From Rhodospirillaceae bacterium (GTDB lineage Bacteria > Pseudomonadota > Alphaproteobacteria > CACIAM-22H2), in the NCBI GenBank assembly GCA_022843945.1, contig JALHMR010000030.1, forward strand, positions 1 through 58,173: a DNA stretch of 58,173 nucleotides. Direction: 5' to 3'. Positions 1 through 58,173 of the stretch are shown here, one piece after another. Under the pieces are notes generated by a model that saw nothing but the letters and a program-made list of their open reading frames with translations, was not told the DNA's origin and searched no databases. The position numbers and the translations under genes were made by a program. Position 1 is the stretch's first letter; each line of letters opens with the position of its first letter.

Positions 1-2
1 TT

Positions 3-1832
3 GCCGGCGGCGATGTTCCTGGCGTCCTCGGCGCGCACGCGGCGCTGCCTGGCCAGCATGCACTCGCCTTCGGCGATGATGACCTTGAGGCCCTTCTCGG
101 CCGTGGTCAGCGCCTCCTCGAGCACCTTGACGACGCTGGCGACGTTGTAGTTCTGGACCTTCTTGATCCATTTCACGCCGACGCCGCGGATGGCGGATTC
201 GATGTTCTGGTCCTGCGCCTTCATGCCGTCGCGCTGCTGCATCGACGAAGGCAGGAACTGCCAGCCGGTCGCCGAGGTGTAGCCGTTCTTCATCACGATC
301 AGCACGCCGTCGGCGTTGTTGAACGTTCCCGAGGCGACGCCGTTGGTCAGACCGTTATGCCAGAACCCGCCATCGCCCATGATCGAGATGACGCGCTTTT
401 CGAAATTGGGGCCGATACCGGTCGAGCTCGACAGGCCCATGCCGTAGCCCATGCAGGTATTGCCGAGGTTGAACGGCTGGTAGGCGGAGAAGCTGTGGCA
501 GCCGATATCGGCGGCGATGTGGTGCTTGCCGAGCTCGCGCTCGACCAGGGTGAGGGCGCTGAACACCGGGCGTTCCGGGCAGCCGGTGCAGAAGGTCGGG
601 GTGCGCGGCGGCACGGCGCCACCGAGAGAGTCGGCCGCTTGCGTCTTTTGCTCGGTCACGGCCTTGACCTGGGCGGTGGCCGAGCCGCGCGCCGCATCGA
701 TGGCCGGCAAACCGACCTTGTCGAAGAACGCCGCCAGGCCCTTGAGCATCACCTCGGAGGTGTACTCGCCGCCCATCGGGAAGACGTCCTTGCCGAACAG
801 CTTCGTGTTGATGTCGGCGCGGCGCAGGATGGTGTTGATCGCCTGCTCGATGAATTCGGGCTGGCCTTCCTCGCAGATCAGGACCGCCTTCTTGCCGGCG
901 CAGAAGGCGGTGATCTCGTCCGGGATCTGCGGGTAGGTGACGTTCATCACGTAGAGCGGGATACGCGACTTGCCGAAGGTATCGGCGAGACCGACGCGGT
1001 GCAGCACGCGCATCAGCGTGTTGTAGACGCCGCCCTGCAGCATGATGCCGACATCGGCGATGTCGCCGGGGAACTGCTCGTTGAGCTTGCGCTCGGCGAT
1101 GAAACGCAGCGCCGCCGGCATGCGCTTCTCGATCTTGATGCGCTCCTGGGCGATCGTGTAAGGCGGCTGGCAGAGGCGCATGATGTCGAAATCGGGCGTC
1201 TGCAGCTTGCTATTGCGCGAGATGGCGCCCTGGCGGTTGTTCTTGGCGGCGAAGCGGCCGTAGACATGGCAGGTGCGGATGCGCAGCTGCAGCATCACCG
1301 GCGTGTTCGATGCCTCGGACAGCTCGAAGCCCTTCTCCACCATGTCGACGATGCTGGTCAGGTTAGGGCGCGGGTCGAGCAGCCACATCTGCGACTTCAT
1401 GGCGAAGGCGTGGGTGCGTTCCTGGATGATGCTGGCACCTTCGCCGTAGTCTTCGCCGACCACCATCAGGGCGCCACCGATAACGCCGGCGGAGGCGAGG
1501 TTGGCGAGCGCATCGGAGGCGACGTTGGTGCCGACCGTGGATTTCCAGGCGACCGCGCCGCGGATCGGGTAGTTGATCGAGGCAGCGAGAATGGCGGCAG
1601 CGGCGGCCTCGCTGGTCGGGGTCTCGAGATGGATGCCGAGCTCGTCGAGCATCGGCTTGGCGTCGACCAGCACGTCGATCAGGTGGGAGATCGGCGAGCC
1701 CTGGTAGCCGCCGACATAGCTGACACCGGATTGCAGCAGGGCCTTGGTGACGGCGAGGATGCCCTCGCCGTGGAAGGTGTCGCCTTCGCCCAGGCGCAGC
1801 AACTCGACTTCCTGTTTGAACGACCGTTCCAT
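3..1832 (-). CDS. Indolepyruvate:ferredoxin oxidoreductase alpha-type protein (partial, 3' end beyond window)
   Basis: About 610 codons are open from the start to the left edge, so the C-terminus is missing. The protein begins MERSFKQEVELLRLGEGD and soon shows SGVSYVGGYQGSPISHL, typical of the pyrimidine-binding N-terminal domain of IorA-type thiamine-diphosphate 2-oxoacid:ferredoxin oxidoreductases. These oxidise aryl-pyruvates or related 2-oxoacids to acyl-CoA and pass electrons to ferredoxin. The last visible residues read RQRRVRAEDARNIAAG. The ATG at 1832 is preceded by GGGAGG at good spacing. Whether the beta subunit is separate or fused lies outside the window, and the true 2-oxoacid substrate cannot be told from sequence. 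A long reading frame on the opposite strand is its shadow. Confidence 0.82.
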   Translation of the reverse strand, partial: MERSFKQEVELLRLGEGDTFHGEGILAVTKALLQSGVSYVGGYQGSPISHLIDVLVDAKPMLDELGIHLETPTSEAAAAAILAASINYPIRGAVAWKSTVGTNVASDALANLASAGVIGGALMVVGEDYGEGASIIQERTHAFAMKSQMWLLDPRPNLTSIVDMVEKGFELSEASNTPVMLQLRIRTCHVYGRFAAKNNRQGAISRNSKLQTPDFDIMRLCQPPYTIAQERIKIEKRMPAALRFIAERKLNEQFPGDIADVGIMLQGGVYNTLMRVLHRVGLADTFGKSRIPLYVMNVTYPQIPDEITAFCAGKKAVLICEEGQPEFIEQAINTILRRADINTKLFGKDVFPMGGEYTSEVMLKGLAAFFDKVGLPAIDAARGSATAQVKAVTEQKTQAADSLGGAVPPRTPTFCTGCPERPVFSALTLVERELGKHHIAADIGCHSFSAYQPFNLGNTCMGYGMGLSSSTGIGPNFEKRVISIMGDGGFWHNGLTNGVASGTFNNADGVLIVMKNGYTSATGWQFLPSSMQQRDGMKAQDQNIESAIRGVGVKWIKKVQNYNVASVVKVLEEALTTAEKGLKVIIAEGECMLARQRRVRAEDARNIAAG

Positions 1833-1885
1833 CGCGCCTCCCAACGCCAGTCCACCCCGCTCAAGGCCGACTGTCGACTCGTTCT

Positions 1886-1914
1886 AAGGTAGGCTTACAA
1901 GCGAGCGCGGTCAA
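1886..1914 (-). promoter_or_regulatory. Candidate sigma-70 promoter for the 2-oxoacid oxidoreductase gene
   Basis: On the minus strand, TTGACC (1914-1909), a 17-base spacer and TACCTT (1891-1886) lie about 55 bases ahead of the start codon. The -35 box matches five of six consensus bases; the -10 box is weak (three of six). This is a pattern match only. Confidence 0.3.
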
Positions 1915-1991
1915 ATAGTTGGGCTATCAAACATCTGACTCTCATCCGCGGTTGCGCCATACTCTGGTCCGTAAGTTGCGTGGAGGTTTTC

Positions 1992-2711
1992 GTGTCTCAG
2001 GTTCCTGACGTCAAAGCCCTGGTTTTCGATGTTTTCGGCACGGTCGTGGACTGGCGCAACAGCGTGGCGCGCCAGGCAGCCGAGCTGGCCAAGGCCAAGG
2101 GCGTCACCCTCGATCCCATCGCCTTCGCTGATGCCTGGCGCGGCCGCTATCAGCCGCAGATGGAGACCGTGCGCTCCGGCAAGCGGCCGTGGACCATTCT
2201 CGACGTCCTGCATCGGGAGAGCCTGGCCGCGCTGCTGCCGGAATTCGGGCTGGAGGGGAAGCTGTCGGAGGGGGAGATCGACGCGTTCAACCGCGCCTGG
2301 TGGCGGCTCGATCCCTGGGCCGATGTGGTGTCCGGCCTGACGCGCCTCAAACGCAAGTTCATCATCGGGCCGCAATCGAACGGTAACATCGCCCTCATGG
2401 TTAACCTGGCGAAGCACGCCGGGCTGCCCTGGGATGTCATCCTCGGGGCCGAAGTCGTGCGCAATTACAAGCCCGTGCCGCAGAGCTACACGGATGCCGC
2501 GCGCATCCTGGCCTTGCCGCCGGGCCAGGTGATGATGGTCGCGGCGCATAACAACGATCTTGCCGCGGCCCAGAAACAGGGCCTGAGCACCGCCTTCGTG
2601 GCGCGGCCGACCGAGAAGGGTCCGGAGCAGAAAACCGATCTGACCGCGACCGGAAATTGGGATATCGTGGCGCGTGATTTCAACGAACTCGCGGATCGGC
2701 TAGGGGTCTGA
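1992..2711 (+). CDS. Haloacid dehalogenase type II (HAD superfamily)
   Basis: A 239-residue HAD hydrolase. Motif I is FDVFGTVVDW near the N-terminus, with the nucleophilic Asp. Motif II is PQSNGN, the conserved Lys sits in NYKPVPQSY, and the last motif is AAHNNDLAAA. This combination is that of L-2-haloacid dehalogenases, which replace a halogen with a hydroxyl through an aspartyl ester. The real substrate may differ, since many family members are annotated only by similarity. I chose the GTG at 1992 because TGGAGG (1981-1986) precedes it at five bases; an in-frame GTG at 1980 lacks this. A second HAD-II protein lies at 31399-32106. Confidence 0.85.
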   Translation: MSQVPDVKALVFDVFGTVVDWRNSVARQAAELAKAKGVTLDPIAFADAWRGRYQPQMETVRSGKRPWTILDVLHRESLAALLPEFGLEGKLSEGEIDAFNRAWWRLDPWADVVSGLTRLKRKFIIGPQSNGNIALMVNLAKHAGLPWDVILGAEVVRNYKPVPQSYTDAARILALPPGQVMMVAAHNNDLAAAQKQGLSTAFVARPTEKGPEQKTDLTATGNWDIVARDFNELADRLGV

Positions 2712-2732
2712 GGGGTCAAAAGGGGGCAAGGA

Positions 2733-2933
2733 ATGGCTAATCCGCGGGAAGAGGCAATTCGTGTAGCCAATACAACGGCGCTGGCGAAGGTCGTCAAGCG
2801 CATGCGCTACGACCAGCGCCAGATCGTTCAGGTCCTGCGCTGCAGCCCGGACAAGGCCCAGGCGATCCTGAGCGGCAGCGTCGATGAGTTCAGCAACGAA
2901 GAGATCAAGAAGTTCATCGATATCCTCGGCTAG
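2733..2933 (+). CDS. Small HTH-like protein (66 aa)
   Basis: A 66-residue basic protein with a GGGGGCAAGGA ribosome binding site just ahead of the ATG. The middle (residues about 25-60) looks like a short helix-turn-helix: a helix around YDQRQIVQVLRCSPDKAQAI, then SGSVDEFSNEEIKKFIDIL, which resembles the end of small Xre/HigA-type domains. There is no toxin partner beside it. It sits between a HAD hydrolase and eno on the same strand. A DNA-binding role is an inference from helix pattern alone. Confidence 0.6.
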   Translation: MANPREEAIRVANTTALAKVVKRMRYDQRQIVQVLRCSPDKAQAILSGSVDEFSNEEIKKFIDILG

Positions 2934-3001
2934 CGCGCTCGGGATACGCGCGGCCGGACGCGCCGGCCTTCGCTGCGTCGACGAGCGGGGCCGTAGGGTT
3001 T

Positions 3002-4540
<1,539 letters not shown>

Positions 4541-4569
4541 GGCGGGATCTGGTACTGAGGAGTTGAGCG

Positions 4570-6003
4570 ATGGAATACGGCAAGCTGCAGCTTTACATCG
4601 ATGGACAGTGGCTCGACGGCGGCAAGGACGGCGAGGACGTGATCAACCCCGCGACGGGCAAGGCGCTCGGCCGCCTGCCGCATGCCACGACCGCCGACCT
4701 TGATCGCGCGCTCGAGGCGGCCAAGAAGGGCTTTGCCGTGTGGCGCAAGGTCTCGCCCTACGAGCGCTCCAAGATCATGCGCAAGGCGGCCGATCTGCTG
4801 CGCGAGCGGCGCGACGCCATCGCCACGGAGATGTCGATGGACCAGGGCAAGGTCCTGGCTGAATCCAAGATCGAGATCGGCCTGGCGCCCGACCATATCG
4901 ACTGGTACGCCGAGGAAGGCCGCCGCACCTACGGCCGCGTCATCCCGGGCCGCGCCGAGGGCGTGATGCAGTTCGCGGCGCGCGAGCCGGTCGGCCCGGT
5001 CGCCGCCTTCACGCCGTGGAACTTCCCGATGAACCAGGCGGTGCGCAAGGTGGCGGCGTCGCTCGCTGCCGGCTGTTCGATCATCCTCAAGGGCCCGGAA
5101 GAGACGCCGTCGGCCTGCGTCGCGCTGGTGCGCGCCTTCCACGACGCCGGTCTGCCGGCGGGCGTGCTCAACCTGGTCTTCGGCGTTCCAGCCAAGGTCT
5201 CGGAGCACCTGATCCCGTCGCCGATCATCCGCAAGATCTCGTTCACCGGCTCGGTGCCGGTCGGCAAGCACCTGGCGGCGATGGCCGGCAAGTATATGAA
5301 GCGCGCCACCATGGAGCTCGGCGGGCATTCGCCGGTCGTCATCTTCGACGACGTCGATCCGGCCAAGGTCGCCTCGATCATCGGGCCGTTCAAGTATCGC
5401 AACGCCGGCCAGGTCTGCATCTCGCCGACGCGCTTCTTCGTGCACGAGGCGGTGCACGACAAGTTCGTCGCCAACTTCACCGAGTACACCAAGGGGCTGA
5501 AGGTGGGAGAGGGGCTCGACCCCGCCAGCAAGATGGGGCCGATGGCCAACCCGCGGCGCATCGATGCCATGGAGACCTTCGTCGCCGACGCGGCGCAGAA
5601 GGGCGCCAAGGTGCAGACCGGCGGCAAGCGCATCGGCAACCAGGGCTACTTCTTCGAGCCGACCATCCTGACCGACGTGCCCGACGAGGCGCGCGCCATG
5701 AACGAGGAGCCGTTCGGCCCGCTGGCCCTGGTCCAGCGCTTCAGCACCTTCGACGACGTCGTCAGCCGGGCCAACCGGCTGCCCTTCGGCCTCGCCGCCT
5801 ATGCCTTCACCCGCTCGGCCAAGACGGCGGCGGCGATCGGCGAGGCGATCGAGACCGGCATGATCACCATCAACCACCTGGGCCTAGCGCTGCCCGAGGT
5901 GCCGTTCGGCGGGGTCAAGGACAGCGGCTACGGCCACGAGGGCGGCATCGAGGGCCTCGACGCCTACCTGACGACCAAGTTCATCACCCAGGTTGGGGCT
6001 TGA
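4570..6003 (+). CDS. NAD(P)-dependent aldehyde dehydrogenase, succinate-semialdehyde dehydrogenase-like
   Basis: A 477-residue member of the ALDH superfamily, oxidising an aldehyde to its carboxylic acid with NAD(P). Key residues are in place: Asn151 in PWNFP, Lys174 in ILKGPEETP, Glu249 in MELGGHSP and catalytic Cys283 in NAGQVCISPTRFF. The KGPEETP form, rather than KPAEETP, groups it with GabD/AldA-like enzymes. The start follows GAGGAGTTGAGCG. It lies between eno and ftsB. The substrate cannot be fixed from sequence: succinate semialdehyde, glycolaldehyde or lactaldehyde are all possible. Confidence 0.9.
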   Translation: MEYGKLQLYIDGQWLDGGKDGEDVINPATGKALGRLPHATTADLDRALEAAKKGFAVWRKVSPYERSKIMRKAADLLRERRDAIATEMSMDQGKVLAESKIEIGLAPDHIDWYAEEGRRTYGRVIPGRAEGVMQFAAREPVGPVAAFTPWNFPMNQAVRKVAASLAAGCSIILKGPEETPSACVALVRAFHDAGLPAGVLNLVFGVPAKVSEHLIPSPIIRKISFTGSVPVGKHLAAMAGKYMKRATMELGGHSPVVIFDDVDPAKVASIIGPFKYRNAGQVCISPTRFFVHEAVHDKFVANFTEYTKGLKVGEGLDPASKMGPMANPRRIDAMETFVADAAQKGAKVQTGGKRIGNQGYFFEPTILTDVPDEARAMNEEPFGPLALVQRFSTFDDVVSRANRLPFGLAAYAFTRSAKTAAAIGEAIETGMITINHLGLALPEVPFGGVKDSGYGHEGGIEGLDAYLTTKFITQVGA

Positions 6004-6142
6004 TTCAGCCTGTTCTCAATGGGTTAGGGTGGCGACTCCCAGCGCCGCCCGAAACTTTTCTGTGAATCATTTGAATCGCTTGAGGTCTCTACCTCGACTC
6101 GATGGTTGACGGCCCGAGTCGCGATGTGATTCGCTGCCTGCA

Positions 6143-6463
6143 ATGGCAGTTTGGCGTGAAATCAAACGGCGCGCGCGTGACGTCGTCGGCCCGGTCCTGG
6201 GCTTCTGCATCGTCGGCTACTTCGCCTACCACTCGGTCGAAGGCGACCGCGGGCTGACCGCGTTCGTGCGGCTGAGCGAGCGCATCGCCGAGGCGCAGGG
6301 GCAGCTCGGCGAGCTGCGCGGCGAGCGCCTGGCCATGGAGCGCCGGGTCAAGCACCTGCGCGCCGACAGCCTCGATGCCGACCTGCTCGAGGAGCGCGCC
6401 CGCATCATCCTCAACTACGGCCGCGGCGACGAGATCGTGATCTTCGAGAAAGAGCCGCGCTAA
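6143..6463 (+). CDS. ftsB: FtsB/DivIC-family septum formation initiator
   Basis: A 106-residue bitopic protein: short basic N-terminus, one membrane span at about residues 14-30 (VVGPVLGFCIVGYFAYHS), then a coiled coil (RLSERIAEAQGQLGELRGE) and an end RARIILNYGRGDEIVIFEK that is typical of the family. FtsB works with FtsL and FtsQ at the division site. In alphaproteobacteria this gene commonly sits between eno and pdhA, as it broadly does here. A six-base inverted repeat (GACTCG 6096-6101, CGAGTC 6115-6120) lies just upstream with no known meaning. Confidence 0.88.
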   Translation: MAVWREIKRRARDVVGPVLGFCIVGYFAYHSVEGDRGLTAFVRLSERIAEAQGQLGELRGERLAMERRVKHLRADSLDADLLEERARIILNYGRGDEIVIFEKEPR

Positions 6464-6500
6464 AGCGCGGCGGTTCGAGAAAGAGCCGCGCTAGGCCGTC

Positions 6501-7286
6501 TCAGTACGTCCCCGGATAGGCGCCGCCGTCGATCAGCAGGTTCTGGCCGGTGATGTAGGCCGCCTGCTGGCTGCACACGAACGCGCAGAACTCGCCGAAC
6601 TCGTTGGGCTCGCCTGGCCGCCCGGCCGGGATGTGCTTCATGCGCGCCTCGAACAGCTCCTGCGCCGGCTTGCCGCTCTTCTTCGCCTGGCCGGCGAGCA
6701 CGCCGCGGAAGCGGTCGGTGTCGAAGGCGCCGGGCAGCACGTTGTTGACCGTCACGTTGCTGTTGGCGAAGCCGGGGGCGCGGGCGAGGCCGGCGACGAA
6801 GCCGGTCAGGCCGCTGCGCGCGCCATTCGACAGGCCGAGCACGTCGATTGGCGCCTTCACCGCGCTCGAGGTGATGTTGACGATGCGCCCGAACTTGCGG
6901 GCGACCATGCCGTCGATCACCGCCTTGATCAGCAGGATGGGGGTCAGCATGTTGCTCTCGACGGCGCCGATCCACTGCTCGCGGCCCCAGTCGTGAAAGT
7001 CGCCCGGCGGCGGGCCGCCGGCGTTGTTGATCAGGATGTCGGGGGCCGGGCAGGCCTTGAGCAGGGCCTCGCGTCCGGCGTCCGTGGTGACGTCGCCGGC
7101 GATCGCCGTGACCTTGACTCCCGTGCTCTTGCGGATCTCCTCGGCGGTCGCCTCGAGCGTTTCCTTGGTGCGGGCGTTGATCACCAGGGTGACGCCGTTA
7201 CGCGCCAGCGACACCGCGCAGGCCTTGCCGAGGCCCTTCGAGGCGGCGCAAACGATTGCAGTCTTGCCGGCGATGCCGAGATCCAT
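6501..7286 (-). CDS. SDR-family protein, beta-ketoacyl-ACP-reductase-like with degenerate active site
   Basis: A 261-residue Rossmann-fold protein. The cofactor glycines appear as CAASKGLGKA rather than TGxxxGxG, and NNAG is present as ILINNAGG. After the conserved serine strand (IVNITSSAV), the place of the catalytic YxxxK reads GLSNGARSGL, so Tyr and Lys are replaced by Ser and Arg. This is a known divergent SDR subgroup (BKR-like) without a perfect catalytic tetrad; whether it still acts as an oxidoreductase is open. The start at 7286 has GGGAG upstream. It is transcribed away from the TAXI transporter genes. Confidence 0.85.
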   Translation of the reverse strand: MDLGIAGKTAIVCAASKGLGKACAVSLARNGVTLVINARTKETLEATAEEIRKSTGVKVTAIAGDVTTDAGREALLKACPAPDILINNAGGPPPGDFHDWGREQWIGAVESNMLTPILLIKAVIDGMVARKFGRIVNITSSAVKAPIDVLGLSNGARSGLTGFVAGLARAPGFANSNVTVNNVLPGAFDTDRFRGVLAGQAKKSGKPAQELFEARMKHIPAGRPGEPNEFGEFCAFVCSQQAAYITGQNLLIDGGAYPGTY

Positions 7287-7475
7287 GCTCTACTCCCGAA
7301 GATATGTAAGCCGCTGAAAGAGGGGCGATCTTAGGAACCAGAGCCGCGCCGCACAAGGGCGGCTGGCGGCACGCTTCGCGTAGACAAGCCCTGCCTCGCT
7401 GGGTAGGGTTAGTCTCAAGCGTCGATCCCGTGAAACGGGGCGAGCTTTTCCGTCACCGGGAGGAGGATACCCACG

Positions 7476-8456
7476 ATGAAATACACCATCGCGAAACTGG
7501 CCGCTGTGGCCGTCATCGGCCTGCTGGCCACGGCGCCGGCCCAGGCGCAACCGGCCAACTGGCCGAAATCAATGACCATGGGCACGGCCTCGATCGGCGG
7601 CGTCTTCGCCGTCTACGGCCAAGTGTGGGCCAATATCGCGGCCGACGCGATCAAGGTGCCGATCAGCACCCGCCAGACCGATGGCCCCAACCACAACGTC
7701 ATCCTGGTGAACGGCAAGCAGGTCGAGCTCGGCATGACCACGATGGGCATCGCGCTGCAGGCCTGGAACGGGCAGGGCGCCTGGACCCAGGGGCGCAAGT
7801 TCAACGAGATCCGGGCCATCTTCCCGATGTACGACACGATGTTCCACTTCGTGGCGCTGCAGAAGAGCGGCATCAAGACGGTGGCGCAGCTCGCCGGCAA
7901 GAATGTCGGCGTCGGGCCGCGTGCCGGTACGCCGGGAACCTACATCCCGCAGATGATGGAGGCGCTGGGCATCAAGGTGAACGCTATCCGCAACGGCGGC
8001 GGCAGCGACATGACCTCGCAGCTCGGTGACGGCCTGATCGACACCTTCGGCTTTGCCGCAGGGCTGCCGTTCCCGGCCTTCTCCGAGGCCGAGGCATCGA
8101 ATGCGGTCACCTTCTTCACCTTCTCGCCGCAGGAGGTCGCGACGCTGAAGCAGAAGATGCCGGAGCTGTCGGACGCGACGATTCCGAAGGGCACCTACAA
8201 GACCCTGACCGAGGATCAGAAGACGCTCGGCGTCTACAACTTCGCCATCGCCCACAAGGACCTGCCGGCCGACATGGTCTACGCCATCGTCAAGTCGGTG
8301 ATGGAGAACAATCCGCGCATGGTCCAGGGCCACGCGGCCGCCAAGGAGACGCTGCCCGCGAATGTCAGTAAGAACACCTTCCTGCCGTTCCACCCTGGTG
8401 CGGTGAAGTACTTCGAGGAGAAGGGCTTCAAGATCGACCCGAAGCTCAAGGGCTGA
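7476..8456 (+). CDS. TAXI-family TRAP transporter solute-binding protein
   Basis: A 326-residue exported binding protein. The first 25 residues form a signal peptide with a cleavage site after AQA. The mature part begins with MTMGTASIGGVFAVYGQVWA, the glycine-rich start typical of TAXI proteins, and has GKNVGVGPRAGTPGTY and RNGGGSDMTSQLGDG later on. Such proteins catch small organic acids or amino acids in the periplasm for the fused permease encoded next. GGGAGGAGGAT gives a strong ribosome binding site. The ligand is unknown. Confidence 0.93.
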   Translation: MKYTIAKLAAVAVIGLLATAPAQAQPANWPKSMTMGTASIGGVFAVYGQVWANIAADAIKVPISTRQTDGPNHNVILVNGKQVELGMTTMGIALQAWNGQGAWTQGRKFNEIRAIFPMYDTMFHFVALQKSGIKTVAQLAGKNVGVGPRAGTPGTYIPQMMEALGIKVNAIRNGGGSDMTSQLGDGLIDTFGFAAGLPFPAFSEAEASNAVTFFTFSPQEVATLKQKMPELSDATIPKGTYKTLTEDQKTLGVYNFAIAHKDLPADMVYAIVKSVMENNPRMVQGHAAAKETLPANVSKNTFLPFHPGAVKYFEEKGFKIDPKLKG

Positions 8457-8495
8457 CACGAGCGGCCGGCGCGGACCGGCCGAAACAACGAGACT

Positions 8496-8530
8496 GCGCG
8501 CCGCGACGGAGGGAAACCGTCGCGGCGCGC
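8496..8530 (+). promoter_or_regulatory. Strong intercistronic hairpin
   Basis: GCGCGCCGCGACGG (8496-8509), a seven-base loop, and the exact complement (8517-8530) form a perfect 14-pair stem between the binding-protein and permease genes. No T-tract follows, so it is not a classical terminator. Hairpins here often protect the upstream mRNA, which gives more binding protein than permease. Confidence 0.75.
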
Positions 8531-8568
8531 TGCATATAAGGGGCCGAAACTGGCCGCAGGGGAGTGCG

Positions 8569-10527
8569 ATGGGTGACGTAAAACAGGCTGCTGCTGTGGC
8601 CGCTCCGGCCGAGCCGCTGGCCGCCGACGCCGTCGACAAGGCGATGGAGGTTGAATTCGGGGGACGGACGCGCGCGCTCACCGGTTTCATGGGCCAGTTC
8701 GTGTACTGGCTTGGCGCCGCCTACATCCTCTTCCATCTCGTGGTCTTGAACATCCACCCCATCGATCCCTGGGTGTTCCGCACGATCCACCTGTGCATCG
8801 GCTCGGTCATCGGCTTCGCGATGTATGCCGCGCGGCGCGGTGACTCTCTCGACACGATCCCTTGGTACGACCTGCTGATGATGGCGGCGAGCGTCGGCAT
8901 CATGTTCTATATCGCCGTCAATCTCGACGACCTGCTGTTCCGCGCCGGCGTCCTGCCGACGCAGTGGGATCTGGTCGTCGGGCTGGCAGGCACGTTCCTG
9001 GTGCTGGAGCTGACCCGCCGCTCGGCCGGCGCCGCGCTGCCGATCCTGTCGTTGATCTTCATCGCCTATTCTTTCGTCGGCCCCTGGATGCCCGGCGTGC
9101 TGCGCCATAGCGGCATCACCGCCGACGTCTTCTTCAGCTATATCTATTCGATGCAGGGCATCCACGGCATCACCCTGGACGTCTCCTCGACCTACATCAT
9201 CCTGTTCATCGCCTTCGCCTGCTTCCTGCAGACCTCGAAGGCGGGCGATTTCTTCAACGACCTGGCGATCGCGCTGGTCGGCTGGGCCCGCGGCGGCCCG
9301 GCCAAGGTGGCCGTCGTCTCCGGCATCCTGTTCGGCACGATCAGCGGCAGCGCCGTGGGCAACGTCGTCGCCTCGGGCATGATCACCATCCCGATGATGC
9401 GGCGCGTCGGCTACGACCGGCAGACCGCCGCGGCGATCGAGGCGACATCGTCCACCGGCGGCCAGATCACCCCGCCGATCATGGGGGCGGGCGCCTTCAT
9501 CATGGCCGAGATCCTCGGCATCCCCTACACCGACATCGCCGTCGCGGCGATCATCCCGACCTTGCTGTTCTATATCGCCTGCTACGTCCACTGCGACCTG
9601 CACGCGCGCAAGAACAACCTGCACGGCATCCCGCGCAACGAGCTGCCGTCGCTCGGCTCGGTCTTCCGCCGCTGGTACCTGCTCGTGCCCCTGGTCATGC
9701 TCATCGTCATGCTGCTGATGGGCTACTCGGTGTTCCGCGCCGGCTCCGTCGGCATCATTGCCGCGATCATCGCCAGCTGGCTGTCGGGCCGCGAGCACGC
9801 CATGGGGCCGAAGGCCATCGTCGATACCCTGGCGATGTCGGCCCGGGAGGCCGTGCAGCTCGTGGCGATCTGCGCCTGCGCCGGCATCATCGTCGGCGTC
9901 ATCGCGCTCACCGGGCTGGGCGGTCGCTTCTCCAACCTGGTCCTGGGCATTGCCGGTGAGAGCAAGTTCCTGGCGCTGATCTTCGCCATGCTGATCGCGC
10001 TCATCCTGGGCATGGGCATGCCCACGACGGCGGCCTACGCCGTGGCGGCCTCGGTCGTGGCGCCCGGCCTGGCGCAGATGGGCGTCGAGCCGCTGACCGC
10101 GCACCTGTTCATCTTCTATTACGCGGTCATCTCGGCGATTACGCCGCCCGTGGCGCTCGCCTCCTTCGCGGCCGCGGGCATGTGCAACGCTGACCCGTGG
10201 AAGACATCCTTCATCGCGCTGAAACTGGGCCTCGCGACCTTCATCGTGCCGTTCATGTTCTTCTTCGGCCCGGAGCTGCTGATGCGCGGCGACGGTCTCT
10301 ACATCGCGGAGGTCTTCGCGACCGCCTCGCTGGGCGTGTTCGTCCTCGCCTCATCGACCGAGGGCTGGTACGCGGGCGGCGCCATCGGCTGGCCGGCGCG
10401 GGCGATCCTGTTCGTCTCGGCGCTGCTGCTGATGATCCCGGGGCTGATCACCGATGCCTTGGGTCTCGCCGGGGCCGTCCTGACTTATGCCTACCTGCAC
10501 TTCAACCGCCGCCGCGCTGCAGCATGA
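8569..10527 (+). CDS. TRAP transporter fused permease (DctQM type, TAXI system)
   Basis: A 652-residue multi-span membrane protein in which the small (4-span, DctQ-like) and large (12-span, DctM-like) TRAP subunits are fused, as is usual for TAXI systems. After a hydrophilic N-terminus, the Q-like part covers about residues 40-190. The M-like part contains SGSAVGNVVASGMITIPMM, ATSSTGGQITPPIMGAGAF and LGMGMPTTAAYAVAAS, family signatures of the ion-coupled transport core. It pairs with the binding protein upstream and imports its ligand with sodium or protons. Confidence 0.93.
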   Translation: MGDVKQAAAVAAPAEPLAADAVDKAMEVEFGGRTRALTGFMGQFVYWLGAAYILFHLVVLNIHPIDPWVFRTIHLCIGSVIGFAMYAARRGDSLDTIPWYDLLMMAASVGIMFYIAVNLDDLLFRAGVLPTQWDLVVGLAGTFLVLELTRRSAGAALPILSLIFIAYSFVGPWMPGVLRHSGITADVFFSYIYSMQGIHGITLDVSSTYIILFIAFACFLQTSKAGDFFNDLAIALVGWARGGPAKVAVVSGILFGTISGSAVGNVVASGMITIPMMRRVGYDRQTAAAIEATSSTGGQITPPIMGAGAFIMAEILGIPYTDIAVAAIIPTLLFYIACYVHCDLHARKNNLHGIPRNELPSLGSVFRRWYLLVPLVMLIVMLLMGYSVFRAGSVGIIAAIIASWLSGREHAMGPKAIVDTLAMSAREAVQLVAICACAGIIVGVIALTGLGGRFSNLVLGIAGESKFLALIFAMLIALILGMGMPTTAAYAVAASVVAPGLAQMGVEPLTAHLFIFYYAVISAITPPVALASFAAAGMCNADPWKTSFIALKLGLATFIVPFMFFFGPELLMRGDGLYIAEVFATASLGVFVLASSTEGWYAGGAIGWPARAILFVSALLLMIPGLITDALGLAGAVLTYAYLHFNRRRAAA

Positions 10528-10559
10528 AAAGTTGCGGTACCGCCGGGCGAAAATGGTTT

Positions 10560-10660
10560 TTTCACAAAGGATAAGGGTGGTTAACGACATAAAATTATTG
10601 CTGCATAACCATAATTCAGTTAAATAACTTTTTAACAAGCTAAAACAATAGCTTAGATTG
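10560..10660 (+). promoter_or_regulatory. AT-rich pdhA control region with dyad operator candidate
   Basis: The 200-base gap before pdhA is strongly AT-rich in an otherwise GC-rich window. It holds a perfect dyad AAGCTA (10637-10642), AAACAA, TAGCTT (10649-10654). The dyad lies exactly in the 17-base spacer between weak promoter boxes TTTAAC (10631-10636) and TAGATT (10654-10659, sharing its first T). TTGCTG (10598-10603) and TAAATA (10621-10626) form a second weak candidate. Which promoter is used, and by what regulator, is inference. Confidence 0.4.
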
Positions 10661-10727
10661 TCATCCGGCTTGTCAGAGTCGGGTGTCGCGCGTATGGTCC
10701 GCCGACACCGCATTTCCGGAGGAAGCG

Positions 10728-11729
10728 ATGGCCGTCGCCAAGCGCAAAACGAAGGCTGACGAGCGGGCCAACCCCGCCGAATTGCTGAAATACTATCGCG
10801 ACATGCTGCTCATCCGGCGCTTCGAGGAGAAGGCCGGCCAGATGTACGGCATGGGCCTGATCGGCGGCTTCTGCCACCTCTATATCGGCCAGGAAGCCGT
10901 GGTCGTCGGCATGCAGGCCGCGATCGAGCAGGGCGACAGCGTCATCACCTCCTATCGCGATCACGGCCACATGCTCGCCTGCGGCATGGATCCGCGCGGC
11001 GTGATGGCCGAGCTGACCGGGCGGCGCGGCGGTTATTCGCGGGGCAAGGGCGGCTCGATGCACATGTTCTCGAAGGAGAAAGGCTTCTTCGGCGGGCATG
11101 GCATCGTCGGCGCGCAGGTACCGCTGGGCACCGGTCTCGCCTTCGCCCACCAGTACAGCGGCCGCCCCAATGTCTCGCTGACCTATTTCGGCGACGGCGC
11201 GGTCAACCAGGGCCAGGTCGGCGAGGCGCTCAACATGGCGGCGCTGTGGAAGCTGCCGGTGGTCTACGTCATCGAGAACAACCGTTACGGCATGGGCACG
11301 GCGATCGAGCGTATCTCGGCAAACACCGAGCTCTATCGTCGCGGCGAGGCCTACGGGATTCCCGGCGAGGCGGTCGACGGCATGAACGTGCTGACGGTCA
11401 AGGAAGTCGGCGAGAAGGCCGTGGCCCACGCCAAGGCTGGCAAGGGTCCGTACATCCTGGAAATGAAGACCTATCGCTATCGCGGCCACTCGATGTCCGA
11501 CCCGGCCAAGTACCGGTCGAAGGAGGAGGTCGAGAAGATGCGCAGCCAGCACGATCCGATCGATCAGCTGGCCAAGTACCTGATCGACGAAGGGCACGCC
11601 GACGAAGGGGCGCTCAAGAAGATCGACCGCGAGGTGAAGGACATCGTCACCGACGCGGCGGAGTTCGCGCAGAACTCACCCGAGCCCGATCCGTCCGAGT
11701 TGTGGACGGACGTGCTGATCGAGACCTGA
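10728..11729 (+). CDS. pdhA: Pyruvate dehydrogenase E1 component, alpha subunit
   Basis: A 333-residue thiamine-diphosphate subunit that with PdhB decarboxylates pyruvate and passes the acetyl group to lipoyl-E2. It shows YIGQEAVVVGM, SYRDHGHMLACG, GRRGGYSRGKGGSMHMF and the thiamine-binding motif starting GDGAVNQGQ and ending VIENN. The C-terminal half has TYRYRGHSMSDPAKYR, as in pyruvate rather than branched-chain E1. I use the ATG at 10728 behind GGAGGAAGCG; an in-frame GTG at 10683 has no such site. First gene of pdhABC. Confidence 0.97.
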   Translation: MAVAKRKTKADERANPAELLKYYRDMLLIRRFEEKAGQMYGMGLIGGFCHLYIGQEAVVVGMQAAIEQGDSVITSYRDHGHMLACGMDPRGVMAELTGRRGGYSRGKGGSMHMFSKEKGFFGGHGIVGAQVPLGTGLAFAHQYSGRPNVSLTYFGDGAVNQGQVGEALNMAALWKLPVVYVIENNRYGMGTAIERISANTELYRRGEAYGIPGEAVDGMNVLTVKEVGEKAVAHAKAGKGPYILEMKTYRYRGHSMSDPAKYRSKEEVEKMRSQHDPIDQLAKYLIDEGHADEGALKKIDREVKDIVTDAAEFAQNSPEPDPSELWTDVLIET

Positions 11730-11774
11730 CCGCTAAACCAAGACAAGACCGCCCAAGAAAGACGCGAGGGGAAG

Positions 11775-12023
11775 ATGCCCGTCGAAGTGCTGATGCCGGC
11801 GCTGTCGCCGACCATGACCGAGGGCAAGATCGCCCGCTGGCTCAAGAACGAAGGCGACAACGTCAAATCCGGCGATGTCCTGGCCGAGATCGAGACCGAC
11901 AAGGCGACGATGGAGGTCGAGGCGGTCGACGAGGGCAAGCTCGGCAAGATCCTGGTTCCCGGCGGCACGGAGAACGTCAAGGTCAACACCCCGATCGCCG
12001 TGATCCTGGAAGAGGGCGAGGAC
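11775..12023 (+). repeat. Lipoyl-domain coding repeat, copy 1
   Basis: These 83 codons at the start of pdhB repeat, with high DNA similarity, at the start of pdhC (13155-13403). The encoded peptides differ at six positions only. Recent duplication or gene conversion would explain it; strong purifying selection alone is less likely, because many third positions also agree. Confidence 0.8.
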
Positions 12024-13142
12024 GCGTCGGCCGTGAAGTCCAAGGCTCCGGCGGCCGAGGCGAAGGCGGAAGCCCCGGTGCAGGCGAAAGCCGCGGCGGC
12101 TCCGGCGGGACAAGCCCCGAAGGCGGCCGTGGCGGCGGAGAAGGACTATACCGGTGCCACCGCGACGGTGACGGTGCGCGAGGCGCTGCGCGACGCCATG
12201 GCCGAAGAGATGCGCCGCGATGCCAACGTCTACCTGATGGGCGAAGAAGTCGCGCAGTACCAGGGCGCCTACAAGGTCAGCCAGAACCTGCTGCAGGAGT
12301 TCGGACCCAAGCGCGTCATCGATGCGCCAATCACCGAGCACGGCTTTACTGGCCTCAATGTCGGTGCGGCGCTCATCGGTCTCAAGCCGATCGTCGAATT
12401 CATGACCTTCAACTTCGCCATGCAGGCGATCGACCAGATCATCAACTCGGCGGCCAAGACGCTTTACATGTCCGGCGGCCAGATGGGCTGCCCGATCGTC
12501 TTCCGCGGCCCCAACGGGGCGGCCGCCCGCGTCGGCGCGCAGCACTCGCAGTGCTACGCCAGCTGGTACGCGCACTGCCCGGGCCTCAAGGTGGTCAGCC
12601 CGTATTCGGTCGCCGATCACAAGGGCCTGCTGAAATCGGCCATCCGCGACCCGAACCCGGTCATCTTCCTGGAGAACGAGATTCTCTACGGCATGTCCGG
12701 CGAGGTGCCGACCGATGCCGACTACACGGTGCCGATCGGCAAGGCCAAGATCGTGCGCCCGGGCAAGGACGTGACCATCACCGCCTTCTCGATCATGGTC
12801 GGCAAGGCGCTGCAGGCGGCCGAGCTGCTGGCCAAGGAAGGCATCGACGCAGAGGTCATCGACCTGCGCACCCTGCGCCCTCTCGATGTGGAAACCATCG
12901 TTGAGTCTGTAAAGAAAACGAACCGACTGGTCTCGACCGAGGAAGGCTGGCCCTTTGCCGGCATCGGCTCCGAGCTGGCGGCGACCATGATGGATCACGC
13001 CTTCGACTACCTCGACGCCCCGGTGAAACGGGTCGCCGGGCTTGACGTGCCGATGCCCTACGCGGCCAATCTCGAGAAGATGGCCTTGCCCAAGGCGGAA
13101 GACATCGTCGAGGCGGCGAAAGCCGTGCTCTACAAGAGCTGA
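11775..13142 (+). CDS. pdhB: Pyruvate dehydrogenase E1 component, beta subunit with N-terminal lipoyl domain
   Basis: A 455-residue protein built from a lipoyl domain (residues about 1-80, with [10 protein letters not shown] carrying the lipoyl Lys43), an Ala/Pro/Lys-rich hinge to about 125, and a normal E1 beta body ([59 protein letters not shown]). The extra lipoyl domain on E1 beta is an alphaproteobacterial trait. The lipoyl domain is almost identical to that of the E2 encoded next (6 differences in 83 residues). It begins 45 bases after pdhA. Confidence 0.97.
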
Positions 13143-13154
13143 GCGGAGACAGCC

Positions 13155-13403
13155 ATGCCGATCCAGGTGCTGATGCCCGCGCTCTCGCCGACGATGACCG
13201 AAGGCAAGATCGCCCGCTGGCTCAAGAACGAAGGCGACAAGGTGAAATCCGGCGACGTGCTCGCCGAGATCGAGACCGACAAGGCGACGATGGAAGTCGA
13301 GGCCGTCGACGAGGGGACGCTGGGCAAGGTCCTGGTTCCCGGCGGCACCGAGAACGTCAAGGTCAACACGCCGATCGCGCTGATCCTGGAAGAGGGCGAG
13401 GAC
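13155..13403 (+). repeat. Lipoyl-domain coding repeat, copy 2
   Basis: Partner of the repeat at 11775-12023. Long identical runs include the region coding for [10 protein letters not shown] and for [10 protein letters not shown]. Confidence 0.8.
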
Positions 13404-14543
13404 AAGAGCGCTCTTGCGGGTGCAGGTGCGAGCGCCGCTCCGGCACCGAAGGCTGCGGCCGCTCCGGCTCCCGCGGCAGCGCCTGCGGCGGCGGCTCCGG
13501 CGGTGACCCCGCTGGCGCAGCGCATGGCCCAGCAGGCCGGCGTCAATCTCGCCGGTGTGGCCGGCAGCGGTCCCGGCGGCAAGGTGACACGCAATGACGT
13601 GCAGGCTGCGGCGGGCGGCGCGCCAGCGGCGAAGGCCAATGGCGGTGGACGGGTGTTTGCTTCACCTCTCGCCCGGCGTATCGCCGAGCAGAAGGGGCTC
13701 GATCTTTCGCAGGTCGCCGGCTCCGGGCCGAACGGCCGTATCGTGAAGGCGGATGTCGAGGGTGCGAAGGCGGGCGCCAGGACGCCGGCCGGACGTCCCG
13801 CGCCGACCAGCGCGCCGACGTCGGCCGCCGCGGTCATCGCCGGCCCGACGCCGCACCGCGTTGTTCCGCACTCGACCATGCGCAAGGTGATCGCCAAGCG
13901 GCTCACCGAATCGAAGCAGCAGGTGCCGCATTTCTACCTGACGCTCGACTGCGACATCGACGCGCTGCTCAAGGGCCGCGAGGCGCTCAACGCCCAGTCG
14001 CCCAAGGGTGATGGCGCTTACAAGCTGTCGGTCAACGACTTCGTCATCAAGGCGACGGCGATGGCGTTGCTCAAGGTGCCGGCCGCCAATGTCTCGTGGA
14101 GCGATGAGGGCATGGTGGTCTACGACCGCGCCGATATCTCGGTGGCGGTGGCCATCCCCGGCGGCCTGATCACGCCGATCATCTTCGACGCCGCCCACAA
14201 GGGGCTGGTCCAGATCTCGGCCGAGATGCGCGACCTGGCCAAGCGGGCGCGCGAGAACAAGCTCAAGCCCGAGGAGTTCCAGGGTGGCACCTTCTCGATC
14301 TCCAACCTCGGCATGTACGGGATCAAGCATTTCGAGGCGGTGATCAACCCGCCGCAGGGCGGCATCCTGGCCATTGGGGCGGGCGAGCAGCGCGCCGTGG
14401 TCAAGAACGGGCAGGTGGTCGCGGCCAACGTCATGTCGGTGACGCTCTCGGCCGACCATCGCGCCATCGATGGCGCGGTCGGCGCCGAGTTCATCGCCAC
14501 CTTCAAGAAGCTGATCGAGGAACCGCTCGGAATGCTCCTCTAA
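13155..14543 (+). CDS. pdhC: Pyruvate dehydrogenase E2, dihydrolipoamide acetyltransferase, with two peripheral-subunit-binding domains
   Basis: A 462-residue E2 core subunit. Order: lipoyl domain 1-80 (Lys43 in [10 protein letters not shown]), Ala/Pro linker, a first binding domain at about 118-152 ([20 protein letters not shown], then [11 protein letters not shown]), a Gly/Ala linker, a second at about 168-204 ([20 protein letters not shown], then [11 protein letters not shown]), then the catalytic domain from about 232, ending with active-site DHRAIDG at 434-440. Most E2 proteins have one such domain, which holds E3 or E1. It makes acetyl-CoA from acetyl-lipoate. It starts 12 bases after pdhB. 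Confidence 0.97.
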
Positions 14544-14553
14544 GGAGGCTCTC

Positions 14554-14919
14554 ATGGCCGATGGCGTGCGCGTGAACCTCGCCGAGAAGCTGGCGACGTT
14601 CAGCGACAAGTGGCAGCCGAGGATCGTCGAGACCATCGACGACTACGAGATCAAGGTGGTGAAGATCGACGGGGACTTCGTCTGGCACCAGCATGCCGAG
14701 GCCGACGAGTTGTTCATCGTGCTCAAGGGCCGGCTGCGCATGGATTTCCGCGATCGCCAGGTGACGGTCGGCCCGGGCGAGCTGATCGTCGTGCCGCGCG
14801 CCACCGAGCACAAGCCCTATGCCGAGAACTGCGAGATGATTCTGCTCGAGCGCCGCGGGGTCGCCAATACGGGCGACGGACCGGCGAACGAGCGCACCGC
14901 CCGTCCAGTAAGGATCTAG
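14554..14919 (+). CDS. Cupin-domain protein
   Basis: A 121-residue single cupin. The first cupin motif is WHQHAEADELFIVLKGRL (His, His, Glu metal ligands) and the second is PRATEHKPYAEN, giving the fourth ligand. Single-domain cupins of this kind are small metal-binding proteins with varied roles (isomerases, dioxygenases, sensors), so no activity is assigned. It sits inside the pdh operon, 10 bases after pdhC behind TAAGGAGG and three bases before lpdA, which implies co-expression with the complex. Confidence 0.85.
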   Translation: MADGVRVNLAEKLATFSDKWQPRIVETIDDYEIKVVKIDGDFVWHQHAEADELFIVLKGRLRMDFRDRQVTVGPGELIVVPRATEHKPYAENCEMILLERRGVANTGDGPANERTARPVRI

Positions 14920-14922
14920 AGC

Positions 14923-16323
14923 ATGGCCGAACAGAGCTTCGATATCATCATCGTTGGCGGCGGGCCCGGCGGCTACGTCGCGGCGATCCGCGCCGCGCAG
15001 CTCAAGATGAAGGTGGCGCTGGTCGAGCGCGAGCATCTCGGCGGCATCTGCCTGAACTGGGGCTGCATCCCGACCAAGGCGCTGCTGCGCTCCTCCGAGA
15101 TCAACCACCTGCTGCACAACCTCGACGCCTACGGCTTCAAGGCCGACAACGTCTCTTTCGACATCGCCAAGATCGTCAAGCGCTCGCGCGCCGTGGCGAA
15201 GCAGCTCACCGACGGCGTCAAGTTCCTGATGAAGAAGAACAACGTCACCGTGTTCGACGGGCATGCCAAGCTGGCAGGGAAGGGCAAGCTCAAGGTCGAG
15301 AAGGACGGCAAGCCGGTCGCCGACCTCGCCGCCAAGCACATCGTACTCGCCACCGGCGCGCGGGCGCGCACGCTGCCCGGCCTGGAGCCAGACGGCAAGC
15401 TGGTCTGGACCTACAAGGAAGCCATGGTGCCGCCGGCCATGCCCAAGTCGCTGCTGGTCGTCGGCTCGGGCGCCATCGGCATCGAGTTCGCCAGCTTCTA
15501 TCGCAATCTCGGCGCCGAGGTCACGGTGGTCGAGGTCATGGACCGCGTGCTGCCGGTGGAGGACGAGGAGATCTCGGCTTTCGCCCGCAAGGCCTTCGAG
15601 AAGCAGGGCATGAAGATCATCACCTCGGCGACGGTGAAGTCGCTCCGCAAGGGCAGCGACAATGTCGCCGTGACCGTCGAGGCGGGTGGCAAGTCGCAGG
15701 AGATCCTGGTCGAGCGCGTGATCCTTGCGGTTGGCATCGTCGGCAATGTTGAGAACATCGGACTTGAAGGCACTAAGATCAAAGTCGAGAAGACCCATGT
15801 CGTGGTCAACGAGTGGTCGGAGACCGGCGAGCCGGGCGTCTACGCCATCGGCGATCTCACCGGCCCGCCCTGGCTGGCGCACAAGGCGATGCACGAGGGT
15901 GTGATCTGCGTCGAGAAGATCGCCGGGGTGAAGGGCGTGCATCCGATGGAGACCTCAAACATTCCCGGCTGCACCTATTGCATGCCGCAGGTGGCGAGTG
16001 TCGGCCTGACCGAGAAGGCGGCCAAGGCCAAAGGCCACGAGGTACGAGTCGGCAAGTTCCCCTTCATCGGCAACGGCAAGGCGATCGCCCTGGGCGAGCC
16101 CGAGGGCCTGGTCAAGACGGTGTTCGACGCCAAGACCGGCGAACTGCTGGGTGCGCACATGATCGGTGCCGAGGTCACCGAGCTCATCCAGGGTTACGGC
16201 ATCGCCAAGACTGGCGAACTGACCGAGGCCGAGCTGATGCACACGGTGTTCCCGCATCCGACCTTGTCGGAGATGATGCACGAGGCCGTGCTTGCGGCCT
16301 ACGGCAAGACCCTCCATATGTAG
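14923..16323 (+). CDS. lpdA: Dihydrolipoyl dehydrogenase (E3)
   Basis: A 466-residue FAD flavoprotein that re-oxidises dihydrolipoamide on E2 and reduces NAD. The FAD motif is [14 protein letters not shown] at residues 8-21, the redox disulfide is Cys43/Cys48 in [16 protein letters not shown], the NAD motif is [15 protein letters not shown], and the C-terminal catalytic pair is His445/Glu450 in [10 protein letters not shown]. Length and motifs are normal. An AAGGA lies within the end of the cupin gene, supporting coupled translation. Fourth enzyme gene of the pdh cluster. Confidence 0.97.
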
Positions 16324-16327
16324 AACC

Positions 16328-17278
16328 ATGCCGCTCGACGCCGACTCCCGCCCGCGCCACCCCGAGAAAGCGCACCGGCCCGACAATCCGGTGCAGACGC
16401 GCAAGCCGGCGTGGATCCGCGTCAAGGCGCCGGTCAGCCGCGAGTACCACGAGACCCGCGAGCTGATGCGCCGGCTGGGCCTCGTCACGGTGTGCGAGGA
16501 AGCGGCCTGCCCCAACATCGGCGAGTGCTGGAAGAAGAAGCACGCGACGGTGATGATCCTGGGCTCGGTGTGCACGCGCGCCTGCGCCTTCTGCAATGTC
16601 GCCACCGGCCTGCCCGACAAGCTCGATCCGCACGAGCCCGAGCACGTGGCCGAGGCCGTCGCCGCCCTGGGCATGGCGCACATTGTCATTACCTCGGTCG
16701 ATCGCGACGACCTGGACGACGGCGGGGCGGGGCAGTTCGTGCGGGTCATCGAGGCGATCCGCAGGAACAGCCCGCAGACCACCATCGAGATCCTCACCCC
16801 CGACTTCCTGCGTAAAGAGGGCGCCATCGAGGCCGTCGTGGCGGCCCGGCCCGATGTCTACAATCACAATCTCGAAACCGTCCCGCGGCTCTACCCGACG
16901 ATCCGGCCCGGGGCGCGCTATTTCCATTCCCTGCGCCTGCTCGACACGGTGAAGAAGCTCGACCCGTCGATCTTCACCAAGTCCGGATTGATGGTCGGCC
17001 TCGGTGAGGAACGAACCGAAATCTTGCAGGTCATGGACGACCTGCGCTCGGCCGATGTCGATTTTCTGACCATCGGCCAGTACCTGCAGCCCACCCCCAA
17101 GCACGCGTCCGTCGAGCGCTTCGTCACGCCCGAGGAGTTCGAGGGCTACCGCGCGATGGCCGCGTCGAAAGGCTTCCTGCTGGTCTCGGCGACGCCGCTG
17201 ACTCGCTCGTCCTATCACGCGGACGCCGATTTCGAGCGCCTGCGCGCCGCCCGTCAGGCGAAGCTGGGCGTGGCGTGA
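16328..17278 (+). CDS. lipA: Lipoyl synthase
   Basis: A 316-residue radical-SAM enzyme that inserts two sulfurs into octanoyl groups on lipoyl domains, such as those on PdhB and PdhC. The auxiliary cluster cysteines are C56, C61 and C67 ([12 protein letters not shown]) and the radical-SAM cysteines are C82, C86 and C89 (CTRACAFC). The C-terminal RSSY is present ([11 protein letters not shown]). I chose the ATG at 16328, four bases after lpdA, instead of an upstream in-frame start inside lpdA. The stop overlaps the next gene by four bases. Confidence 0.97.
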
Positions 17279-17457
17279 AACCATTCCTCATTGCGCTGGC
17301 GGCTCTTGGCATGTCCGCCTGTGCCAACGATCCGGTCGAGCGCATGGCCTATGACAGCCTGCGGCGCCACGAAGAGCGGCGCCCCAATCCGGGCTACGAG
17401 CCCAAGTCGCTGCCGAGCTACGACGAATACCGGCGGCAGCGCATCGAGCGCATCTAG
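17275..17457 (+). CDS. Small predicted lipoprotein (60 aa)
   Basis: A 60-residue protein starting at a GTG that overlaps the lipA stop (GTGA), so it is probably translated by coupling. Residues 1-15 form a short signal peptide ending GMSA before Cys16, a plausible lipobox. The mature part is charged ([18 protein letters not shown], then [14 protein letters not shown]). It would be a tiny envelope lipoprotein of unknown role. I recognise no family. Confidence 0.6.
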
Positions 17458-17462
17458 ACGCG

Positions 17463-17930
17463 ATGCCCACGCATGCCGAAACCCGGGTCCTGCCTTACAC
17501 GCCCGAGCAGATGTTCGAGCTGGTGGCGCGCGTCGAGCGCTATCCGGAGTTCCTGCCCTGGTGCGTGGCTTCGCGCATCCGCAGCCGGGAAGGGGAGACG
17601 ATTGTCGCCGACCTGGTGATCGGCTTCAAGATGGTGCGCGAGCGCTTCACCTCGCGCGTCACCCTCGACCGGCCGCGGCGCATCGACGTCAGCTACCTCG
17701 AGGGACCGCTGCGCTACATGAACAACCACTGGGTGTTCAAGCCGCATCCGTCCGGCGGTACCGAGATCGACTTCTTCGTCGATTTCGAGTTCCACTCGAA
17801 GGTGCTGCAGGCGCTGATCGGCGCGCTCTTCCATGAGGCGCTGCGCCGTCTTGTCGCAGCCTTTGAAGCACGGGCCCGGCAGCTCTACGGCGATCCCGCT
17901 TCGGCCACGGGCTTGAAGGCGGCGCGCTAA
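17463..17930 (+). CDS. RatA/COQ10-family SRPBCC protein
   Basis: A 155-residue START-like protein beginning with the family pattern (LPYTPEQMFELVARVERYPE then FLPWCVASRI). The middle has GFKMVRERFTSRVTLDRP and the end FHSKVLQALIGALFHEALRR, a long C-terminal helix closing the hydrophobic pocket. Relatives are COQ10, which binds ubiquinone, and RatA, which was described as acting on ribosome assembly; in alphaproteobacteria beside lipA the quinone-binding role is more likely. It follows the small lipoprotein by five bases. Confidence 0.88.
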   Translation: MPTHAETRVLPYTPEQMFELVARVERYPEFLPWCVASRIRSREGETIVADLVIGFKMVRERFTSRVTLDRPRRIDVSYLEGPLRYMNNHWVFKPHPSGGTEIDFFVDFEFHSKVLQALIGALFHEALRRLVAAFEARARQLYGDPASATGLKAAR

Positions 17931-17951
17931 CGCGCGCTGCAGACAGCGCCG

Positions 17952-18482
17952 CTAACTCGCCGCCTGGTGCTCGTCCGGATTGTCGAAATCGAGCAGCATC
18001 GGTGCGCGCTCGATGATCGCCGCGAGGATCTCCTCCGCCACCTTGATATCGGCCGCGGTACGCTGGCCCAGCCGGCCTTCGAAGCGCGGCTCGTTTGCCT
18101 TCTCCTGCGCCCGGTGCAGGTTGCGCAGCTCGCGCAGGAAGAGGTCGCGCGAGCCCAGCGGCAGCGCATCGCGCTCCGACAGGATGCGCAGGAAGTGCAG
18201 GCTGGCGGTCAGCGTCGCCGAGAGGAGGAAGAGCGTGAGCTCGTCGAACTTCTCCTCGAGGTCGCGCTCCTTGCCGCTCTTCATGTTCTTGAGGCGGTGC
18301 TCGATGAGGATCGACAGCGTGTCGAAGTCGTCGCAGCGCTTCTTGAACTCCTGGTAGGCCGCGAACTTGTCCCGGCGCGCATCGGCCGAGGCCAGCCCGG
18401 CCGTCTGGATCACCGAGCTCGCACTTTGCTCGAGCGCGCCCAGCAGCTGCTCCACCTCGCCGCGAGAATACGTTCGCGCCAT
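17952..18482 (-). CDS. Uncharacterised helical protein (176 aa)
   Basis: A 176-residue soluble protein predicted to be almost all helix, rich in charged residues (KSGKERDLEEKFDELTLFLL, FLRELRNLHRAQEKANEP). There is no signal peptide, membrane span or motif I recognise. It lies convergent to the RatA/COQ10 gene, on its own, with 200 bases to the diiron gene on the other side. Regular GC-rich codon use argues for a real gene rather than a shadow. Confidence 0.65.
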   Translation of the reverse strand: MARTYSRGEVEQLLGALEQSASSVIQTAGLASADARRDKFAAYQEFKKRCDDFDTLSILIEHRLKNMKSGKERDLEEKFDELTLFLLSATLTASLHFLRILSERDALPLGSRDLFLRELRNLHRAQEKANEPRFEGRLGQRTAADIKVAEEILAAIIERAPMLLDFDNPDEHQAAS

Positions 18483-18614
18483 GGTCTACCGTGGCCGGCC
18501 GCTTCTGGCCGCGCCTTTAGAGATTCCAACAACTTAGAGTTTGAATCCTAGAGCGCCGCCCGGCCCGAGGCAACCGAAACTCAGGATTGACACAGCCCAG
18601 GGTGCGCTTTGGCC

Positions 18615-18643
18615 TTGCCCCACGGGCTGGTGGAGGGCATATT
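18615..18643 (+). promoter_or_regulatory. Candidate promoter of the diiron-protein gene
   Basis: TTGCCC (18615-18620), 17 bases, then CATATT (18638-18643). Each box matches four of six consensus bases. The palindrome at 18646-18661 begins just after the -10 box, so a bound repressor would cover the transcription start. Pattern match only. Confidence 0.4.
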
Positions 18644-18645
18644 TA

Positions 18646-18661
18646 CTGACCGATCGGTCAG
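18646..18661 (+). promoter_or_regulatory. Perfect 16-bp TetR-type operator palindrome
   Basis: CTGACCGATCGGTCAG is a perfect palindrome, of the ACCGATCGGT type bound by many TetR-family repressors. It lies 24 bases ahead of the diiron-protein start codon, next to a candidate -10 box. A TetR gene follows the diiron gene (19865-20473) and is the obvious candidate to bind here. Confidence 0.75.
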
Positions 18662-18685
18662 CGAAAAAGACCCTGGAGGACACGG

Positions 18686-19774
18686 ATGACGGCCCCGCAA
18701 AACGCCGAAACTCTCGCGGCCCAGACCCGCGTACCGTCATCGAATCCCACGTCCATGCCCGATGCGGCGACGATCCTGTACGACACCCGCGATCCGCCGC
18801 CGTTCAAGGAAGGCAACATCTTCCCGCTCGAGTGGCGAGTCGAGACTCCTAAAATGCTGGAGATCTACGACGGCGCGCGCGATCCGGGCTGGTCGCCGAA
18901 CAAGCTTCCCTGGGCGACGCTCGACCCCAAGGCCTTCACCGCCGATCAGCGCTACGCCATGGCCTACTGGTGGTCGCTGCTCTCGGTCTTCGATTCGTCG
19001 GGGCCCGCCGTTTTTGCCCGGGCCATGATCCACACCTACGAGGCGCACGAGGAAGATCCGGTGCGCAAGTGCTTCTTTTCGGTGACCCGCGACGAGGTCA
19101 ACCACGAGGAGGTCTGCCAGCGCGCCATCCAGATCCTCACACCCGGCGGGCCGCTGGGCTACGAGCCGTCGACGCCGCTGGGCAAGCTCGGCCGCAACAA
19201 CACGCTGTGGCTCTACCACAACGGCGGCCGCTACTGGGACGGCTACAAGAAGGCGGTCGGCCGCTACCCGCTGGCCATCCTCTTCACCTCGTTCCTGATG
19301 GGCGAGGTCTCGGCGGCGACGCTGTTCCACGGCATGTACCAGAAGACGACCATCCCGGTGTTCAAGGAGGCCTTCCGCTGCGTCGGCAAGGACGAGGCGC
19401 GGCACATGGGCATCTGCCTCGCCATCCTCGACCGTCTGCTGCCGCTGCTCACCGACGAGATGCGCGAGCAGATCACCCGGCAGCTGCGCGCCGGCTACGT
19501 CTTCCTCTCCGGCGTGCTCTACGAGCCGCCCGAGCAGTTCTGGGAGCTGCCCGACACCTGGCGGCCGGCCCACCGCATGCTGGAGGACGTGGCCCGCGAC
19601 GCGGGGCTGGGCATCCTCTCGCTCGACGAGCGGCGTGAGAACTGGCGCGCGGCCGTCCTGAAGATGAAGGGCCTGCTCGAGCCGCACGGCGTCGAGTTCC
19701 CGGCCATTCCCGAAGTCGGCATCGACGGCAAGACCGTCGCCTTCAATCCCGAAGACATGATCCCGGTTTTCTAA
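18686..19774 (+). CDS. Ferritin-like diiron-carboxylate protein
   Basis: A 362-residue protein with the six-ligand pattern of soluble diiron enzymes: Glu119 or Glu122 (HTYEAHEEDP), E137-x-x-H140 (RDEVNHEEV), Glu207 (LMGEVSAAT) and E237-x-x-H240 (KDEARHMGI). This is the layout of ribonucleotide-reductase-R2-like and desaturase-like four-helix bundles, which activate oxygen. Which reaction it carries out is not evident; it is not a typical R2, as the tyrosyl-radical context is not seen. It has a CTGGAGGA ribosome binding site and a TetR-type operator in front, suggesting induction by a small ligand. Confidence 0.75.
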   Translation: MTAPQNAETLAAQTRVPSSNPTSMPDAATILYDTRDPPPFKEGNIFPLEWRVETPKMLEIYDGARDPGWSPNKLPWATLDPKAFTADQRYAMAYWWSLLSVFDSSGPAVFARAMIHTYEAHEEDPVRKCFFSVTRDEVNHEEVCQRAIQILTPGGPLGYEPSTPLGKLGRNNTLWLYHNGGRYWDGYKKAVGRYPLAILFTSFLMGEVSAATLFHGMYQKTTIPVFKEAFRCVGKDEARHMGICLAILDRLLPLLTDEMREQITRQLRAGYVFLSGVLYEPPEQFWELPDTWRPAHRMLEDVARDAGLGILSLDERRENWRAAVLKMKGLLEPHGVEFPAIPEVGIDGKTVAFNPEDMIPVF

Positions 19775-19784
19775 ACAGTGACGA

Positions 19785-19860
19785 ACCTCACCCTGAGGCT
19801 CTCGAAGGGTGGCCATGCTTCGAGACGCCCCTTCGGGGCTCCTCAGCATGAGGTTTAGTT
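19785..19860. repeat. REP-like palindromic intergenic element
   Basis: The gap between the diiron gene and tetR is almost filled by an inverted repeat: AACCTCACCCTGAGG at the left and CCTCAGCATGAGGTTT at the right, with an inner GCCCCTTCGGGGC hairpin. Elements of this look (CCTCA, TGAGG, CTTCGAGACGC) are scattered in many alphaproteobacterial genomes as REP/BIME-type repeats. It may stop or stabilise the upstream mRNA. Confidence 0.7.
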
Positions 19861-19864
19861 TTTA

Positions 19865-20473
19865 GTGGCCCGGACGAGGGCCGACGACTACGGCGAGAAG
19901 CAGCAGCGCATCCGCGACTGCGCCGCGGAGCTGTTCGCGGCGCGCGGTTTCGAGGCGACCTCGGCCGCCGACATCGCGGGCGAGGGCGGCTTCTCCAAGG
20001 CGCTGATCTACCACTACTTCGAGTCCAAGGAGGAGATCCTCCAGGACCTGCTCGAGACGCATATGGATGCGCTGCTCGTCGCGGCGCAAGGCGCCTTGCA
20101 TGAAGGCGACGAGCCGCGCACCCGCCTGCGCGCCTTCGTGCGCGCCCATATGCGCCTCTACGCCACCTCGCGGACCAAGCATCTGCTGCTGATCAACGAG
20201 CTCGATGCCCTGCCGGCCAAAGGCAAATCGGCCATCGTCGCCAAGCAGCGCCGCCTGGTCGACATGGCCGCCGATCTCTTTGCCGAGCTGGCGCCGGCGC
20301 TGAAGCAGCAGGCCGCCTTGCGCTTCCCCACGGCGATGAGCTTCTACGGCATGATCAACTGGACCTGCATCTGGTACCGGCCAGACGGCACCCTGTCGCC
20401 CGATGCCTTCGCCGATCTCGCCTGCGACTTGTTCCTCGGTGGGTTGAACGGCACCTTTCCAAGACGCGCGTAA
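19865..20473 (+). CDS. TetR/AcrR-family transcriptional regulator
   Basis: A 202-residue regulator. The N-terminal HTH runs at about residues 12-58: IRDCAAELFAARGFEATSAA, DIAGEGGFSKALIYHYFESK, then EEILQDLLE, the standard TetR DNA-binding arrangement. The C-terminal two thirds form a helical ligand-binding and dimerisation domain with no assignable ligand. It starts at GTG 19865 behind TGAGG. It most likely controls the diiron gene upstream through the palindrome at 18646. Confidence 0.9.
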   Translation: MARTRADDYGEKQQRIRDCAAELFAARGFEATSAADIAGEGGFSKALIYHYFESKEEILQDLLETHMDALLVAAQGALHEGDEPRTRLRAFVRAHMRLYATSRTKHLLLINELDALPAKGKSAIVAKQRRLVDMAADLFAELAPALKQQAALRFPTAMSFYGMINWTCIWYRPDGTLSPDAFADLACDLFLGGLNGTFPRRA

Positions 20474-20625
20474 GGCACCGCGCGTTTCAACCTGCATCTT
20501 CACCTGTCAAAGAACGTCTCGCCTCAATAGATGGTAGACGGTCTGGATAGGTCAAGACACCGGCATCCAACAAATGCCTCAGCCTTTTCAGAGTTCTGGA
20601 TACAGCCGTCCGCACGGCCATACTT

Positions 20626-20648
20626 AAGACATATTGTCTTTATATGAT
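20626..20648 (+). promoter_or_regulatory. Candidate operator and -10 box before the terminase genes
   Basis: AAGACA-TAT-TGTCTT (20626-20640) is a perfect inverted repeat, followed by TATGAT (20643-20648), five of six matches to a -10 box, and then the AAAGGAG ribosome binding site of the terminase small subunit gene. It could be a prophage repressor site. No repressor gene is in the window. Confidence 0.4.
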
Positions 20649-20671
20649 CCGGACCGTCGAAAGGAGCGCCG

Positions 20672-21190
20672 ATGGCCCGTCCGTTGCCCGACCGCGACAA
20701 GCGGCAGAAGACCTTCTTGCGCACGTTGCTCTCCGGCCAGCCCGTGATCCGCGCCTGCGAGGCCTCGGGGTTGCGCTGGAGCACGGTCTATCAGTGGCGC
20801 AAGGACAACGTCGCGTTTCGGGCCGCGTGGGACGCGGCGGCGAAGCTGGGGATCGAGGCCATGGCGGCGCGCTTCGACGCGGCCCTGGTCGAGCGCGCCG
20901 TCGACGGCGTCGACGAGCCGGTGTTCAAGGGCGGCGAGCAGGTGGGCACGAGGCGGCGCTATTCCGACGCGCTGCTGATGTTCGGCATCCAGGACATGCG
21001 CGAGCGTCTGCGGCCGCCGCCGCGCCCCCCAGGGAGCGCCTTGGGGCCGCAAGACGGGAACCGCCGCATCACCGTGGTGGTGCGCGAGTTTGGTCCGCCG
21101 CCGGAGAAGGGGGCGCCGGAGAAGGTGGCGACGGCGGAGACGAAGCCGCCCGCTTTACCGGTAGGAGAGAAGGAGAGGGGAGATGAGTGA
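20672..21190 (+). CDS. Phage terminase small-subunit-like protein
   Basis: A 172-residue protein with an N-terminal helix-turn-helix (RQKTFLRTLLSGQPVIRACE, then ASGLRWSTVYQWRKDN) and a following helical part with FKGGEQVGTRRRYSDALLMF, the usual look of small-terminase-like proteins that sit before TerL in prophages. The role would be DNA recognition for packaging. The C-terminal 60 residues are low-complexity, Pro/Glu-rich. It overlaps the large-subunit gene by eight bases. No portal, capsid or tail genes are seen in the window. Confidence 0.7.
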   Translation: MARPLPDRDKRQKTFLRTLLSGQPVIRACEASGLRWSTVYQWRKDNVAFRAAWDAAAKLGIEAMAARFDAALVERAVDGVDEPVFKGGEQVGTRRRYSDALLMFGIQDMRERLRPPPRPPGSALGPQDGNRRITVVVREFGPPPEKGAPEKVATAETKPPALPVGEKERGDE

Positions 21191-22772
21191 GGTTCACGCG
21201 CACGAAGCACCCCCACCCCAACCCTCCCCCATCAAGGGGGAGGGGGAAGAAAAGAGTGGTGAGGTGCACTTCCTATCCCCTCCCCCCTTGTGGGGGAGGG
21301 CTAGGGAGGGGGGTGACGGCGCAGAGCCCTCAACCGAAATCGAGTTCGAACTCCCCTACCGCTGGCAGCCGCGGCCGCATCAGCTCGGGCTGTGGTCGTT
21401 CCTCGAGCAGGCGATCAAGAAGGATCCTCCCGGGACGCGCGCCGTCGCGGTCTGGCATCGCCGGGCCGGCAAGGATTCGGTGGCGGTGAACTTCGCCGCC
21501 TGTGCCGCGCACCGGCGCATCGGCAATTACTGGCACATGCTGCCCACCGCCAAGCAGGGGCGCAAGGTGATCTGGGAAGGCATCGACCGCGACGGCCGCC
21601 GCCTGATCGACCAGGCCTTTCCGCCGCATCTGCGCAGCGGCAAGTCGGAAGAGGACATGCTGATCCGCCTGGAGCACGGCTCGACCTGGCAGGTCGTCGG
21701 CTCCGACAATTTCGACTCCCTGGTCGGCGCCAATCCCGTGGGCGTGGTGTTCTCCGAATGGGCCCTGGCCGATCCGCGCGCCTGGGACTACATCCGGCCG
21801 ATCCTGGCCGAGAATGGCGGCTGGGCGCTGTTCATCTACACGGCGCGCGGCCGCAACCATGGGGCCAGCCTCTACGACATGGCGCGGCGCACCGAAGGCT
21901 GGTTCGCCGAGAAGCTGACGGTCGAGGACACCGGCATCATCGCGCCCGAGATCATCGCCGCCGAGCGCCGCTCCGGCATGAGCGAGGAGATGATCCGCCA
22001 GGAATACTACTGCTCGTTCGAGGCGGCCCTGGCCGGCTCCTATTACGGCACGCTGATCGAGACGGCCGAGCGGGAAGGGCGCATCGCGGCGGTGAAGCCC
22101 GACCGCACCCTGCCGGTGGTCACGGCCTGGGACCTGGGCATCGGCGACGCGACCTCGATCTGGTTCGTGCAGCAATCGGGGCGCGAGATCCGGCTGGTCG
22201 ACTACTACGAGGCCTCGGGCGTCGGCCTCGACCACTACGCCGAGGTGCTGCGCCGCAAGCGGGCCGAGCACGACTGGGTCTACGGCGAGGCGCTGCTGCC
22301 GCACGACGCGATGCAGTCGGAGCTGGGCACCGGCCGCACCCGGCTGGAGACCCTGCGCAGCCTGGGCCTCGGACGCACACGGGTGGTCAAGCGCCTGGGC
22401 GTCGACGACGGCATCAACGCGTGCCGGGTCATCCTGCCGCGCTGCTGGTTCGACGCGGACAAGACGGCGCGCGGGCTGGAGGCGCTGCGCCAGTACTCAC
22501 GGGCGTGGAGCGAGGAGCGCAAGCTGTTCGGCGAGCGCCCGGCGCATGACTGGAGCAGCCACGCCGCCGATGCTTTCCGCTACCTGGCGACGGGATTGCG
22601 CGAGCCGCAGGACGAGGCCTTCGAGGCGACGACGCGGCAGACGAGGGCCATCGAGGAGCGCGGGGCACCCGATCCGCATTACGGGCGGACGATGCGGGTG
22701 TTCGACGGACCGGAGATGGCCTGCGGCCGCGACGGCGAGTGGCGTGCGACCGAGGCGATCATGGAGGAGTGA
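21183..22772 (+). CDS. Phage terminase large subunit (DNA-packaging ATPase/nuclease)
   Basis: A 529-residue TerL. ATPase: Walker-A-like HRRAGKDSVAV (about residue 92), Walker-B-like VGVVFSEWALADP. RNase-H-type nuclease: TAWDLGIGDATSIW, LLPHDAMQSE and WSSHAADAFRYLATG give the acidic residues. All catalytic motifs look intact. Residues about 9-45 are not native: they are translated from an intergenic palindromic repeat (21208-21316), giving PPPQPSPIKGEGEE and PPPLWGRAREGG. Either the repeat was inserted in frame or translation really starts lower down; no start codon with a good site was found after it. Confidence 0.82.
   Translation: MSEVHAHEAPPPQPSPIKGEGEEKSGEVHFLSPPPLWGRAREGGDGAEPSTEIEFELPYRWQPRPHQLGLWSFLEQAIKKDPPGTRAVAVWHRRAGKDSVAVNFAACAAHRRIGNYWHMLPTAKQGRKVIWEGIDRDGRRLIDQAFPPHLRSGKSEEDMLIRLEHGSTWQVVGSDNFDSLVGANPVGVVFSEWALADPRAWDYIRPILAENGGWALFIYTARGRNHGASLYDMARRTEGWFAEKLTVEDTGIIAPEIIAAERRSGMSEEMIRQEYYCSFEAALAGSYYGTLIETAEREGRIAAVKPDRTLPVVTAWDLGIGDATSIWFVQQSGREIRLVDYYEASGVGLDHYAEVLRRKRAEHDWVYGEALLPHDAMQSELGTGRTRLETLRSLGLGRTRVVKRLGVDDGINACRVILPRCWFDADKTARGLEALRQYSRAWSEERKLFGERPAHDWSSHAADAFRYLATGLREPQDEAFEATTRQTRAIEERGAPDPHYGRTMRVFDGPEMACGRDGEWRATEAIMEE
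21208..21316. repeat. Palindromic repeat element, copy A (inside terlike coding sequence)
   Basis: Begins CACCCCCACCCCAACC, has CCTCCCCCATCAAGGGGGAGG, and ends with CCCCCCTTGTGGGGGAGG and GGGGGGTGAC. Copy B at 26627-26756 has the same ends in a true intergenic gap. The family is common in alphaproteobacterial genomes as a mobile or REP-like intergenic repeat. Confidence 0.8.
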
Positions 22773-22848
22773 GGTGAATAGAGAAAAAAGTTGTAGAATT
22801 GGGAAAAATCCACGCAACCTAATGTTGCGCGTGCTTAAAGTGACTCCG

Positions 22849-22870
22849 GAGTTATGGCTCTCGATAACTC
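22849..22870 (+). promoter_or_regulatory. Hairpin abutting the pentapeptide-protein start codon
   Basis: GAGTTAT (22849-22855), an eight-base loop, and ATAACTC (22864-22870) are perfectly complementary and end directly at the ATG at 22871. A second hairpin CGCAAC-CTAAT-GTTGCG lies at 22813-22829. No Shine-Dalgarno sequence is visible between them and the start. Confidence 0.4.
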
Positions 22871-23947
22871 ATGAAGCAGCTAATAAAAGACGAAGCGATT
22901 GAGGCCTGGAATACGTGGCGCGGTCGCTATAAACGACCGGAGAGATCGGCATTCGTAAAATCGAATAGCTCATGGCTTTTCCCAAATCCTGATCAAATAG
23001 CCGAAATCAAGAATGAGATTGTTTCCGGCAAGACGGAAGCGGATCAGATCTTGTTTGGTAACCTCACGCTGCTAGAAAATGGCGCGTTCGAGGTGCCGTG
23101 GCCGCGATTGCTACCTTTCCAGAGCAAGATCGAAGGCACTTCTTCATTGGAGTGCTTCCTGCTGCGTGTCCGGTGGTTGTACGCCATCGAGAATGACGAT
23201 GACTATACGGCGACTGTGACAAACATGCTCCGGTCACTAGATCCGGATGGGCGGGTATTCGAGTCATTCGCAAAATTATGGAATGAAAAGCTTGCCCGGT
23301 ATCAGCTGCCGCCATTCGGACCCCGCGATCTTCGAGGTATAAATCTCGCTGGAATGGATTTGGTTGGTGAGCCGTATGACGGCATTTGCCTTCGACACTT
23401 CGATCTTTCTTTTGCAGAGCTGTCGATGGCCGAATTGGATGGCGCGAACTTATATCGTGCAAAGCTGAGCGGCACTTCCGCAATCAATACGAATCTACGA
23501 TATGCGATCTTATCGGGCGTGGACTGCCATCGCTCAATGATGTCTTCGGCCGATTTTTCCGGCTCCGATTTGACTGGAGCCAGCTTCGTAAAGGCCATCT
23601 GTCATCGCGCTGTATTGGACGGAGCGCGGATCGATCGAACGGATATATCGGGAGCGAACTTCACAAAAATTGTTATGCGTGACGAATGCAAAAGCCGAAA
23701 AAGCAGCCTATCGGTGGGACAGCTTATGTTCGATTCCGATACTGAGTTGTCGTTTGCTGTTTCCCCTTCGTGCCTAGACTCGTTACCTAAGCAGCTTCTC
23801 GCGTCGAACCATTCAAAAGAAACGATAACGAGCGCGCTGATTTCTTCTGTTGCCCTTCGTCCTGGAATGTTCGGCATATCTGTTGACTTGAAATCGCTAG
23901 GCGAAGCTCTAATTCACCGGCTCTGGAAATCTAAAAAGCGTCAATGA
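22871..23947 (+). CDS. Pentapeptide-repeat protein of unknown function
   Basis: A 358-residue protein of much lower GC content than its neighbours, a sign of transfer. Residues 1-150 form a helical N-terminal region unlike anything I recognise. Residues about 155-270 are pentapeptide repeats of the A(D/N)Lxx kind (DLRGINLAGMDLVG, FAELSMAELDGANLYRAKLS, SADFSGSDLTGASF, DGARIDRTDISGANF), which fold as a right-handed square beta helix. The C-terminal 80 residues are a further unknown domain. It has no signal peptide. Pentapeptide proteins can mimic DNA or act as scaffolds; nothing here decides between these. Confidence 0.72.
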   Translation: MKQLIKDEAIEAWNTWRGRYKRPERSAFVKSNSSWLFPNPDQIAEIKNEIVSGKTEADQILFGNLTLLENGAFEVPWPRLLPFQSKIEGTSSLECFLLRVRWLYAIENDDDYTATVTNMLRSLDPDGRVFESFAKLWNEKLARYQLPPFGPRDLRGINLAGMDLVGEPYDGICLRHFDLSFAELSMAELDGANLYRAKLSGTSAINTNLRYAILSGVDCHRSMMSSADFSGSDLTGASFVKAICHRAVLDGARIDRTDISGANFTKIVMRDECKSRKSSLSVGQLMFDSDTELSFAVSPSCLDSLPKQLLASNHSKETITSALISSVALRPGMFGISVDLKSLGEALIHRLWKSKKRQ

Positions 23948-24106
23948 ACACAGAACTGGTCTCTGACCCCGATTAACCGGCTTACTCATGCGCCGGCTCC
24001 TTGGATTAGCGCATCCCAAAGAGACTCAACGACCCTCATTCTCGTTGTACGAGTTGTCGTGCAAACTATTCGCCTTTAAATTGTCGGCTTCGACGCTCCA
24101 CGGCGG

Positions 24107-24859
24107 ATGGAGATGGCCTTGTTCGAGACGGAGAAGAAGACCTTCTGGCGCAGGATTGAGGCCTGGGCTCGAAAGCGGTTTGGCCGAAAGCTCGTCTCTG
24201 CGGCTGTGGCAGGGGTGTGGGTCGGCAGCGCTATTGTCCCTTTCCTCGTGACGATGGCGGGCTACCTCTCCGGTGTAATTCAGCGGGATCGTTTTCTGGT
24301 CTCCCTGGAGGCTCAACCGCTGATGCAGATCGGTGAGACTGCGTTTATGTCCGCGTCATCAGAGATGCGCCTGACATTGACCAATGTCGGGACACGGTTC
24401 GTCACCGTTAAACAGATCGACGTATGGTTCTCACAGCCGATCCAACCGGGCGTGGATGCGGCATGCGACAAGAAGGGGCTGGATCAAGACATCAGATATC
24501 GTGAAAGTCCGCCGCTGCCGATTGGCGTGGAGTTCGGAAAGCAGGCAGTGACAGTCATCGAGCCGCGTCATGAGGACGCAGACAAAGTATTGGATCTCGA
24601 TAGCCCTCTTTATTTGAGCGATCATCCTCTTTCAAAGGAGAACGCCCAGCGCGAAATTCATTCGTTTGCATTCTGCCTTGAGTTTCGCGTGGAAGCCGCT
24701 GGCGGCGTCCCTCGCTTTTCTTCGATTATGTACAGGACATTTAAAGTGCCGCGAGGTCAGGAAGGCTTCATTGCGCCCGACCCTGCGGATAGGAACAAAG
24801 TGTACGACTTGCTGAACGGCTGGGACGCCTTAGGCGTCTATTGGGACTTGCGCTCTTAA
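24107..24859 (+). CDS. Single-span membrane protein with extracytoplasmic domain, unknown family
   Basis: A 250-residue protein: basic, aromatic N-terminus (ETEKKTFWRRIEAWARKRFG), one membrane span at about residues 29-55 (LVSAAVAGVWVGSAIVPFLV), then a probable beta-rich domain outside the inner membrane with two cysteines that might pair (DAACDKKG, FAFCLEF). There is an alternative ATG two codons downstream at 24113. Its codon use is less GC-rich than the core genes, like that of the pentapeptide gene 160 bases upstream. I do not recognise a family or function. Confidence 0.6.
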   Translation: MEMALFETEKKTFWRRIEAWARKRFGRKLVSAAVAGVWVGSAIVPFLVTMAGYLSGVIQRDRFLVSLEAQPLMQIGETAFMSASSEMRLTLTNVGTRFVTVKQIDVWFSQPIQPGVDAACDKKGLDQDIRYRESPPLPIGVEFGKQAVTVIEPRHEDADKVLDLDSPLYLSDHPLSKENAQREIHSFAFCLEFRVEAAGGVPRFSSIMYRTFKVPRGQEGFIAPDPADRNKVYDLLNGWDALGVYWDLRS

Positions 24860-24884
24860 TACGCCCCAGAACAGTAGCAGCCGA

Positions 24885-25262
24885 TCAGCGCGAACGGCGC
24901 GACAGGGCGCGTGTCACCGCATCGGGTTCGCTGGCGATCACCTTGAGCAGCACGCGCGCCGGCCCGGCGGGGTGGCGGTGCCCTTGCTCATAATTGCGAA
25001 TCGTCTCCACCGAGAACCCGTAGCGCGCGGCGAACTGCTGCTGGCTCAACCCCAGCCGGCGCCGGAGGGCGCGTACGTTCTCCCCCGTCGGCGCCGGAAC
25101 CACGCGGCGCGCGCGCCGCAGCTCGGCGGCCGAGAACAGCGGCGCGGTGTTCGCATCGGACGCGATCTGACGCCTGATCTCCGCATCGCTGGTGGCTTCG
25201 ACCCGGCGCCAGTCCACCTTGCCGAGGTCGAGATCAGCCCGGGTACGCTTGACGGTAGGCAT
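24885..25262 (-). CDS. Antitoxin with Xre-type HTH, partner of BrnT
   Basis: A 125-residue protein. The N-terminal part (VDWRRVEATSDAEIRRQIAS, then ANTAP) resembles BrnA-type antitoxin N-termini, and the C-terminal half is a Xre HTH (ALRRRLGLSQQQFAARYGFS followed by VETIRNYEQGHRHP). It should bind both the toxin and the shared promoter. I chose the ATG at 25262, which lies within the end of the toxin gene (29-base overlap) as expected for a toxin-first operon; the longer upstream frame is not convincing. Confidence 0.8.
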   Translation of the reverse strand: MPTVKRTRADLDLGKVDWRRVEATSDAEIRRQIASDANTAPLFSAAELRRARRVVPAPTGENVRALRRRLGLSQQQFAARYGFSVETIRNYEQGHRHPAGPARVLLKVIASEPDAVTRALSRRSR

Positions 25263-25509
25263 TGCGTTCCTTCCTGTCTGCGACACGCAGACTGATGATC
25301 CGGCGTACGCCCGGCCGGTCGGTATAGACGCAGACCAGAACATGACTGCTGACCGAGCCGATCGCCTTGATCCGGACCTCGCCATAGTTCCGTCGCCGGT
25401 CCGCGCTCTCCAGCGTCGGGCCGTCGAAGAGCGCCATGGCGATGTCGAAGGGAAGGCCGCGCGCCTGCGCATTGGCGGCGCTCTTGGCGTCGTCCCATTC
25501 GAAGAACAT
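25234..25509 (-). CDS. brnT: BrnT-family ribonuclease toxin
   Basis: A 91-residue protein matching the BrnT pattern: MFFEWDDAKSAANAQARGLP at the start, then FDGPTLE, NYGEVRIKAIG, VLVCVYTDRPGVRRIISLR and the ending RKERNAYRQA. BrnT is a type II toxin with a RelE-like ribonuclease fold. It precedes and overlaps its antitoxin gene. A TTG two codons upstream is an alternative start. The predicted promoter leaves almost no leader before the ATG. Confidence 0.85.
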   Translation of the reverse strand: MFFEWDDAKSAANAQARGLPFDIAMALFDGPTLESADRRRNYGEVRIKAIGSVSSHVLVCVYTDRPGVRRIISLRVADRKERNAYRQAYPG

Positions 25510-25514
25510 GCTCA

Positions 25515-25543
25515 AATGTAGTACGTTGACTGATATCCGTCAA
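25515..25543 (-). promoter_or_regulatory. Toxin-antitoxin promoter with overlapping palindrome
   Basis: On the minus strand TTGACG (25543-25538), 17 bases and TACATT (25520-25515) make a candidate promoter. An 18-base near-palindrome (TTGAC, inner GATATC, GTCAA; plus-strand 25526-25543, one mismatched pair) covers the -35 box and most of the spacer, where an antitoxin dimer would block RNA polymerase. Confidence 0.5.
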
Positions 25544-25568
25544 TGACGGACCAGACCCCTCACCCTAA

Positions 25569-25591
25569 CCCTCTCCCCGGAGGGGAGAGGG
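25569..25591. repeat. Palindromic intergenic element (short form)
   Basis: CCCTCTCCCC (25569-25578), GGA, GGGGAGAGGG (25582-25591) is a perfect ten-pair hairpin preceded by CCCCTCACCCTAA. It is a relative of the two longer repeats at 21208 and 26627 and belongs to a type common in alphaproteobacteria. It lies between the toxin promoter and the NicO gene end. Confidence 0.65.
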
Positions 25592-25623
25592 GACCAGAAT
25601 GGGGATGCGCTCCTGCGAGCCGC

Positions 25624-26622
25624 CTACCACGCCCCCGCGAACAGCAGCACCCCGATCAGGGTGATGACCACGCCGCCGGCGTAGTCGAAGACCGGCGCCA
25701 GGGGCCCGCGTTCGCCCTCGGGGCGCCCATTCTTTCCACGCTCAGTCCAGCGGGTCATGGCGCTGCGCGCCACGATGGCCAGCACGCCGAGGCCCGCCAT
25801 GGTCAGCGCCATGCCGGCGGCGATCGCCGCGACCAGCACGAAGCCGGCGAACAGGATGCCGTTGGCCAGGGCGTAGAGCATGACCAGGATGGCGCCGGTG
25901 CAGGGCACGATGCCGACGCCGATCGACAGCCAGCTCTGTGGCCGGTGTTCGTGTGAGTGCCCGTGCGGATCATGTGAATGGTCGTGCCCCGGAATGGCGC
26001 AGTGCTCGTGGGCGTGCCCGCCGCCGCGCGCCGTCTCGACGATCATGTAGACGCCGATGATGGCGATCAGCGCGTAGGAGGCGAGCTGGATCTGGCGGAT
26101 CTCCGACCCCGAGGTGCCCCAGACCGTGCGGAACAGCAGGTCCGCACCCAGGGCGATGATGATGGCCGAGATGACGTGGCCGACCGAGATCTGCAGGCCC
26201 ATCAGCAGGCCGCGGCCGATGCGCGCCTGGCGGGTCAGGAAATAGCCGACCACCACCGCCTTGCCGTGGCCCGGCCCGGCGGCGTGCACCACGCCGTAGA
26301 GGAAGGCGAGGCCGATACCGACCAGCAGCGCCATCGTTGTTTCGCCGTCGCGGATGGCGCGCATGCGCGTCGCGATTTCGCGCGTCGCCTCGCGCTGGAA
26401 GCGGGCGAGCTCGCGGTTGATCCGGGTGAAGAAGCCGGGTGCGGGTGCGGGTTCGGCCGGGGTGGCGGCCGGGGCGGCGGGAGCGGGGGCGCCGGTGAAA
26501 GGGTTGGCGGGCTGCGCCGGCGCCGGTGCGGCTGGGGCGCCGGTGAAGGGGTTCGTCTGCTGCGCGAATAGCGGTGTTGCTGTCAGCAGCAGGAGCAGCA
26601 GTAGGGCCGTCAGAGCTTTCAC
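25624..26622 (-). CDS. NicO/RcnA-type nickel/cobalt transporter
   Basis: About 332 residues: signal peptide (ALTALLLLLLLTATPLFAQ), a Pro/Ala-rich segment with NPFTGAPA repeated, then a membrane domain of six or more spans. FLYGVVHAAGPGHGKAVVVG carries the HxxxxxHG metal motif, LQISVGHVISA is the second motif, and a His-rich loop (AHEHCAIPGHDHSHDPHGHS) follows. It is likely a metal exporter or importer for nickel, cobalt or a similar ion. I prefer the GTG at 26622; an in-frame ATG at 26640 lies in the repeat element. It forms a unit with the DUF1007 gene upstream. Confidence 0.82.
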   Translation of the reverse strand: MKALTALLLLLLLTATPLFAQQTNPFTGAPAAPAPAQPANPFTGAPAPAAPAATPAEPAPAPGFFTRINRELARFQREATREIATRMRAIRDGETTMALLVGIGLAFLYGVVHAAGPGHGKAVVVGYFLTRQARIGRGLLMGLQISVGHVISAIIIALGADLLFRTVWGTSGSEIRQIQLASYALIAIIGVYMIVETARGGGHAHEHCAIPGHDHSHDPHGHSHEHRPQSWLSIGVGIVPCTGAILVMLYALANGILFAGFVLVAAIAAGMALTMAGLGVLAIVARSAMTRWTERGKNGRPEGERGPLAPVFDYAGGVVITLIGVLLFAGAW

Positions 26623-26626
26623 GGCG

Positions 26627-26756
26627 CACCCCCACCCCAACCCTCCCCCATCGAGGGGGAGGGGGAAGAAAGCGAGGGGGAGGGGAAAGAAAGAAGGGGC
26701 GACGTCCTTTTCATGTCCCCTCCCCCCTTGTGGGGGAGGGATAGGGTGGGGGGTGA
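26627..26756. repeat. Palindromic repeat element, copy B
   Basis: Same ends as copy A at 21208-21316 (CACCCCAACCCTCCCCCAT and CCCCCCTTGTGGGGGAGGG), with a somewhat longer middle (GAGGGGGAGGGGAAAG). It fills the gap between the DUF1007 and NicO genes and reaches the NicO start. Confidence 0.8.
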
Positions 26757-26761
26757 TCCGT

Positions 26762-27370
26762 TCACGGCTTCGGGCAGCTCAGCGTGATGCTCTGGAACGG
26801 CGCGACGCCGAAGCTCTGTTGCGCCCCGCTGGCGTCGCGCACGCTGAAGGAGCAGCGGCCCGGCGTCATCCGGTCGAAGCGCACCGGGTCGTTGGTGTCG
26901 AGCCCCACTTCGACGAAGTAGGACTCATCGTAGATGCTGATCACCACCTCGGCGGCGCCGGGGTCGACGGGCTCGGCCAGCGGCAGGGTGAAGTCGTAGA
27001 CCAGCTGGCCGTTGCGCACCGCGCCCTGGAAACCCGTCACCGCGCCGAAGCCGGCCGGCTTGCCGCCGACCGTCATGTGGGCGAAGTAGCCGTACTCCTT
27101 GAGGTTGGCGAAGGCGCCTTTTTCGAGCTCGGCGTTCTCCTCCGGCTCGAAGCGGTTGTTCCGGTTGGCGTCGAAGCGCCGGATGATGGCCGTGCCGAAG
27201 AACTCGTCGAAGGTCCAGGTCAGGCGCAGCGCGGCCAGCTTATCGCCCTCGAAGACGAAGGTCGTGACGTTGTCCAGCCAGACGTGGGGATGGGCGGTCG
27301 CGGGACCCGAGCCGACGAGAAGGGCTGCACCGGCGAGGCCGAGGTATTTGAGGCCGGAGAAGAGGCTCAT
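26762..27370 (-). CDS. DUF1007 periplasmic protein with EF-hand-like loop
   Basis: A 202-residue exported protein: signal peptide (1-26, ending PATA), then HPHVWLDNVTTFVFEGDKL, the hallmark start of DUF1007. Residues about 65-80 carry FDANRNNRFEPEENAE, a loop with the D-x-N-x-N spacing and terminal Glu of calcium-binding EF hands. DUF1007 genes are usually found beside NicO/RcnA-type metal transporters, as here, and probably act as periplasmic partners. The function is not experimentally defined as far as I know. Confidence 0.85.
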   Translation of the reverse strand: MSLFSGLKYLGLAGAALLVGSGPATAHPHVWLDNVTTFVFEGDKLAALRLTWTFDEFFGTAIIRRFDANRNNRFEPEENAELEKGAFANLKEYGYFAHMTVGGKPAGFGAVTGFQGAVRNGQLVYDFTLPLAEPVDPGAAEVVISIYDESYFVEVGLDTNDPVRFDRMTPGRCSFSVRDASGAQQSFGVAPFQSITLSCPKP

Positions 27371-27396
27371 ACCTGATTTACGCCTTTCTCACGCCA

Positions 27397-28479
27397 CTAT
27401 TCCACCTGCGAAACGGGGCCACGCGGCAGGAAGGAGTCGATGACGACGCGGTCCGCCGCGGCACCCCGAGCTTGCGCCGCGGCGGCGCAGGCGTCAACGA
27501 AGGCGGGGCTGCCGGCGACCAGCACCGCGCTTGTCGAGAGGTCGGTGCTTTCCTTGGTCAGAAGGTCGGGGATGCGGCCACGCGCGAACGGGTTTTCTTG
27601 GGGGCCCGGACTGGCTATCGCCTCGCGGGTCAGCGTCGCCTGCCAGGTGAAGGTCGGGTGGCGCCGGGCGAGGCGGGCCAGCAGGTCGCAGGCGAAGAGC
27701 TCCTTGCGCTCGCGCACCGAGAAGAGGAGGCGGACCGGGTGGGCGAAGCCGTCCTCCAGCGCGCGGCTGACCGCGGAGAGGATCGGCGACAGTCCGGTGC
27801 TGCCGGCCAGCGCCAGGACCGGGCCGTCATGCCGCGGAAAAGCGAAATCGCCGTAGGGCCCGCGCAGGGTCAGCGTACCGCCGGGTTGCGCATGGTCGTG
27901 CAGCCAGTTGCTCGCCCGGCCCTTCGGGTGGCGGGTGATGTAGAAGCTCAGCTGGCCGTCGGGCAGCGTGCCGTCCGCTGCCGGCGCTTCGACGATGGAG
28001 TAGGGTCGCGGCGGCTCGATCCCGGGCAGCTCGAATTCCATGTTCATGCCGGCGCGGAAGCGGAAGCTCACGCCGGCCGGCAGGCCGACCACCAGGCGCA
28101 GCACGGTCGGCGTCACCGGATGGGCGGCGACGATCTCGGTCGTGAACTCGGCGGGAAGGATCGCCTCTTCGCCCGCTTCGCGGGCGTGCATCGGGTTGAC
28201 CATCGCCAGCCGGATCGTCGGGCTGCGCGGCTTGGACTGGCAGCACAGGCAGTAGCCCTGCTCCTTCTCCTCGTCGGTGATGGCGAAGCTCATCGCCCAG
28301 CCGTGGTCGACCATGCCTTCCAGCACCTTGGCCTTGCAGGTGCCGCAGGCGCCGCCGCGGCAGTTATGCGGCATGTGGATGCCGGCGGCCAAAGCCGCGT
28401 CGAGCAGCGGCGTGTCCTCCGGGCAGACATAGGTCTCGCCCGTGTTGGTCACCGTCACGTTGCTGGGGTCTTTGGTCAT
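27397..28479 (-). CDS. 2Fe-2S ferredoxin-type NAD(P)H reductase
   Basis: A 360-residue reductase: N-terminal plant-type ferredoxin domain (cluster cysteines in HNCRGGACGTCKAKVLEG and YCLCCQSKP), then an FAD-binding barrel (RPYSIVEAPA, YGDFAFP) and an NAD-binding domain (LALAGSTGLSPILS, VRERKELFACD, VAGSPAFVDAC). The order matches CDP-6-deoxy-glucoseen reductase and the reductase parts of oxygenases. It passes electrons from NAD(P)H to a partner that is not encoded nearby. I chose the ATG at 28479, since the longer upstream frame runs into the next gene. Confidence 0.87.
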   Translation of the reverse strand: MTKDPSNVTVTNTGETYVCPEDTPLLDAALAAGIHMPHNCRGGACGTCKAKVLEGMVDHGWAMSFAITDEEKEQGYCLCCQSKPRSPTIRLAMVNPMHAREAGEEAILPAEFTTEIVAAHPVTPTVLRLVVGLPAGVSFRFRAGMNMEFELPGIEPPRPYSIVEAPAADGTLPDGQLSFYITRHPKGRASNWLHDHAQPGGTLTLRGPYGDFAFPRHDGPVLALAGSTGLSPILSAVSRALEDGFAHPVRLLFSVRERKELFACDLLARLARRHPTFTWQATLTREAIASPGPQENPFARGRIPDLLTKESTDLSTSAVLVAGSPAFVDACAAAAQARGAAADRVVIDSFLPRGPVSQVE

Positions 28480-28499
28480 GGCTGGGGCATGAGCGGATT

Positions 28500-29390
28500 C
28501 TAGGAGTGGCGCCGGTGCAGCGCCAGGATGGTGGCGGCGATGCCGCCGGTGACGCAGGCCACGCCCAGGATGTCGGTCCAGCTCGGGACCTCGCCGAGCA
28601 GCGGGATGGCCAGGATGGTGACCAGGCCGGGGACGGCGGCGGTCAGCATCGTTGTGGAGGCAGCACCAAAAGCCACCACCACCCGCATATAGGCGAACAT
28701 GGAAACGATCGTCGCCAGAAGCCCCTGCAGCACCGCCTGGGTGATCAGCTCGCCGAGCGGGGCGAGGTGCAGCTTGGTATCGACGAAGAGCAGCCAGACC
28801 GGGATGTAGAGACAGAAGGCCAGCGGGAAGACCACCGAGGCGGCCTGCAGCGGCTTCACCTTCCAGCGCTGGGCCAGTATCGAGTAGATCGCCCAGCAGC
28901 ACGACGAGGCCGCGAACAACACGTCGCCGCGCCACATGCCGGGGGCGGCATGGGCCATGGTGTCGAGGGCGATCATCACCACGCCGACCACGATGAGGCC
29001 GAGACCGACCAGGCGGATGCGGTTAAAGCGCTCGCCCAGCACCAGCATGGCGAGGATCGAGGTCTGCAGCGGCAGCGAGCCGGTCATCAGCACCGCGGCG
29101 TGCGACACGGGCGCCAGCGCGAAGGCGTTGTAGGCGAAGCCGCCGAAGCCGATGCCGGCGAGCAGCGCCATGATCAGCCCCTGCCAGAGCTGGAGACCGC
29201 CCAAGCCCAGGCGAACCAGGAACGGCGCCATGACGACCCCGGCGATACCGACCCGCAGGGCCAGCAGGTCGGCCGGCTGGAACGTGGAGCGCGCGCCGAG
29301 ACGGGTCAGGAGAATAAAGCCGGTCCAGATGACCAGGATGGCGGCGGCGGCGCCGAGCCCGATCGCCAGCTCCCGTTTTTGCGGGGTCAT
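28500..29390 (-). CDS. EamA/DMT-family transporter
   Basis: A 296-residue integral membrane protein with about ten spans in two five-span halves, as in drug/metabolite exporters. Typical stretches are VIWTGFILLTRLG, FGGFAYNAFALAPVSHAAVL, PLQTSILAMLVLGERFNRIR and, near the C-terminus, LLGEVPSWTDILGVACVTGG. The ATG at 29390 has AGAAGGCGG in front. The substrate is unknown. It precedes the reductase gene by 20 bases on the same strand. Confidence 0.85.
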   Translation of the reverse strand: MTPQKRELAIGLGAAAAILVIWTGFILLTRLGARSTFQPADLLALRVGIAGVVMAPFLVRLGLGGLQLWQGLIMALLAGIGFGGFAYNAFALAPVSHAAVLMTGSLPLQTSILAMLVLGERFNRIRLVGLGLIVVGVVMIALDTMAHAAPGMWRGDVLFAASSCCWAIYSILAQRWKVKPLQAASVVFPLAFCLYIPVWLLFVDTKLHLAPLGELITQAVLQGLLATIVSMFAYMRVVVAFGAASTTMLTAAVPGLVTILAIPLLGEVPSWTDILGVACVTGGIAATILALHRRHS

Positions 29391-29484
29391 CGCGCCGCCT
29401 TCTGATCCGTCATGCCCGCGCCCCATTCTTCGCGCCGTCGGCGGCCGCGGCGGCCGGTGACCCGGCGCAGGGTGGGCATCCAGA

Positions 29485-29523
29485 CTCTTCTCAAGAAGAC
29501 TGGACCCCCGCTTGCGCGGGGGT
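29485..29523. repeat. Palindromic intergenic element (CCCCCGC hairpin)
   Basis: ACCCCCGC (29504-29511), TTGC, GCGGGGGT (29516-29523) is a perfect eight-pair hairpin, flanked on the left by CTTCTCAAGAAG. The pattern TGGACCCCCGC...GCGGGGGTGAC is a common alphaproteobacterial intergenic repeat. It lies between the dehydratase end and the EamA gene, where it may end transcription. Confidence 0.6.
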
Positions 29524-29551
29524 GACGCTCATTTCTTGTTTTCACGGCAGG

Positions 29552-30541
29552 CTAAGCTTTCAGCGCGGCGATGAACACGTCGGGATCGACATTGCCGCCG
29601 GAGCAGACGACGGCGACGGTCCGGCCCTTGATCGGGAACTTGCCCGAGAGCACGGCGGCTAAAGACACCGCACCGCCGGGCTCGACCACCAGCTTGAGGT
29701 CGTTGAAGGCGGTGGCCATGGCCGCTCGCGCCTCGTCGTCGCTGACCGCGAAGCCGCCAGCCAGCGTCTTGCGGTTGATCGAGAAGGTGAGCTCCCCCGG
29801 CTCGGGCGCCAACAGCGCATCGCAGATCGAGCGCGCCGCCGGGTCGTTGCTCTCGCGCCTGCCGCTTTTCAGACTGCGCATGGTGTCGTCGAAGCCTTGA
29901 GGCTCCACGGCGTAGACCGGCACGTTGGGTAGCTTGCCCTTGAGGGCCGTCGAGGTGCCGGCGATCAGCCCGCCGCCGCCGCAATTGACCAGCACGGCGT
30001 CGAGGCTCGCCTTCGCGGCGGCCGCCTGCTCGACGATTTCCAGCCCGACCGTGCCCTGGCCGGCGATGATGTAGGGGTCCTCATAGGGTGGAACAAGAAC
30101 GGCGCCGCGCTCGGCGCAGACCTTCTGTCCTATTGCCTCGCGGTTCTCGGTGTAGCGGTCGAAATGGATGACCTCGGCGCCGTAGGACCTGGTGTTGCGC
30201 ACCTTGATCGCCGGCGCGTCGGCCGGCATCAGGATGACCGCGGGAATCCCCAGGATCTGGGCCGCCGCCGCGACACCCTGCGCATGGTTGCCCGAGGAAT
30301 AGGTGACGACGCCGGCCTTCTTCTGCTGGTCGTCGAGGCGGCTGATGCGGTTGTAGGCGCCGCGGAACTTGAACGAGCCGGTGCGCTGCATCGGCTCGGC
30401 CTTGATCAGCAGGCGCCCGCCCAGTCGCGCGTTGAGCACCGGCGATTCGAGCAGCGGCGTGCGCACGGCCAGGCCGGCGATCTGGCGCGCGGCGTCTTCG
30501 ATGTCCGCCAGGGTGGGCTCAAAGCGCGCGGAGGAAGTCAT
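29552..30541 (-). CDS. Threonine/serine dehydratase family PLP enzyme
   Basis: A 329-residue fold-type II PLP enzyme without an ACT or regulatory domain, hence of the catabolic kind. PLP Lys58 lies in GSFKFRGA, SSGNHAQGVA binds the substrate carboxylate, and CGGGGLIAG holds the PLP phosphate. It deaminates threonine or serine to 2-oxoacids; serine racemase and hydroxyaspartate dehydratase share this architecture and cannot be excluded. Its first 23 bases overlap the end of the hydrolase gene upstream. Confidence 0.88.
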   Translation of the reverse strand: MTSSARFEPTLADIEDAARQIAGLAVRTPLLESPVLNARLGGRLLIKAEPMQRTGSFKFRGAYNRISRLDDQQKKAGVVTYSSGNHAQGVAAAAQILGIPAVILMPADAPAIKVRNTRSYGAEVIHFDRYTENREAIGQKVCAERGAVLVPPYEDPYIIAGQGTVGLEIVEQAAAAKASLDAVLVNCGGGGLIAGTSTALKGKLPNVPVYAVEPQGFDDTMRSLKSGRRESNDPAARSICDALLAPEPGELTFSINRKTLAGGFAVSDDEARAAMATAFNDLKLVVEPGGAVSLAAVLSGKFPIKGRTVAVVCSGGNVDPDVFIAALKA

Positions 30542-31394
30542 CGATGGCCTTTCGGACCGGGGGTTCGTTCAGAGTCGGGCAATGGCCGATACCGGGGAGG
30601 GTGACCTGGAGCAGGTCCGGCTTCTCTTCTTTCATGCGGGCGAAGCTGGTTTCGGACAGGATATCCGACGCCCCGCCGCGAATGGCAAGCACCGGGATGG
30701 CGCGGACCGCGCGCCACAGGTTCCACAGGTCCGGGGGCGGCTCTTCGGGCTCGACGAGCGGCCGGATGATCGACGTATCCCAGTCGAAGTGGAGCCTGCC
30801 ATCGGGGTCTTCGCGGAACGTGCCGCGGGTGAAGGACAGCCAGTCTTCTTCGGTCTCGAGCGACAGGTTGCGGAACCTGTCTTTCAGGTGCCGGACCGCC
30901 GCGGACCAGTCGGGCTGCGGCCGGTCCTGGGCGACATAGGCCAGGATGCGGCCCGCGCCGCCCGGCGTGATGTCGGGCCCCACGTCGTTGATGACCAGGC
31001 CGGCAAGGACCGTGGGAAAGGCCGCGGCGATCGCCATGCCGAGCAGCCCGCCGAGCGAGACGCCGACGACGATGACCTGCGACAGGCCCAGCGCCGCCAG
31101 GACGTGGCGGAGGTCGTCCAGGTACTGGCCGGGGTTGTAGCTACGCCAGTCCGCCGCATAGCCGGACTGCCCGCGGCCGCGCATGTCGGGACAGATGACG
31201 CGGCGCTCGGGCGCCAGGCGGCGCGCCAGGGTGATGAAATCGTTCGAATTGCGGGTCAACCCCGGCAGGCAGAGCAGCGGCGTGGCGCCGCTGTTGGCGT
31301 CGCCCCAATCGCGGACGAAGAGCCGCAGGTTGTCGCGCGCCGTAATGCGCCGCTCGCGCGGGACGGGCTCCCCAGTCACCGTGCTTGGGATCAC
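30519..31394 (-). CDS. Alpha/beta hydrolase
   Basis: A 291-residue alpha/beta-hydrolase-fold enzyme. Visible are LLCLPGLTRNSNDF (oxyanion region), CPDMRGRGQSGYA, the nucleophile elbow VGVSLGGLLG and the C-terminal catalytic histidine in PGIGHCPTLNEP. The substrate cannot be deduced. It starts at a GTG four bases from the end of the haloacid dehalogenase gene; no strong ribosome binding site is visible, so coupling is likely. It belongs to a minus-strand run with slt, HAD and the dehydratase. Confidence 0.88.
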   Translation of the reverse strand: MIPSTVTGEPVPRERRITARDNLRLFVRDWGDANSGATPLLCLPGLTRNSNDFITLARRLAPERRVICPDMRGRGQSGYAADWRSYNPGQYLDDLRHVLAALGLSQVIVVGVSLGGLLGMAIAAAFPTVLAGLVINDVGPDITPGGAGRILAYVAQDRPQPDWSAAVRHLKDRFRNLSLETEEDWLSFTRGTFREDPDGRLHFDWDTSIIRPLVEPEEPPPDLWNLWRAVRAIPVLAIRGGASDILSETSFARMKEEKPDLLQVTLPGIGHCPTLNEPPVRKAIDDFLRAL

Positions 31395-31398
31395 TGTT

Positions 31399-32106
31399 TC
31401 AGGCGAGGCCGAGCAGGGCCGGCAGTTCGGTCAGGGTCTTGATCTGGCGCTCGGGCTGCGCCGGCAGATTCTCCATCGGCGCGCCGCTGCGATTGATCCA
31501 GACGCAGCGGAAGCCGAAGGCCGCAGCCCCGGCGATATCCCAGCCGTTGGAGGACATGAAGCAGACCTTGTTCGCCGGGGTTGCCAGCTTGTCGACCACC
31601 AGCTGGTAGACCGAGGGATGCGGCTTGAAGATCGCCACCGATTCGACCGACAGCGAGGCGTCGATCCATTCGCTGATCTTGGCGCTGCTCACCGCGGAGG
31701 TCAGCATGGTCGGCGAGCCGTTCGACAGGATGGCCGTGCGCAGACCCTTGGCCTTCAGCTGGCGCAGCACCGCCGGCACCTCGGGATAGGCATCGAGGTT
31801 CAGATACTGCTGCATGAGCAGCGCGCGCAAAGCGGGATCCTGCCGCTTGTGGGCATCGAGCACGTAGTCGAGGGCCTCGCCCGTCACGTGCCAAAAATCG
31901 GTATGGCGGCCCATCAGGCTGCGCAGCCAGGTGTATTCAAGCTGCTTGCGGCGCCAGAGATCAGAGAAGGCCTGCCAGTCGGGGCCCAGCGCATCCTTGC
32001 AACGGGCGGCGGCCGAGGCGTAGTCGAACAGCGTGCCGTAGGCGTCGAAGACGCAGACGCCGATGTCGGTCATGGGGTTTGCGCTGGTCATGGGGCTGCC
32101 CGTCAT
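31399..32106 (-). CDS. (S)-2-haloacid dehalogenase-like HAD protein
   Basis: A 235-residue HAD type II protein with all four motifs: VFDAYGTLFD (nucleophile Asp), ILSNGSPTM, IFKPHPSVYQL and MSSNGWDIAGA, the last with the SSNxWD pattern of true L-2-haloacid dehalogenases. It hydrolyses 2-haloacids to hydroxyacids. Its ATG overlaps the slt stop (ATGA), so it is translationally coupled to the transglycosylase. There are also ATGs five and eleven codons downstream. The other HAD-II gene in the window (1992-2711) is less canonical. Confidence 0.9.
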   Translation of the reverse strand: MTGSPMTSANPMTDIGVCVFDAYGTLFDYASAAARCKDALGPDWQAFSDLWRRKQLEYTWLRSLMGRHTDFWHVTGEALDYVLDAHKRQDPALRALLMQQYLNLDAYPEVPAVLRQLKAKGLRTAILSNGSPTMLTSAVSSAKISEWIDASLSVESVAIFKPHPSVYQLVVDKLATPANKVCFMSSNGWDIAGAAAFGFRCVWINRSGAPMENLPAQPERQIKTLTELPALLGLA

Positions 32107-34115
32107 GGTTCGGCTTGGGCCACGCGCCGGCGCCGCAGGTCGCGGTCGATGCGTTCCGTCGCGCCGTTGCCGTTGAGCCGGTAACGGTACACCTGGAGAT
32201 TCTCGAACACGCGCTGCACGTAGTTGCGCGTCTCGTCGATCGGGATCAGCTCGATCCAGTCGATGACATCGACATGTGGCCGGCGCGGGTCGCCGTTCTC
32301 CTTGACCCAGCGCTGCACCCGGCCGGGGCCGGCATTGTAGGCGGCGACGGCCATGAGATAGGAGCCGTCGTAGTCGTCGATCAGACCGGCGAGATAGGCG
32401 CGGCCCAGGCGCAGGTTCAGCGATGGGTCCTTGAGCAGGCGCTGCTCGATATTGTCGGAGGGCAGGCCGAGCTGCCTGGCCACGGCGCGAGCGGTCGGTG
32501 GAATGAGCTGCATCAGACCGCGCGCATTGGCGCGGCTCACGGCGTCCGTTTCGAACGCGCTCTCCTGGCGGATGGTGGCCAGGATCAGCGCCTTCTCCGG
32601 CGGGTTCGGGCCCGGCAGGTCGACCGTCGGCCAGCCGTGATCGGGGATGGCGACGCCGGCGACCTGGGCCGAGCGCTTGGCGGCGGAGACGGCGAGATCG
32701 GCCCGGCCCATGCGCGTGGCCAGCTCGGCCGCCAGGGTGTGCTCGCCCGGCGTCTTGGCGTTGAGCACCAGGCGCGTCACGAAGGCTTTCACGCGCTGCA
32801 CCTGGTCGATCTCGTGCAGGAAGCGCGCGGCGCGCACCAGTTCGCTTCTTTCAAACGCCTGGCGTTCCTCGGCGGTCGGCTGCGGCGTGCTCAGGCTCGG
32901 CGCCGGGCGACCATCCAGCGCGGTGGCGGCGATCTGGCCGTAGTAGGTCGTGGAATAGGCCGCGGCGCGCGCGAACCACTCCTGGGAGTCCTTGACATCG
33001 CCCTTGGCCGCGGCGGCGCGGCCGGCCCAGTAGGCGGCGCGGGCCTGGGTCACCGGGAAGCGCGCGGCCTCGTGCAGCTTCTTGAAATGCACGAGACCCT
33101 GTTCGGGCTGGTCGAGAAAACGCAGCGCGATCCAGCCGGCCATGAACTCCGCTTCGGTGAGACCGGGACCGCCGGTCAGGCCGTGATCCTTGACGATGGC
33201 GTAGGCCTCTTTCATGCGCCCGGCGGAGACGGACTTGCGCGCGAGATAGGCGCGCTCGTTCCACCAGATGTCGGGGCGGCCGAGGTCCTTGGGGGCGTCG
33301 CGCAGGATTTCCCGGGCGCCTTCCTCCTGGTTCTTCTTCCGGCGCCAGCGCATGCGCTCGAACATCAGGCCCGGATCGTTCATCAGGTGCGCCGGCACCT
33401 TGCGCAGGGCGCTGTCGATGCCGCCGGCCACGGCCTGGAGCTTGAGGCGGGCGTCGCCCAGGTGCTTCCAGTCGTCGGGCACGCGGGCGAGCTGACGGCG
33501 CGCATCCTCGCGGCGGCCATCCCAGATCAGCCGGTCGAGGCGGCGCAGGTGATCGCCCGGCTCGAGATGCTGCCGGTAGCGCTTGAGGAAGGCGCTCTCC
33601 TGGGCGGCACCGAAGCTGTAGCGGCCCCAGGCCTCGCGGATCAGCGCGATGGCCTTGGCGCGGTCGCCGCTGCGCTGTAGGGCCTCGATGTAGCGCATCG
33701 CGCCATCGGAGGTGACCGGCCCGCGCAGCGCGAACCAGGCCAGCACGACGGAATCATCGGTTCGGTCGACCAGCGCTTCCTCGGCGCGGCGAAACAGCGT
33801 GTCGAGGTTGGGCCAGCTCGGATTGGCGTCGATGAAGGCGGCGATGTCCTCGAACGAGGCGCCCGAGCGCGGCTGCTGCAGTTCGACCCAGCGGAAGACC
33901 TTGGCGGCGAAGCGGTCCTTGCCCTCGTTGGCCAGGCGCCGGCCCTCGTCCACCTTGCCGGCGTCGAGGGCGTCGAAGGCCCGCTCATAGACCTTGCGCT
34001 GGTCCGCCGGGAGGAGGGGGGATAGGGGCGGAGCGGCGGCCTGGCTGGCGCCAGTGAACAGGCCCAAGACCAGCCCGGCGGCAAGCGCACCCCCCAAGAA
34101 ACAGCGTACTGTCAT
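32103..34115 (-). CDS. slt: Soluble lytic murein transglycosylase
   Basis: A 670-residue exported enzyme that cleaves peptidoglycan glycan strands. Residues 1-27 are a signal peptide ending ASQA. A long alpha-helical superhelix (about 30-480) follows, then the lysozyme-like catalytic domain with Glu518 in IRQESAFETD, RGLMQLIPPTA and AAYNAGPGRVQRW. This is the Slt70 layout. It is divergent from dapA with 109 bases between start codons, and the haloacid dehalogenase follows it by coupling. Confidence 0.93.
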   Translation of the reverse strand: MTVRCFLGGALAAGLVLGLFTGASQAAAPPLSPLLPADQRKVYERAFDALDAGKVDEGRRLANEGKDRFAAKVFRWVELQQPRSGASFEDIAAFIDANPSWPNLDTLFRRAEEALVDRTDDSVVLAWFALRGPVTSDGAMRYIEALQRSGDRAKAIALIREAWGRYSFGAAQESAFLKRYRQHLEPGDHLRRLDRLIWDGRREDARRQLARVPDDWKHLGDARLKLQAVAGGIDSALRKVPAHLMNDPGLMFERMRWRRKKNQEEGAREILRDAPKDLGRPDIWWNERAYLARKSVSAGRMKEAYAIVKDHGLTGGPGLTEAEFMAGWIALRFLDQPEQGLVHFKKLHEAARFPVTQARAAYWAGRAAAAKGDVKDSQEWFARAAAYSTTYYGQIAATALDGRPAPSLSTPQPTAEERQAFERSELVRAARFLHEIDQVQRVKAFVTRLVLNAKTPGEHTLAAELATRMGRADLAVSAAKRSAQVAGVAIPDHGWPTVDLPGPNPPEKALILATIRQESAFETDAVSRANARGLMQLIPPTARAVARQLGLPSDNIEQRLLKDPSLNLRLGRAYLAGLIDDYDGSYLMAVAAYNAGPGRVQRWVKENGDPRRPHVDVIDWIELIPIDETRNYVQRVFENLQVYRYRLNGNGATERIDRDLRRRRVAQAEP

Positions 34116-34170
34116 TGGCCTGGATATTAGGCGACCGCACGGCGCGCTGGCCAGTGTTCCCGGGGGGCCG

Positions 34171-34200
34171 TTGCGAGGCCGGGGCCGGAAGGGCTATGTT
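34171..34200 (+). promoter_or_regulatory. Candidate dapA promoter
   Basis: TTGCGA (34171-34176), an 18-base spacer and TATGTT (34195-34200), each four of six matches to consensus, sit about 25 bases before the dapA ATG. Pattern match only. Confidence 0.4.
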
Positions 34201-34224
34201 GCGCTCTGATAAGGAGAAACGCCC

Positions 34225-35100
34225 ATGTTCCGCGGCTCGCTGGTAGCCCTCATCACCCCTTTCAAGAATGGCCATGTCGACGAGAAAGCCTTCCAGGGCT
34301 TTGTCGACTGGCAGATCAAGGAGGGCACGCATGGCCTGGTACCGTGCGGGACCACCGGCGAGTCGCCGACCCTGTCGCATGACGAGCACATGCGGGTGGT
34401 CGAGCTGTGCATCGAGGCTGCGGGCAAGCGCGTGCCGGTCATCGCCGGGACGGGCTCCAATTCGACCTCGGAGGCGATCAAGCTGACCCGGCACGCCAAG
34501 CAGGCGGGCGCCGACGCGGCGCTGATCGTCACCCCCTATTACAACAAGCCGACCCAGGAAGGCCTCTACCAGCACTACAAGGCGATCGCCGAGGCCGTCG
34601 ACCTGCCGATCATCGTCTACAACATCCCGCCGCGCTGCATCATCGACATCTCGGTCGAGACGATGGCCCGCATCGCCAAGCTGCCGAACATCGTCGGCGT
34701 CAAGGAAGCCACCGGCGACGTGACGCGCTTCATCAAGCACCGCCGCCTGATCGGCCCGAAGTTCAACCAGCTGTCGGGCGATGACGGCCTGGCGCTCGCC
34801 CAGATGGCGGTCGGCGGCCACGGCTGCATCTCGGTGACCGGCAACATCGCGCCGCGCGCCGTGTCGGAGTTCCAGAACGCCTGCCTGGCCGGCGACTTCG
34901 CCAAGGCGGGCACGTTGAACGACCGGCTGATGCCGCTGCATGAGTCGTTGTTCGCCGAGACCTCGCCCGGGCCGGTGAAGTACGCCGCCCACCTGCTGGG
35001 CAAGTGCGACGCCAAGGTCCGCCTGCCGCTGGTCGAGCCGCAGGAGGCGACCAAGCAGCGCGTGCGCGAGGCGATGGTCACCGCCGGCCTGCTGAACTAA
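34225..35100 (+). CDS. dapA: 4-hydroxy-tetrahydrodipicolinate synthase
   Basis: A 291-residue TIM-barrel aldolase. It condenses pyruvate with aspartate semialdehyde in the lysine/diaminopimelate pathway. Active-site residues are in place: GTTGESPTL, Tyr132 in VYNIPPRC, and Schiff-base Lys160 in [22 protein letters not shown] precedes the ATG. The neighbour smpB follows by 20 bases, a common alphaproteobacterial order, and slt is divergent. Confidence 0.97.
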
Positions 35101-35120
35101 CCGCAGGCTTTTTCCCGCAC

Positions 35121-35591
35121 ATGCCGCGCGCCCCGCGCGAAGAGAAGCTCGTCGCCCAGAACCGCAAGGCGCGGCACGACTATTTTATTGAGTCGTCGCT
35201 CGAGGCGGGGCTGATGCTGACCGGCACCGAGGTGAAGTCGCTGCGCGCCGGCGGCGTGCAGATCACCGAGGCCCATGCCGGCGAGCGCGACGGCGAGCTC
35301 TGGCTGTTCAACGCCCACATCCCGGAATTCCACGGCGGCAACCGCCTGAACCACGAGCCCCGCCGGCCGCGCAAGCTGCTGGTCAAGCGCCGCGAGCTCG
35401 ACAAGCTGATGGGTGCCGTGCAGCGCCAGGGCATGACCATCGTGCCCTTGCGTATCTACTTCAACACCAAGGGCTTCGCCAAGCTCGAGATCGGCCTGGC
35501 CAAGGGCAAGAAGAACGTCGACAAGCGCGCCACCATCAAGGAACGCGACTGGAAGCGCGAGAAGGCGCGGGTCATGCGTTCGCGCGGATAG
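35121..35591 (+). CDS. smpB: SsrA (tmRNA)-binding protein
   Basis: A 156-residue basic protein that carries tmRNA to stalled ribosomes for trans-translation. It shows [36 protein letters not shown], the loop [20 protein letters not shown] and the tail [20 protein letters not shown], all family signatures. I use the ATG at 35121, not the in-frame start inside dapA. The tmRNA gene itself is not in the window. Confidence 0.97.
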
Positions 35592-35592
35592 G

Positions 35593-36909
35593 CTAGGCCA
35601 CCGCGCGAGAGAACAAACGGACCTGCTCCGGCAGTCCTTTGAGCGCCTGAGTTCCCCGATCCACGAAGCTGAGATTCGAACCGGCGACAAGGTCACGCAC
35701 CGTGCCGGTGACGAGCACCTCGCCCGCCGCGGCGAGAGCCATAACCCGTGACGCGAGGTGGACGGCGATGCCGCCGATGTCGTCGTCGGGCCTGATCTCA
35801 ATCTCGCCCGTGTGCACGCCGATCCGGACGTCAAGGTTGAGCGTCCTGACGGCTTCGGCAATGGCGTCGCCGCAGCGCACCGCCCGCGCCGGACCGTCGA
35901 AGGTGGCCAGGAACCCGTCGCCCGTCGACTTGACCTCGCGCCCACGAAAGCGCGCGATTTCCCGGCGAACAATTTCGTTATGGCGAACCAGGAGCGCTCC
36001 CCAGGCCTGATCGCCGAGTTCGCTGGCGCGCTTGGTGGACTCAACGATGTCAGTGAAGAGAATGGTCGCCAGCACCCGATCCGGTTCGACCTCGGCGCGC
36101 GAACCGGTCAGAAACTCCTCGATCTCGTCGGCAACACGATTGGCATCGCCACACCAGAGAAGGTGGTCCTCACCGGGCAATTCCACATGCTTCGCGTCGG
36201 GAATATGACGTGCCAGATAGCGTGCGGCTTCGATATTCACACGGGCATCGGCGGCCCGGTGCACGATCAGGGTAGCGACGCGGATCGAGGGCAGGATCGG
36301 CCGCACGTCGATCTCGCTGTTCAGGCGGGTGAGATGTACGGCGGCAGTCGGGCTGCCGCCCAGCCGCTCGAAGCGGGCCCACCAGGCCTTGAACTGCGGA
36401 TCGTCCGCCCGGCTGGGCCCGAAGACACCCACCATCTGACCCGTGCCCCATAGCTCATCCATGCGCAGCAGCGCGGCCGGGAGCTTGTCAGGAGGCACGA
36501 CCCACGTGCCGTAATGCGCATACGTCCCGAACAGCGCCAAGGCGTGGGTGCGCTGCGGGTAGGTCGCGGCGAACAGCATGGCCATCGCGCCGCCTTCCGA
36601 GATGCCGAACAGCGCGGCGCGTTCGGAGCCGGCGGCATCCATGACCGCCCGTACGTCATCCATCCGCACCTCCAGCGAAGGCAGATCACCGATCCGGTCG
36701 GAGAGGCCCGTGCCGCGCTTGTCGAACAGGATGAGCCGCGAGAATGCGGCGAGCCGCTTGAGAAATCCGGCAAACACCGGATCTTCCCAGGCCATCTCCA
36801 CATTGGAAATGAAACCGGGGATGAAGACGAGGTCGATCGGACCTTCTCCGACGACCTGATAGGCGATGCGCAGCTCGCCGTTCCGCGCGTAACGGGTCTC
36901 GGGCACCAT
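35593..36909 (-). CDS. Alpha/beta hydrolase fused to class III adenylate/guanylate cyclase
   Basis: A 438-residue two-domain protein. Residues 1-270 are an alpha/beta hydrolase (FIPGFISNVEMAWEDP, RLILFDKRGTGLSDR, nucleophile Ser104 in FGISEGGAMAM, and PGEDHLLW with the His). Residues about 280-435 are a nucleotidyl cyclase homology domain: ATILFTDIVESTKRA (metal Asp), GREVKSTGDGFLATFD (second metal Asp) and IAVHLASRVMALA. It is presumably cytoplasmic and makes cAMP or cGMP in response to something bound by the hydrolase domain; that input is inferred. It ends two bases from the smpB stop, convergent to it. Confidence 0.88.
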   Translation of the reverse strand: MVPETRYARNGELRIAYQVVGEGPIDLVFIPGFISNVEMAWEDPVFAGFLKRLAAFSRLILFDKRGTGLSDRIGDLPSLEVRMDDVRAVMDAAGSERAALFGISEGGAMAMLFAATYPQRTHALALFGTYAHYGTWVVPPDKLPAALLRMDELWGTGQMVGVFGPSRADDPQFKAWWARFERLGGSPTAAVHLTRLNSEIDVRPILPSIRVATLIVHRAADARVNIEAARYLARHIPDAKHVELPGEDHLLWCGDANRVADEIEEFLTGSRAEVEPDRVLATILFTDIVESTKRASELGDQAWGALLVRHNEIVRREIARFRGREVKSTGDGFLATFDGPARAVRCGDAIAEAVRTLNLDVRIGVHTGEIEIRPDDDIGGIAVHLASRVMALAAAGEVLVTGTVRDLVAGSNLSFVDRGTQALKGLPEQVRLFSRAVA

Positions 36910-36942
36910 GGGTGAAGGTCCTCTTGTCGTGCCGGCGGCCTG

Positions 36943-37749
36943 CTAGGGCCCGAGACGCTGGCGCAGGTCCGAAAACACCCGCTCAAACATCTCCGTGGTC
37001 AAGGTGCCGGTGTTGGTGTTGTAGCGCGAGCAGTGATAGCTGTCGGCCAGGGTCAGCCCGCCGGGTAGCTCGTGCAGCGCGCCATGCGCGAACCTGTAGT
37101 CGCTGCGCTTTAGAGCGAGCGCGCCGAGGAAGGTCTCATGCGCCACGCGGCCCAGGGCCAGCACGGCCTTGAGGCGGGGCAGGGCGCCGATTTCCGCGAG
37201 CAGGAACGGCCGGCAGGCGTTGATCTCGGCCGGTAGCGGCTTGTTCTGTGGCGGCAGGCAGCGTACCGCGTTGGTGATGCGAACGCCCTCGAGGGACAGA
37301 GTATCGGGCGACCACACGCCGTCATCGCGGCCGGCAACGTACTTGCCGCTGGCCCAGCCGAACTTGGCCAAGGTGGCGTAGAGCAGGTCGCCGGCGAAGT
37401 CGCCGGTAAACGGACGGCCGGTGCGGTTGGCCCCCTTGAGCCCCGGCGCCAGGCCGACGATCAGCAGCCGGGCATCCTCCGGCCCGAAACTGGGCACGGG
37501 CGCGTTGTGCCAGAGCGCGAACCTGCCGCGCAGCTCCTGGCGGAAGCCGACCAGGCGCGGACAGAGCGGGCAGTCCCGCCCCGGCGCGATTGGGTCAGGC
37601 AGGGCGGAAGGCTCAGCGCTGCGCAGCTTCGGCGTCCGAGTAGCGGTCGGCTTCCGCCGGGCTCTGCACGTGACGCATCTCGCGCGGCGCCCGCTCGCCG
37701 CCGGCGCGCTGGATCTGCGGCATGAGGTCGGTGAGCTCGACGAATGCAT
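36943..37749 (-). CDS. Uracil-DNA glycosylase, family 5-like (start uncertain)
   Basis: The body is a UDG-fold repair enzyme: cysteines for an iron-sulfur cluster (RDCPLCPRLVGFRQEL), the motif GLAPGLKGANRTGRPFTGDF, ITNAVRCLPPQNKP, and a last motif SYHCSRYNTNTG. This pattern fits family 5 (UdgB-like) enzymes that remove uracil and other damaged bases. The first 40 residues of the longest frame are Arg/Ser-rich, overlap the NYN gene by 137 bases and look like out-of-frame translation. The real start is probably a rare codon near 37626 (CTG); no good ATG or GTG is available there. Confidence 0.82.
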   Translation of the reverse strand: MHSSSSPTSCRRSSAPAASGRRARCVTCRARRKPTATRTPKLRSAEPSALPDPIAPGRDCPLCPRLVGFRQELRGRFALWHNAPVPSFGPEDARLLIVGLAPGLKGANRTGRPFTGDFAGDLLYATLAKFGWASGKYVAGRDDGVWSPDTLSLEGVRITNAVRCLPPQNKPLPAEINACRPFLLAEIGALPRLKAVLALGRVAHETFLGALALKRSDYRFAHGALHELPGGLTLADSYHCSRYNTNTGTLTTEMFERVFSDLRQRLGP

Positions 37750-38227
37750 CCGCCTGACGACGCAGATCGTCGGCGATCATCGGCGGCTGCGAGCGGATGG
37801 TCGAGACGACGGTGACGCGCACGCCGCGCCGCTGCACCGCCTCGATCAGGCGGCGGAAATCGCCGTCACCGGAGAACAGCACCACATGGTCGAGCCGCTC
37901 GGCCATCTCCATCATGTCGATGGCGAGCTCGATATCCATGTTGCCCTTGATCTTGCGTCGGCCGTGGGCGTCGGTGAATTCGCGCGCCGGCTTGGTCACC
38001 ATGGTGTAGCCGTTATAGTCGAGCCAGTCGATCAGCGGGCGGATCGGCGAATACTCCTGTTCCTCGACCAGCGCCGTGTAATAGAAGGCGCGAATCAGCC
38101 GGCCCTTGGTCTGGAACAGGGTGAGCAGGCGCTTGTAGTCGATGTCGAAGCCGAGCGAGCGCGCCGCCGAATAGAGATTGGCGCCATCGATGAACAGGGC
38201 CAGGCGCTCCTGGGGATAAAACATCAT
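37613..38227 (-). CDS. NYN-domain (LabA/DUF88-type) nuclease-like protein
   Basis: A 204-residue protein with a NYN (PIN-like) fold: LALFIDGANLYSAARSLGFD near the start (Asp14, Asn17), FYYTALVEEQEYSP, KGNMDIELAIDMMEMA, VVLFSGDGDFRRLIEAVQR and VRVTVVSTI. The clustered acidic residues are those of a metal-dependent RNase, though few members have been tested. The ATG at 38227 has CAGGAG in front; the longer frame runs upstream into the folK divergent gap. It overlaps the glycosylase frame by 137 bases. Confidence 0.88.
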   Translation of the reverse strand: MMFYPQERLALFIDGANLYSAARSLGFDIDYKRLLTLFQTKGRLIRAFYYTALVEEQEYSPIRPLIDWLDYNGYTMVTKPAREFTDAHGRRKIKGNMDIELAIDMMEMAERLDHVVLFSGDGDFRRLIEAVQRRGVRVTVVSTIRSQPPMIADDLRRQADAFVELTDLMPQIQRAGGERAPREMRHVQSPAEADRYSDAEAAQR

Positions 38228-38320
38228 CTGAAAACTCCTGCTGGACGCAAAATAAGACGTCGTCACAATCTGCCGCATGTTTAGACTTTCGCTTTCGGCC
38301 GGACAAGCCCCCGAGGCGCG

Positions 38321-38830
38321 ATGATTCTGATTGCCATCGGCTCCAACCTTCCGAGGCCGCACGGCAGTCCGCGCGCCAATGCCGAAGCTGCGCTACGCGC
38401 GCTGGAGCAGGAAGGTATCCGCATCGTGCGGCGCTCGCGCTGGTTCCGCACGCCGCCCTGGCCGGAGACCGAAACGGCGCGCCAGCCGTGGTACGTCAAC
38501 GGCGTTGTCGCGGTCGAGACGAAGCTTGCGCCGGAAGAGTTGCTCGCGGTTCTGCATCGTATCGAGGCGGCGATGGGTCGGCGGCGCGCCGCCGATGCGC
38601 TCAACGCCGCCCGCTCTCTCGACCTCGATCTCATCGATTACAACGGCGGGGTTCGCGACAACGCGCCGGTCCTGCCACACCCGCGTATGGAGAGCCGGGC
38701 CTTCGTGCTGCGGCCGCTCGCCGACGTGGCCCCCGACTGGGTTCACCCGGTCAGCGGCCGGTCCGTGACGGAACTGCTGGCAGCCCTACCCGGGGATGCC
38801 GTGGCGGAGCCGATTATCGATACAGATTAA
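38321..38830 (+). CDS. folK: 2-amino-4-hydroxy-6-hydroxymethyldihydropteridine pyrophosphokinase
   Basis: A 169-residue folate-pathway kinase that pyrophosphorylates hydroxymethyl-dihydropterin. MILIAIGSNLPRPHG at the start, SRWFRTPPWPE, AARSLDLDLIDY and LPHPRMESRAFVLRPLADVA are family signatures. It is divergent from the NYN gene, with 93 bases between start codons, and is followed by rpoZ. Confidence 0.95.
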   Translation: MILIAIGSNLPRPHGSPRANAEAALRALEQEGIRIVRRSRWFRTPPWPETETARQPWYVNGVVAVETKLAPEELLAVLHRIEAAMGRRRAADALNAARSLDLDLIDYNGGVRDNAPVLPHPRMESRAFVLRPLADVAPDWVHPVSGRSVTELLAALPGDAVAEPIIDTD

Positions 38831-38866
38831 TGGCTTAGGCGATATCTCAGAAAATTTCGCGAATGC

Positions 38867-38895
38867 TTGCACGGGTCGAAGACGCCCTCTATATT
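38867..38895 (+). promoter_or_regulatory. Candidate rpoZ promoter
   Basis: TTGCAC (38867-38872), 17 bases, TATATT (38890-38895). The -10 box matches five of six consensus bases. It lies about 38 bases before the rpoZ ATG, within a locally AT-rich stretch after folK. Confidence 0.5.
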
Positions 38896-38932
38896 CCTTG
38901 ATTACATACAGAATTTCGGAGTTTTCGCCTCG

Positions 38933-39343
38933 ATGGCCCGCGTCACCGTTGAAGATTGTGTCGTCAAGATTCCCAACCGGTTCAACCTGGTGTTGCTGGC
39001 CGGCCAGCGCGCGCGGGAGATTTCCGCCGGCGGCGAGCTGACCGTCGAGCGTGACAATGACAAGAACCCGGTCGTCGCCCTGCGCGAGATCGCGGAAGGC
39101 TCGATCGATCTCGACAACGTGCGCCAGGCGCTGATCTCCAGCCTGCAGAAGCATGTCGAGACCGAGGAGCCGGAAGACGACGCCATGGAGCTCCTGGCCC
39201 AGGATTCGAACGTCGCCGGCGTGCCCTACGAGGCCATGACCGAAGGCGTCGAGGACGAGGCCACGGAAGAGGGCGCCGAAGACGGCGCCGAAGCCGAGGC
39301 CGATGCCGGCGAGGGCAAGGCCGAGGGCGACGACGCCGCCTAA
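38933..39343 (+). CDS. rpoZ: RNA polymerase omega subunit
   Basis: A 136-residue omega subunit. Residues 1-70 are the conserved fold ([49 protein letters not shown]). The tail is a long acidic Glu/Asp/Ala/Gly stretch ([20 protein letters not shown]), longer than in enterobacteria but common in alphaproteobacteria. The ATG at 38933 has CGGAG upstream. It is followed by the rsh gene, the usual pair. Confidence 0.96.
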
Positions 39344-39406
39344 GCGTCCCGCCTTTCCGGCCGATGTGGAGAAACCGCGGAGGGTCGATCGAGGTTACCG
39401 GGCGCT

Positions 39407-41542
39407 ATGATCCGTCAGTTCGAGCTGGTTGAGCGGGTCAAGGCCTACGATCCCGGGGCCGACGAAGAGGCGATCAACCGCGCCTACGTTTTTTCCATGA
39501 AGGTGCACGGGGCGCAAAAGCGCGCCTCGGGCGACCCGTATTTCTCGCACCCGCTCGAAGTCGCGGGCATCCTCACCCACTACAAGCTCGACGGCGCCTC
39601 GATCGTCACGGCGCTGCTCCACGACACCGTGGAGGACACGCTCACCACCCTGCCCGAGATCGAGCGCCTGTTCGGGCCGCAGATCGCGCGCCTGGTCGAC
39701 GGCGTCACCAAGCTGTCGCGCATCGAGCTGCAGTCCGACCAGTCCAAGCAGGCCGAGAACTTCCGCAAGCTGCTGATCGCCATGTCGGAGGACATCCGGG
39801 TCCTCCTGGTGAAGCTGGCCGACCGGCTGCACAATATGCGTACGCTGCATTTCATCAGCGACCCCGACAAGCGGCTGCGCATCGCACGCGAGACCATGGA
39901 GATCTACGCGCCGCTCGCCGAGCGCATCGGCATGCACGCCATCCAGGAGGAGCTCGAGGATCTGGCCTTCGCCCAGATCAACCCGGACGCCCGCGCCTCG
40001 CTGCTGGCCCGCCTCGCCTTCCTGCGCGAGAAGGGCGGTGACCTCATCCCGCGCATCACCGATCAGCTCAAGCGCGTGCTGGCCGAGGAAGGGCTGGATG
40101 CCTGGGTCTCCGGCCGCGAGAAGACGCCCTATTCGATCTGGCGCAAGATGCAGCGCAAGAATGTCGGCTTCGAGGCGCTGTCGGACATCATGGCCTTCCG
40201 CGTGGTCGTCGCTGACATCGCGGAGTGCTACCGGGCCCTGGGCATCATGCATTCGCGCTACCCGGTCGTGCCCAGCCGCTTCAAGGACTACATTTCCATT
40301 CCCAAACCGAATGGCTACCGCTCGCTGCATACCGGCGTCTATGGGCCGGAGCGCCAGCGCATCGAGGTGCAGATCCGCACCAAGGAGATGCACGACGTTG
40401 CCGAGTTCGGCGTCGCCGCCCACTGGAGCTACAAGGACGGCGGCGGCCAGCCGCGCGACGGGCGCCAGTACCGCTGGATGCGCGAACTGCTCGACATCCT
40501 GGAGCACACCTCCAACCCCGAGGAGTTCCTCGAGCACACCAAGCTCGAGATGTTCCAGGACCAGGTCTTCTGCTTTACGCCCAAGGGCGATCTGATCGGC
40601 CTGCCGCGCGGCTCGACCAGCGTCGACTTCGCCTACGCCGTGCACTCCGAGGTCGGTGACCACTGCGTCGGGGCCAAGATCAACGGCCGCATGATGCCGC
40701 TGCGCACCGTGCTCAACAACGGCGACCAGGTGGATATCGTCACCTCCAAGGCGCAGACGCCGTCGCCGACCTGGGAGCGTTTTGTCGTTACGGGAAAAGC
40801 CCGGGCCCGCATCCGGCGCTTCACGCGTACCCAGCAGCGCGCCCAGTTCATCGATCTCGGCCGTTCGATGCTGCAGAAGGCCTTCAAGGCCGAGGGCCAC
40901 GACTTCACCGAGAAGGCCATCGACGGCGTGCTCAAGCAGTTCAAGGCCCAGAGCGCCGACGATCTCTACGCGTTCGTCGGCGAGGGGCTGCACAGCGATC
41001 GTGAGGTCCTGACGGCCGTCTTTCCGGGCACGCGCACCTCGAAATCGACCAACGTCGTCCCGATCCGTCGTAAGAAGAAAGACAAGGGCTCGTCGGTTCC
41101 GATCAAGGGCCTCATCCCCGGCATGGCCGTGCACTACGCCGGCTGCTGCCATCCGCTGCCCGGCGACCGGATCGTGGGTATCGTCACCACCGGCAAGGGT
41201 GTCACGATCCATACCATCGACTGCGATACGCTGGAGAGCTTCGCCGATACGCCGGAGCGCTGGCTCGACGTCTCCTGGGAAGCCGCGCCCGAACTCGTGG
41301 ACAGCCGTGTCGGCCGCATCGCCCTGGTGGTGCAGAACGAGCAGGGCAGCCTGGGCGCCCTGTCGACGGTGATCGCCAAGAACGCCGGCAACATCACCAA
41401 CCTGAAGATCACCAACCGCACCCAGCAGTTCTGGGAGATGCTCATCGATGTCGAGGTGCGCGACGTCAAGCACCTGTCCAACATCATCGCCGCGTTGCGC
41501 GCCACCCCGGCCATCAACTCCGTGGAGCGGGCCCGCGGCTAG
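39407..41542 (+). CDS. rsh: Bifunctional (p)ppGpp synthetase/hydrolase (RelA/SpoT homologue)
   Basis: A 711-residue stringent-response enzyme that makes and degrades (p)ppGpp. HD hydrolase domain at about 25-180: His48 (FSHPLEVA), His72-Asp73 and the ED pair in LLHDTVEDT. Synthetase domain at about 235-350 (SIWRKMQRKNVGFEALSDIM, SIPKPNGYRSLHTGVYG). TGS domain at about 385-450 (LPRGSTSVDFAYAVHSEVGD), a zinc-finger-like region with HYAGCCHPLPGD, and a C-terminal ACT domain. Both catalytic motifs look intact, so it should be bifunctional. Confidence 0.97.
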   Translation: MIRQFELVERVKAYDPGADEEAINRAYVFSMKVHGAQKRASGDPYFSHPLEVAGILTHYKLDGASIVTALLHDTVEDTLTTLPEIERLFGPQIARLVDGVTKLSRIELQSDQSKQAENFRKLLIAMSEDIRVLLVKLADRLHNMRTLHFISDPDKRLRIARETMEIYAPLAERIGMHAIQEELEDLAFAQINPDARASLLARLAFLREKGGDLIPRITDQLKRVLAEEGLDAWVSGREKTPYSIWRKMQRKNVGFEALSDIMAFRVVVADIAECYRALGIMHSRYPVVPSRFKDYISIPKPNGYRSLHTGVYGPERQRIEVQIRTKEMHDVAEFGVAAHWSYKDGGGQPRDGRQYRWMRELLDILEHTSNPEEFLEHTKLEMFQDQVFCFTPKGDLIGLPRGSTSVDFAYAVHSEVGDHCVGAKINGRMMPLRTVLNNGDQVDIVTSKAQTPSPTWERFVVTGKARARIRRFTRTQQRAQFIDLGRSMLQKAFKAEGHDFTEKAIDGVLKQFKAQSADDLYAFVGEGLHSDREVLTAVFPGTRTSKSTNVVPIRRKKKDKGSSVPIKGLIPGMAVHYAGCCHPLPGDRIVGIVTTGKGVTIHTIDCDTLESFADTPERWLDVSWEAAPELVDSRVGRIALVVQNEQGSLGALSTVIAKNAGNITNLKITNRTQQFWEMLIDVEVRDVKHLSNIIAALRATPAINSVERARG

Positions 41543-41630
41543 GCGGGACTTTCTCTGCCCCGCGGGGGCGTTTACTCTTGGGCCATTCCACACGAGAACG
41601 TCGATAAACGACAAGCAACGGGAGGAAGCG

Positions 41631-42167
41631 ATGCGGACGATCAGGATGGCGGCGTGGATAATGGTGGGTTCCCTGGCGAGCGTGGGCGCAGCCAACGCCC
41701 AGACCAAAACAGTGACCGTGAACACCATCACCGCCCAGGGGACGGGAGCGGAAATCGGCACGATCAGCTTCCGCGACACCCGCCAGGGTCTGGTGGTCGA
41801 GCCGAAGCTCACCGGCCTGCCGCCGGGGCCACACGGCTTCCATATTCACCAGAACCCGAACTGCGGTCCGGGACCGGGCCCCAACAACCAGCCGGCGCCG
41901 GGCATGGCCGCGGGCGGACACTACGATCCCAAGGGGGCCAACAAGCATCGCGGGCCGCACACCGACGACAGCCATCTCGGCGACCTGCCCATCCTGGTGG
42001 TCGACGCCAATGGTGCCGCGACGCTGCCCGGGATTGCCAAGCGGCTGAAGGTCAGCGATCTCACCGGCCGGTCGGTCATGATTCATGCCGGCGGCGACAA
42101 TTTCGACGATACGCCGGCTCCGCTGGGCGGCGGCGGCGGCCGTACCGCCTGCGGCGTTATTCGCTAG
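41631..42167 (+). CDS. sodC: Cu/Zn superoxide dismutase (periplasmic)
   Basis: A 178-residue exported enzyme: signal peptide of about 23 residues (SLASVGAANA), then a Cu/Zn SOD. Metal histidines are in GFHIHQNPNC, GGHYDPKGANKH, HTDDSHLGDLP and VMIHAGGDNFDD; the cysteines in NPNCG and RTACGVIR should form the conserved disulfide. It dismutates superoxide in the periplasm. I chose the ATG at 41631 behind GGGAGGAAGCG; the longer in-frame start lies in rsh. Confidence 0.95.
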   Translation: MRTIRMAAWIMVGSLASVGAANAQTKTVTVNTITAQGTGAEIGTISFRDTRQGLVVEPKLTGLPPGPHGFHIHQNPNCGPGPGPNNQPAPGMAAGGHYDPKGANKHRGPHTDDSHLGDLPILVVDANGAATLPGIAKRLKVSDLTGRSVMIHAGGDNFDDTPAPLGGGGGRTACGVIR

Positions 42168-42190
42168 AGATGTAGAGAGAGAAGGATCCC

Positions 42191-42964
42191 ATGCGCGCGT
42201 CTAACCTCCGGCTCGGCGTCAACATCGATCACGTTGCCACCATCCGGAACGCGCGCGGCGGGCGCTTCCCAGACCCGGTCCGCGCGGCGAAGCTCGCCGC
42301 GCAAGCCGGGGCGGACGGCATCACCGCGCATCTGCGCGAGGATCGTCGGCATATCTCGGACGAGGACATCGCACGCCTGTCGGCCGAGATCGACCGCCCG
42401 CTCAATCTCGAGATGGCGGCGACCGACGAGATGCTGGCCATCGCCCTGCGCCACAAGCCGCACGCCGCTTGCCTTGTGCCGGAGAAGCGCGAGGAGCGCA
42501 CCACCGAGGGCGGGCTCGACGTCATCCGCTTCCGCGACCAGTTGCGGCCCTACGTGGAAAAGCTCAACGCCGCCGGCATCCGCGTCTCGATCTTCATCGA
42601 GCCCGCGCCCGCGGCGCTCGACACGGCCAGGGCGCTGGGCGCGCCGGTGGTCGAGCTGCACACCGGTAGCTATTGCGAGGCCTATCTCGAGGATCCGGCG
42701 GGTGCCCGCGTCAGGCGCGAGCTGCAGCGCATCGTCGATGCGGCGGCGCATGCCGAGAGCATCGGCCTCGAATGCCATGCCGGGCATGGCCTGACCTTCG
42801 ACACCGTGACGCCCGTGGCCGCGATCCCGACGATCGCCGAGCTCAACATCGGGCATTTCCTGGTCGGTGAGGCGATCTTCAGCGGCCTCGACAGCGCCAT
42901 CCGCCGCATGCGGGCGTTGATGGACAAGGCGCGTGCGGCGGCGGTCGGCGGAGCCTCGGGCTGA
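42191..42964 (+). CDS. pdxJ: Pyridoxine 5'-phosphate synthase
   Basis: A 257-residue TIM-barrel enzyme that closes the pyridine ring in DXP-dependent vitamin B6 synthesis. [18 protein letters not shown] at the start, [48 protein letters not shown] and [14 protein letters not shown] are family signatures. GAAGGA precedes the ATG. It begins the pdxJ-acpS cluster. Confidence 0.97.
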
Positions 42965-42967
42965 AAC

Positions 42968-43696
42968 ATGCTCTGGCGGCGGCTTCTTCTCACCGCGGCG
43001 CTCTTCGTCGCCTTCGGTCTGCCGCCCGCCAAGGCCCAGACGGTCGACCTGCTGCTCGTGCTGTGCGTCGACGCCTCGGGCAGCATCGATCCGGAGGAGT
43101 TTCGCTTCCAGCGCGAGGGCTATGCGGCGGCGATCCGTGACCCGCGCATCGTGCGGGCCATGACCTCGGGGCCCAATCGTTCCTCGGCGCTCGCCTTTGT
43201 CGAATGGGGCACGCCCGGCGGCGCCATGACGGCCATCAACTGGGGCCGGGTGCACGATCAGGCTTCGGCCGACGCCTATGCCGAGCGGGTGCTGGCGGCG
43301 CCGCGCTCGCCGCAGAGCTACAACGCGCTGGGCGACGCGATCAATCATGCCATGGGGCTGATCCGGACCGCGCCGTTCCGGGGGGAGCGGGCGGTGATCG
43401 ACGTCTCGGGCGACGGACCGGACAACCGCAGCCTGGTCCCGGCGCCGCTCGCCCGCGACGAGGCGGTGCGCGCCGGCATCACCATCAATGCCCTGGCCGT
43501 GGTCAAGGAAGGCTCGAGTGTCGCCGAGCGCGGCGAGCGCCTGGTGGCCAGCTATCAGCGCGATGTGATCGGCGGCCCCGGGGCGTTCGTTGTCATCGCC
43601 CGCGACTACCCTGATTTCGCGCAGGCGATCTTCAACAAGATGATCCGCGAGGTCGCCGGCGAGCCGGCGATCCAGGCCGCCGGTGCCGCCCGATGA
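42968..43696 (+). CDS. DUF1194 von Willebrand A-type exported protein
   Basis: A 242-residue protein with a signal peptide ([19 protein letters not shown]) and a vWA fold: [20 protein letters not shown] carries the DxSxS MIDAS metal site, and [13 protein letters not shown] and INALAVV are further fold markers. DUF1194 members are secreted or periplasmic proteins of unknown function, probably for protein-protein contact. It lies three bases after pdxJ, and its stop overlaps the acpS start (ATGA), so it is part of this operon. Confidence 0.88.
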
Positions 43697-44130
43697 TCCT
43701 CGGTCTCGGCAGCGATCTCGTTGATATCACGCGCATTGCCGCGACGCTGGAGCGCTACGGCGAGCGCTTCATCAACCGCGTCTTCACGCCGGTGGAGCGG
43801 GCCAAATGCGAGGGAAGGGCGGCGCGCGCCGAAGGTTACGCGCGACGCTTCGCCGCCAAGGAGGCCTGCGCCAAGGCCCTGGGTACCGGCTTCCGCCGCG
43901 GTGTCTACTGGCGCGATCTGGGCGTGGTTAATCTGCCGGGCGGGCGGCCGACCATGCGCCTGACCGGCGGGGCGCTGGCGCATCTGAACGCGCTGCTGCC
44001 GCCGGGTATGGAGGCGCGTATCGATGTTTCGCTCACCGATGAGCCGCCGATGGCGCAGGCGATCGTCATCATCTCGGCGGTGCCATCCAATTCATTGATG
44101 GGCGCTCAGCAAACAGGCAAGAGCCGCTAA
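43693..44130 (+). CDS. acpS: Holo-[acyl-carrier-protein] synthase
   Basis: A 145-residue phosphopantetheinyl transferase that activates acyl carrier protein. Asp8 lies in [29 protein letters not shown] follows, and the second metal site is [16 protein letters not shown]. The family length is usually about 125-135; the last 20 residues ([14 protein letters not shown]) are extra. It starts inside the end of the vWA gene by a four-base overlap. Confidence 0.95.
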
Positions 44131-44150
44131 AGTCCGCGTTAACCCTTGAG

Positions 44151-44178
44151 GCGGGATAACTGCTTGGCAAAATCCCGC
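44151..44178 (+). promoter_or_regulatory. Inverted repeat before the unknown gene pair
   Basis: GCGGGAT (44151-44157), 14 bases, ATCCCGC (44172-44178). It overlaps weak promoter boxes TTGGCA (44164-44169) and TAGAGT (44186-44191), 25 bases ahead of the start codon. It may be an operator for the pair that follows. Inference only. Confidence 0.35.
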
Positions 44179-44215
44179 AATTAGCTAGAGTCCGGGCCCG
44201 GGGACCCCTGCCGCA

Positions 44216-45355
44216 ATGACCGTCACAGCCGCTGCGCAAAAGCACGACAATTTTTGGCCCGCTACGTTCCAGGAACGTGGCGCCGTCGTGCCGTTCACCA
44301 CGCCGGTTCTGGCGTTCTCGCGCGTGCGGCAACAGGAGGAGCGCGGCCTCGAGCTTCTCGTTCCCGGCCTGGCCGGCGGCCGTGACACCTACATCATCCC
44401 GTGGCGCAGCCTGCCGTCGGTCTTTGTGATGACCGTGCACGATCGCGTGCTGCGCGAGGAGATCGAGGTTCTGCCGGCCTCCAACCCCGGTGACATCCGC
44501 CACGCGTCTCTCAAGGTCGAAAGCACCGGCCTCGCGGGATCGAACAACGCCCAGGCCGCGAAGCAGGCGACCGGCGACGACGACAGTGAAAAGCTGCTGA
44601 CCAATTTCTTCCTCGTCACGGAGGCGGTGAAGCAGCTCTCCGGCGGGAAGCTGCAGATCGGACCGGCCGACCTGACGCACGACGCCGGCCGCGCCAACAT
44701 CAAGGCGATCCTGTCGCGCATCGCCGCCATGTTCCGTCTCAATGCGGACGAATTTTACGCACGGCTGGAGAGCTGGGCCGGCACGGTGGCGCCGATCGGC
44801 GTGCCGGGCCTGAACTACACCTGTCGCCTGCGCCAGCTCATCGCCGATATCGCCGACTACGCCGACGACCTCGAGACCTGGAGCGACCGGGATCTGTCGG
44901 ATGTGAGCGACAGCGCCCGCGTCTGCGTGCGCATTGCCGAGGAAACCTCCAGCACGGCGCGCACCATCGCCACCGGCGTCGATCGCTACGCCGAGGACAT
45001 GCGTGGCACCTTCGCCGACTGGGAAGGCAACCTCACGCGCCTCCAGGCGCTGATGGAGAAGCTGTCTTGGATCCTCGATGGCTGGCGCCCGATCGTCACG
45101 CTGTGGCGCGAGACCGACCGCGGTAACCGCGAGATGGCACAGGACGCCGTTGCCGAGATGCTGCGGCTGATGCCGGTGATGCCGCGCCGCGAGGTTGGCA
45201 GCCGCGCCCGGCGTACCTGGGGTGATCTCAGCCAGTCGCTCTACCGCACGCGGGTGCGGACGCACGAAGACTGGCTGTCGGGAAAAGTCGATATCGAGCT
45301 GGTGCTGCGCCTCGAGCGCTTCAAGGCGATTGGTCATGAGAGACAAAAGCGATGA
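44216..45355 (+). CDS. Uncharacterised protein, first of a two-gene pair (379 aa)
   Basis: A 379-residue soluble protein that I do not recognise. The N-terminal 90 residues look beta-rich (VPFTTPVLAFSRVRQQEERG, YIIPWRSLPSVFVMTVHD). A charged low-complexity segment around residues 100-125 (AQAAKQATGDDDSEKLL) leads to a long helical half with LRQLIADIADYADDLETWSD and KLSWILDGWRPIVTLWRETD. There is no signal peptide or membrane span. It overlaps the next gene by 20 bases, so they probably work together. It lies between acpS and lepB, which are usually close neighbours. Confidence 0.7.
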   Translation: MTVTAAAQKHDNFWPATFQERGAVVPFTTPVLAFSRVRQQEERGLELLVPGLAGGRDTYIIPWRSLPSVFVMTVHDRVLREEIEVLPASNPGDIRHASLKVESTGLAGSNNAQAAKQATGDDDSEKLLTNFFLVTEAVKQLSGGKLQIGPADLTHDAGRANIKAILSRIAAMFRLNADEFYARLESWAGTVAPIGVPGLNYTCRLRQLIADIADYADDLETWSDRDLSDVSDSARVCVRIAEETSSTARTIATGVDRYAEDMRGTFADWEGNLTRLQALMEKLSWILDGWRPIVTLWRETDRGNREMAQDAVAEMLRLMPVMPRREVGSRARRTWGDLSQSLYRTRVRTHEDWLSGKVDIELVLRLERFKAIGHERQKR

Positions 45356-46775
45356 GCTGACGCTCATCGAGCAGCGCCTTACCAAGCTTCCGCCGTCAAA
45401 GTTCCGGGAAATCGTCGCGGTTCTCGAGGAGAGCCGTTCCGATTTCGGCGGCCGCGGCCCGGCCGAAGCCCTGATCTCCAAGATGCGCCCCCGCCTGGTG
45501 CGCATGAAGCTGGCCCGCAAGCTGACACTGCAGCGCCTGTTCTGCCGGCCGTTCGAGGAATTGCTGACCGACGATCCCGAGCCCAAGGGCATCGGTACCC
45601 AGGTCTCCCGCCGCTCCATCGAGCCCTGCTGGCGGCTGTTCGTCGATCGGGCGGATGCCAAGAAGCTGCAGCGCATCGCCGCCAACCTGCGGGTCTGCAG
45701 CGCCGACGAGGGCCGCAAGATTGAACGCATCGGGCGGCAGCTCTGGGCCTATGCCACGATCGTGCTGCGCCAGGCCGTCGGCTCGCGCAACAAGGAGCCG
45801 GGCGCGGTGCTGACCGAGCTCAGCGAGCGCGCCTATCGCGACATCCTCTTCATCGCCGATTTCCTGGAAGTCGCCGACGTCATGCAGGAGCTCAAGCGCA
45901 AGCTTGGGCGCCGCCCGCTGCGCAAGGCGGGCGAGGAGCATATGGACGCCATCGTCACCGCGCTCGAGGCGGTGAACGGCGTCAATCGCGAGCACCAGCA
46001 TATCGTCATCGACCTTCTGCTCGCTTGGCTCAAGCGGCCGTCGGATATCGTGGCCATCGTCGACCGCATCGCCTCACGTGCCAAGTCGGAGATCGACGAG
46101 GATTCGCTGACCCTGGCCGGCGAGGCGCTAGTCGAGGATGTCGAGGAGCAGCTCCGCTCGGTGACCGGGCTGACCGCCAAGACCAACGAGCGCGCGGACC
46201 TGGTGCGTGGCCTGCGCGGCTGCGTGAGCGACGTCATCGGCGCGCACGGGGCCTTCCAGAACCGCGGCAGCCCCACGGCCATGCGTCGTCTCGACCGTAT
46301 CCGCGGCAAGGTGGCCGCCCTGGTGGAGCAGCACGTGCTGCGCGAGGCCGACGACCGGGTCCTCACGGCGGTACCCCACCCCCCGCCCAAGGTCGGCGCG
46401 CCCGAAGTCTCGAATGTCATGCCGATCGTGGCCCTCGAAGCCCCCCCGGATCCGGAGCGGGTGCAGGCCGCCGAGGACCAGGCCATCGCCCTGCGCCTGT
46501 GCGTCAAGTACGCCGACGAGCTGGGGCTGCAGGCCGAGTTTTTCGACAACATCGAGAACCTTGGCCGGGCCATCGAAGACCGGGCGCGCTGGGCGGCCGC
46601 CCGCCTGGATTACAACTCCCTGAACGTGGAGCGCCGCGAGGCGGCGGCGGCCCATTTCTACGTGGCCATCCGCGTGCTGGAGCTGGTGGCGGGGTCGGAA
46701 CGGGCGGACAATCTGCGGCGCCAGCTGATGGGGCGCTTCGTCCCGCCGCCGTCGGCGACCAGTTCCGCCGCCTGA
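45336..46775 (+). CDS. Uncharacterised helical protein, second of a two-gene pair (479 aa)
   Basis: A 479-residue mostly helical, charged protein with no signal peptide or membrane span and no family I recognise. Features include FCRPFEELLTDDPEPKGIGT, ISRPSIEP-like SRRSIEPCWRLFVDRADAKK, and a middle with repeated amphipathic helices (RADLVRGLRGCVSDVIGAHG). A Pro-rich linker at about 350 (VPHPPPKVGAPE) separates a C-terminal helical domain. I chose the ATG at 45336, inside the end of the first gene; a longer frame has no support. Confidence 0.7.
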   Translation: MRDKSDELTLIEQRLTKLPPSKFREIVAVLEESRSDFGGRGPAEALISKMRPRLVRMKLARKLTLQRLFCRPFEELLTDDPEPKGIGTQVSRRSIEPCWRLFVDRADAKKLQRIAANLRVCSADEGRKIERIGRQLWAYATIVLRQAVGSRNKEPGAVLTELSERAYRDILFIADFLEVADVMQELKRKLGRRPLRKAGEEHMDAIVTALEAVNGVNREHQHIVIDLLLAWLKRPSDIVAIVDRIASRAKSEIDEDSLTLAGEALVEDVEEQLRSVTGLTAKTNERADLVRGLRGCVSDVIGAHGAFQNRGSPTAMRRLDRIRGKVAALVEQHVLREADDRVLTAVPHPPPKVGAPEVSNVMPIVALEAPPDPERVQAAEDQAIALRLCVKYADELGLQAEFFDNIENLGRAIEDRARWAAARLDYNSLNVERREAAAAHFYVAIRVLELVAGSERADNLRRQLMGRFVPPPSATSSAA

Positions 46776-46894
46776 GGCCGGGCCAAGCCGGGCTGTTCAC
46801 TTGACACCCGGGGCGCGGCAAGGCTTGATCCCCCTCGATTTTACGGCCGGGACGACCCTCGATTCCCGTGTTGTCCTCGAACTCCAGGAGCTCC

Positions 46895-47632
46895 ATGCAG
46901 CGCAAGGCCTCGGGCGGGGTCGTCGAGCTGGTCAAGACCGTCCTCATCGCGCTTCTTATCGCCTTCGGTATCCGAACGATCGCGTTTGAGCCGTTCAACA
47001 TTCCTTCCGGCTCGATGGTCCCGACGCTCCTGATCGGGGACTACCTTTTCGTCTCCAAATACTCGTACGGATACAGCACGTATTCGCTGCCCTACGGCGT
47101 GCGGCTGTTCTCGGGACGCGTTTTCGGGCGCGAGCCGGACCGCGGCGACGTGGCTGTGTTCAAGCTGCCGCGCGACAACCGGACCGACTACATCAAGCGG
47201 ATCATCGGCCTGCCCGGCGACCGCGTCCAGGTTCGCGCCGGCATGCTCTACATCAATGGCGAGGCGGTGAAACGCGAGCGCATCGAGGATTTCATCGATC
47301 GCGACGGGCCGGTCGCCATCCGTACCCCGCAGTTCATGGAGACCCTGCCCAACGGCCGCCGCCACCGCATCCTCGAGGTCAGCGACAACGGGCCGCTCGA
47401 CGACACGCCGGTCTACACGGTGCCCGCCGGCCACTATTTCGCCATGGGCGACAACCGCGACAATTCGCTCGACAGCCGCGTGCAGAGTGCGGTGGGTTTC
47501 ATCCCGGCCGAGAACCTGGTCGGTCGCGCCGAGTTCCTCTTTTTCTCCACCGACGGCAACGCGGCCTGGTACCAGTTCTGGAAGTGGCCGTCGTCGACAC
47601 GCTTCGTCCGCCTGTTCACCGGCATTAATTGA
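46895..47632 (+). CDS. lepB: Signal peptidase I
   Basis: A 245-residue membrane protease that removes signal peptides. One N-terminal span (VELVKTVLIALLIAFGIRTI) anchors it. The catalytic dyad is Ser40 in FNIPSGSMVPTL and Lys101 in DYIKRIIGLPGDRV. The last box is MGDNRDNSLDSR. The ATG at 46895 follows CCAGGAGCTCC; an in-frame upstream start is not supported. It heads the lepB-rnc-era-recO run. Confidence 0.97.
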   Translation: MQRKASGGVVELVKTVLIALLIAFGIRTIAFEPFNIPSGSMVPTLLIGDYLFVSKYSYGYSTYSLPYGVRLFSGRVFGREPDRGDVAVFKLPRDNRTDYIKRIIGLPGDRVQVRAGMLYINGEAVKRERIEDFIDRDGPVAIRTPQFMETLPNGRRHRILEVSDNGPLDDTPVYTVPAGHYFAMGDNRDNSLDSRVQSAVGFIPAENLVGRAEFLFFSTDGNAAWYQFWKWPSSTRFVRLFTGIN

Positions 47633-47645
47633 CCGGGGCGGCGCC

Positions 47646-48374
47646 GTGACCAGGCGCAAGAGCGACCCGCGAGAGGCCGAGCTGGGGACCCTCGAGAAGG
47701 CCCTCGGCCATCGCTTTGCCGATCCGACGCTGCTGCGCTCCGCGCTTGCCCATTCGAGCCTCGCGCGTCGACCGGGCGGTGCTGTCCCGGTCGACGGTTT
47801 CGACCGCCTGGAGTTCCTCGGGGATCGCGTGGTCGGGCTGGTTGCCGCAGAGCTGCTGCTCGCCCGTTATCCCGAGGACGGCGAAGGCGACATCGCGCGC
47901 CGCTACGCCGCCCTGGTCAACAAGGACAGCCTGGCGCGCCTGGCGCGGGCCATGGATCTTGGCCGCTTTCTCCAGCTGTCGCCCGGCGAGAAGCAGGCGG
48001 GCGGCAGCGACAACCCGGCCGTGCTGGCGGATGCATTCGAAGCGGTGGTCGCCGCTCTTTACCGGGACGGGGGCTGGGCGCAGGCGCAGGCCTTCCTCGT
48101 CGATCGTTTCGGTGCGATGGTCGAAGAACTGGCGGTGCCGCCGCAGGACGCCAAGACGGCCTTGCAGGAATGGGCGCAGTCGCGCGGCCGCAGCCTGCCG
48201 GTCTATCGCACGCTCAAGATGAGCGGGCTGGCGCACCGGCCGCTGATCGAAGTCGAGGTGAAGATCGAAGGATTGCCGCCGTCCACCGCGAGCGGACCGT
48301 CGCGCCGGGCGGCCGAGCAGGCTGCGGCGGCGGCCCTGCTCGAACGGGCGCGCCGCGAAGGCGGGAAGACATGA
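47646..48374 (+). CDS. rnc: Ribonuclease III
   Basis: A 242-residue double-strand RNA nuclease for rRNA and mRNA processing. The signature is RLEFLGDRVVGLVAAELL (Glu56, Asp60), the second catalytic region is DAFEAVVAALYRDGGW, and a dsRNA-binding domain ends the protein (TALQEWAQSRGRSLPVYRTL, SRRAAEQAAAAALLERA). It starts at GTG 47646, 13 bases after lepB; the ribosome binding site is weak (GGGGCGG). Its stop overlaps era by four bases. Confidence 0.96.
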   Translation: MTRRKSDPREAELGTLEKALGHRFADPTLLRSALAHSSLARRPGGAVPVDGFDRLEFLGDRVVGLVAAELLLARYPEDGEGDIARRYAALVNKDSLARLARAMDLGRFLQLSPGEKQAGGSDNPAVLADAFEAVVAALYRDGGWAQAQAFLVDRFGAMVEELAVPPQDAKTALQEWAQSRGRSLPVYRTLKMSGLAHRPLIEVEVKIEGLPPSTASGPSRRAAEQAAAAALLERARREGGKT

Positions 48375-49285
48375 GCAAGCAGGCCCAGACGGAAACGCGG
48401 TGCGGTGTCGTGGCGGTGATGGGCGCCCCCAATGCCGGCAAGTCGACCCTGGTCAACCGCATGGTCGGCAGCAAGGTGTCGATCGTCAGCCCCAAGGTGC
48501 AGACGACGCGCACCAAGGTGACCGGTATCGCCATGGAAGGCCGGGCACAGATCATCCTGCTCGACACACCGGGGGTGTTCGCGCCCAAGCGGCGCCTCGA
48601 CCGCGCCATGGTCGATGCCGCCTGGCGCAGCGCCGGCGACGCCGACGTCGTGCTGGTGCTGGTCGATGCCAGGCGCGGCCTCGACGAGGAGACGCAGGCC
48701 ATCGCCGCCGGCCTCGCCCAGCGCAAGATCGCCGCGGCCCTGGCGCTCAACAAGATCGACCTGGTGAAGCCGCCGGCGCTGCTTGCCCTGACGGCGAAGC
48801 TCAACGAGCTGCACAAGTTCACCGACACCTTCATGATCTCGGCCGAGAACGGCGACGGCGTCGCCGATCTCAAGCGTGAACTTGCCGGACGGCTGCCCCA
48901 GGGGCCGTTCCTCTATCCCGAGGACGACCTCACGGACATGCCGGCGCGGCTGCTGGCGGCCGAGGTGACGCGCGAGCACGCCTTCCGCCAGCTGCGCGAG
49001 GAGCTGCCCTACAGCCTGACGGTGGAGACCGAAAGCTGGGAGGAGCAGAAGGACGGTAGCGCCAAGGTCAACCAGGTCGTCTTCGTGCGCAAGGAAGGCC
49101 AGCGCAAGATCGTCATCGGCGAGGGCGGGGCGCGCATCAAGGCCATCGGCTCGGCCTCGCGGGCGGAGCTGCAGCGCATCCTCGAGCGCAAGCTGCACCT
49201 CTTTCTGCACGTCAAGGTCTCTGAGAAATGGGACGAGGAGCGCGACTACTTCAAGTCCTGGGGCCTGGAGTACGACGCGAAATAG
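48371..49285 (+). CDS. era: GTPase Era
   Basis: A 304-residue GTPase needed for 16S rRNA maturation and 30S assembly. The P-loop is GAPNAGKS at 18-25, the switch region is KVQTTRTKVTGI, G3 is LLDTPGVFAP, and G4 is NKIDLV. The C-terminal KH domain has VFVRKEGQRKIVIGEGGARI. The ATG overlaps the rnc stop (ATGA), as expected for coupling. Confidence 0.97.
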   Translation: MSKQAQTETRCGVVAVMGAPNAGKSTLVNRMVGSKVSIVSPKVQTTRTKVTGIAMEGRAQIILLDTPGVFAPKRRLDRAMVDAAWRSAGDADVVLVLVDARRGLDEETQAIAAGLAQRKIAAALALNKIDLVKPPALLALTAKLNELHKFTDTFMISAENGDGVADLKRELAGRLPQGPFLYPEDDLTDMPARLLAAEVTREHAFRQLREELPYSLTVETESWEEQKDGSAKVNQVVFVRKEGQRKIVIGEGGARIKAIGSASRAELQRILERKLHLFLHVKVSEKWDEERDYFKSWGLEYDAK

Positions 49286-49290
49286 CCGAC

Positions 49291-49680
49291 TCAGCGCTGG
49301 CGTGTCGCCGTCCAGCCGATGTCGCAGAAGACGTCCGGCGAGTTGAAGCGGATCGAGCCGCTGGCCGTGGCGGCGGTGAACTGACCGCTGCCGCGACCCA
49401 GATGCGCGAACGGCCCGTCGGCAAAAAACGTCGCCTTGCCGTCGGGTGCGACCTGGCCGGTGAGGTTGAAGGTGCCGCGGGTGTGGCCGAGCGTGCCGCC
49501 GATATTGCCTTGCTGCACGGTCAGGGTCCGCCAGACGAGCTGCGAGCAGAACGGATCGGCGGAGCGGGCGCCTTGCAACTGCCAGGTGCCATCGAAGGCA
49601 GCCGGCGCCTGAGCGAAGGCCGGCAGACCGCCGAGAATGTGCAGGAAGCCGGCCAGGGCCAGGGTGCGGGCGCCGCTCAT
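49291..49680 (-). CDS. Small exported protein of unknown function (129 aa)
   Basis: A 129-residue protein with a clear signal peptide (ARTLALAGFLHILGGLPAFA then QA). The mature part looks beta-rich with two cysteines that may pair (DPFCSQLVWR and PDVFCDIGW) and resembles small periplasmic lipocalin-like domains only in general character (FDGTWQLQG, ASGSIRFNS). It lies on the minus strand between era and recO and breaks up that conserved run. I chose the ATG at 49680; an upstream ATG at 49731 overlaps the recO start. Confidence 0.65.
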   Translation of the reverse strand: MSGARTLALAGFLHILGGLPAFAQAPAAFDGTWQLQGARSADPFCSQLVWRTLTVQQGNIGGTLGHTRGTFNLTGQVAPDGKATFFADGPFAHLGRGSGQFTAATASGSIRFNSPDVFCDIGWTATRQR

Positions 49681-49729
49681 GGGCAGAGATTGGCTACCGG
49701 CCACCGGGGAATCAAGGTAAGTCGTCGCC

Positions 49730-50479
49730 ATGGACTGGAGCGATCAGGGCATCGTGCTGACCCGCCGCCACCATGGCGAGGCGGCGGCGATTGTCACCCT
49801 GCTGACCCGCGAGCACGGGCGCCACGCCGGGCTGGTGCGCGGCGGCGGCGGCAAGCGGGCCGCGGCCCTCTACCAGTCCGGAAATCTCCTGGCCGCGCGC
49901 TGGCGCGGCCGCCTCTCCGAACACCTGGGTATGTTTACCACCGAGCTCGTGCAGAGCTTCGCGGCCCGCGCCCTCGACGACGCGGTCCGGCTGGGCGGTG
50001 TCTCCGCGGCGTGCGCCATCCTCGAGGCGACCCTGCCGGAGCGTGAACCGCATGCCGGCCTGTTCGACGCGACACTGGCCCTGCTGCATTCCATCGACAG
50101 CGCGCCGGACGCTGCGGCCTGGGGAGCCGAGTACGTGCGCTGGGAATGCATCTGCCTCGGCGAGCTCGGCTTCGGTCTCGATCTTGAAAGCTGCGCGGTA
50201 ACCGGCGAGCGGGGCGACCTCGCCTATGTCTCGCCGCGCACCGGGCGGGCGGTGAGCAGCACCGCCGGCACGCCCTACGCGGAGCGCCTGTTCAAGCTGC
50301 CCGGGTTCTTTGACGGCGTCACGGCACCCGAGCCGGGCGCCATCGCCGAAGGCTTGCGGCTCACCGGGCACTTCCTGGAGCGGCATGTCCTGTCGCCGCA
50401 CGGCCGCCGGGTACCGGCCGCCCGTACGCGATTTGTTGATCGCTGGCGGCGTTCCGCTACTATATCTGGTAATCCCTGA
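49730..50479 (+). CDS. recO: DNA repair protein RecO
   Basis: A 249-residue recombination mediator that helps RecA load on SSB-coated DNA. The OB-fold N-terminus (WSDQGIVLTRRHHGEAAAIV, LLTREHGRHAGLVRG) and the middle (ERLFKLPGFF, LTGHFLERHVLSPHGRRVPA) are as in the family. The zinc-binding cysteines of some RecO proteins are not all present. It follows era, with the small exported gene on the other strand between them. Confidence 0.93.
   Translation: MDWSDQGIVLTRRHHGEAAAIVTLLTREHGRHAGLVRGGGGKRAAALYQSGNLLAARWRGRLSEHLGMFTTELVQSFAARALDDAVRLGGVSAACAILEATLPEREPHAGLFDATLALLHSIDSAPDAAAWGAEYVRWECICLGELGFGLDLESCAVTGERGDLAYVSPRTGRAVSSTAGTPYAERLFKLPGFFDGVTAPEPGAIAEGLRLTGHFLERHVLSPHGRRVPAARTRFVDRWRRSATISGNP
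50436..50463 (+). promoter_or_regulatory. Candidate parC promoter inside recO
   Basis: TTGATC (50436-50441), 16 bases, TACTAT (50458-50463), each about four of six consensus matches, lie 40 bases ahead of the parC ATG. Pattern match only. Confidence 0.35.
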
Positions 50480-50502
50480 TCCCGAATTTTACGGACTAAC
50501 CG

Positions 50503-52731
50503 ATGGCCAAACCTGCCACCCCGCCGCCGCCGGCCAACGAAATCCGGCCCGTGCCGCTCGCCGATGCGCTGGGCGAGCGCTACCTGTCCTACGCGCTGTC
50601 GACCATCATGTCGCGCTCGCTGCCCGATGTGCGCGATGGCCTCAAGCCGGTGCACCGGCGCCTGCTCTACGCCATGCAGCAGCTGAAGCTCGACCCGGCC
50701 TCGGGCTTCAAGAAATGCGCCCGCGTGGTCGGCGACGTCATCGGTAAATATCATCCGCATGGCGACGTGGCGGTCTACGACGCGCTGGTGCGCCTGGCCC
50801 AGGAATTCGCCCAGCGCTACACCCTGGTCGACGGGCAGGGGAACTTCGGCAATATCGACGGCGATAACGCGGCGGCCATGCGCTACACCGAGGCGCGGCT
50901 GACGGCGGTGGCGCAGGAACTGCTCACCGGCATCGACGAGGACACCGTCGATTTCCGCACCACCTATGATGGCGAGGGCGAGGAGCCGGTGGTCCTGCCG
51001 GCGCGCTTCCCCAACCTGCTGGCCAATGGCTCCAACGGTATCGCCGTCGGCATGGCCACCAGCATCCCGCCGCACAACGCCGGCGAGATCTGCGCCGCGC
51101 TGCTCCATCTGATCAAGTTCCCCAAGGCGCATATCTCCAAACTCGTCGAGCTGATGCCGGGTCCGGATTTCCCGACCGGCGGCATCCTGGCCGAGACGCG
51201 CGAGACCATCGAGCAGGCCTATGCCAGCGGCCGCGGCTCGGTGCGCGTGCGCGCCAAATGGGCGGTGGAAAAGACCGGCCTCGGCCAGTACCAGATCGTG
51301 GTCACCGAGATTCCCTACCAGGTCGCGAAGTCCCGTCTCATCGAGAAGATCGCCGAGCTCCTGCAGGAGAAGAAGCTGGCGATGCTGGCCGACATCCACG
51401 ATGAGTCGGCCGAGGACGTGCGCCTGGTGCTCGAGCCCAAGAGCCGCAACGTCGATCCGGCGGTGCTGATGGAATCGCTGTTCCGCCAGACCGAGCTCGA
51501 GGCACGCATCCCGATCAACATGAACGTGCTGGGCTCCGACGGCGTGCCGCGCGTCATGAACCTGCGCGAGGTGCTGCAGGAGTTCCTCGACCACCGCCAC
51601 CAGGTCCTGATCCGGCGCTCGAAGTTCCGCCTCGGGAATATCGACCGGCGGTTGGAGATCCTCGAAGGCTACCTGGTCGCCTACCTCAACATTGACGCAG
51701 TCATCAAGATCATCCGCACGCAGGACGATCCCAAGGCGGCGATGATCAAGAAGTGGAAGCTGACCGAGAACCAGGCCGACGCCATCCTCAACATGCGCCT
51801 GCGCGCCCTGCGCAAGCTCGAGGAGATCGAGATTAAGCGCGAGCACGATGGGCTCTCGGCCGAGAAGAAGGAGCTCGCCCGCCTGCTCAAGGACGAGGAC
51901 CGGCGCTGGGCGGCGATCGGCGACGAGATCAAGGATATCCGGGCCAAGTACGGCGAGAAGACCGCGCTCGGCAAGCGCCGCACCGAGATCGGCGATGCGC
52001 CGGTCGCCGTCGTGGTGCCGATCGAGGCGCTGATCGAGCGCGAGCCGGTCACCGTCGTCGTCTCGCAAAAGGGCTGGGTGCGCGCCTTCAAGGGCCACAT
52101 GGACGACAAGGCGATCGACGAGGTCCGCTACAAGGAAGGCGACGGGCCGCGCTTCGCCATGCGCGCCGAGAGCACCGACAAGCTGCTGGTCTTCGCCACC
52201 AACGGCCGCTTCTACATGATCCCGGGCGACAAGCTGCCGCGCGGCCGCGGCGACGGCGAGAACCTCAAGATGCTGGTCGACATGGGTAACGAGGCCGACT
52301 TCGTCGAGCTGTTGATGTTCAAGGGCGGGCGCAAGTTCCTGGTCGCGGCCAGCGACGGGCGGGGTTTCGTCGTGCCCGAGGACGAGGTCGTGGCGCAGAC
52401 CCGCGCCGGCAAGCAGGTGCTCAACGTCGGTGAGGGGGTGATGGCCCGCGCCATGGCCCTCGTCGAAGGCGACACGGTCGCGGTGATCGGCAAGAACCGC
52501 AAGCTGCTGCTCTTCCCGCTGACCGAACTGCCGGAGATGAGCCGCGGCCGCGGCGTCACCCTGCAGAAATCCAAGGGCGGTGAGCTGGATTCCGTGCGCA
52601 CCTTCACCCTCAGTGCGGGCTGGCCGGTCGGCTTCAAGGACAGCGACAAGAAGGAGAACGCGCCCAAGAACTGGATGGGGGTACGCGGCCAGGCCGGCCT
52701 GCTGCCGCCCAAGGGCTTCCGCTTTGGCTGA
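50503..52731 (+). CDS. parC: DNA topoisomerase IV subunit A
   Basis: A 742-residue type IIA topoisomerase subunit that decatenates chromosomes with Par[21 protein letters not shown] at the start, the quinolone-resistance region [13 protein letters not shown], and catalytic Tyr128 in [10 protein letters not shown] are present. The short C-terminal domain (about 500-742), with a [17 protein letters not shown]-type beta-pinwheel repeat and no GyrA-box, favours ParC over GyrA. Confidence 0.95.
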
Positions 52732-52771
52732 CCACGCCCTATAACCAGCCGATCATCCGAGGAGACGCCGT

Positions 52772-53374
52772 ATGACCATCGCGACTGCCGTTCATCAACC
52801 GCTGATCGACCGCTTGTGGCCGGCCGCCGAGCGCCCCCTGGTGCGCCAGGCCATCCTCGTCGTGCTCGGCAGCTTGTTGATGTGGGCCTCGGCCAAGGCG
52901 CAGGTGCCGATGTGGCCGGTGCCGATGACCATGCAGTCCTTCGTCGTGCTGGTGATCGGCATGGGTTACGGCTCGCGCCTGGGCGCGGCGACCGTCGGCT
53001 TCTACCTGCTCGAGGGCGCTCTCGGCCTGCCGGTGTTCGCGGGCACGCCGGAGAAGGGCATCGGGCTTACCTACATGATGGGTCCCACCGGTGGCTATCT
53101 TTTGGGCTTCGTCCTGGCCGCGGCGACCGTGGGATGGCTGGCCGAGCGGGGGTGGGACCGCAACCTGCCGCTCGCCGTCACGGCCATGATCATCGGCACG
53201 ATCCTGCTCTTCGTGCCGGGCGTGGCCTGGCTGGCGGTGCTGATCGGCTTCTCCAAGGCCATCGCCGCCGGCCTGACGCCGTTCCTGCTCGCCTCGATCG
53301 TGAAGCTGGCCCTGGCGGCCGCCGTCATGCCCCTGGCCTGGCGCGCGATTGAGGCCCGGGAGAGCCGGCGTTAA
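52772..53374 (+). CDS. bioY: Biotin transporter BioY (ECF S-component)
   Basis: A 200-residue membrane protein with about six spans that binds biotin for uptake. AKAQVPMWPVPMTMQSFVVL, MGYGSRLGAATVGFYLLEGA, LGLPVFAG and MMGPTGGYLLGFVLAA are BioY signatures. No BioM or BioN genes are next to it, so it either works alone or shares an energising module encoded elsewhere. GGAGACGCC precedes the ATG. Confidence 0.93.
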   Translation: MTIATAVHQPLIDRLWPAAERPLVRQAILVVLGSLLMWASAKAQVPMWPVPMTMQSFVVLVIGMGYGSRLGAATVGFYLLEGALGLPVFAGTPEKGIGLTYMMGPTGGYLLGFVLAAATVGWLAERGWDRNLPLAVTAMIIGTILLFVPGVAWLAVLIGFSKAIAAGLTPFLLASIVKLALAAAVMPLAWRAIEARESRR

Positions 53375-53384
53375 CCAATCGCCG

Positions 53385-53400
53385 GCCCGCGATTGCGGGC
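53385..53400 (+). terminator. Weak terminator-like hairpin after bioY
   Basis: GCCCGC (53385-53390), GATT, GCGGGC (53395-53400) form a six-pair stem with no T-tract. It may reduce read-through from bioY. Confidence 0.35.
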
Positions 53401-53503
53401 TACTCAAACCCTTGGGAGTTGTACTATCTTCGCCCCAGGCTTGGGCGGGGAACAACGCCGATTGGCCTAAACATATAAACAATGGTGGAACGGAGGAGAC
53501 TTC

Positions 53504-54610
53504 ATGAACCGTCGTAAATTTATCAAGACCGCCGGTCTCGGCGTTGCGGCGAGCGCGACGCTCGCGGCCCCGGCGATCGCCCAGTCCGGCGAGATCCGCT
53601 GGCGCATGACGGCGAGTTGGCCCAAGAGCCTCGACACCCTGTTCGGCGGCTGCGAGCACCTGGCCAAGCGCGTCTCGGACATGACCGGCGGCAAGTTCCA
53701 GATCCGCCCCTTCGCGGCCGGTGAAATCGTCCCGGCGCTGCAGGTTCTGGATGCCGTCGCGGCCGGCACCGTCGAGTGCGGCCACACGGCGCCATACTAC
53801 TATATCGGCAAGGACCCGACCTTCGCCTTCGCGACGGCCATTCCGTTCGGCCTCAACCAGCGTCAGCAGATCGCCTGGATGGAGTTTGGCGACGGCCGCA
53901 CGCTGATGAACGAGTTCTACAAGGACTACAACATCGTCGGCCTGACCGCCGGCAATACCGGCGCCCAGATGGGCGGCTGGTTCCGCAAGGAACTCAAGTC
54001 CGTCGCCGACATGAAGGGCCTGAAGATGCGTATCGGCGGTTTCGCCGGCCAGGTCCTGTCGCGACCAGGCCTCGAACTCGTGCCGCAGCAGCTCGGCGCG
54101 CCTGACATCTACCCGGCGCTCGAGAAGGGCACGATCGACGCGGCCGAATGGGTCGGCCCGTACGATGACGAGAAGCTCGGCTTCAATAAGGTCGCCGAGT
54201 ACTACTATTATCCCGGTTGGTGGGAAGGCGGCCCGCAGCTCGACCTCATGGTCGGCATGCGCGCCTGGGAGTCGCTCTCGGCCGAGTACAAGGCCATCCT
54301 CTCGGCGGCGAGCTTCGAGACCTACCTCTGGACGACGGCCAAGTACGACGCCCAGAACCCGGCGGCCCTGCGCCGCCTGATTGCCGGCGGCGCCAAGCTG
54401 CGGCCGTTCCCCCGCGACATCATGGCGGCGGCGTGGAAAGCCTCGAACGACCTCTACGAAGAGACCTCGGCTAAGAACGCCAAGTTCAAGAAGGTCTACG
54501 ATAACTGGTCGAAGTTCCGCGACGAAGAGAATCGCTGGTTCCGCTTCGCCGAAGGCTCGTTCGATAACTTCATGCAGTCGGTGAGCCTGCAGCCGATCAA
54601 GAGGGGCTGA
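53504..54610 (+). CDS. TRAP transporter solute-binding protein (DctP/TakP type)
   Basis: A 368-residue periplasmic binding protein. The N-terminus MNRRKFIKTAGLGVAASATL is a Tat signal (twin-arginine), cleaved near PAIAQ. The mature body has WRMTASWPKSLDTLFGGCEH, ECGHTAPYYYIGKDP and AAEWVGPYDDEKLGF, the pattern of alpha-keto-acid-binding TRAP proteins. It probably feeds the dctQM-type permease encoded convergently at 54697-56795. GGAGGAGACTTC precedes the ATG. Confidence 0.92.
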   Translation: MNRRKFIKTAGLGVAASATLAAPAIAQSGEIRWRMTASWPKSLDTLFGGCEHLAKRVSDMTGGKFQIRPFAAGEIVPALQVLDAVAAGTVECGHTAPYYYIGKDPTFAFATAIPFGLNQRQQIAWMEFGDGRTLMNEFYKDYNIVGLTAGNTGAQMGGWFRKELKSVADMKGLKMRIGGFAGQVLSRPGLELVPQQLGAPDIYPALEKGTIDAAEWVGPYDDEKLGFNKVAEYYYYPGWWEGGPQLDLMVGMRAWESLSAEYKAILSAASFETYLWTTAKYDAQNPAALRRLIAGGAKLRPFPRDIMAAAWKASNDLYEETSAKNAKFKKVYDNWSKFRDEENRWFRFAEGSFDNFMQSVSLQPIKRG

Positions 54611-54641
54611 TCCAGCTCTCCGATAGAGGCACCTGAAAACG

Positions 54642-54670
54642 AAAGGCCCCGCGAAAGCGGGGCCTTTTTT
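54642..54670. terminator. Rho-independent terminator between the convergent TRAP genes
   Basis: AAAGGCCCCGC (54642-54652), GAAA tetraloop, GCGGGGCCTTT (54657-54667), followed by more T. An 11-pair stem with a T-tract on the plus strand; the A-run before the stem lets it also work on the minus strand, so it can end both the binding-protein and the permease transcripts. Confidence 0.92.
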
Positions 54671-54696
54671 ATGCGTCGGCGTCAGTTGCGCCAGCG

Positions 54697-56175
54697 TCAG
54701 TTGCGGGCAGGCGGCGCGTCGGGGTCGTCGGGATTGCCGCCTTCCGGCGTACCGTAGTCGATGGTGGGTATGTCCATGTCGACAGAGGCAGGGTCGACGG
54801 CGAGGCCTGACAGGGCGTGCAGCACCATCTCCGGGAAACCGATAACCAAGGCGACCATGATGCACTGGATGACGACAAATGGTACTGCGCCCCAGTAGAT
54901 CTGCCCGGTCGTGATGCCCTCGGTGAGCTTCCCGGTAACCTTGTCGAGATAAGCGGAAGTGGGCGCCACGCTGCGCAGGTAGAAAAGCGCGAAGCCGAAG
55001 GGCGGATGCATGAACGACGTCTGCATGTTGACGGCCAGCAGCACGCCGAACCAGATTAGGTCGATGCCCAGCTTTTCCGCCACCGGCGCCAGAAGCGGGA
55101 CGATGATGAAGGCGAGCTCGAAGAAATCGAGGAAGAATGCGAGCAGGAACACCATGATGTTGACGACGACGAGGAAGCCGATCTGACCGCCGGGCAGACC
55201 GGTCAGCAGGTGCTCAACCCAGAGATCGCCGTCGACGGCGCGGAAGGTGAGGCTGAAGACCGTCGCGCCGACCAGGATGAAGATAACGAACGCGGACAGC
55301 TTCGCCGTCGTGTCCATCGCCTGGCGCAAGAGCGACCAGTCCAGGCGGCGGTTGATCATGGCCAGCACCAGGGCACCGGTTGCACCCATGGCGCCGCCTT
55401 CGGTCGGCGTCGCAATACCGAGGAAGATCGTGCCAAGTACGAGGAAGATCAGGACCAGCGGCGGAATAAGCGACACCACGACCCGTTCCACCAGTTTGAA
55501 GCCGCGCAATACGCGGGCTTCCGGTGGCAGCGCCGGAGCAGCCTTGGGATAGACGATGGTGATGAGAAAGATGTAGCCCGTGTACAGCGCCGAAAGGATC
55601 AGGCCTGGCACGATGGCACCGGCATACATGTCGCCGACAGACCGTCCCAGCTGGTCGGCCATGACGATCAGCACGAGGCTGGGCGGTATGATCTGGGCGA
55701 GCGTGCCCGACGCGGCGATGACGCCGGACGCGACCCGGCGGTCATACCCGTAGCGCAGCATGATCGGCAGCGAGATCAGGCCCATGGCGATCACCGAAGC
55801 GGCGACCACACCTGTCGTGGCGGCAAGCAATGCGCCAACAAAGATCACTGCGTAGGCAAGTCCGCCTCGGAAGGGGCCGAATAGCTGTCCGATCGTATCG
55901 AGCAGATCCTCGGCCATGCCGCTACGCTCGAGGATCAATCCCATAAAGGTGAAGAACGGGATCGCGAGCAGAGTGTCGTTGCGCATGATGCCGAACACGC
56001 GCTCGGGGAGCGCCTGCAGCAACTCCGGCCCGAGCAGGCCGAGTTCAATGCCAATGATGGCGAAGAACAGGCCGTTGGCAGCCAGGGCGAAGGCGACGGG
56101 ATAGCCAAAGAGAAGCAGGAACACCAGAGCGCCGAACATCAGCGGCGCCATATTGGCGATGATGAAGGTGCTCAT
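54697..56175 (-). CDS. TRAP transporter large permease (DctM type)
   Basis: A 492-residue membrane protein with about twelve spans, the ion-coupled transport core of a TRAP system. LAIPFFTFMGLILERSGMAE, GALLAATTGVVAASVIAMG, SGTLAQIIPPSLVLIVMADQ and GIATPTEGGAMGATGALVLA are family signatures. The C-terminal 40 residues are an acidic, Pro-rich tail (DIPTIDYGTPEGGNPDDPDA). It starts inside the end of the small-permease gene (ATGA overlap). Confidence 0.95.
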   Translation of the reverse strand: MSTFIIANMAPLMFGALVFLLLFGYPVAFALAANGLFFAIIGIELGLLGPELLQALPERVFGIMRNDTLLAIPFFTFMGLILERSGMAEDLLDTIGQLFGPFRGGLAYAVIFVGALLAATTGVVAASVIAMGLISLPIMLRYGYDRRVASGVIAASGTLAQIIPPSLVLIVMADQLGRSVGDMYAGAIVPGLILSALYTGYIFLITIVYPKAAPALPPEARVLRGFKLVERVVVSLIPPLVLIFLVLGTIFLGIATPTEGGAMGATGALVLAMINRRLDWSLLRQAMDTTAKLSAFVIFILVGATVFSLTFRAVDGDLWVEHLLTGLPGGQIGFLVVVNIMVFLLAFFLDFFELAFIIVPLLAPVAEKLGIDLIWFGVLLAVNMQTSFMHPPFGFALFYLRSVAPTSAYLDKVTGKLTEGITTGQIYWGAVPFVVIQCIMVALVIGFPEMVLHALSGLAVDPASVDMDIPTIDYGTPEGGNPDDPDAPPARN

Positions 56176-56795
56176 GGCGTGTGTCTTACCTCGGGCTCGG
56201 TGCCGTGTGCGCTCGCTTTTACGTTGGGATCCGGGATAAGACCCCGTAGGAACGCAATACGCTTGATCAGCTCCGAGACACCCTGGAGCGCGAGCAGGAA
56301 GAATCCCACCGGCAGCAGCAGCTTGACCGGCCAGACGATGAGCCCGCCAGCGCTTGCCGAGACCTCGTCGCGCGCCCAGGAATCATGGAAAACCGGCCAG
56401 GAGAGCCACATGATGAAGATGGACATCGGCAGCAGGAAGAGCACCGTACCGATGACATCAATCCAGGTCTGGGCACGCCGCGACAAGTTGCCGGCGATGA
56501 TATCGATGCGGATATGCTCGTTGCGCAGCAGCGTGTAGCCGGCACACAGCATGAAGACTGCCGAAAAGAGATACCACTGGATCTCCAGCCAGGCGTTCGA
56601 GCTCATGTTGAAGGTGTAACGCATCATGGCGTTGCCGGAACTGATGAGCACGGCAACGAGGACGAGCCAGTAGGCGAGCCGGCCGACGCGATCGTTGAGG
56701 GCGTCGATGAGCCGGGACAGCCCGAGAAGATGTGTCAAAGAAGTGGTCCCCTGTTCTATTCGAGCAGGCCTTAACCCGCCGGCCTGACCGTTCAC
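56172..56795 (-). CDS. TRAP transporter small permease (DctQ type)
   Basis: About 207 residues with four membrane spans (LAYWLVLVAVLISSGNAMM, WYLFSAVFMLCAGYTLL, VIGTVLFLLPMSIFIMWLSW, LLLPVGFFLLALQGVSELI). AWLEIQWYLF and LRNEHIRIDI are typical of DctQ. The start is uncertain: the longest frame uses a GTG at 56795, but an in-frame TTG at 56738 gives a length closer to the family. It is coupled to the DctM gene by a four-base overlap. Confidence 0.87.
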   Translation of the reverse strand: MNGQAGGLRPARIEQGTTSLTHLLGLSRLIDALNDRVGRLAYWLVLVAVLISSGNAMMRYTFNMSSNAWLEIQWYLFSAVFMLCAGYTLLRNEHIRIDIIAGNLSRRAQTWIDVIGTVLFLLPMSIFIMWLSWPVFHDSWARDEVSASAGGLIVWPVKLLLPVGFFLLALQGVSELIKRIAFLRGLIPDPNVKASAHGTEPEVRHTP

Positions 56796-56862
56796 CGGCC
56801 TAGGTACGCCGGATTTAGCAGAGGACTCAGGCTATTGAGAAGGGGTATTCCGCTAGCCTGGG

Positions 56863-57591
56863 CTACCGGGGTTGACTATCGCCGAGCGCCTGCCAGCCGT
56901 CGCGGGTCAGCGCCTCGATGGGCCGGAACCGCGTTTTGTAAGCCATCTTGCGGCATTCCTCGATCCAGTAGCCGAGATAGACATGCGGCAGGCCCTCACG
57001 GCGGCATTCCTCGACCAGCCAGAGGATCATGTGGCTGCCCAGACTGCGCCGCGTTTCCCGGTCGTCGTAGAAGCTGTAGACGGCGGACAGTCCCACGCCC
57101 AGGCGATCCATCAGGCAGGCGCCGATCAGGGCCCCGTCGGGGCGGCGGAATTCGATCATGGCGCTGTCCATGGCGCCGACTTCCACCATGGTCCGGTAGT
57201 CGGCGAAGTCCATGCGCGCCATCTCGCCCTGGCCGTGGCGTCCGTGCTGGTAGCGTTCGAAGAGCTCGTACTGCTCGGCCGTCGCCAGGGGCGGCCGCAT
57301 CTGGACCGACAGGTCGTTGTTGGTCCGCAGGATGCGCCGCCACTTGGCAGCCATGACGAAACCGGCGGCCGGGATACGCACGGCGATACAGGCGTTGCAG
57401 CCCGGGCATGCTGGTCGATAGGCGAAGCCGAGACTGCGGCGGAAGCCGGCTTCGGACAGCAGGTCGTAGCCGTGCGGCGCCTTGGGACCGGTCAGGTCGG
57501 CAAAGATGCGGCGTTCGACGCGGCCCGGCAGGTAGGGGCACGGCGCCGGGGCCGAATAGAAGAAACGCGCTGCCGAGGGATTGACGCTCAC
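56863..57591 (-). CDS. bpt: Leucyl/arginyl-tRNA-protein transferase (N-end rule)
   Basis: A 242-residue transferase that adds leucine to proteins starting with Asp or Glu, marking them for ClpAP. The conserved cysteines and loop are in PAPCPYLPGRVERRIFADL and YRPACPGCNACIAVRIP, and later QGEMARMDFADYRTM, AVYSFYDDRETRRSLGSHMI and HVYLGYWIEECRKMAYKTRF occur. The last is a hallmark. The ATG overlaps the RDD gene stop by four bases, so the two are coupled. Confidence 0.94.
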   Translation of the reverse strand: MSVNPSAARFFYSAPAPCPYLPGRVERRIFADLTGPKAPHGYDLLSEAGFRRSLGFAYRPACPGCNACIAVRIPAAGFVMAAKWRRILRTNNDLSVQMRPPLATAEQYELFERYQHGRHGQGEMARMDFADYRTMVEVGAMDSAMIEFRRPDGALIGACLMDRLGVGLSAVYSFYDDRETRRSLGSHMILWLVEECRREGLPHVYLGYWIEECRKMAYKTRFRPIEALTRDGWQALGDSQPR

Positions 57592-58082
57592 GCCGAGGGC
57601 TCCTCGAGACGCCGCAGCACCAGGGTATTGGCGACCAGGTCGTGCACGCCCTGACGGTAACGCGTAAACGGCATAACCGCCAAGATGAGACCGGAGGTCA
57701 CCGACATCGAGAGGTAAAATAGGATGGTGAGGACGGCGGCCTGGAGGTAACCCGGCCGGCTACCCTCGCCGCTGACCACGATCAGGCCGAAAAGCCGCTG
57801 GCCATAGGTGGCCGAGCGGGATCCGCCGATCAGCAGGGTGTGATAGGCCAGCGGGATCAGTCCCACCAGAAACATGATGGGCGAGGCCAGCAGGCCGAGC
57901 GACAGGATGACGAACGGACTGAGCAGCAGGACGGCGACGCTGAGCAACACGCCGATGATCACCAGGTCGGTGATATAGGCGAGGCTTCGCCGCCAGAGAA
58001 CCCCCTGCAGCCGGGCGGGGTCGAAGAAAGGGGCTGGTTGGCCGGATGGTGGGATGATCTCGATCGGCTGGCCCTGGCTCAC
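57588..58082 (-). CDS. RDD-family membrane protein
   Basis: A 164-residue membrane protein with about three to four spans. The RDD signature appears as LWRRSLAYITDLVIIGVLLS near residue 30, followed by GLIPLAYHTLLIGGSRSATYGQRLFGLIVV. The family is found in many bacteria, and some members are linked to ion transport, but this one has no assigned role. It starts at GTG 58082 with GGGAGG six bases ahead; the overlapping ATG is out of frame. Confidence 0.88.
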   Translation of the reverse strand: MSQGQPIEIIPPSGQPAPFFDPARLQGVLWRRSLAYITDLVIIGVLLSVAVLLLSPFVILSLGLLASPIMFLVGLIPLAYHTLLIGGSRSATYGQRLFGLIVVSGEGSRPGYLQAAVLTILFYLSMSVTSGLILAVMPFTRYRQGVHDLVANTLVLRRLEEPSA

Positions 58083-58105
58083 GCATGGCCTCCCGGCCGA
58101 ACCCG

Positions 58106-58173
58106 TCAGCCGCGCGCCTGGCGCCGCTGCTGGGAGGGCGATGGGATGGCGGGCGCGGGACCGGCGGGCGCCG
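58106..58173 (-). CDS. Possible C-terminal end of a gene running in from the right edge
   Basis: On the minus strand an open frame from the right edge stops at TGA (58108-58106). Its end reads PAIPSPSQQRRQARG, a Pro/Gln/Arg-rich tail such as many proteins carry at the C-terminus. Only about 21 codons are visible, so this may be chance. Confidence 0.2.
   Translation of the reverse strand, partial: APAGPAPAIPSPSQQRRQARG

Follow-up and report, generated by a model that had tools for sequence, protein, structure and literature searches.

The phenylacetate pathway is described, in the accessible portion of PMC13186573, as a central aerobic route for phenylalanine and many aromatics; the same portion treats its oxygen-inserting step as PaaABCE, with PaaA and PaaC serving as genomic markers. 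In Burkholderia cenocepacia the phenylacetate genes are under PaaR, a TetR repressor with an inverted repeat in the core promoter and the PaaR box ACCGACCGGTCGGT (PMC2770484, accessible portion), and PaaR regulators are reported, in sources available in part, to respond to phenylacetyl-CoA. Here, we describe a locus of a Rhodospirillaceae bacterium that lies in a stretch of 58 173 nucleotides (the window) and that, on a reading to which we give about even weight, would encode an operator-controlled two-component R2-like oxygenase that acts on an arylacetyl-CoA (probably phenylacetyl-CoA) and is controlled by a PaaR-like repressor. Relatives are cited by our own genome (G) and locus (L) numbers. 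The features of the locus are as follows.

18640–18645, forward strand: candidate −10 element TATTTA, read in the sequence and abutting the operator.
18646–18661, no strand assigned: putative TetR operator CTGACCGATCGGTCAG, read in the sequence and from similar sites before orthologues.
18686–19774, forward strand: R2-like diiron-carboxylate protein of 362 residues (open reading frame with an ATG start), putative aryl-CoA oxygenase component.
19775–19864, no strand assigned: diiron–TetR spacer of 90 bp, which contains a dispersed repeat that has a terminator-like stem (19841–19853).
19865–20473, forward strand: PaaR-like TetR-family regulator of 202 residues with a GTG start (TetR_N and TetR_C_24).
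20474–27396, no strand assigned: TetR-to-reductase interval of 6.9 kb, including terminase-like and pentapeptide-repeat genes.
27397–28479, reverse strand: 2Fe–2S/FAD/NAD oxidoreductase of 360 residues, putative electron donor to the diiron protein.

The first-pass annotation had reported a perfect 16-base palindrome ahead of the diiron gene and a TetR gene behind it on the same strand, and both are present: CTGACCGATCGGTCAG is palindromic over all 16 bases and lies 24 bases ahead of the ATG at 18686, and the TetR gene (19865–20473) follows 18686–19774. The operator is the sole match in the window with three or fewer mismatches (shuffled mean of 0.40), and its one exact copy in the genome is that ahead of the diiron gene. 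Genome-wide, 31 sites have up to three mismatches, compared with 18 for the reversed control. The next-best match (two mismatches) is located within an open reading frame; no wider regulon was found among the 15 of these 31 sites that were inspected, which comprise the window's own site, 13 in open reading frames and one that is intergenic. The palindrome was also said to come just after a candidate −10 box. TATTTA does adjoin the operator, but a sigma-70 consensus scan reported no promoter, so that the box stays a candidate only. AT-rich −10-like stretches were seen by eye at the equivalent place in G001, G003 and G006.

The window's family was searched in 23 genomes, five of which (the window's, G001, G002, G003 and G006) carry a diiron gene of clade A, one of two clades described below. 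Similar palindromes precede the orthologues in these four relatives and in the more distant G089. The window's operator and each of these sites reach p = 0.002, the lowest value that 500 shuffles of the respective upstream sequence allow (two of the 18 Azospirillum loci were included in this analysis). Since sites of the same kind thus stand before the clade A gene in all five family carriers and in G089, the operator is more than a chance occurrence. The pairing with TetR is likewise conserved, TetR being the next gene in G001, G002, G003 and G006. No operator of this kind precedes the second diiron gene of G003, which belongs to clade B. The expectation that the palindrome would precede orthologous diiron genes is therefore borne out for close orthologues and fails for many distant ones. 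An operator-like site was tallied in ten of 15 upstream regions with a TetR gene versus one of 17 without (32 regions), at a threshold (a shuffle p of no more than 0.014 with either motif) chosen after seeing the data and with rows that are related; here the TetRs of G003 and G134 were taken from other stretches and that of Variovorax VAI-C is about 15 kb distant. In G003 the operator and TetR are on two contigs, which we treat as one locus because their ends overlap by 140 bp at 95% identity; they may instead represent strain variants or two copies.

The regulator scores 55.0 bits to TetR_N and 83.9 bits to TetR_C_24, and three TetRs within paa clusters have the same two domains. Its closest solved structure by sequence is 3ccy (E = 8 × 10−49). 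The TetR tree did not separate diiron-linked from paa-linked TetRs, with few supported forks and bootstrap values that had not settled. Against the PaaR box ACCGACCGGTCGGT, sites before the diiron gene show 1–3 mismatches in the window, G001, G002, G003 and G089 and four in G006; G003 and Vitreoscilla have one mismatch, and Burkholderia S171 and G089 have two. The window differs from the box at two of 14 positions and its best match is displaced by 2 bp from the palindrome centre, so that the PaaR half-sites are common to the window operator but their spacing is not. The intergenic region between paaN and paaG of Paracoccus carries ATTGACCGGCCGGTCGGT. In the window's genome, the arrangement expected of a PaaR-type regulator (its gene with, and its box before, the paa genes of the same genome) was not found: the PaaK–PaaI–PaaG cluster is on another contig than the diiron gene and no such operator was found there.

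The first-pass annotation took the TetR ligand to be a substrate or product of the diiron protein. A ligand from the diiron pathway is plausible, and the PaaR-like nature of the TetR allows a sharper proposal, since regulators of the PaaR type reportedly, as noted above, respond to phenylacetyl-CoA. We consider it very improbable that the locus is a small-molecule TetR switch unrelated to phenylacetate and induced by the substrate or product of the diiron protein. The palindrome and the diiron–TetR pair on which such a switch would depend are real, and no NCBIfam model naming a pathway scores above its cut-off with either the diiron protein or the TetR, but the neighbours of the diiron gene in many lineages indicate phenylacetate-type CoA metabolism and the TetR shares TetR_C_24 with the paa-linked TetRs.

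The diiron protein matches no Pfam or NCBIfam family above its own cut-off. An AlphaFold model (pLDDT of 82.1, pTM of 0.81) predicts a fold of the R2/R2lox/VlmB type; with this predicted model Foldseek gave E = 2.4 × 10−4 to R2lox, and fold comparison gave a tie among 6d9f, VlmB and R2lox at a Z score of about 19. Residues Asp103, Glu137, His140, Glu207, Glu237 and His240, which we take from R2 spacing to be the six carboxylate/His ligands, are invariant in all 26 sequences, as is Glu119. The predicted R2-type helical fold and the six presumed ligands would together place the protein in the R2-like ferritin superfamily. An AurF-type N-oxygenase (PF11583) was rejected at 20.8 bits versus a cut-off of 29.6 (E = 2 × 10−4), and a PaaA/PaaC relative was rejected with no match to PF05138 or TIGR02156 at E ≤ 1. 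Searching the PDB with a profile of the family alignment was uninformative, the lone match below 0.001 being a designed helix bundle, and no relative turned up when viral contigs were scanned.

The family tree contains two supported clades, with the window in clade A and G223 in clade B; G003 and G089 each carry one copy of either, and this distribution hints at different substrates for the two clades. G370, the diiron gene of which was missed by the gene caller, was left out of the tree and assigned to clade A by its identity of about 70% to the window.

Many diiron relatives adjoin genes for PaaK, PaaI, PaaX, PaaZ or PaaG. In G223 (L140), the order PaaG–thiolase–PaaK–TetR–diiron–reductase is found on one strand, flanked by PaaX, PaaZ and further beta-oxidation genes. 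Across 36 rows, the vicinity of the diiron gene contains a reductase in 20, a PaaR-like TetR in 14, a PaaK-like ligase in 11 and PaaX in six, with none of the expected neighbours in nine rows and any reference gene in none of 20 control stretches; this count includes four of the 18 Azospirillum loci, enters the split clade B copy of G089 as two rows and takes several reference proteins from rows that are themselves scored (the window, G223 and Burkholderia S171). Neither this count nor the operator shuffle analysis includes L049 and L055, which are kin of G370, or loci that duplicate G genomes.

Clade A might instead comprise oxygenases for some other aromatic CoA thioester, such as an arylacetyl-CoA with a hydroxyl group or nitrogen, that would also be the TetR ligand, with only clade B acting on phenylacetyl-CoA. 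Such a division of labor would suit the presence of both clades in G003 and G089 and the absence of the operator from the window's PaaK cluster. It would also suit the clade A clusters of Variovorax and Burkholderia S171, which have only distant PaaK-like ligases (34% identity; for S171, 261 bits versus a cut-off of 646), and the annotated Variovorax clusters of this clade, which are near an indolepyruvate oxidoreductase gene. However, clade A genes directly follow PaaK in G103, G386, KW1 and G370 (above the cut-off in G103, G370 and G386), and the adjoining PaaI of G103 is above its cut-off, and we regard a different clade A substrate as rather unlikely.

The window's genome encodes PaaG (408 bits; cut-off 345), PaaK (710.5 bits; cut-off 646.3) and PaaN (864 bits; cut-off 579). 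No PaaA above the cut-off was found in it. Its lack of a PaaZ above the cut-off speaks against the proposed phenylacetyl-CoA step, although one is also missing from the PaaA-bearing G073. Among 14 diiron genomes, PaaK is above the cut-off in ten and PaaA in one. PaaK is found in 52 of 385 genomes of the class, and among these the diiron gene is present in seven of the 14 without PaaA versus one of the 38 with PaaA (p = 1.8 × 10−4); tallied by family, the figures are five of nine versus one of 21 (p = 0.0046). The seven genomes with PaaK that have neither PaaA nor the diiron gene count against replacement, and G001 (of the same genus as the window), G089, G134 and G333 have the diiron gene and no PaaK above the cut-off. 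Furthermore, the diiron gene is no pure replacement, since it coexists with PaaA in Azospirillum G073 and is a few kilobases from PaaD/PaaE on a Vitreoscilla plasmid.

A different PaaA-like protein, with 83–91 bits to TIGR02156 (cut-off 280), is present in all five diiron-carrying members of the family and could perform the phenylacetyl-CoA step. The orphan of this kind in the window's genome, G000:C6:149719, scores 101 bits to PF05138, above the cut-off, and has a flavin reductase nearby. Were it responsible for the step, the diiron protein would be an accessory, such as a detoxifying or side-product oxidase, and its co-occurrence with PaaA or PaaD/PaaE in Azospirillum G073 and Vitreoscilla would be accommodated. 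We consider this improbable, as the orphan, by eye, has an SDR gene and a dioxygenase-like gene next to it and neither PaaK nor PaaG, and G103, G134, G223 and G333 carry the diiron gene with no PaaA match at E ≤ 0.001 genome-wide.

The diiron–TetR spacer is 7–21 bp in G001, G002, G003 and G006 versus 90 bp in the window, where the repeat has 14 further genomic matches. The distance from TetR to the reductase is 3 bp in G003, 1.5 kb in G001 and 6.9 kb in the window, and in G006 the two genes overlap by 4 bp. The window interval contains a pentapeptide match and a terminase small-subunit match below its cut-off; no Rfam family was found in 17400–29600. The window reductase has Fer2, FAD_binding_6 and NAD_binding_1 above their cut-offs with the ferredoxin domain first, a BenC/MmoC-like layout, and is 57–64% identical to the diiron-linked reductases of G003, G006 and G001 (a fragment in G001). 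For the window, G001 and G006, the GC-frame gene caller did not call the reductase, which was located by tblastn or direct translation. We conclude that the reductase belongs to the diiron–TetR unit. The unit had been called self-contained, a description that is not supported because the enzyme probably needs both this reductase and an aryl-CoA ligase encoded elsewhere.

For the two-component oxygenase that we favor, we infer TetR binding, ligand, substrate, reaction and electron path as follows. The PaaR-like TetR (19865–20473), bound to 18646–18661 over the promoter start, would silence the diiron–TetR operon until released by an arylacetyl-CoA thioester, most likely phenylacetyl-CoA from the genome's own PaaK. 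The 2Fe–2S/FAD reductase (27397–28479) would reduce the R2-like diiron protein, which would insert one O2-derived oxygen into the aryl-CoA; the product, probably a 1,2-epoxide, could be isomerised by the PaaG encoded in the same genome. The diiron protein would thereby stand in for PaaABCE in a genome with no PaaA found above the cut-off. More broadly, and with less than even confidence, we suggest a second, unrelated phenylacetyl-CoA epoxidase, consisting of a single-subunit R2-like diiron protein and a BenC/MmoC-type reductase under PaaR- or PaaX-type control, that replaces PaaABCE where PaaK and PaaG are kept. Searches of open-licence papers found no description of such an oxygenase. As the bacterium can activate phenylacetate, apparently without the usual ring oxidiser, yet carries an unrelated iron enzyme, a likely electron partner and a PaaR-like private repressor, a substitute for one of the central steps of aromatic breakdown may have been overlooked in this diiron enzyme. 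If so, a two-protein oxygenase would explain genomes with the CoA ligase and epoxide isomerase but without the marker, predictions of the phenylacetate pathway would need correcting and a compact aryl-CoA oxygenase would become available to enzymology.

Compared with known systems, the predicted fold resembles VlmB, R2lox and ribonucleotide reductase R2 (Z of 17–20, r.m.s.d. of 3.0–3.8 over about 240–270 residues), including the ExxH pairs, but identity in the alignments is only 9–14%, no family model is above its cut-off and the genomic setting is different. The likeness to AurF N-oxygenases (PF11583) is a weak, sub-cut-off profile similarity, and the genomic context here is CoA catabolism. 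The benzoyl-CoA epoxidase BoxB/BoxA combines, as is proposed for the window proteins, a diiron enzyme with a reductase and has an aryl-CoA substrate, but the diiron protein described here has no PF05138 match, and the genome has a separate BoxB-like protein (475 residues, at C6, with 30 bits to PF05138 and identified as BoxB by eye). PaaR of B. cenocepacia, as far as its partly available account goes, is a TetR repressor with an inverted repeat in the core promoter, as we propose for the window regulator, and its box is close in sequence to the window-type sites; in contrast, the window TetR, which is 34–41% identical to three TetRs in paa clusters (a comparison that does not include B. cenocepacia PaaR), accompanies a single diiron gene and not paaABCDE. 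PaaABCE differs in having PaaA, PaaB and PaaC where one diiron subunit without a PF05138 match is seen here, and the ferredoxin domain is C-terminal in PaaE and N-terminal in the window reductase. What the two systems would share is a diiron oxygenase with a 2Fe–2S/FAD reductase, acting between PaaK and PaaG.

A perfect palindrome, CTGACCGATCGGTCAG, ends 24 bases before the ATG of the diiron reading frame, and a TetR gene follows on the same strand; the coordinates thus bear out this part of the first-pass annotation. The candidate −10 box proposed there fares less well: TATTTA does adjoin the putative operator, but a sigma-70 promoter scan around the two gave no match. The relevant features of the window are

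17952–18482, divergent gene, 176 residues
18646–18661, palindromic putative operator
18686–19774, plus strand, R2-like diiron ORF, 362 residues, ATG start
19775–19864, diiron–TetR spacer, with a terminator-like stem at 19841–19853
19865–20473, plus strand, TetR ORF, 202 residues, GTG start
20672–22772, terminase-like genes (by eye and from a match below cut-off)
25234–25509, BrnT-like toxin ORF (by eye)
27397–28479, minus strand, 2Fe–2S/FAD/NAD oxidoreductase ORF, 360 residues, scoring above cut-off for Fer2, FAD-binding and NAD-binding domains

The palindrome occurs as a single exact copy in the 5.38 Mb genome, in which sites with up to three mismatches number 31 (versus 18 for the reversed pattern). 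A dispersed repeat that is matched at 14 other places in the genome lies in the spacer; with this repeat and the terminator-like stem, the spacer may separate the expression of TetR from that of the diiron gene. The 176-residue product has no Pfam or NCBIfam match; relatives of its gene adjoin the diiron gene in the family members G002 and G003 and, by eye, in G006.

The diiron protein reaches the cut-off of no model in Pfam or NCBIfam, the best Pfam match being AurF (20.8 bits; cut-off 29.6). Its AlphaFold model (26 sequences; pLDDT 82.1, pTM 0.81) gave nine Foldseek matches at E ≤ 0.001, all of them R2lox (R2-like ligand-binding oxidases), and VIA-align Z scores near 19 for 6d9f, VlmB and R2lox alike and of 17–18.5 for R2 subunits. 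Asp103, Glu137, His140, Glu207, Glu237 and His240, which from the R2 spacing we take to be the metal ligands, are invariant in all 26 sequences of the family, as is Glu119. The tree separates clade A (19 rows, including the window) from clade B (ten, including the alphaproteobacterium G223). Because the family splits and both clades co-occur in G003 and in the more distant G089, where the clade B copy is split across two contigs, the clades may differ in function; the co-occurrence suggests two substrates within the family.

A close (>80% identical) diiron gene is present in five of the 23 genomes searched from the window's family (the window's own, G001 of the same genus, G002, G003 and G006). 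The recurrence in relatives that the first-pass annotation had called for is indeed seen, with the same kind of putative operator upstream in all five and TetR next in the other four. The operator is the window's 16-mer extended to 18 in G001, CTGACCAATCGGTCAG in G002, TTGACTGATCGGTCAG in G006 and TTGACCGTCCGGTCGGTCAA in G003, and the second (clade B) copy of G003 has no operator of this kind upstream. The diiron–TetR gap is 7–21 bp in these relatives, compared with 90 bp in the window; the pairing in G003 is deduced, since operator and TetR lie on separate contigs whose ends overlap by 140 bp at 95% identity. G089 carries TTGACCGTCCGGTCAG upstream of a diiron gene, with TetR ∼1.2 kb downstream beyond a MaoC-like gene. 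Across 32 rows, one motif or the other picks out an operator-like site in 11 (500 shuffles per upstream region, p up to 0.014), and ten of these fall among the 15 with a TetR gene, a co-occurrence that is only indicative because the threshold was set after seeing the results and the rows are related. TetR lies upstream of the diiron gene in all five operator-less rows that have it (G223, G134 and three Variovorax clusters).

That the diiron–TetR unit is self-contained, as had been proposed, is not supported: the reductase at 27397–28479, linked to TetR in relatives, is probably a third part, and this link was invisible from the window alone. The G223 reductase, used as a query against 13 diiron genomes, matched the window at 27445–28452 on the minus strand. 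The reductase is convergent with TetR, with a gap of 3 bp in G003 and a 4 bp overlap in G006; in G001 it is a fragment at a contig edge, 1.5 kb from TetR. By eye, threonine-dehydratase-like and HAD-like genes flank it in G002, G003 and the window. In the window, TetR and the reductase thus stand 6.9 kb apart, with terminase-like and pentapeptide-repeat genes in between. A transporter-like gene also occurs in this stretch (20474–27396).

Neighbourhoods connect the family with phenylacetate genes. The diiron protein aside, 16 reference proteins were used to score 36 stretches of 3.2–21 kb around members of the family, some from closely related strains. Near the diiron gene, 20 of the stretches have a reductase, 14 a PaaR-like TetR, 11 a PaaK-like ligase and six PaaX; nine (the G089 clade B 5′ fragment, G101, G333, Entotheonella, Marinobacterium, Chloroflexi, Centralia, Daviesbacteria and Nonomuraea) contained none of the set, and the reference proteins had no match in twenty 19 kb control stretches from three genomes. 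Genes over NCBIfam cut-offs adjoin the diiron gene in Azospirillum doebereinerae (PaaX), G103 (PaaK and PaaI) and an MAG titled Cyanobacteria (PaaN). A PaaX-type gene is present in 18 of 18 Azospirillum diiron loci (L059–L064, L066–L075, L078 and L079). This is compatible with a 2026 survey that reports no PaaX/PaaR in Azospirillum contexts around PaaK (PMC13186573), because the diiron and PaaK loci of Azospirillum G073 are on different contigs. The clearest case is G223, with PaaG, thiolase, PaaK (738 bits), TetR, diiron and reductase genes in that order on a single strand; a PaaX homologue, 40% identical to that of Azospirillum, adjoins the cluster, followed by PaaZ and two β-oxidation genes (PaaZ, PaaG and 3-oxoadipyl-CoA thiolase over NCBIfam cut-offs). 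This genome (92% complete) gave no PaaA match at E ≤ 0.001, and its diiron and reductase genes occupy the position that calls for PaaABCE.

PaaK (710.5 bits), PaaG (408) and PaaN (864), all over cut-offs, are encoded in the window's genome, together with a thioesterase similar to PaaI and a PaaY that scores below cut-off, on one contig. No PaaA or PaaZ exceeds the cut-off in this genome (96.7% complete). PaaG isomerizes the epoxide made by PaaABCE, and some epoxidase is therefore expected. The PaaK cluster has no operator of the kind that precedes the diiron gene. Two other loci of this genome are

L136 7463–9067, FAD-dependent oxidoreductase directly adjoining PaaK (NF006002, 799 bits)
G000:C6:149719–150387 (L096, L099), orphan PaaA/PaaC-like protein (PF05138, 101 bits)

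Similar oxidoreductase ORFs adjoin PaaK, by eye, in G002, G003, G006 and G101. The orphan is possibly another unusual aryl-CoA oxygenase; genes for a flavin reductase, an SDR and a dioxygenase-like protein lie near it, and relatives occur in each of the five family members that carry the diiron gene.

Within the Alphaproteobacteria, the class to which the window belongs, 52 of 385 genomes have PaaK over cut-off. The diiron gene occurs in seven of the 14 of these that lack PaaA (G000, G003, G101, G103, G223, G370 and G386) and in one of the 38 with PaaA (G073; Fisher p = 1.8 × 10⁻⁴, genomes counted singly and kinship ignored); at family level the counts are 5/9 and 1/21 (p = 0.0046, no tree weighting). 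Three further diiron genomes (G089, G134 and G333) have no PaaK over cut-off. Speaking against replacement, Azospirillum G073 has both PaaA and the diiron gene, and Vitreoscilla has PaaD/PaaE alongside it. Given this coexistence, the clade split, the operator-less PaaK cluster and the orphan, we consider the chances about even that the diiron protein and reductase form an arylacetyl-CoA oxygenase, probably of phenylacetyl-CoA, under a PaaR-like TetR; that they replace PaaABCE as a second epoxidase is a somewhat weaker, tentative proposal. We recognized no description of such a diiron oxygenase in the open literature searched; the 2026 survey uses PaaA/PaaC as markers and mentions configurations without an epoxidase module (PMC13186573).

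The window's TetR shares its TetR_N and TetR_C_24 domains with the paa-cluster TetRs of Paracoccus denitrificans (37% identity) and Novosphingobium pentaromativorans (41%) and with that beside paaE in Vitreoscilla filiformis (34%); a TetR tree did not separate diiron-linked from paa-linked TetRs. PaaR is reported to respond to phenylacetyl-CoA (PMC4424350, and a title cited in PMC6651687), and the published B. cenocepacia PaaR box is ACCGACCGGTCGGT (PMC2770484). Sites at diiron genes differ from this box by one mismatch in G003 and Vitreoscilla, two in the window, G089 and Burkholderia sp. S171, three in G001 and G002, and four in G006. Burkholderia sp. S171 has three near-identical intergenic boxes, ACCGTCCGGACGG(A/G/T) (L052 2835, 3597 and 9916), 5′ of the TetR gene, of an operon that begins with a MaoC gene and of the diiron gene; together these make up a predicted compact local regulon suited to TetR-binding tests. 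ATTGACCGGCCGGTCGGT stands between paaN and paaG in Paracoccus, and AGACCGTCCGGTCA between paaA and pcaF in Novosphingobium. The 14-mer of the window that matches the PaaR box has its centre 2 bp away from that of the palindrome; the box and the window's operator have half-sites in common but differ in their spacing.
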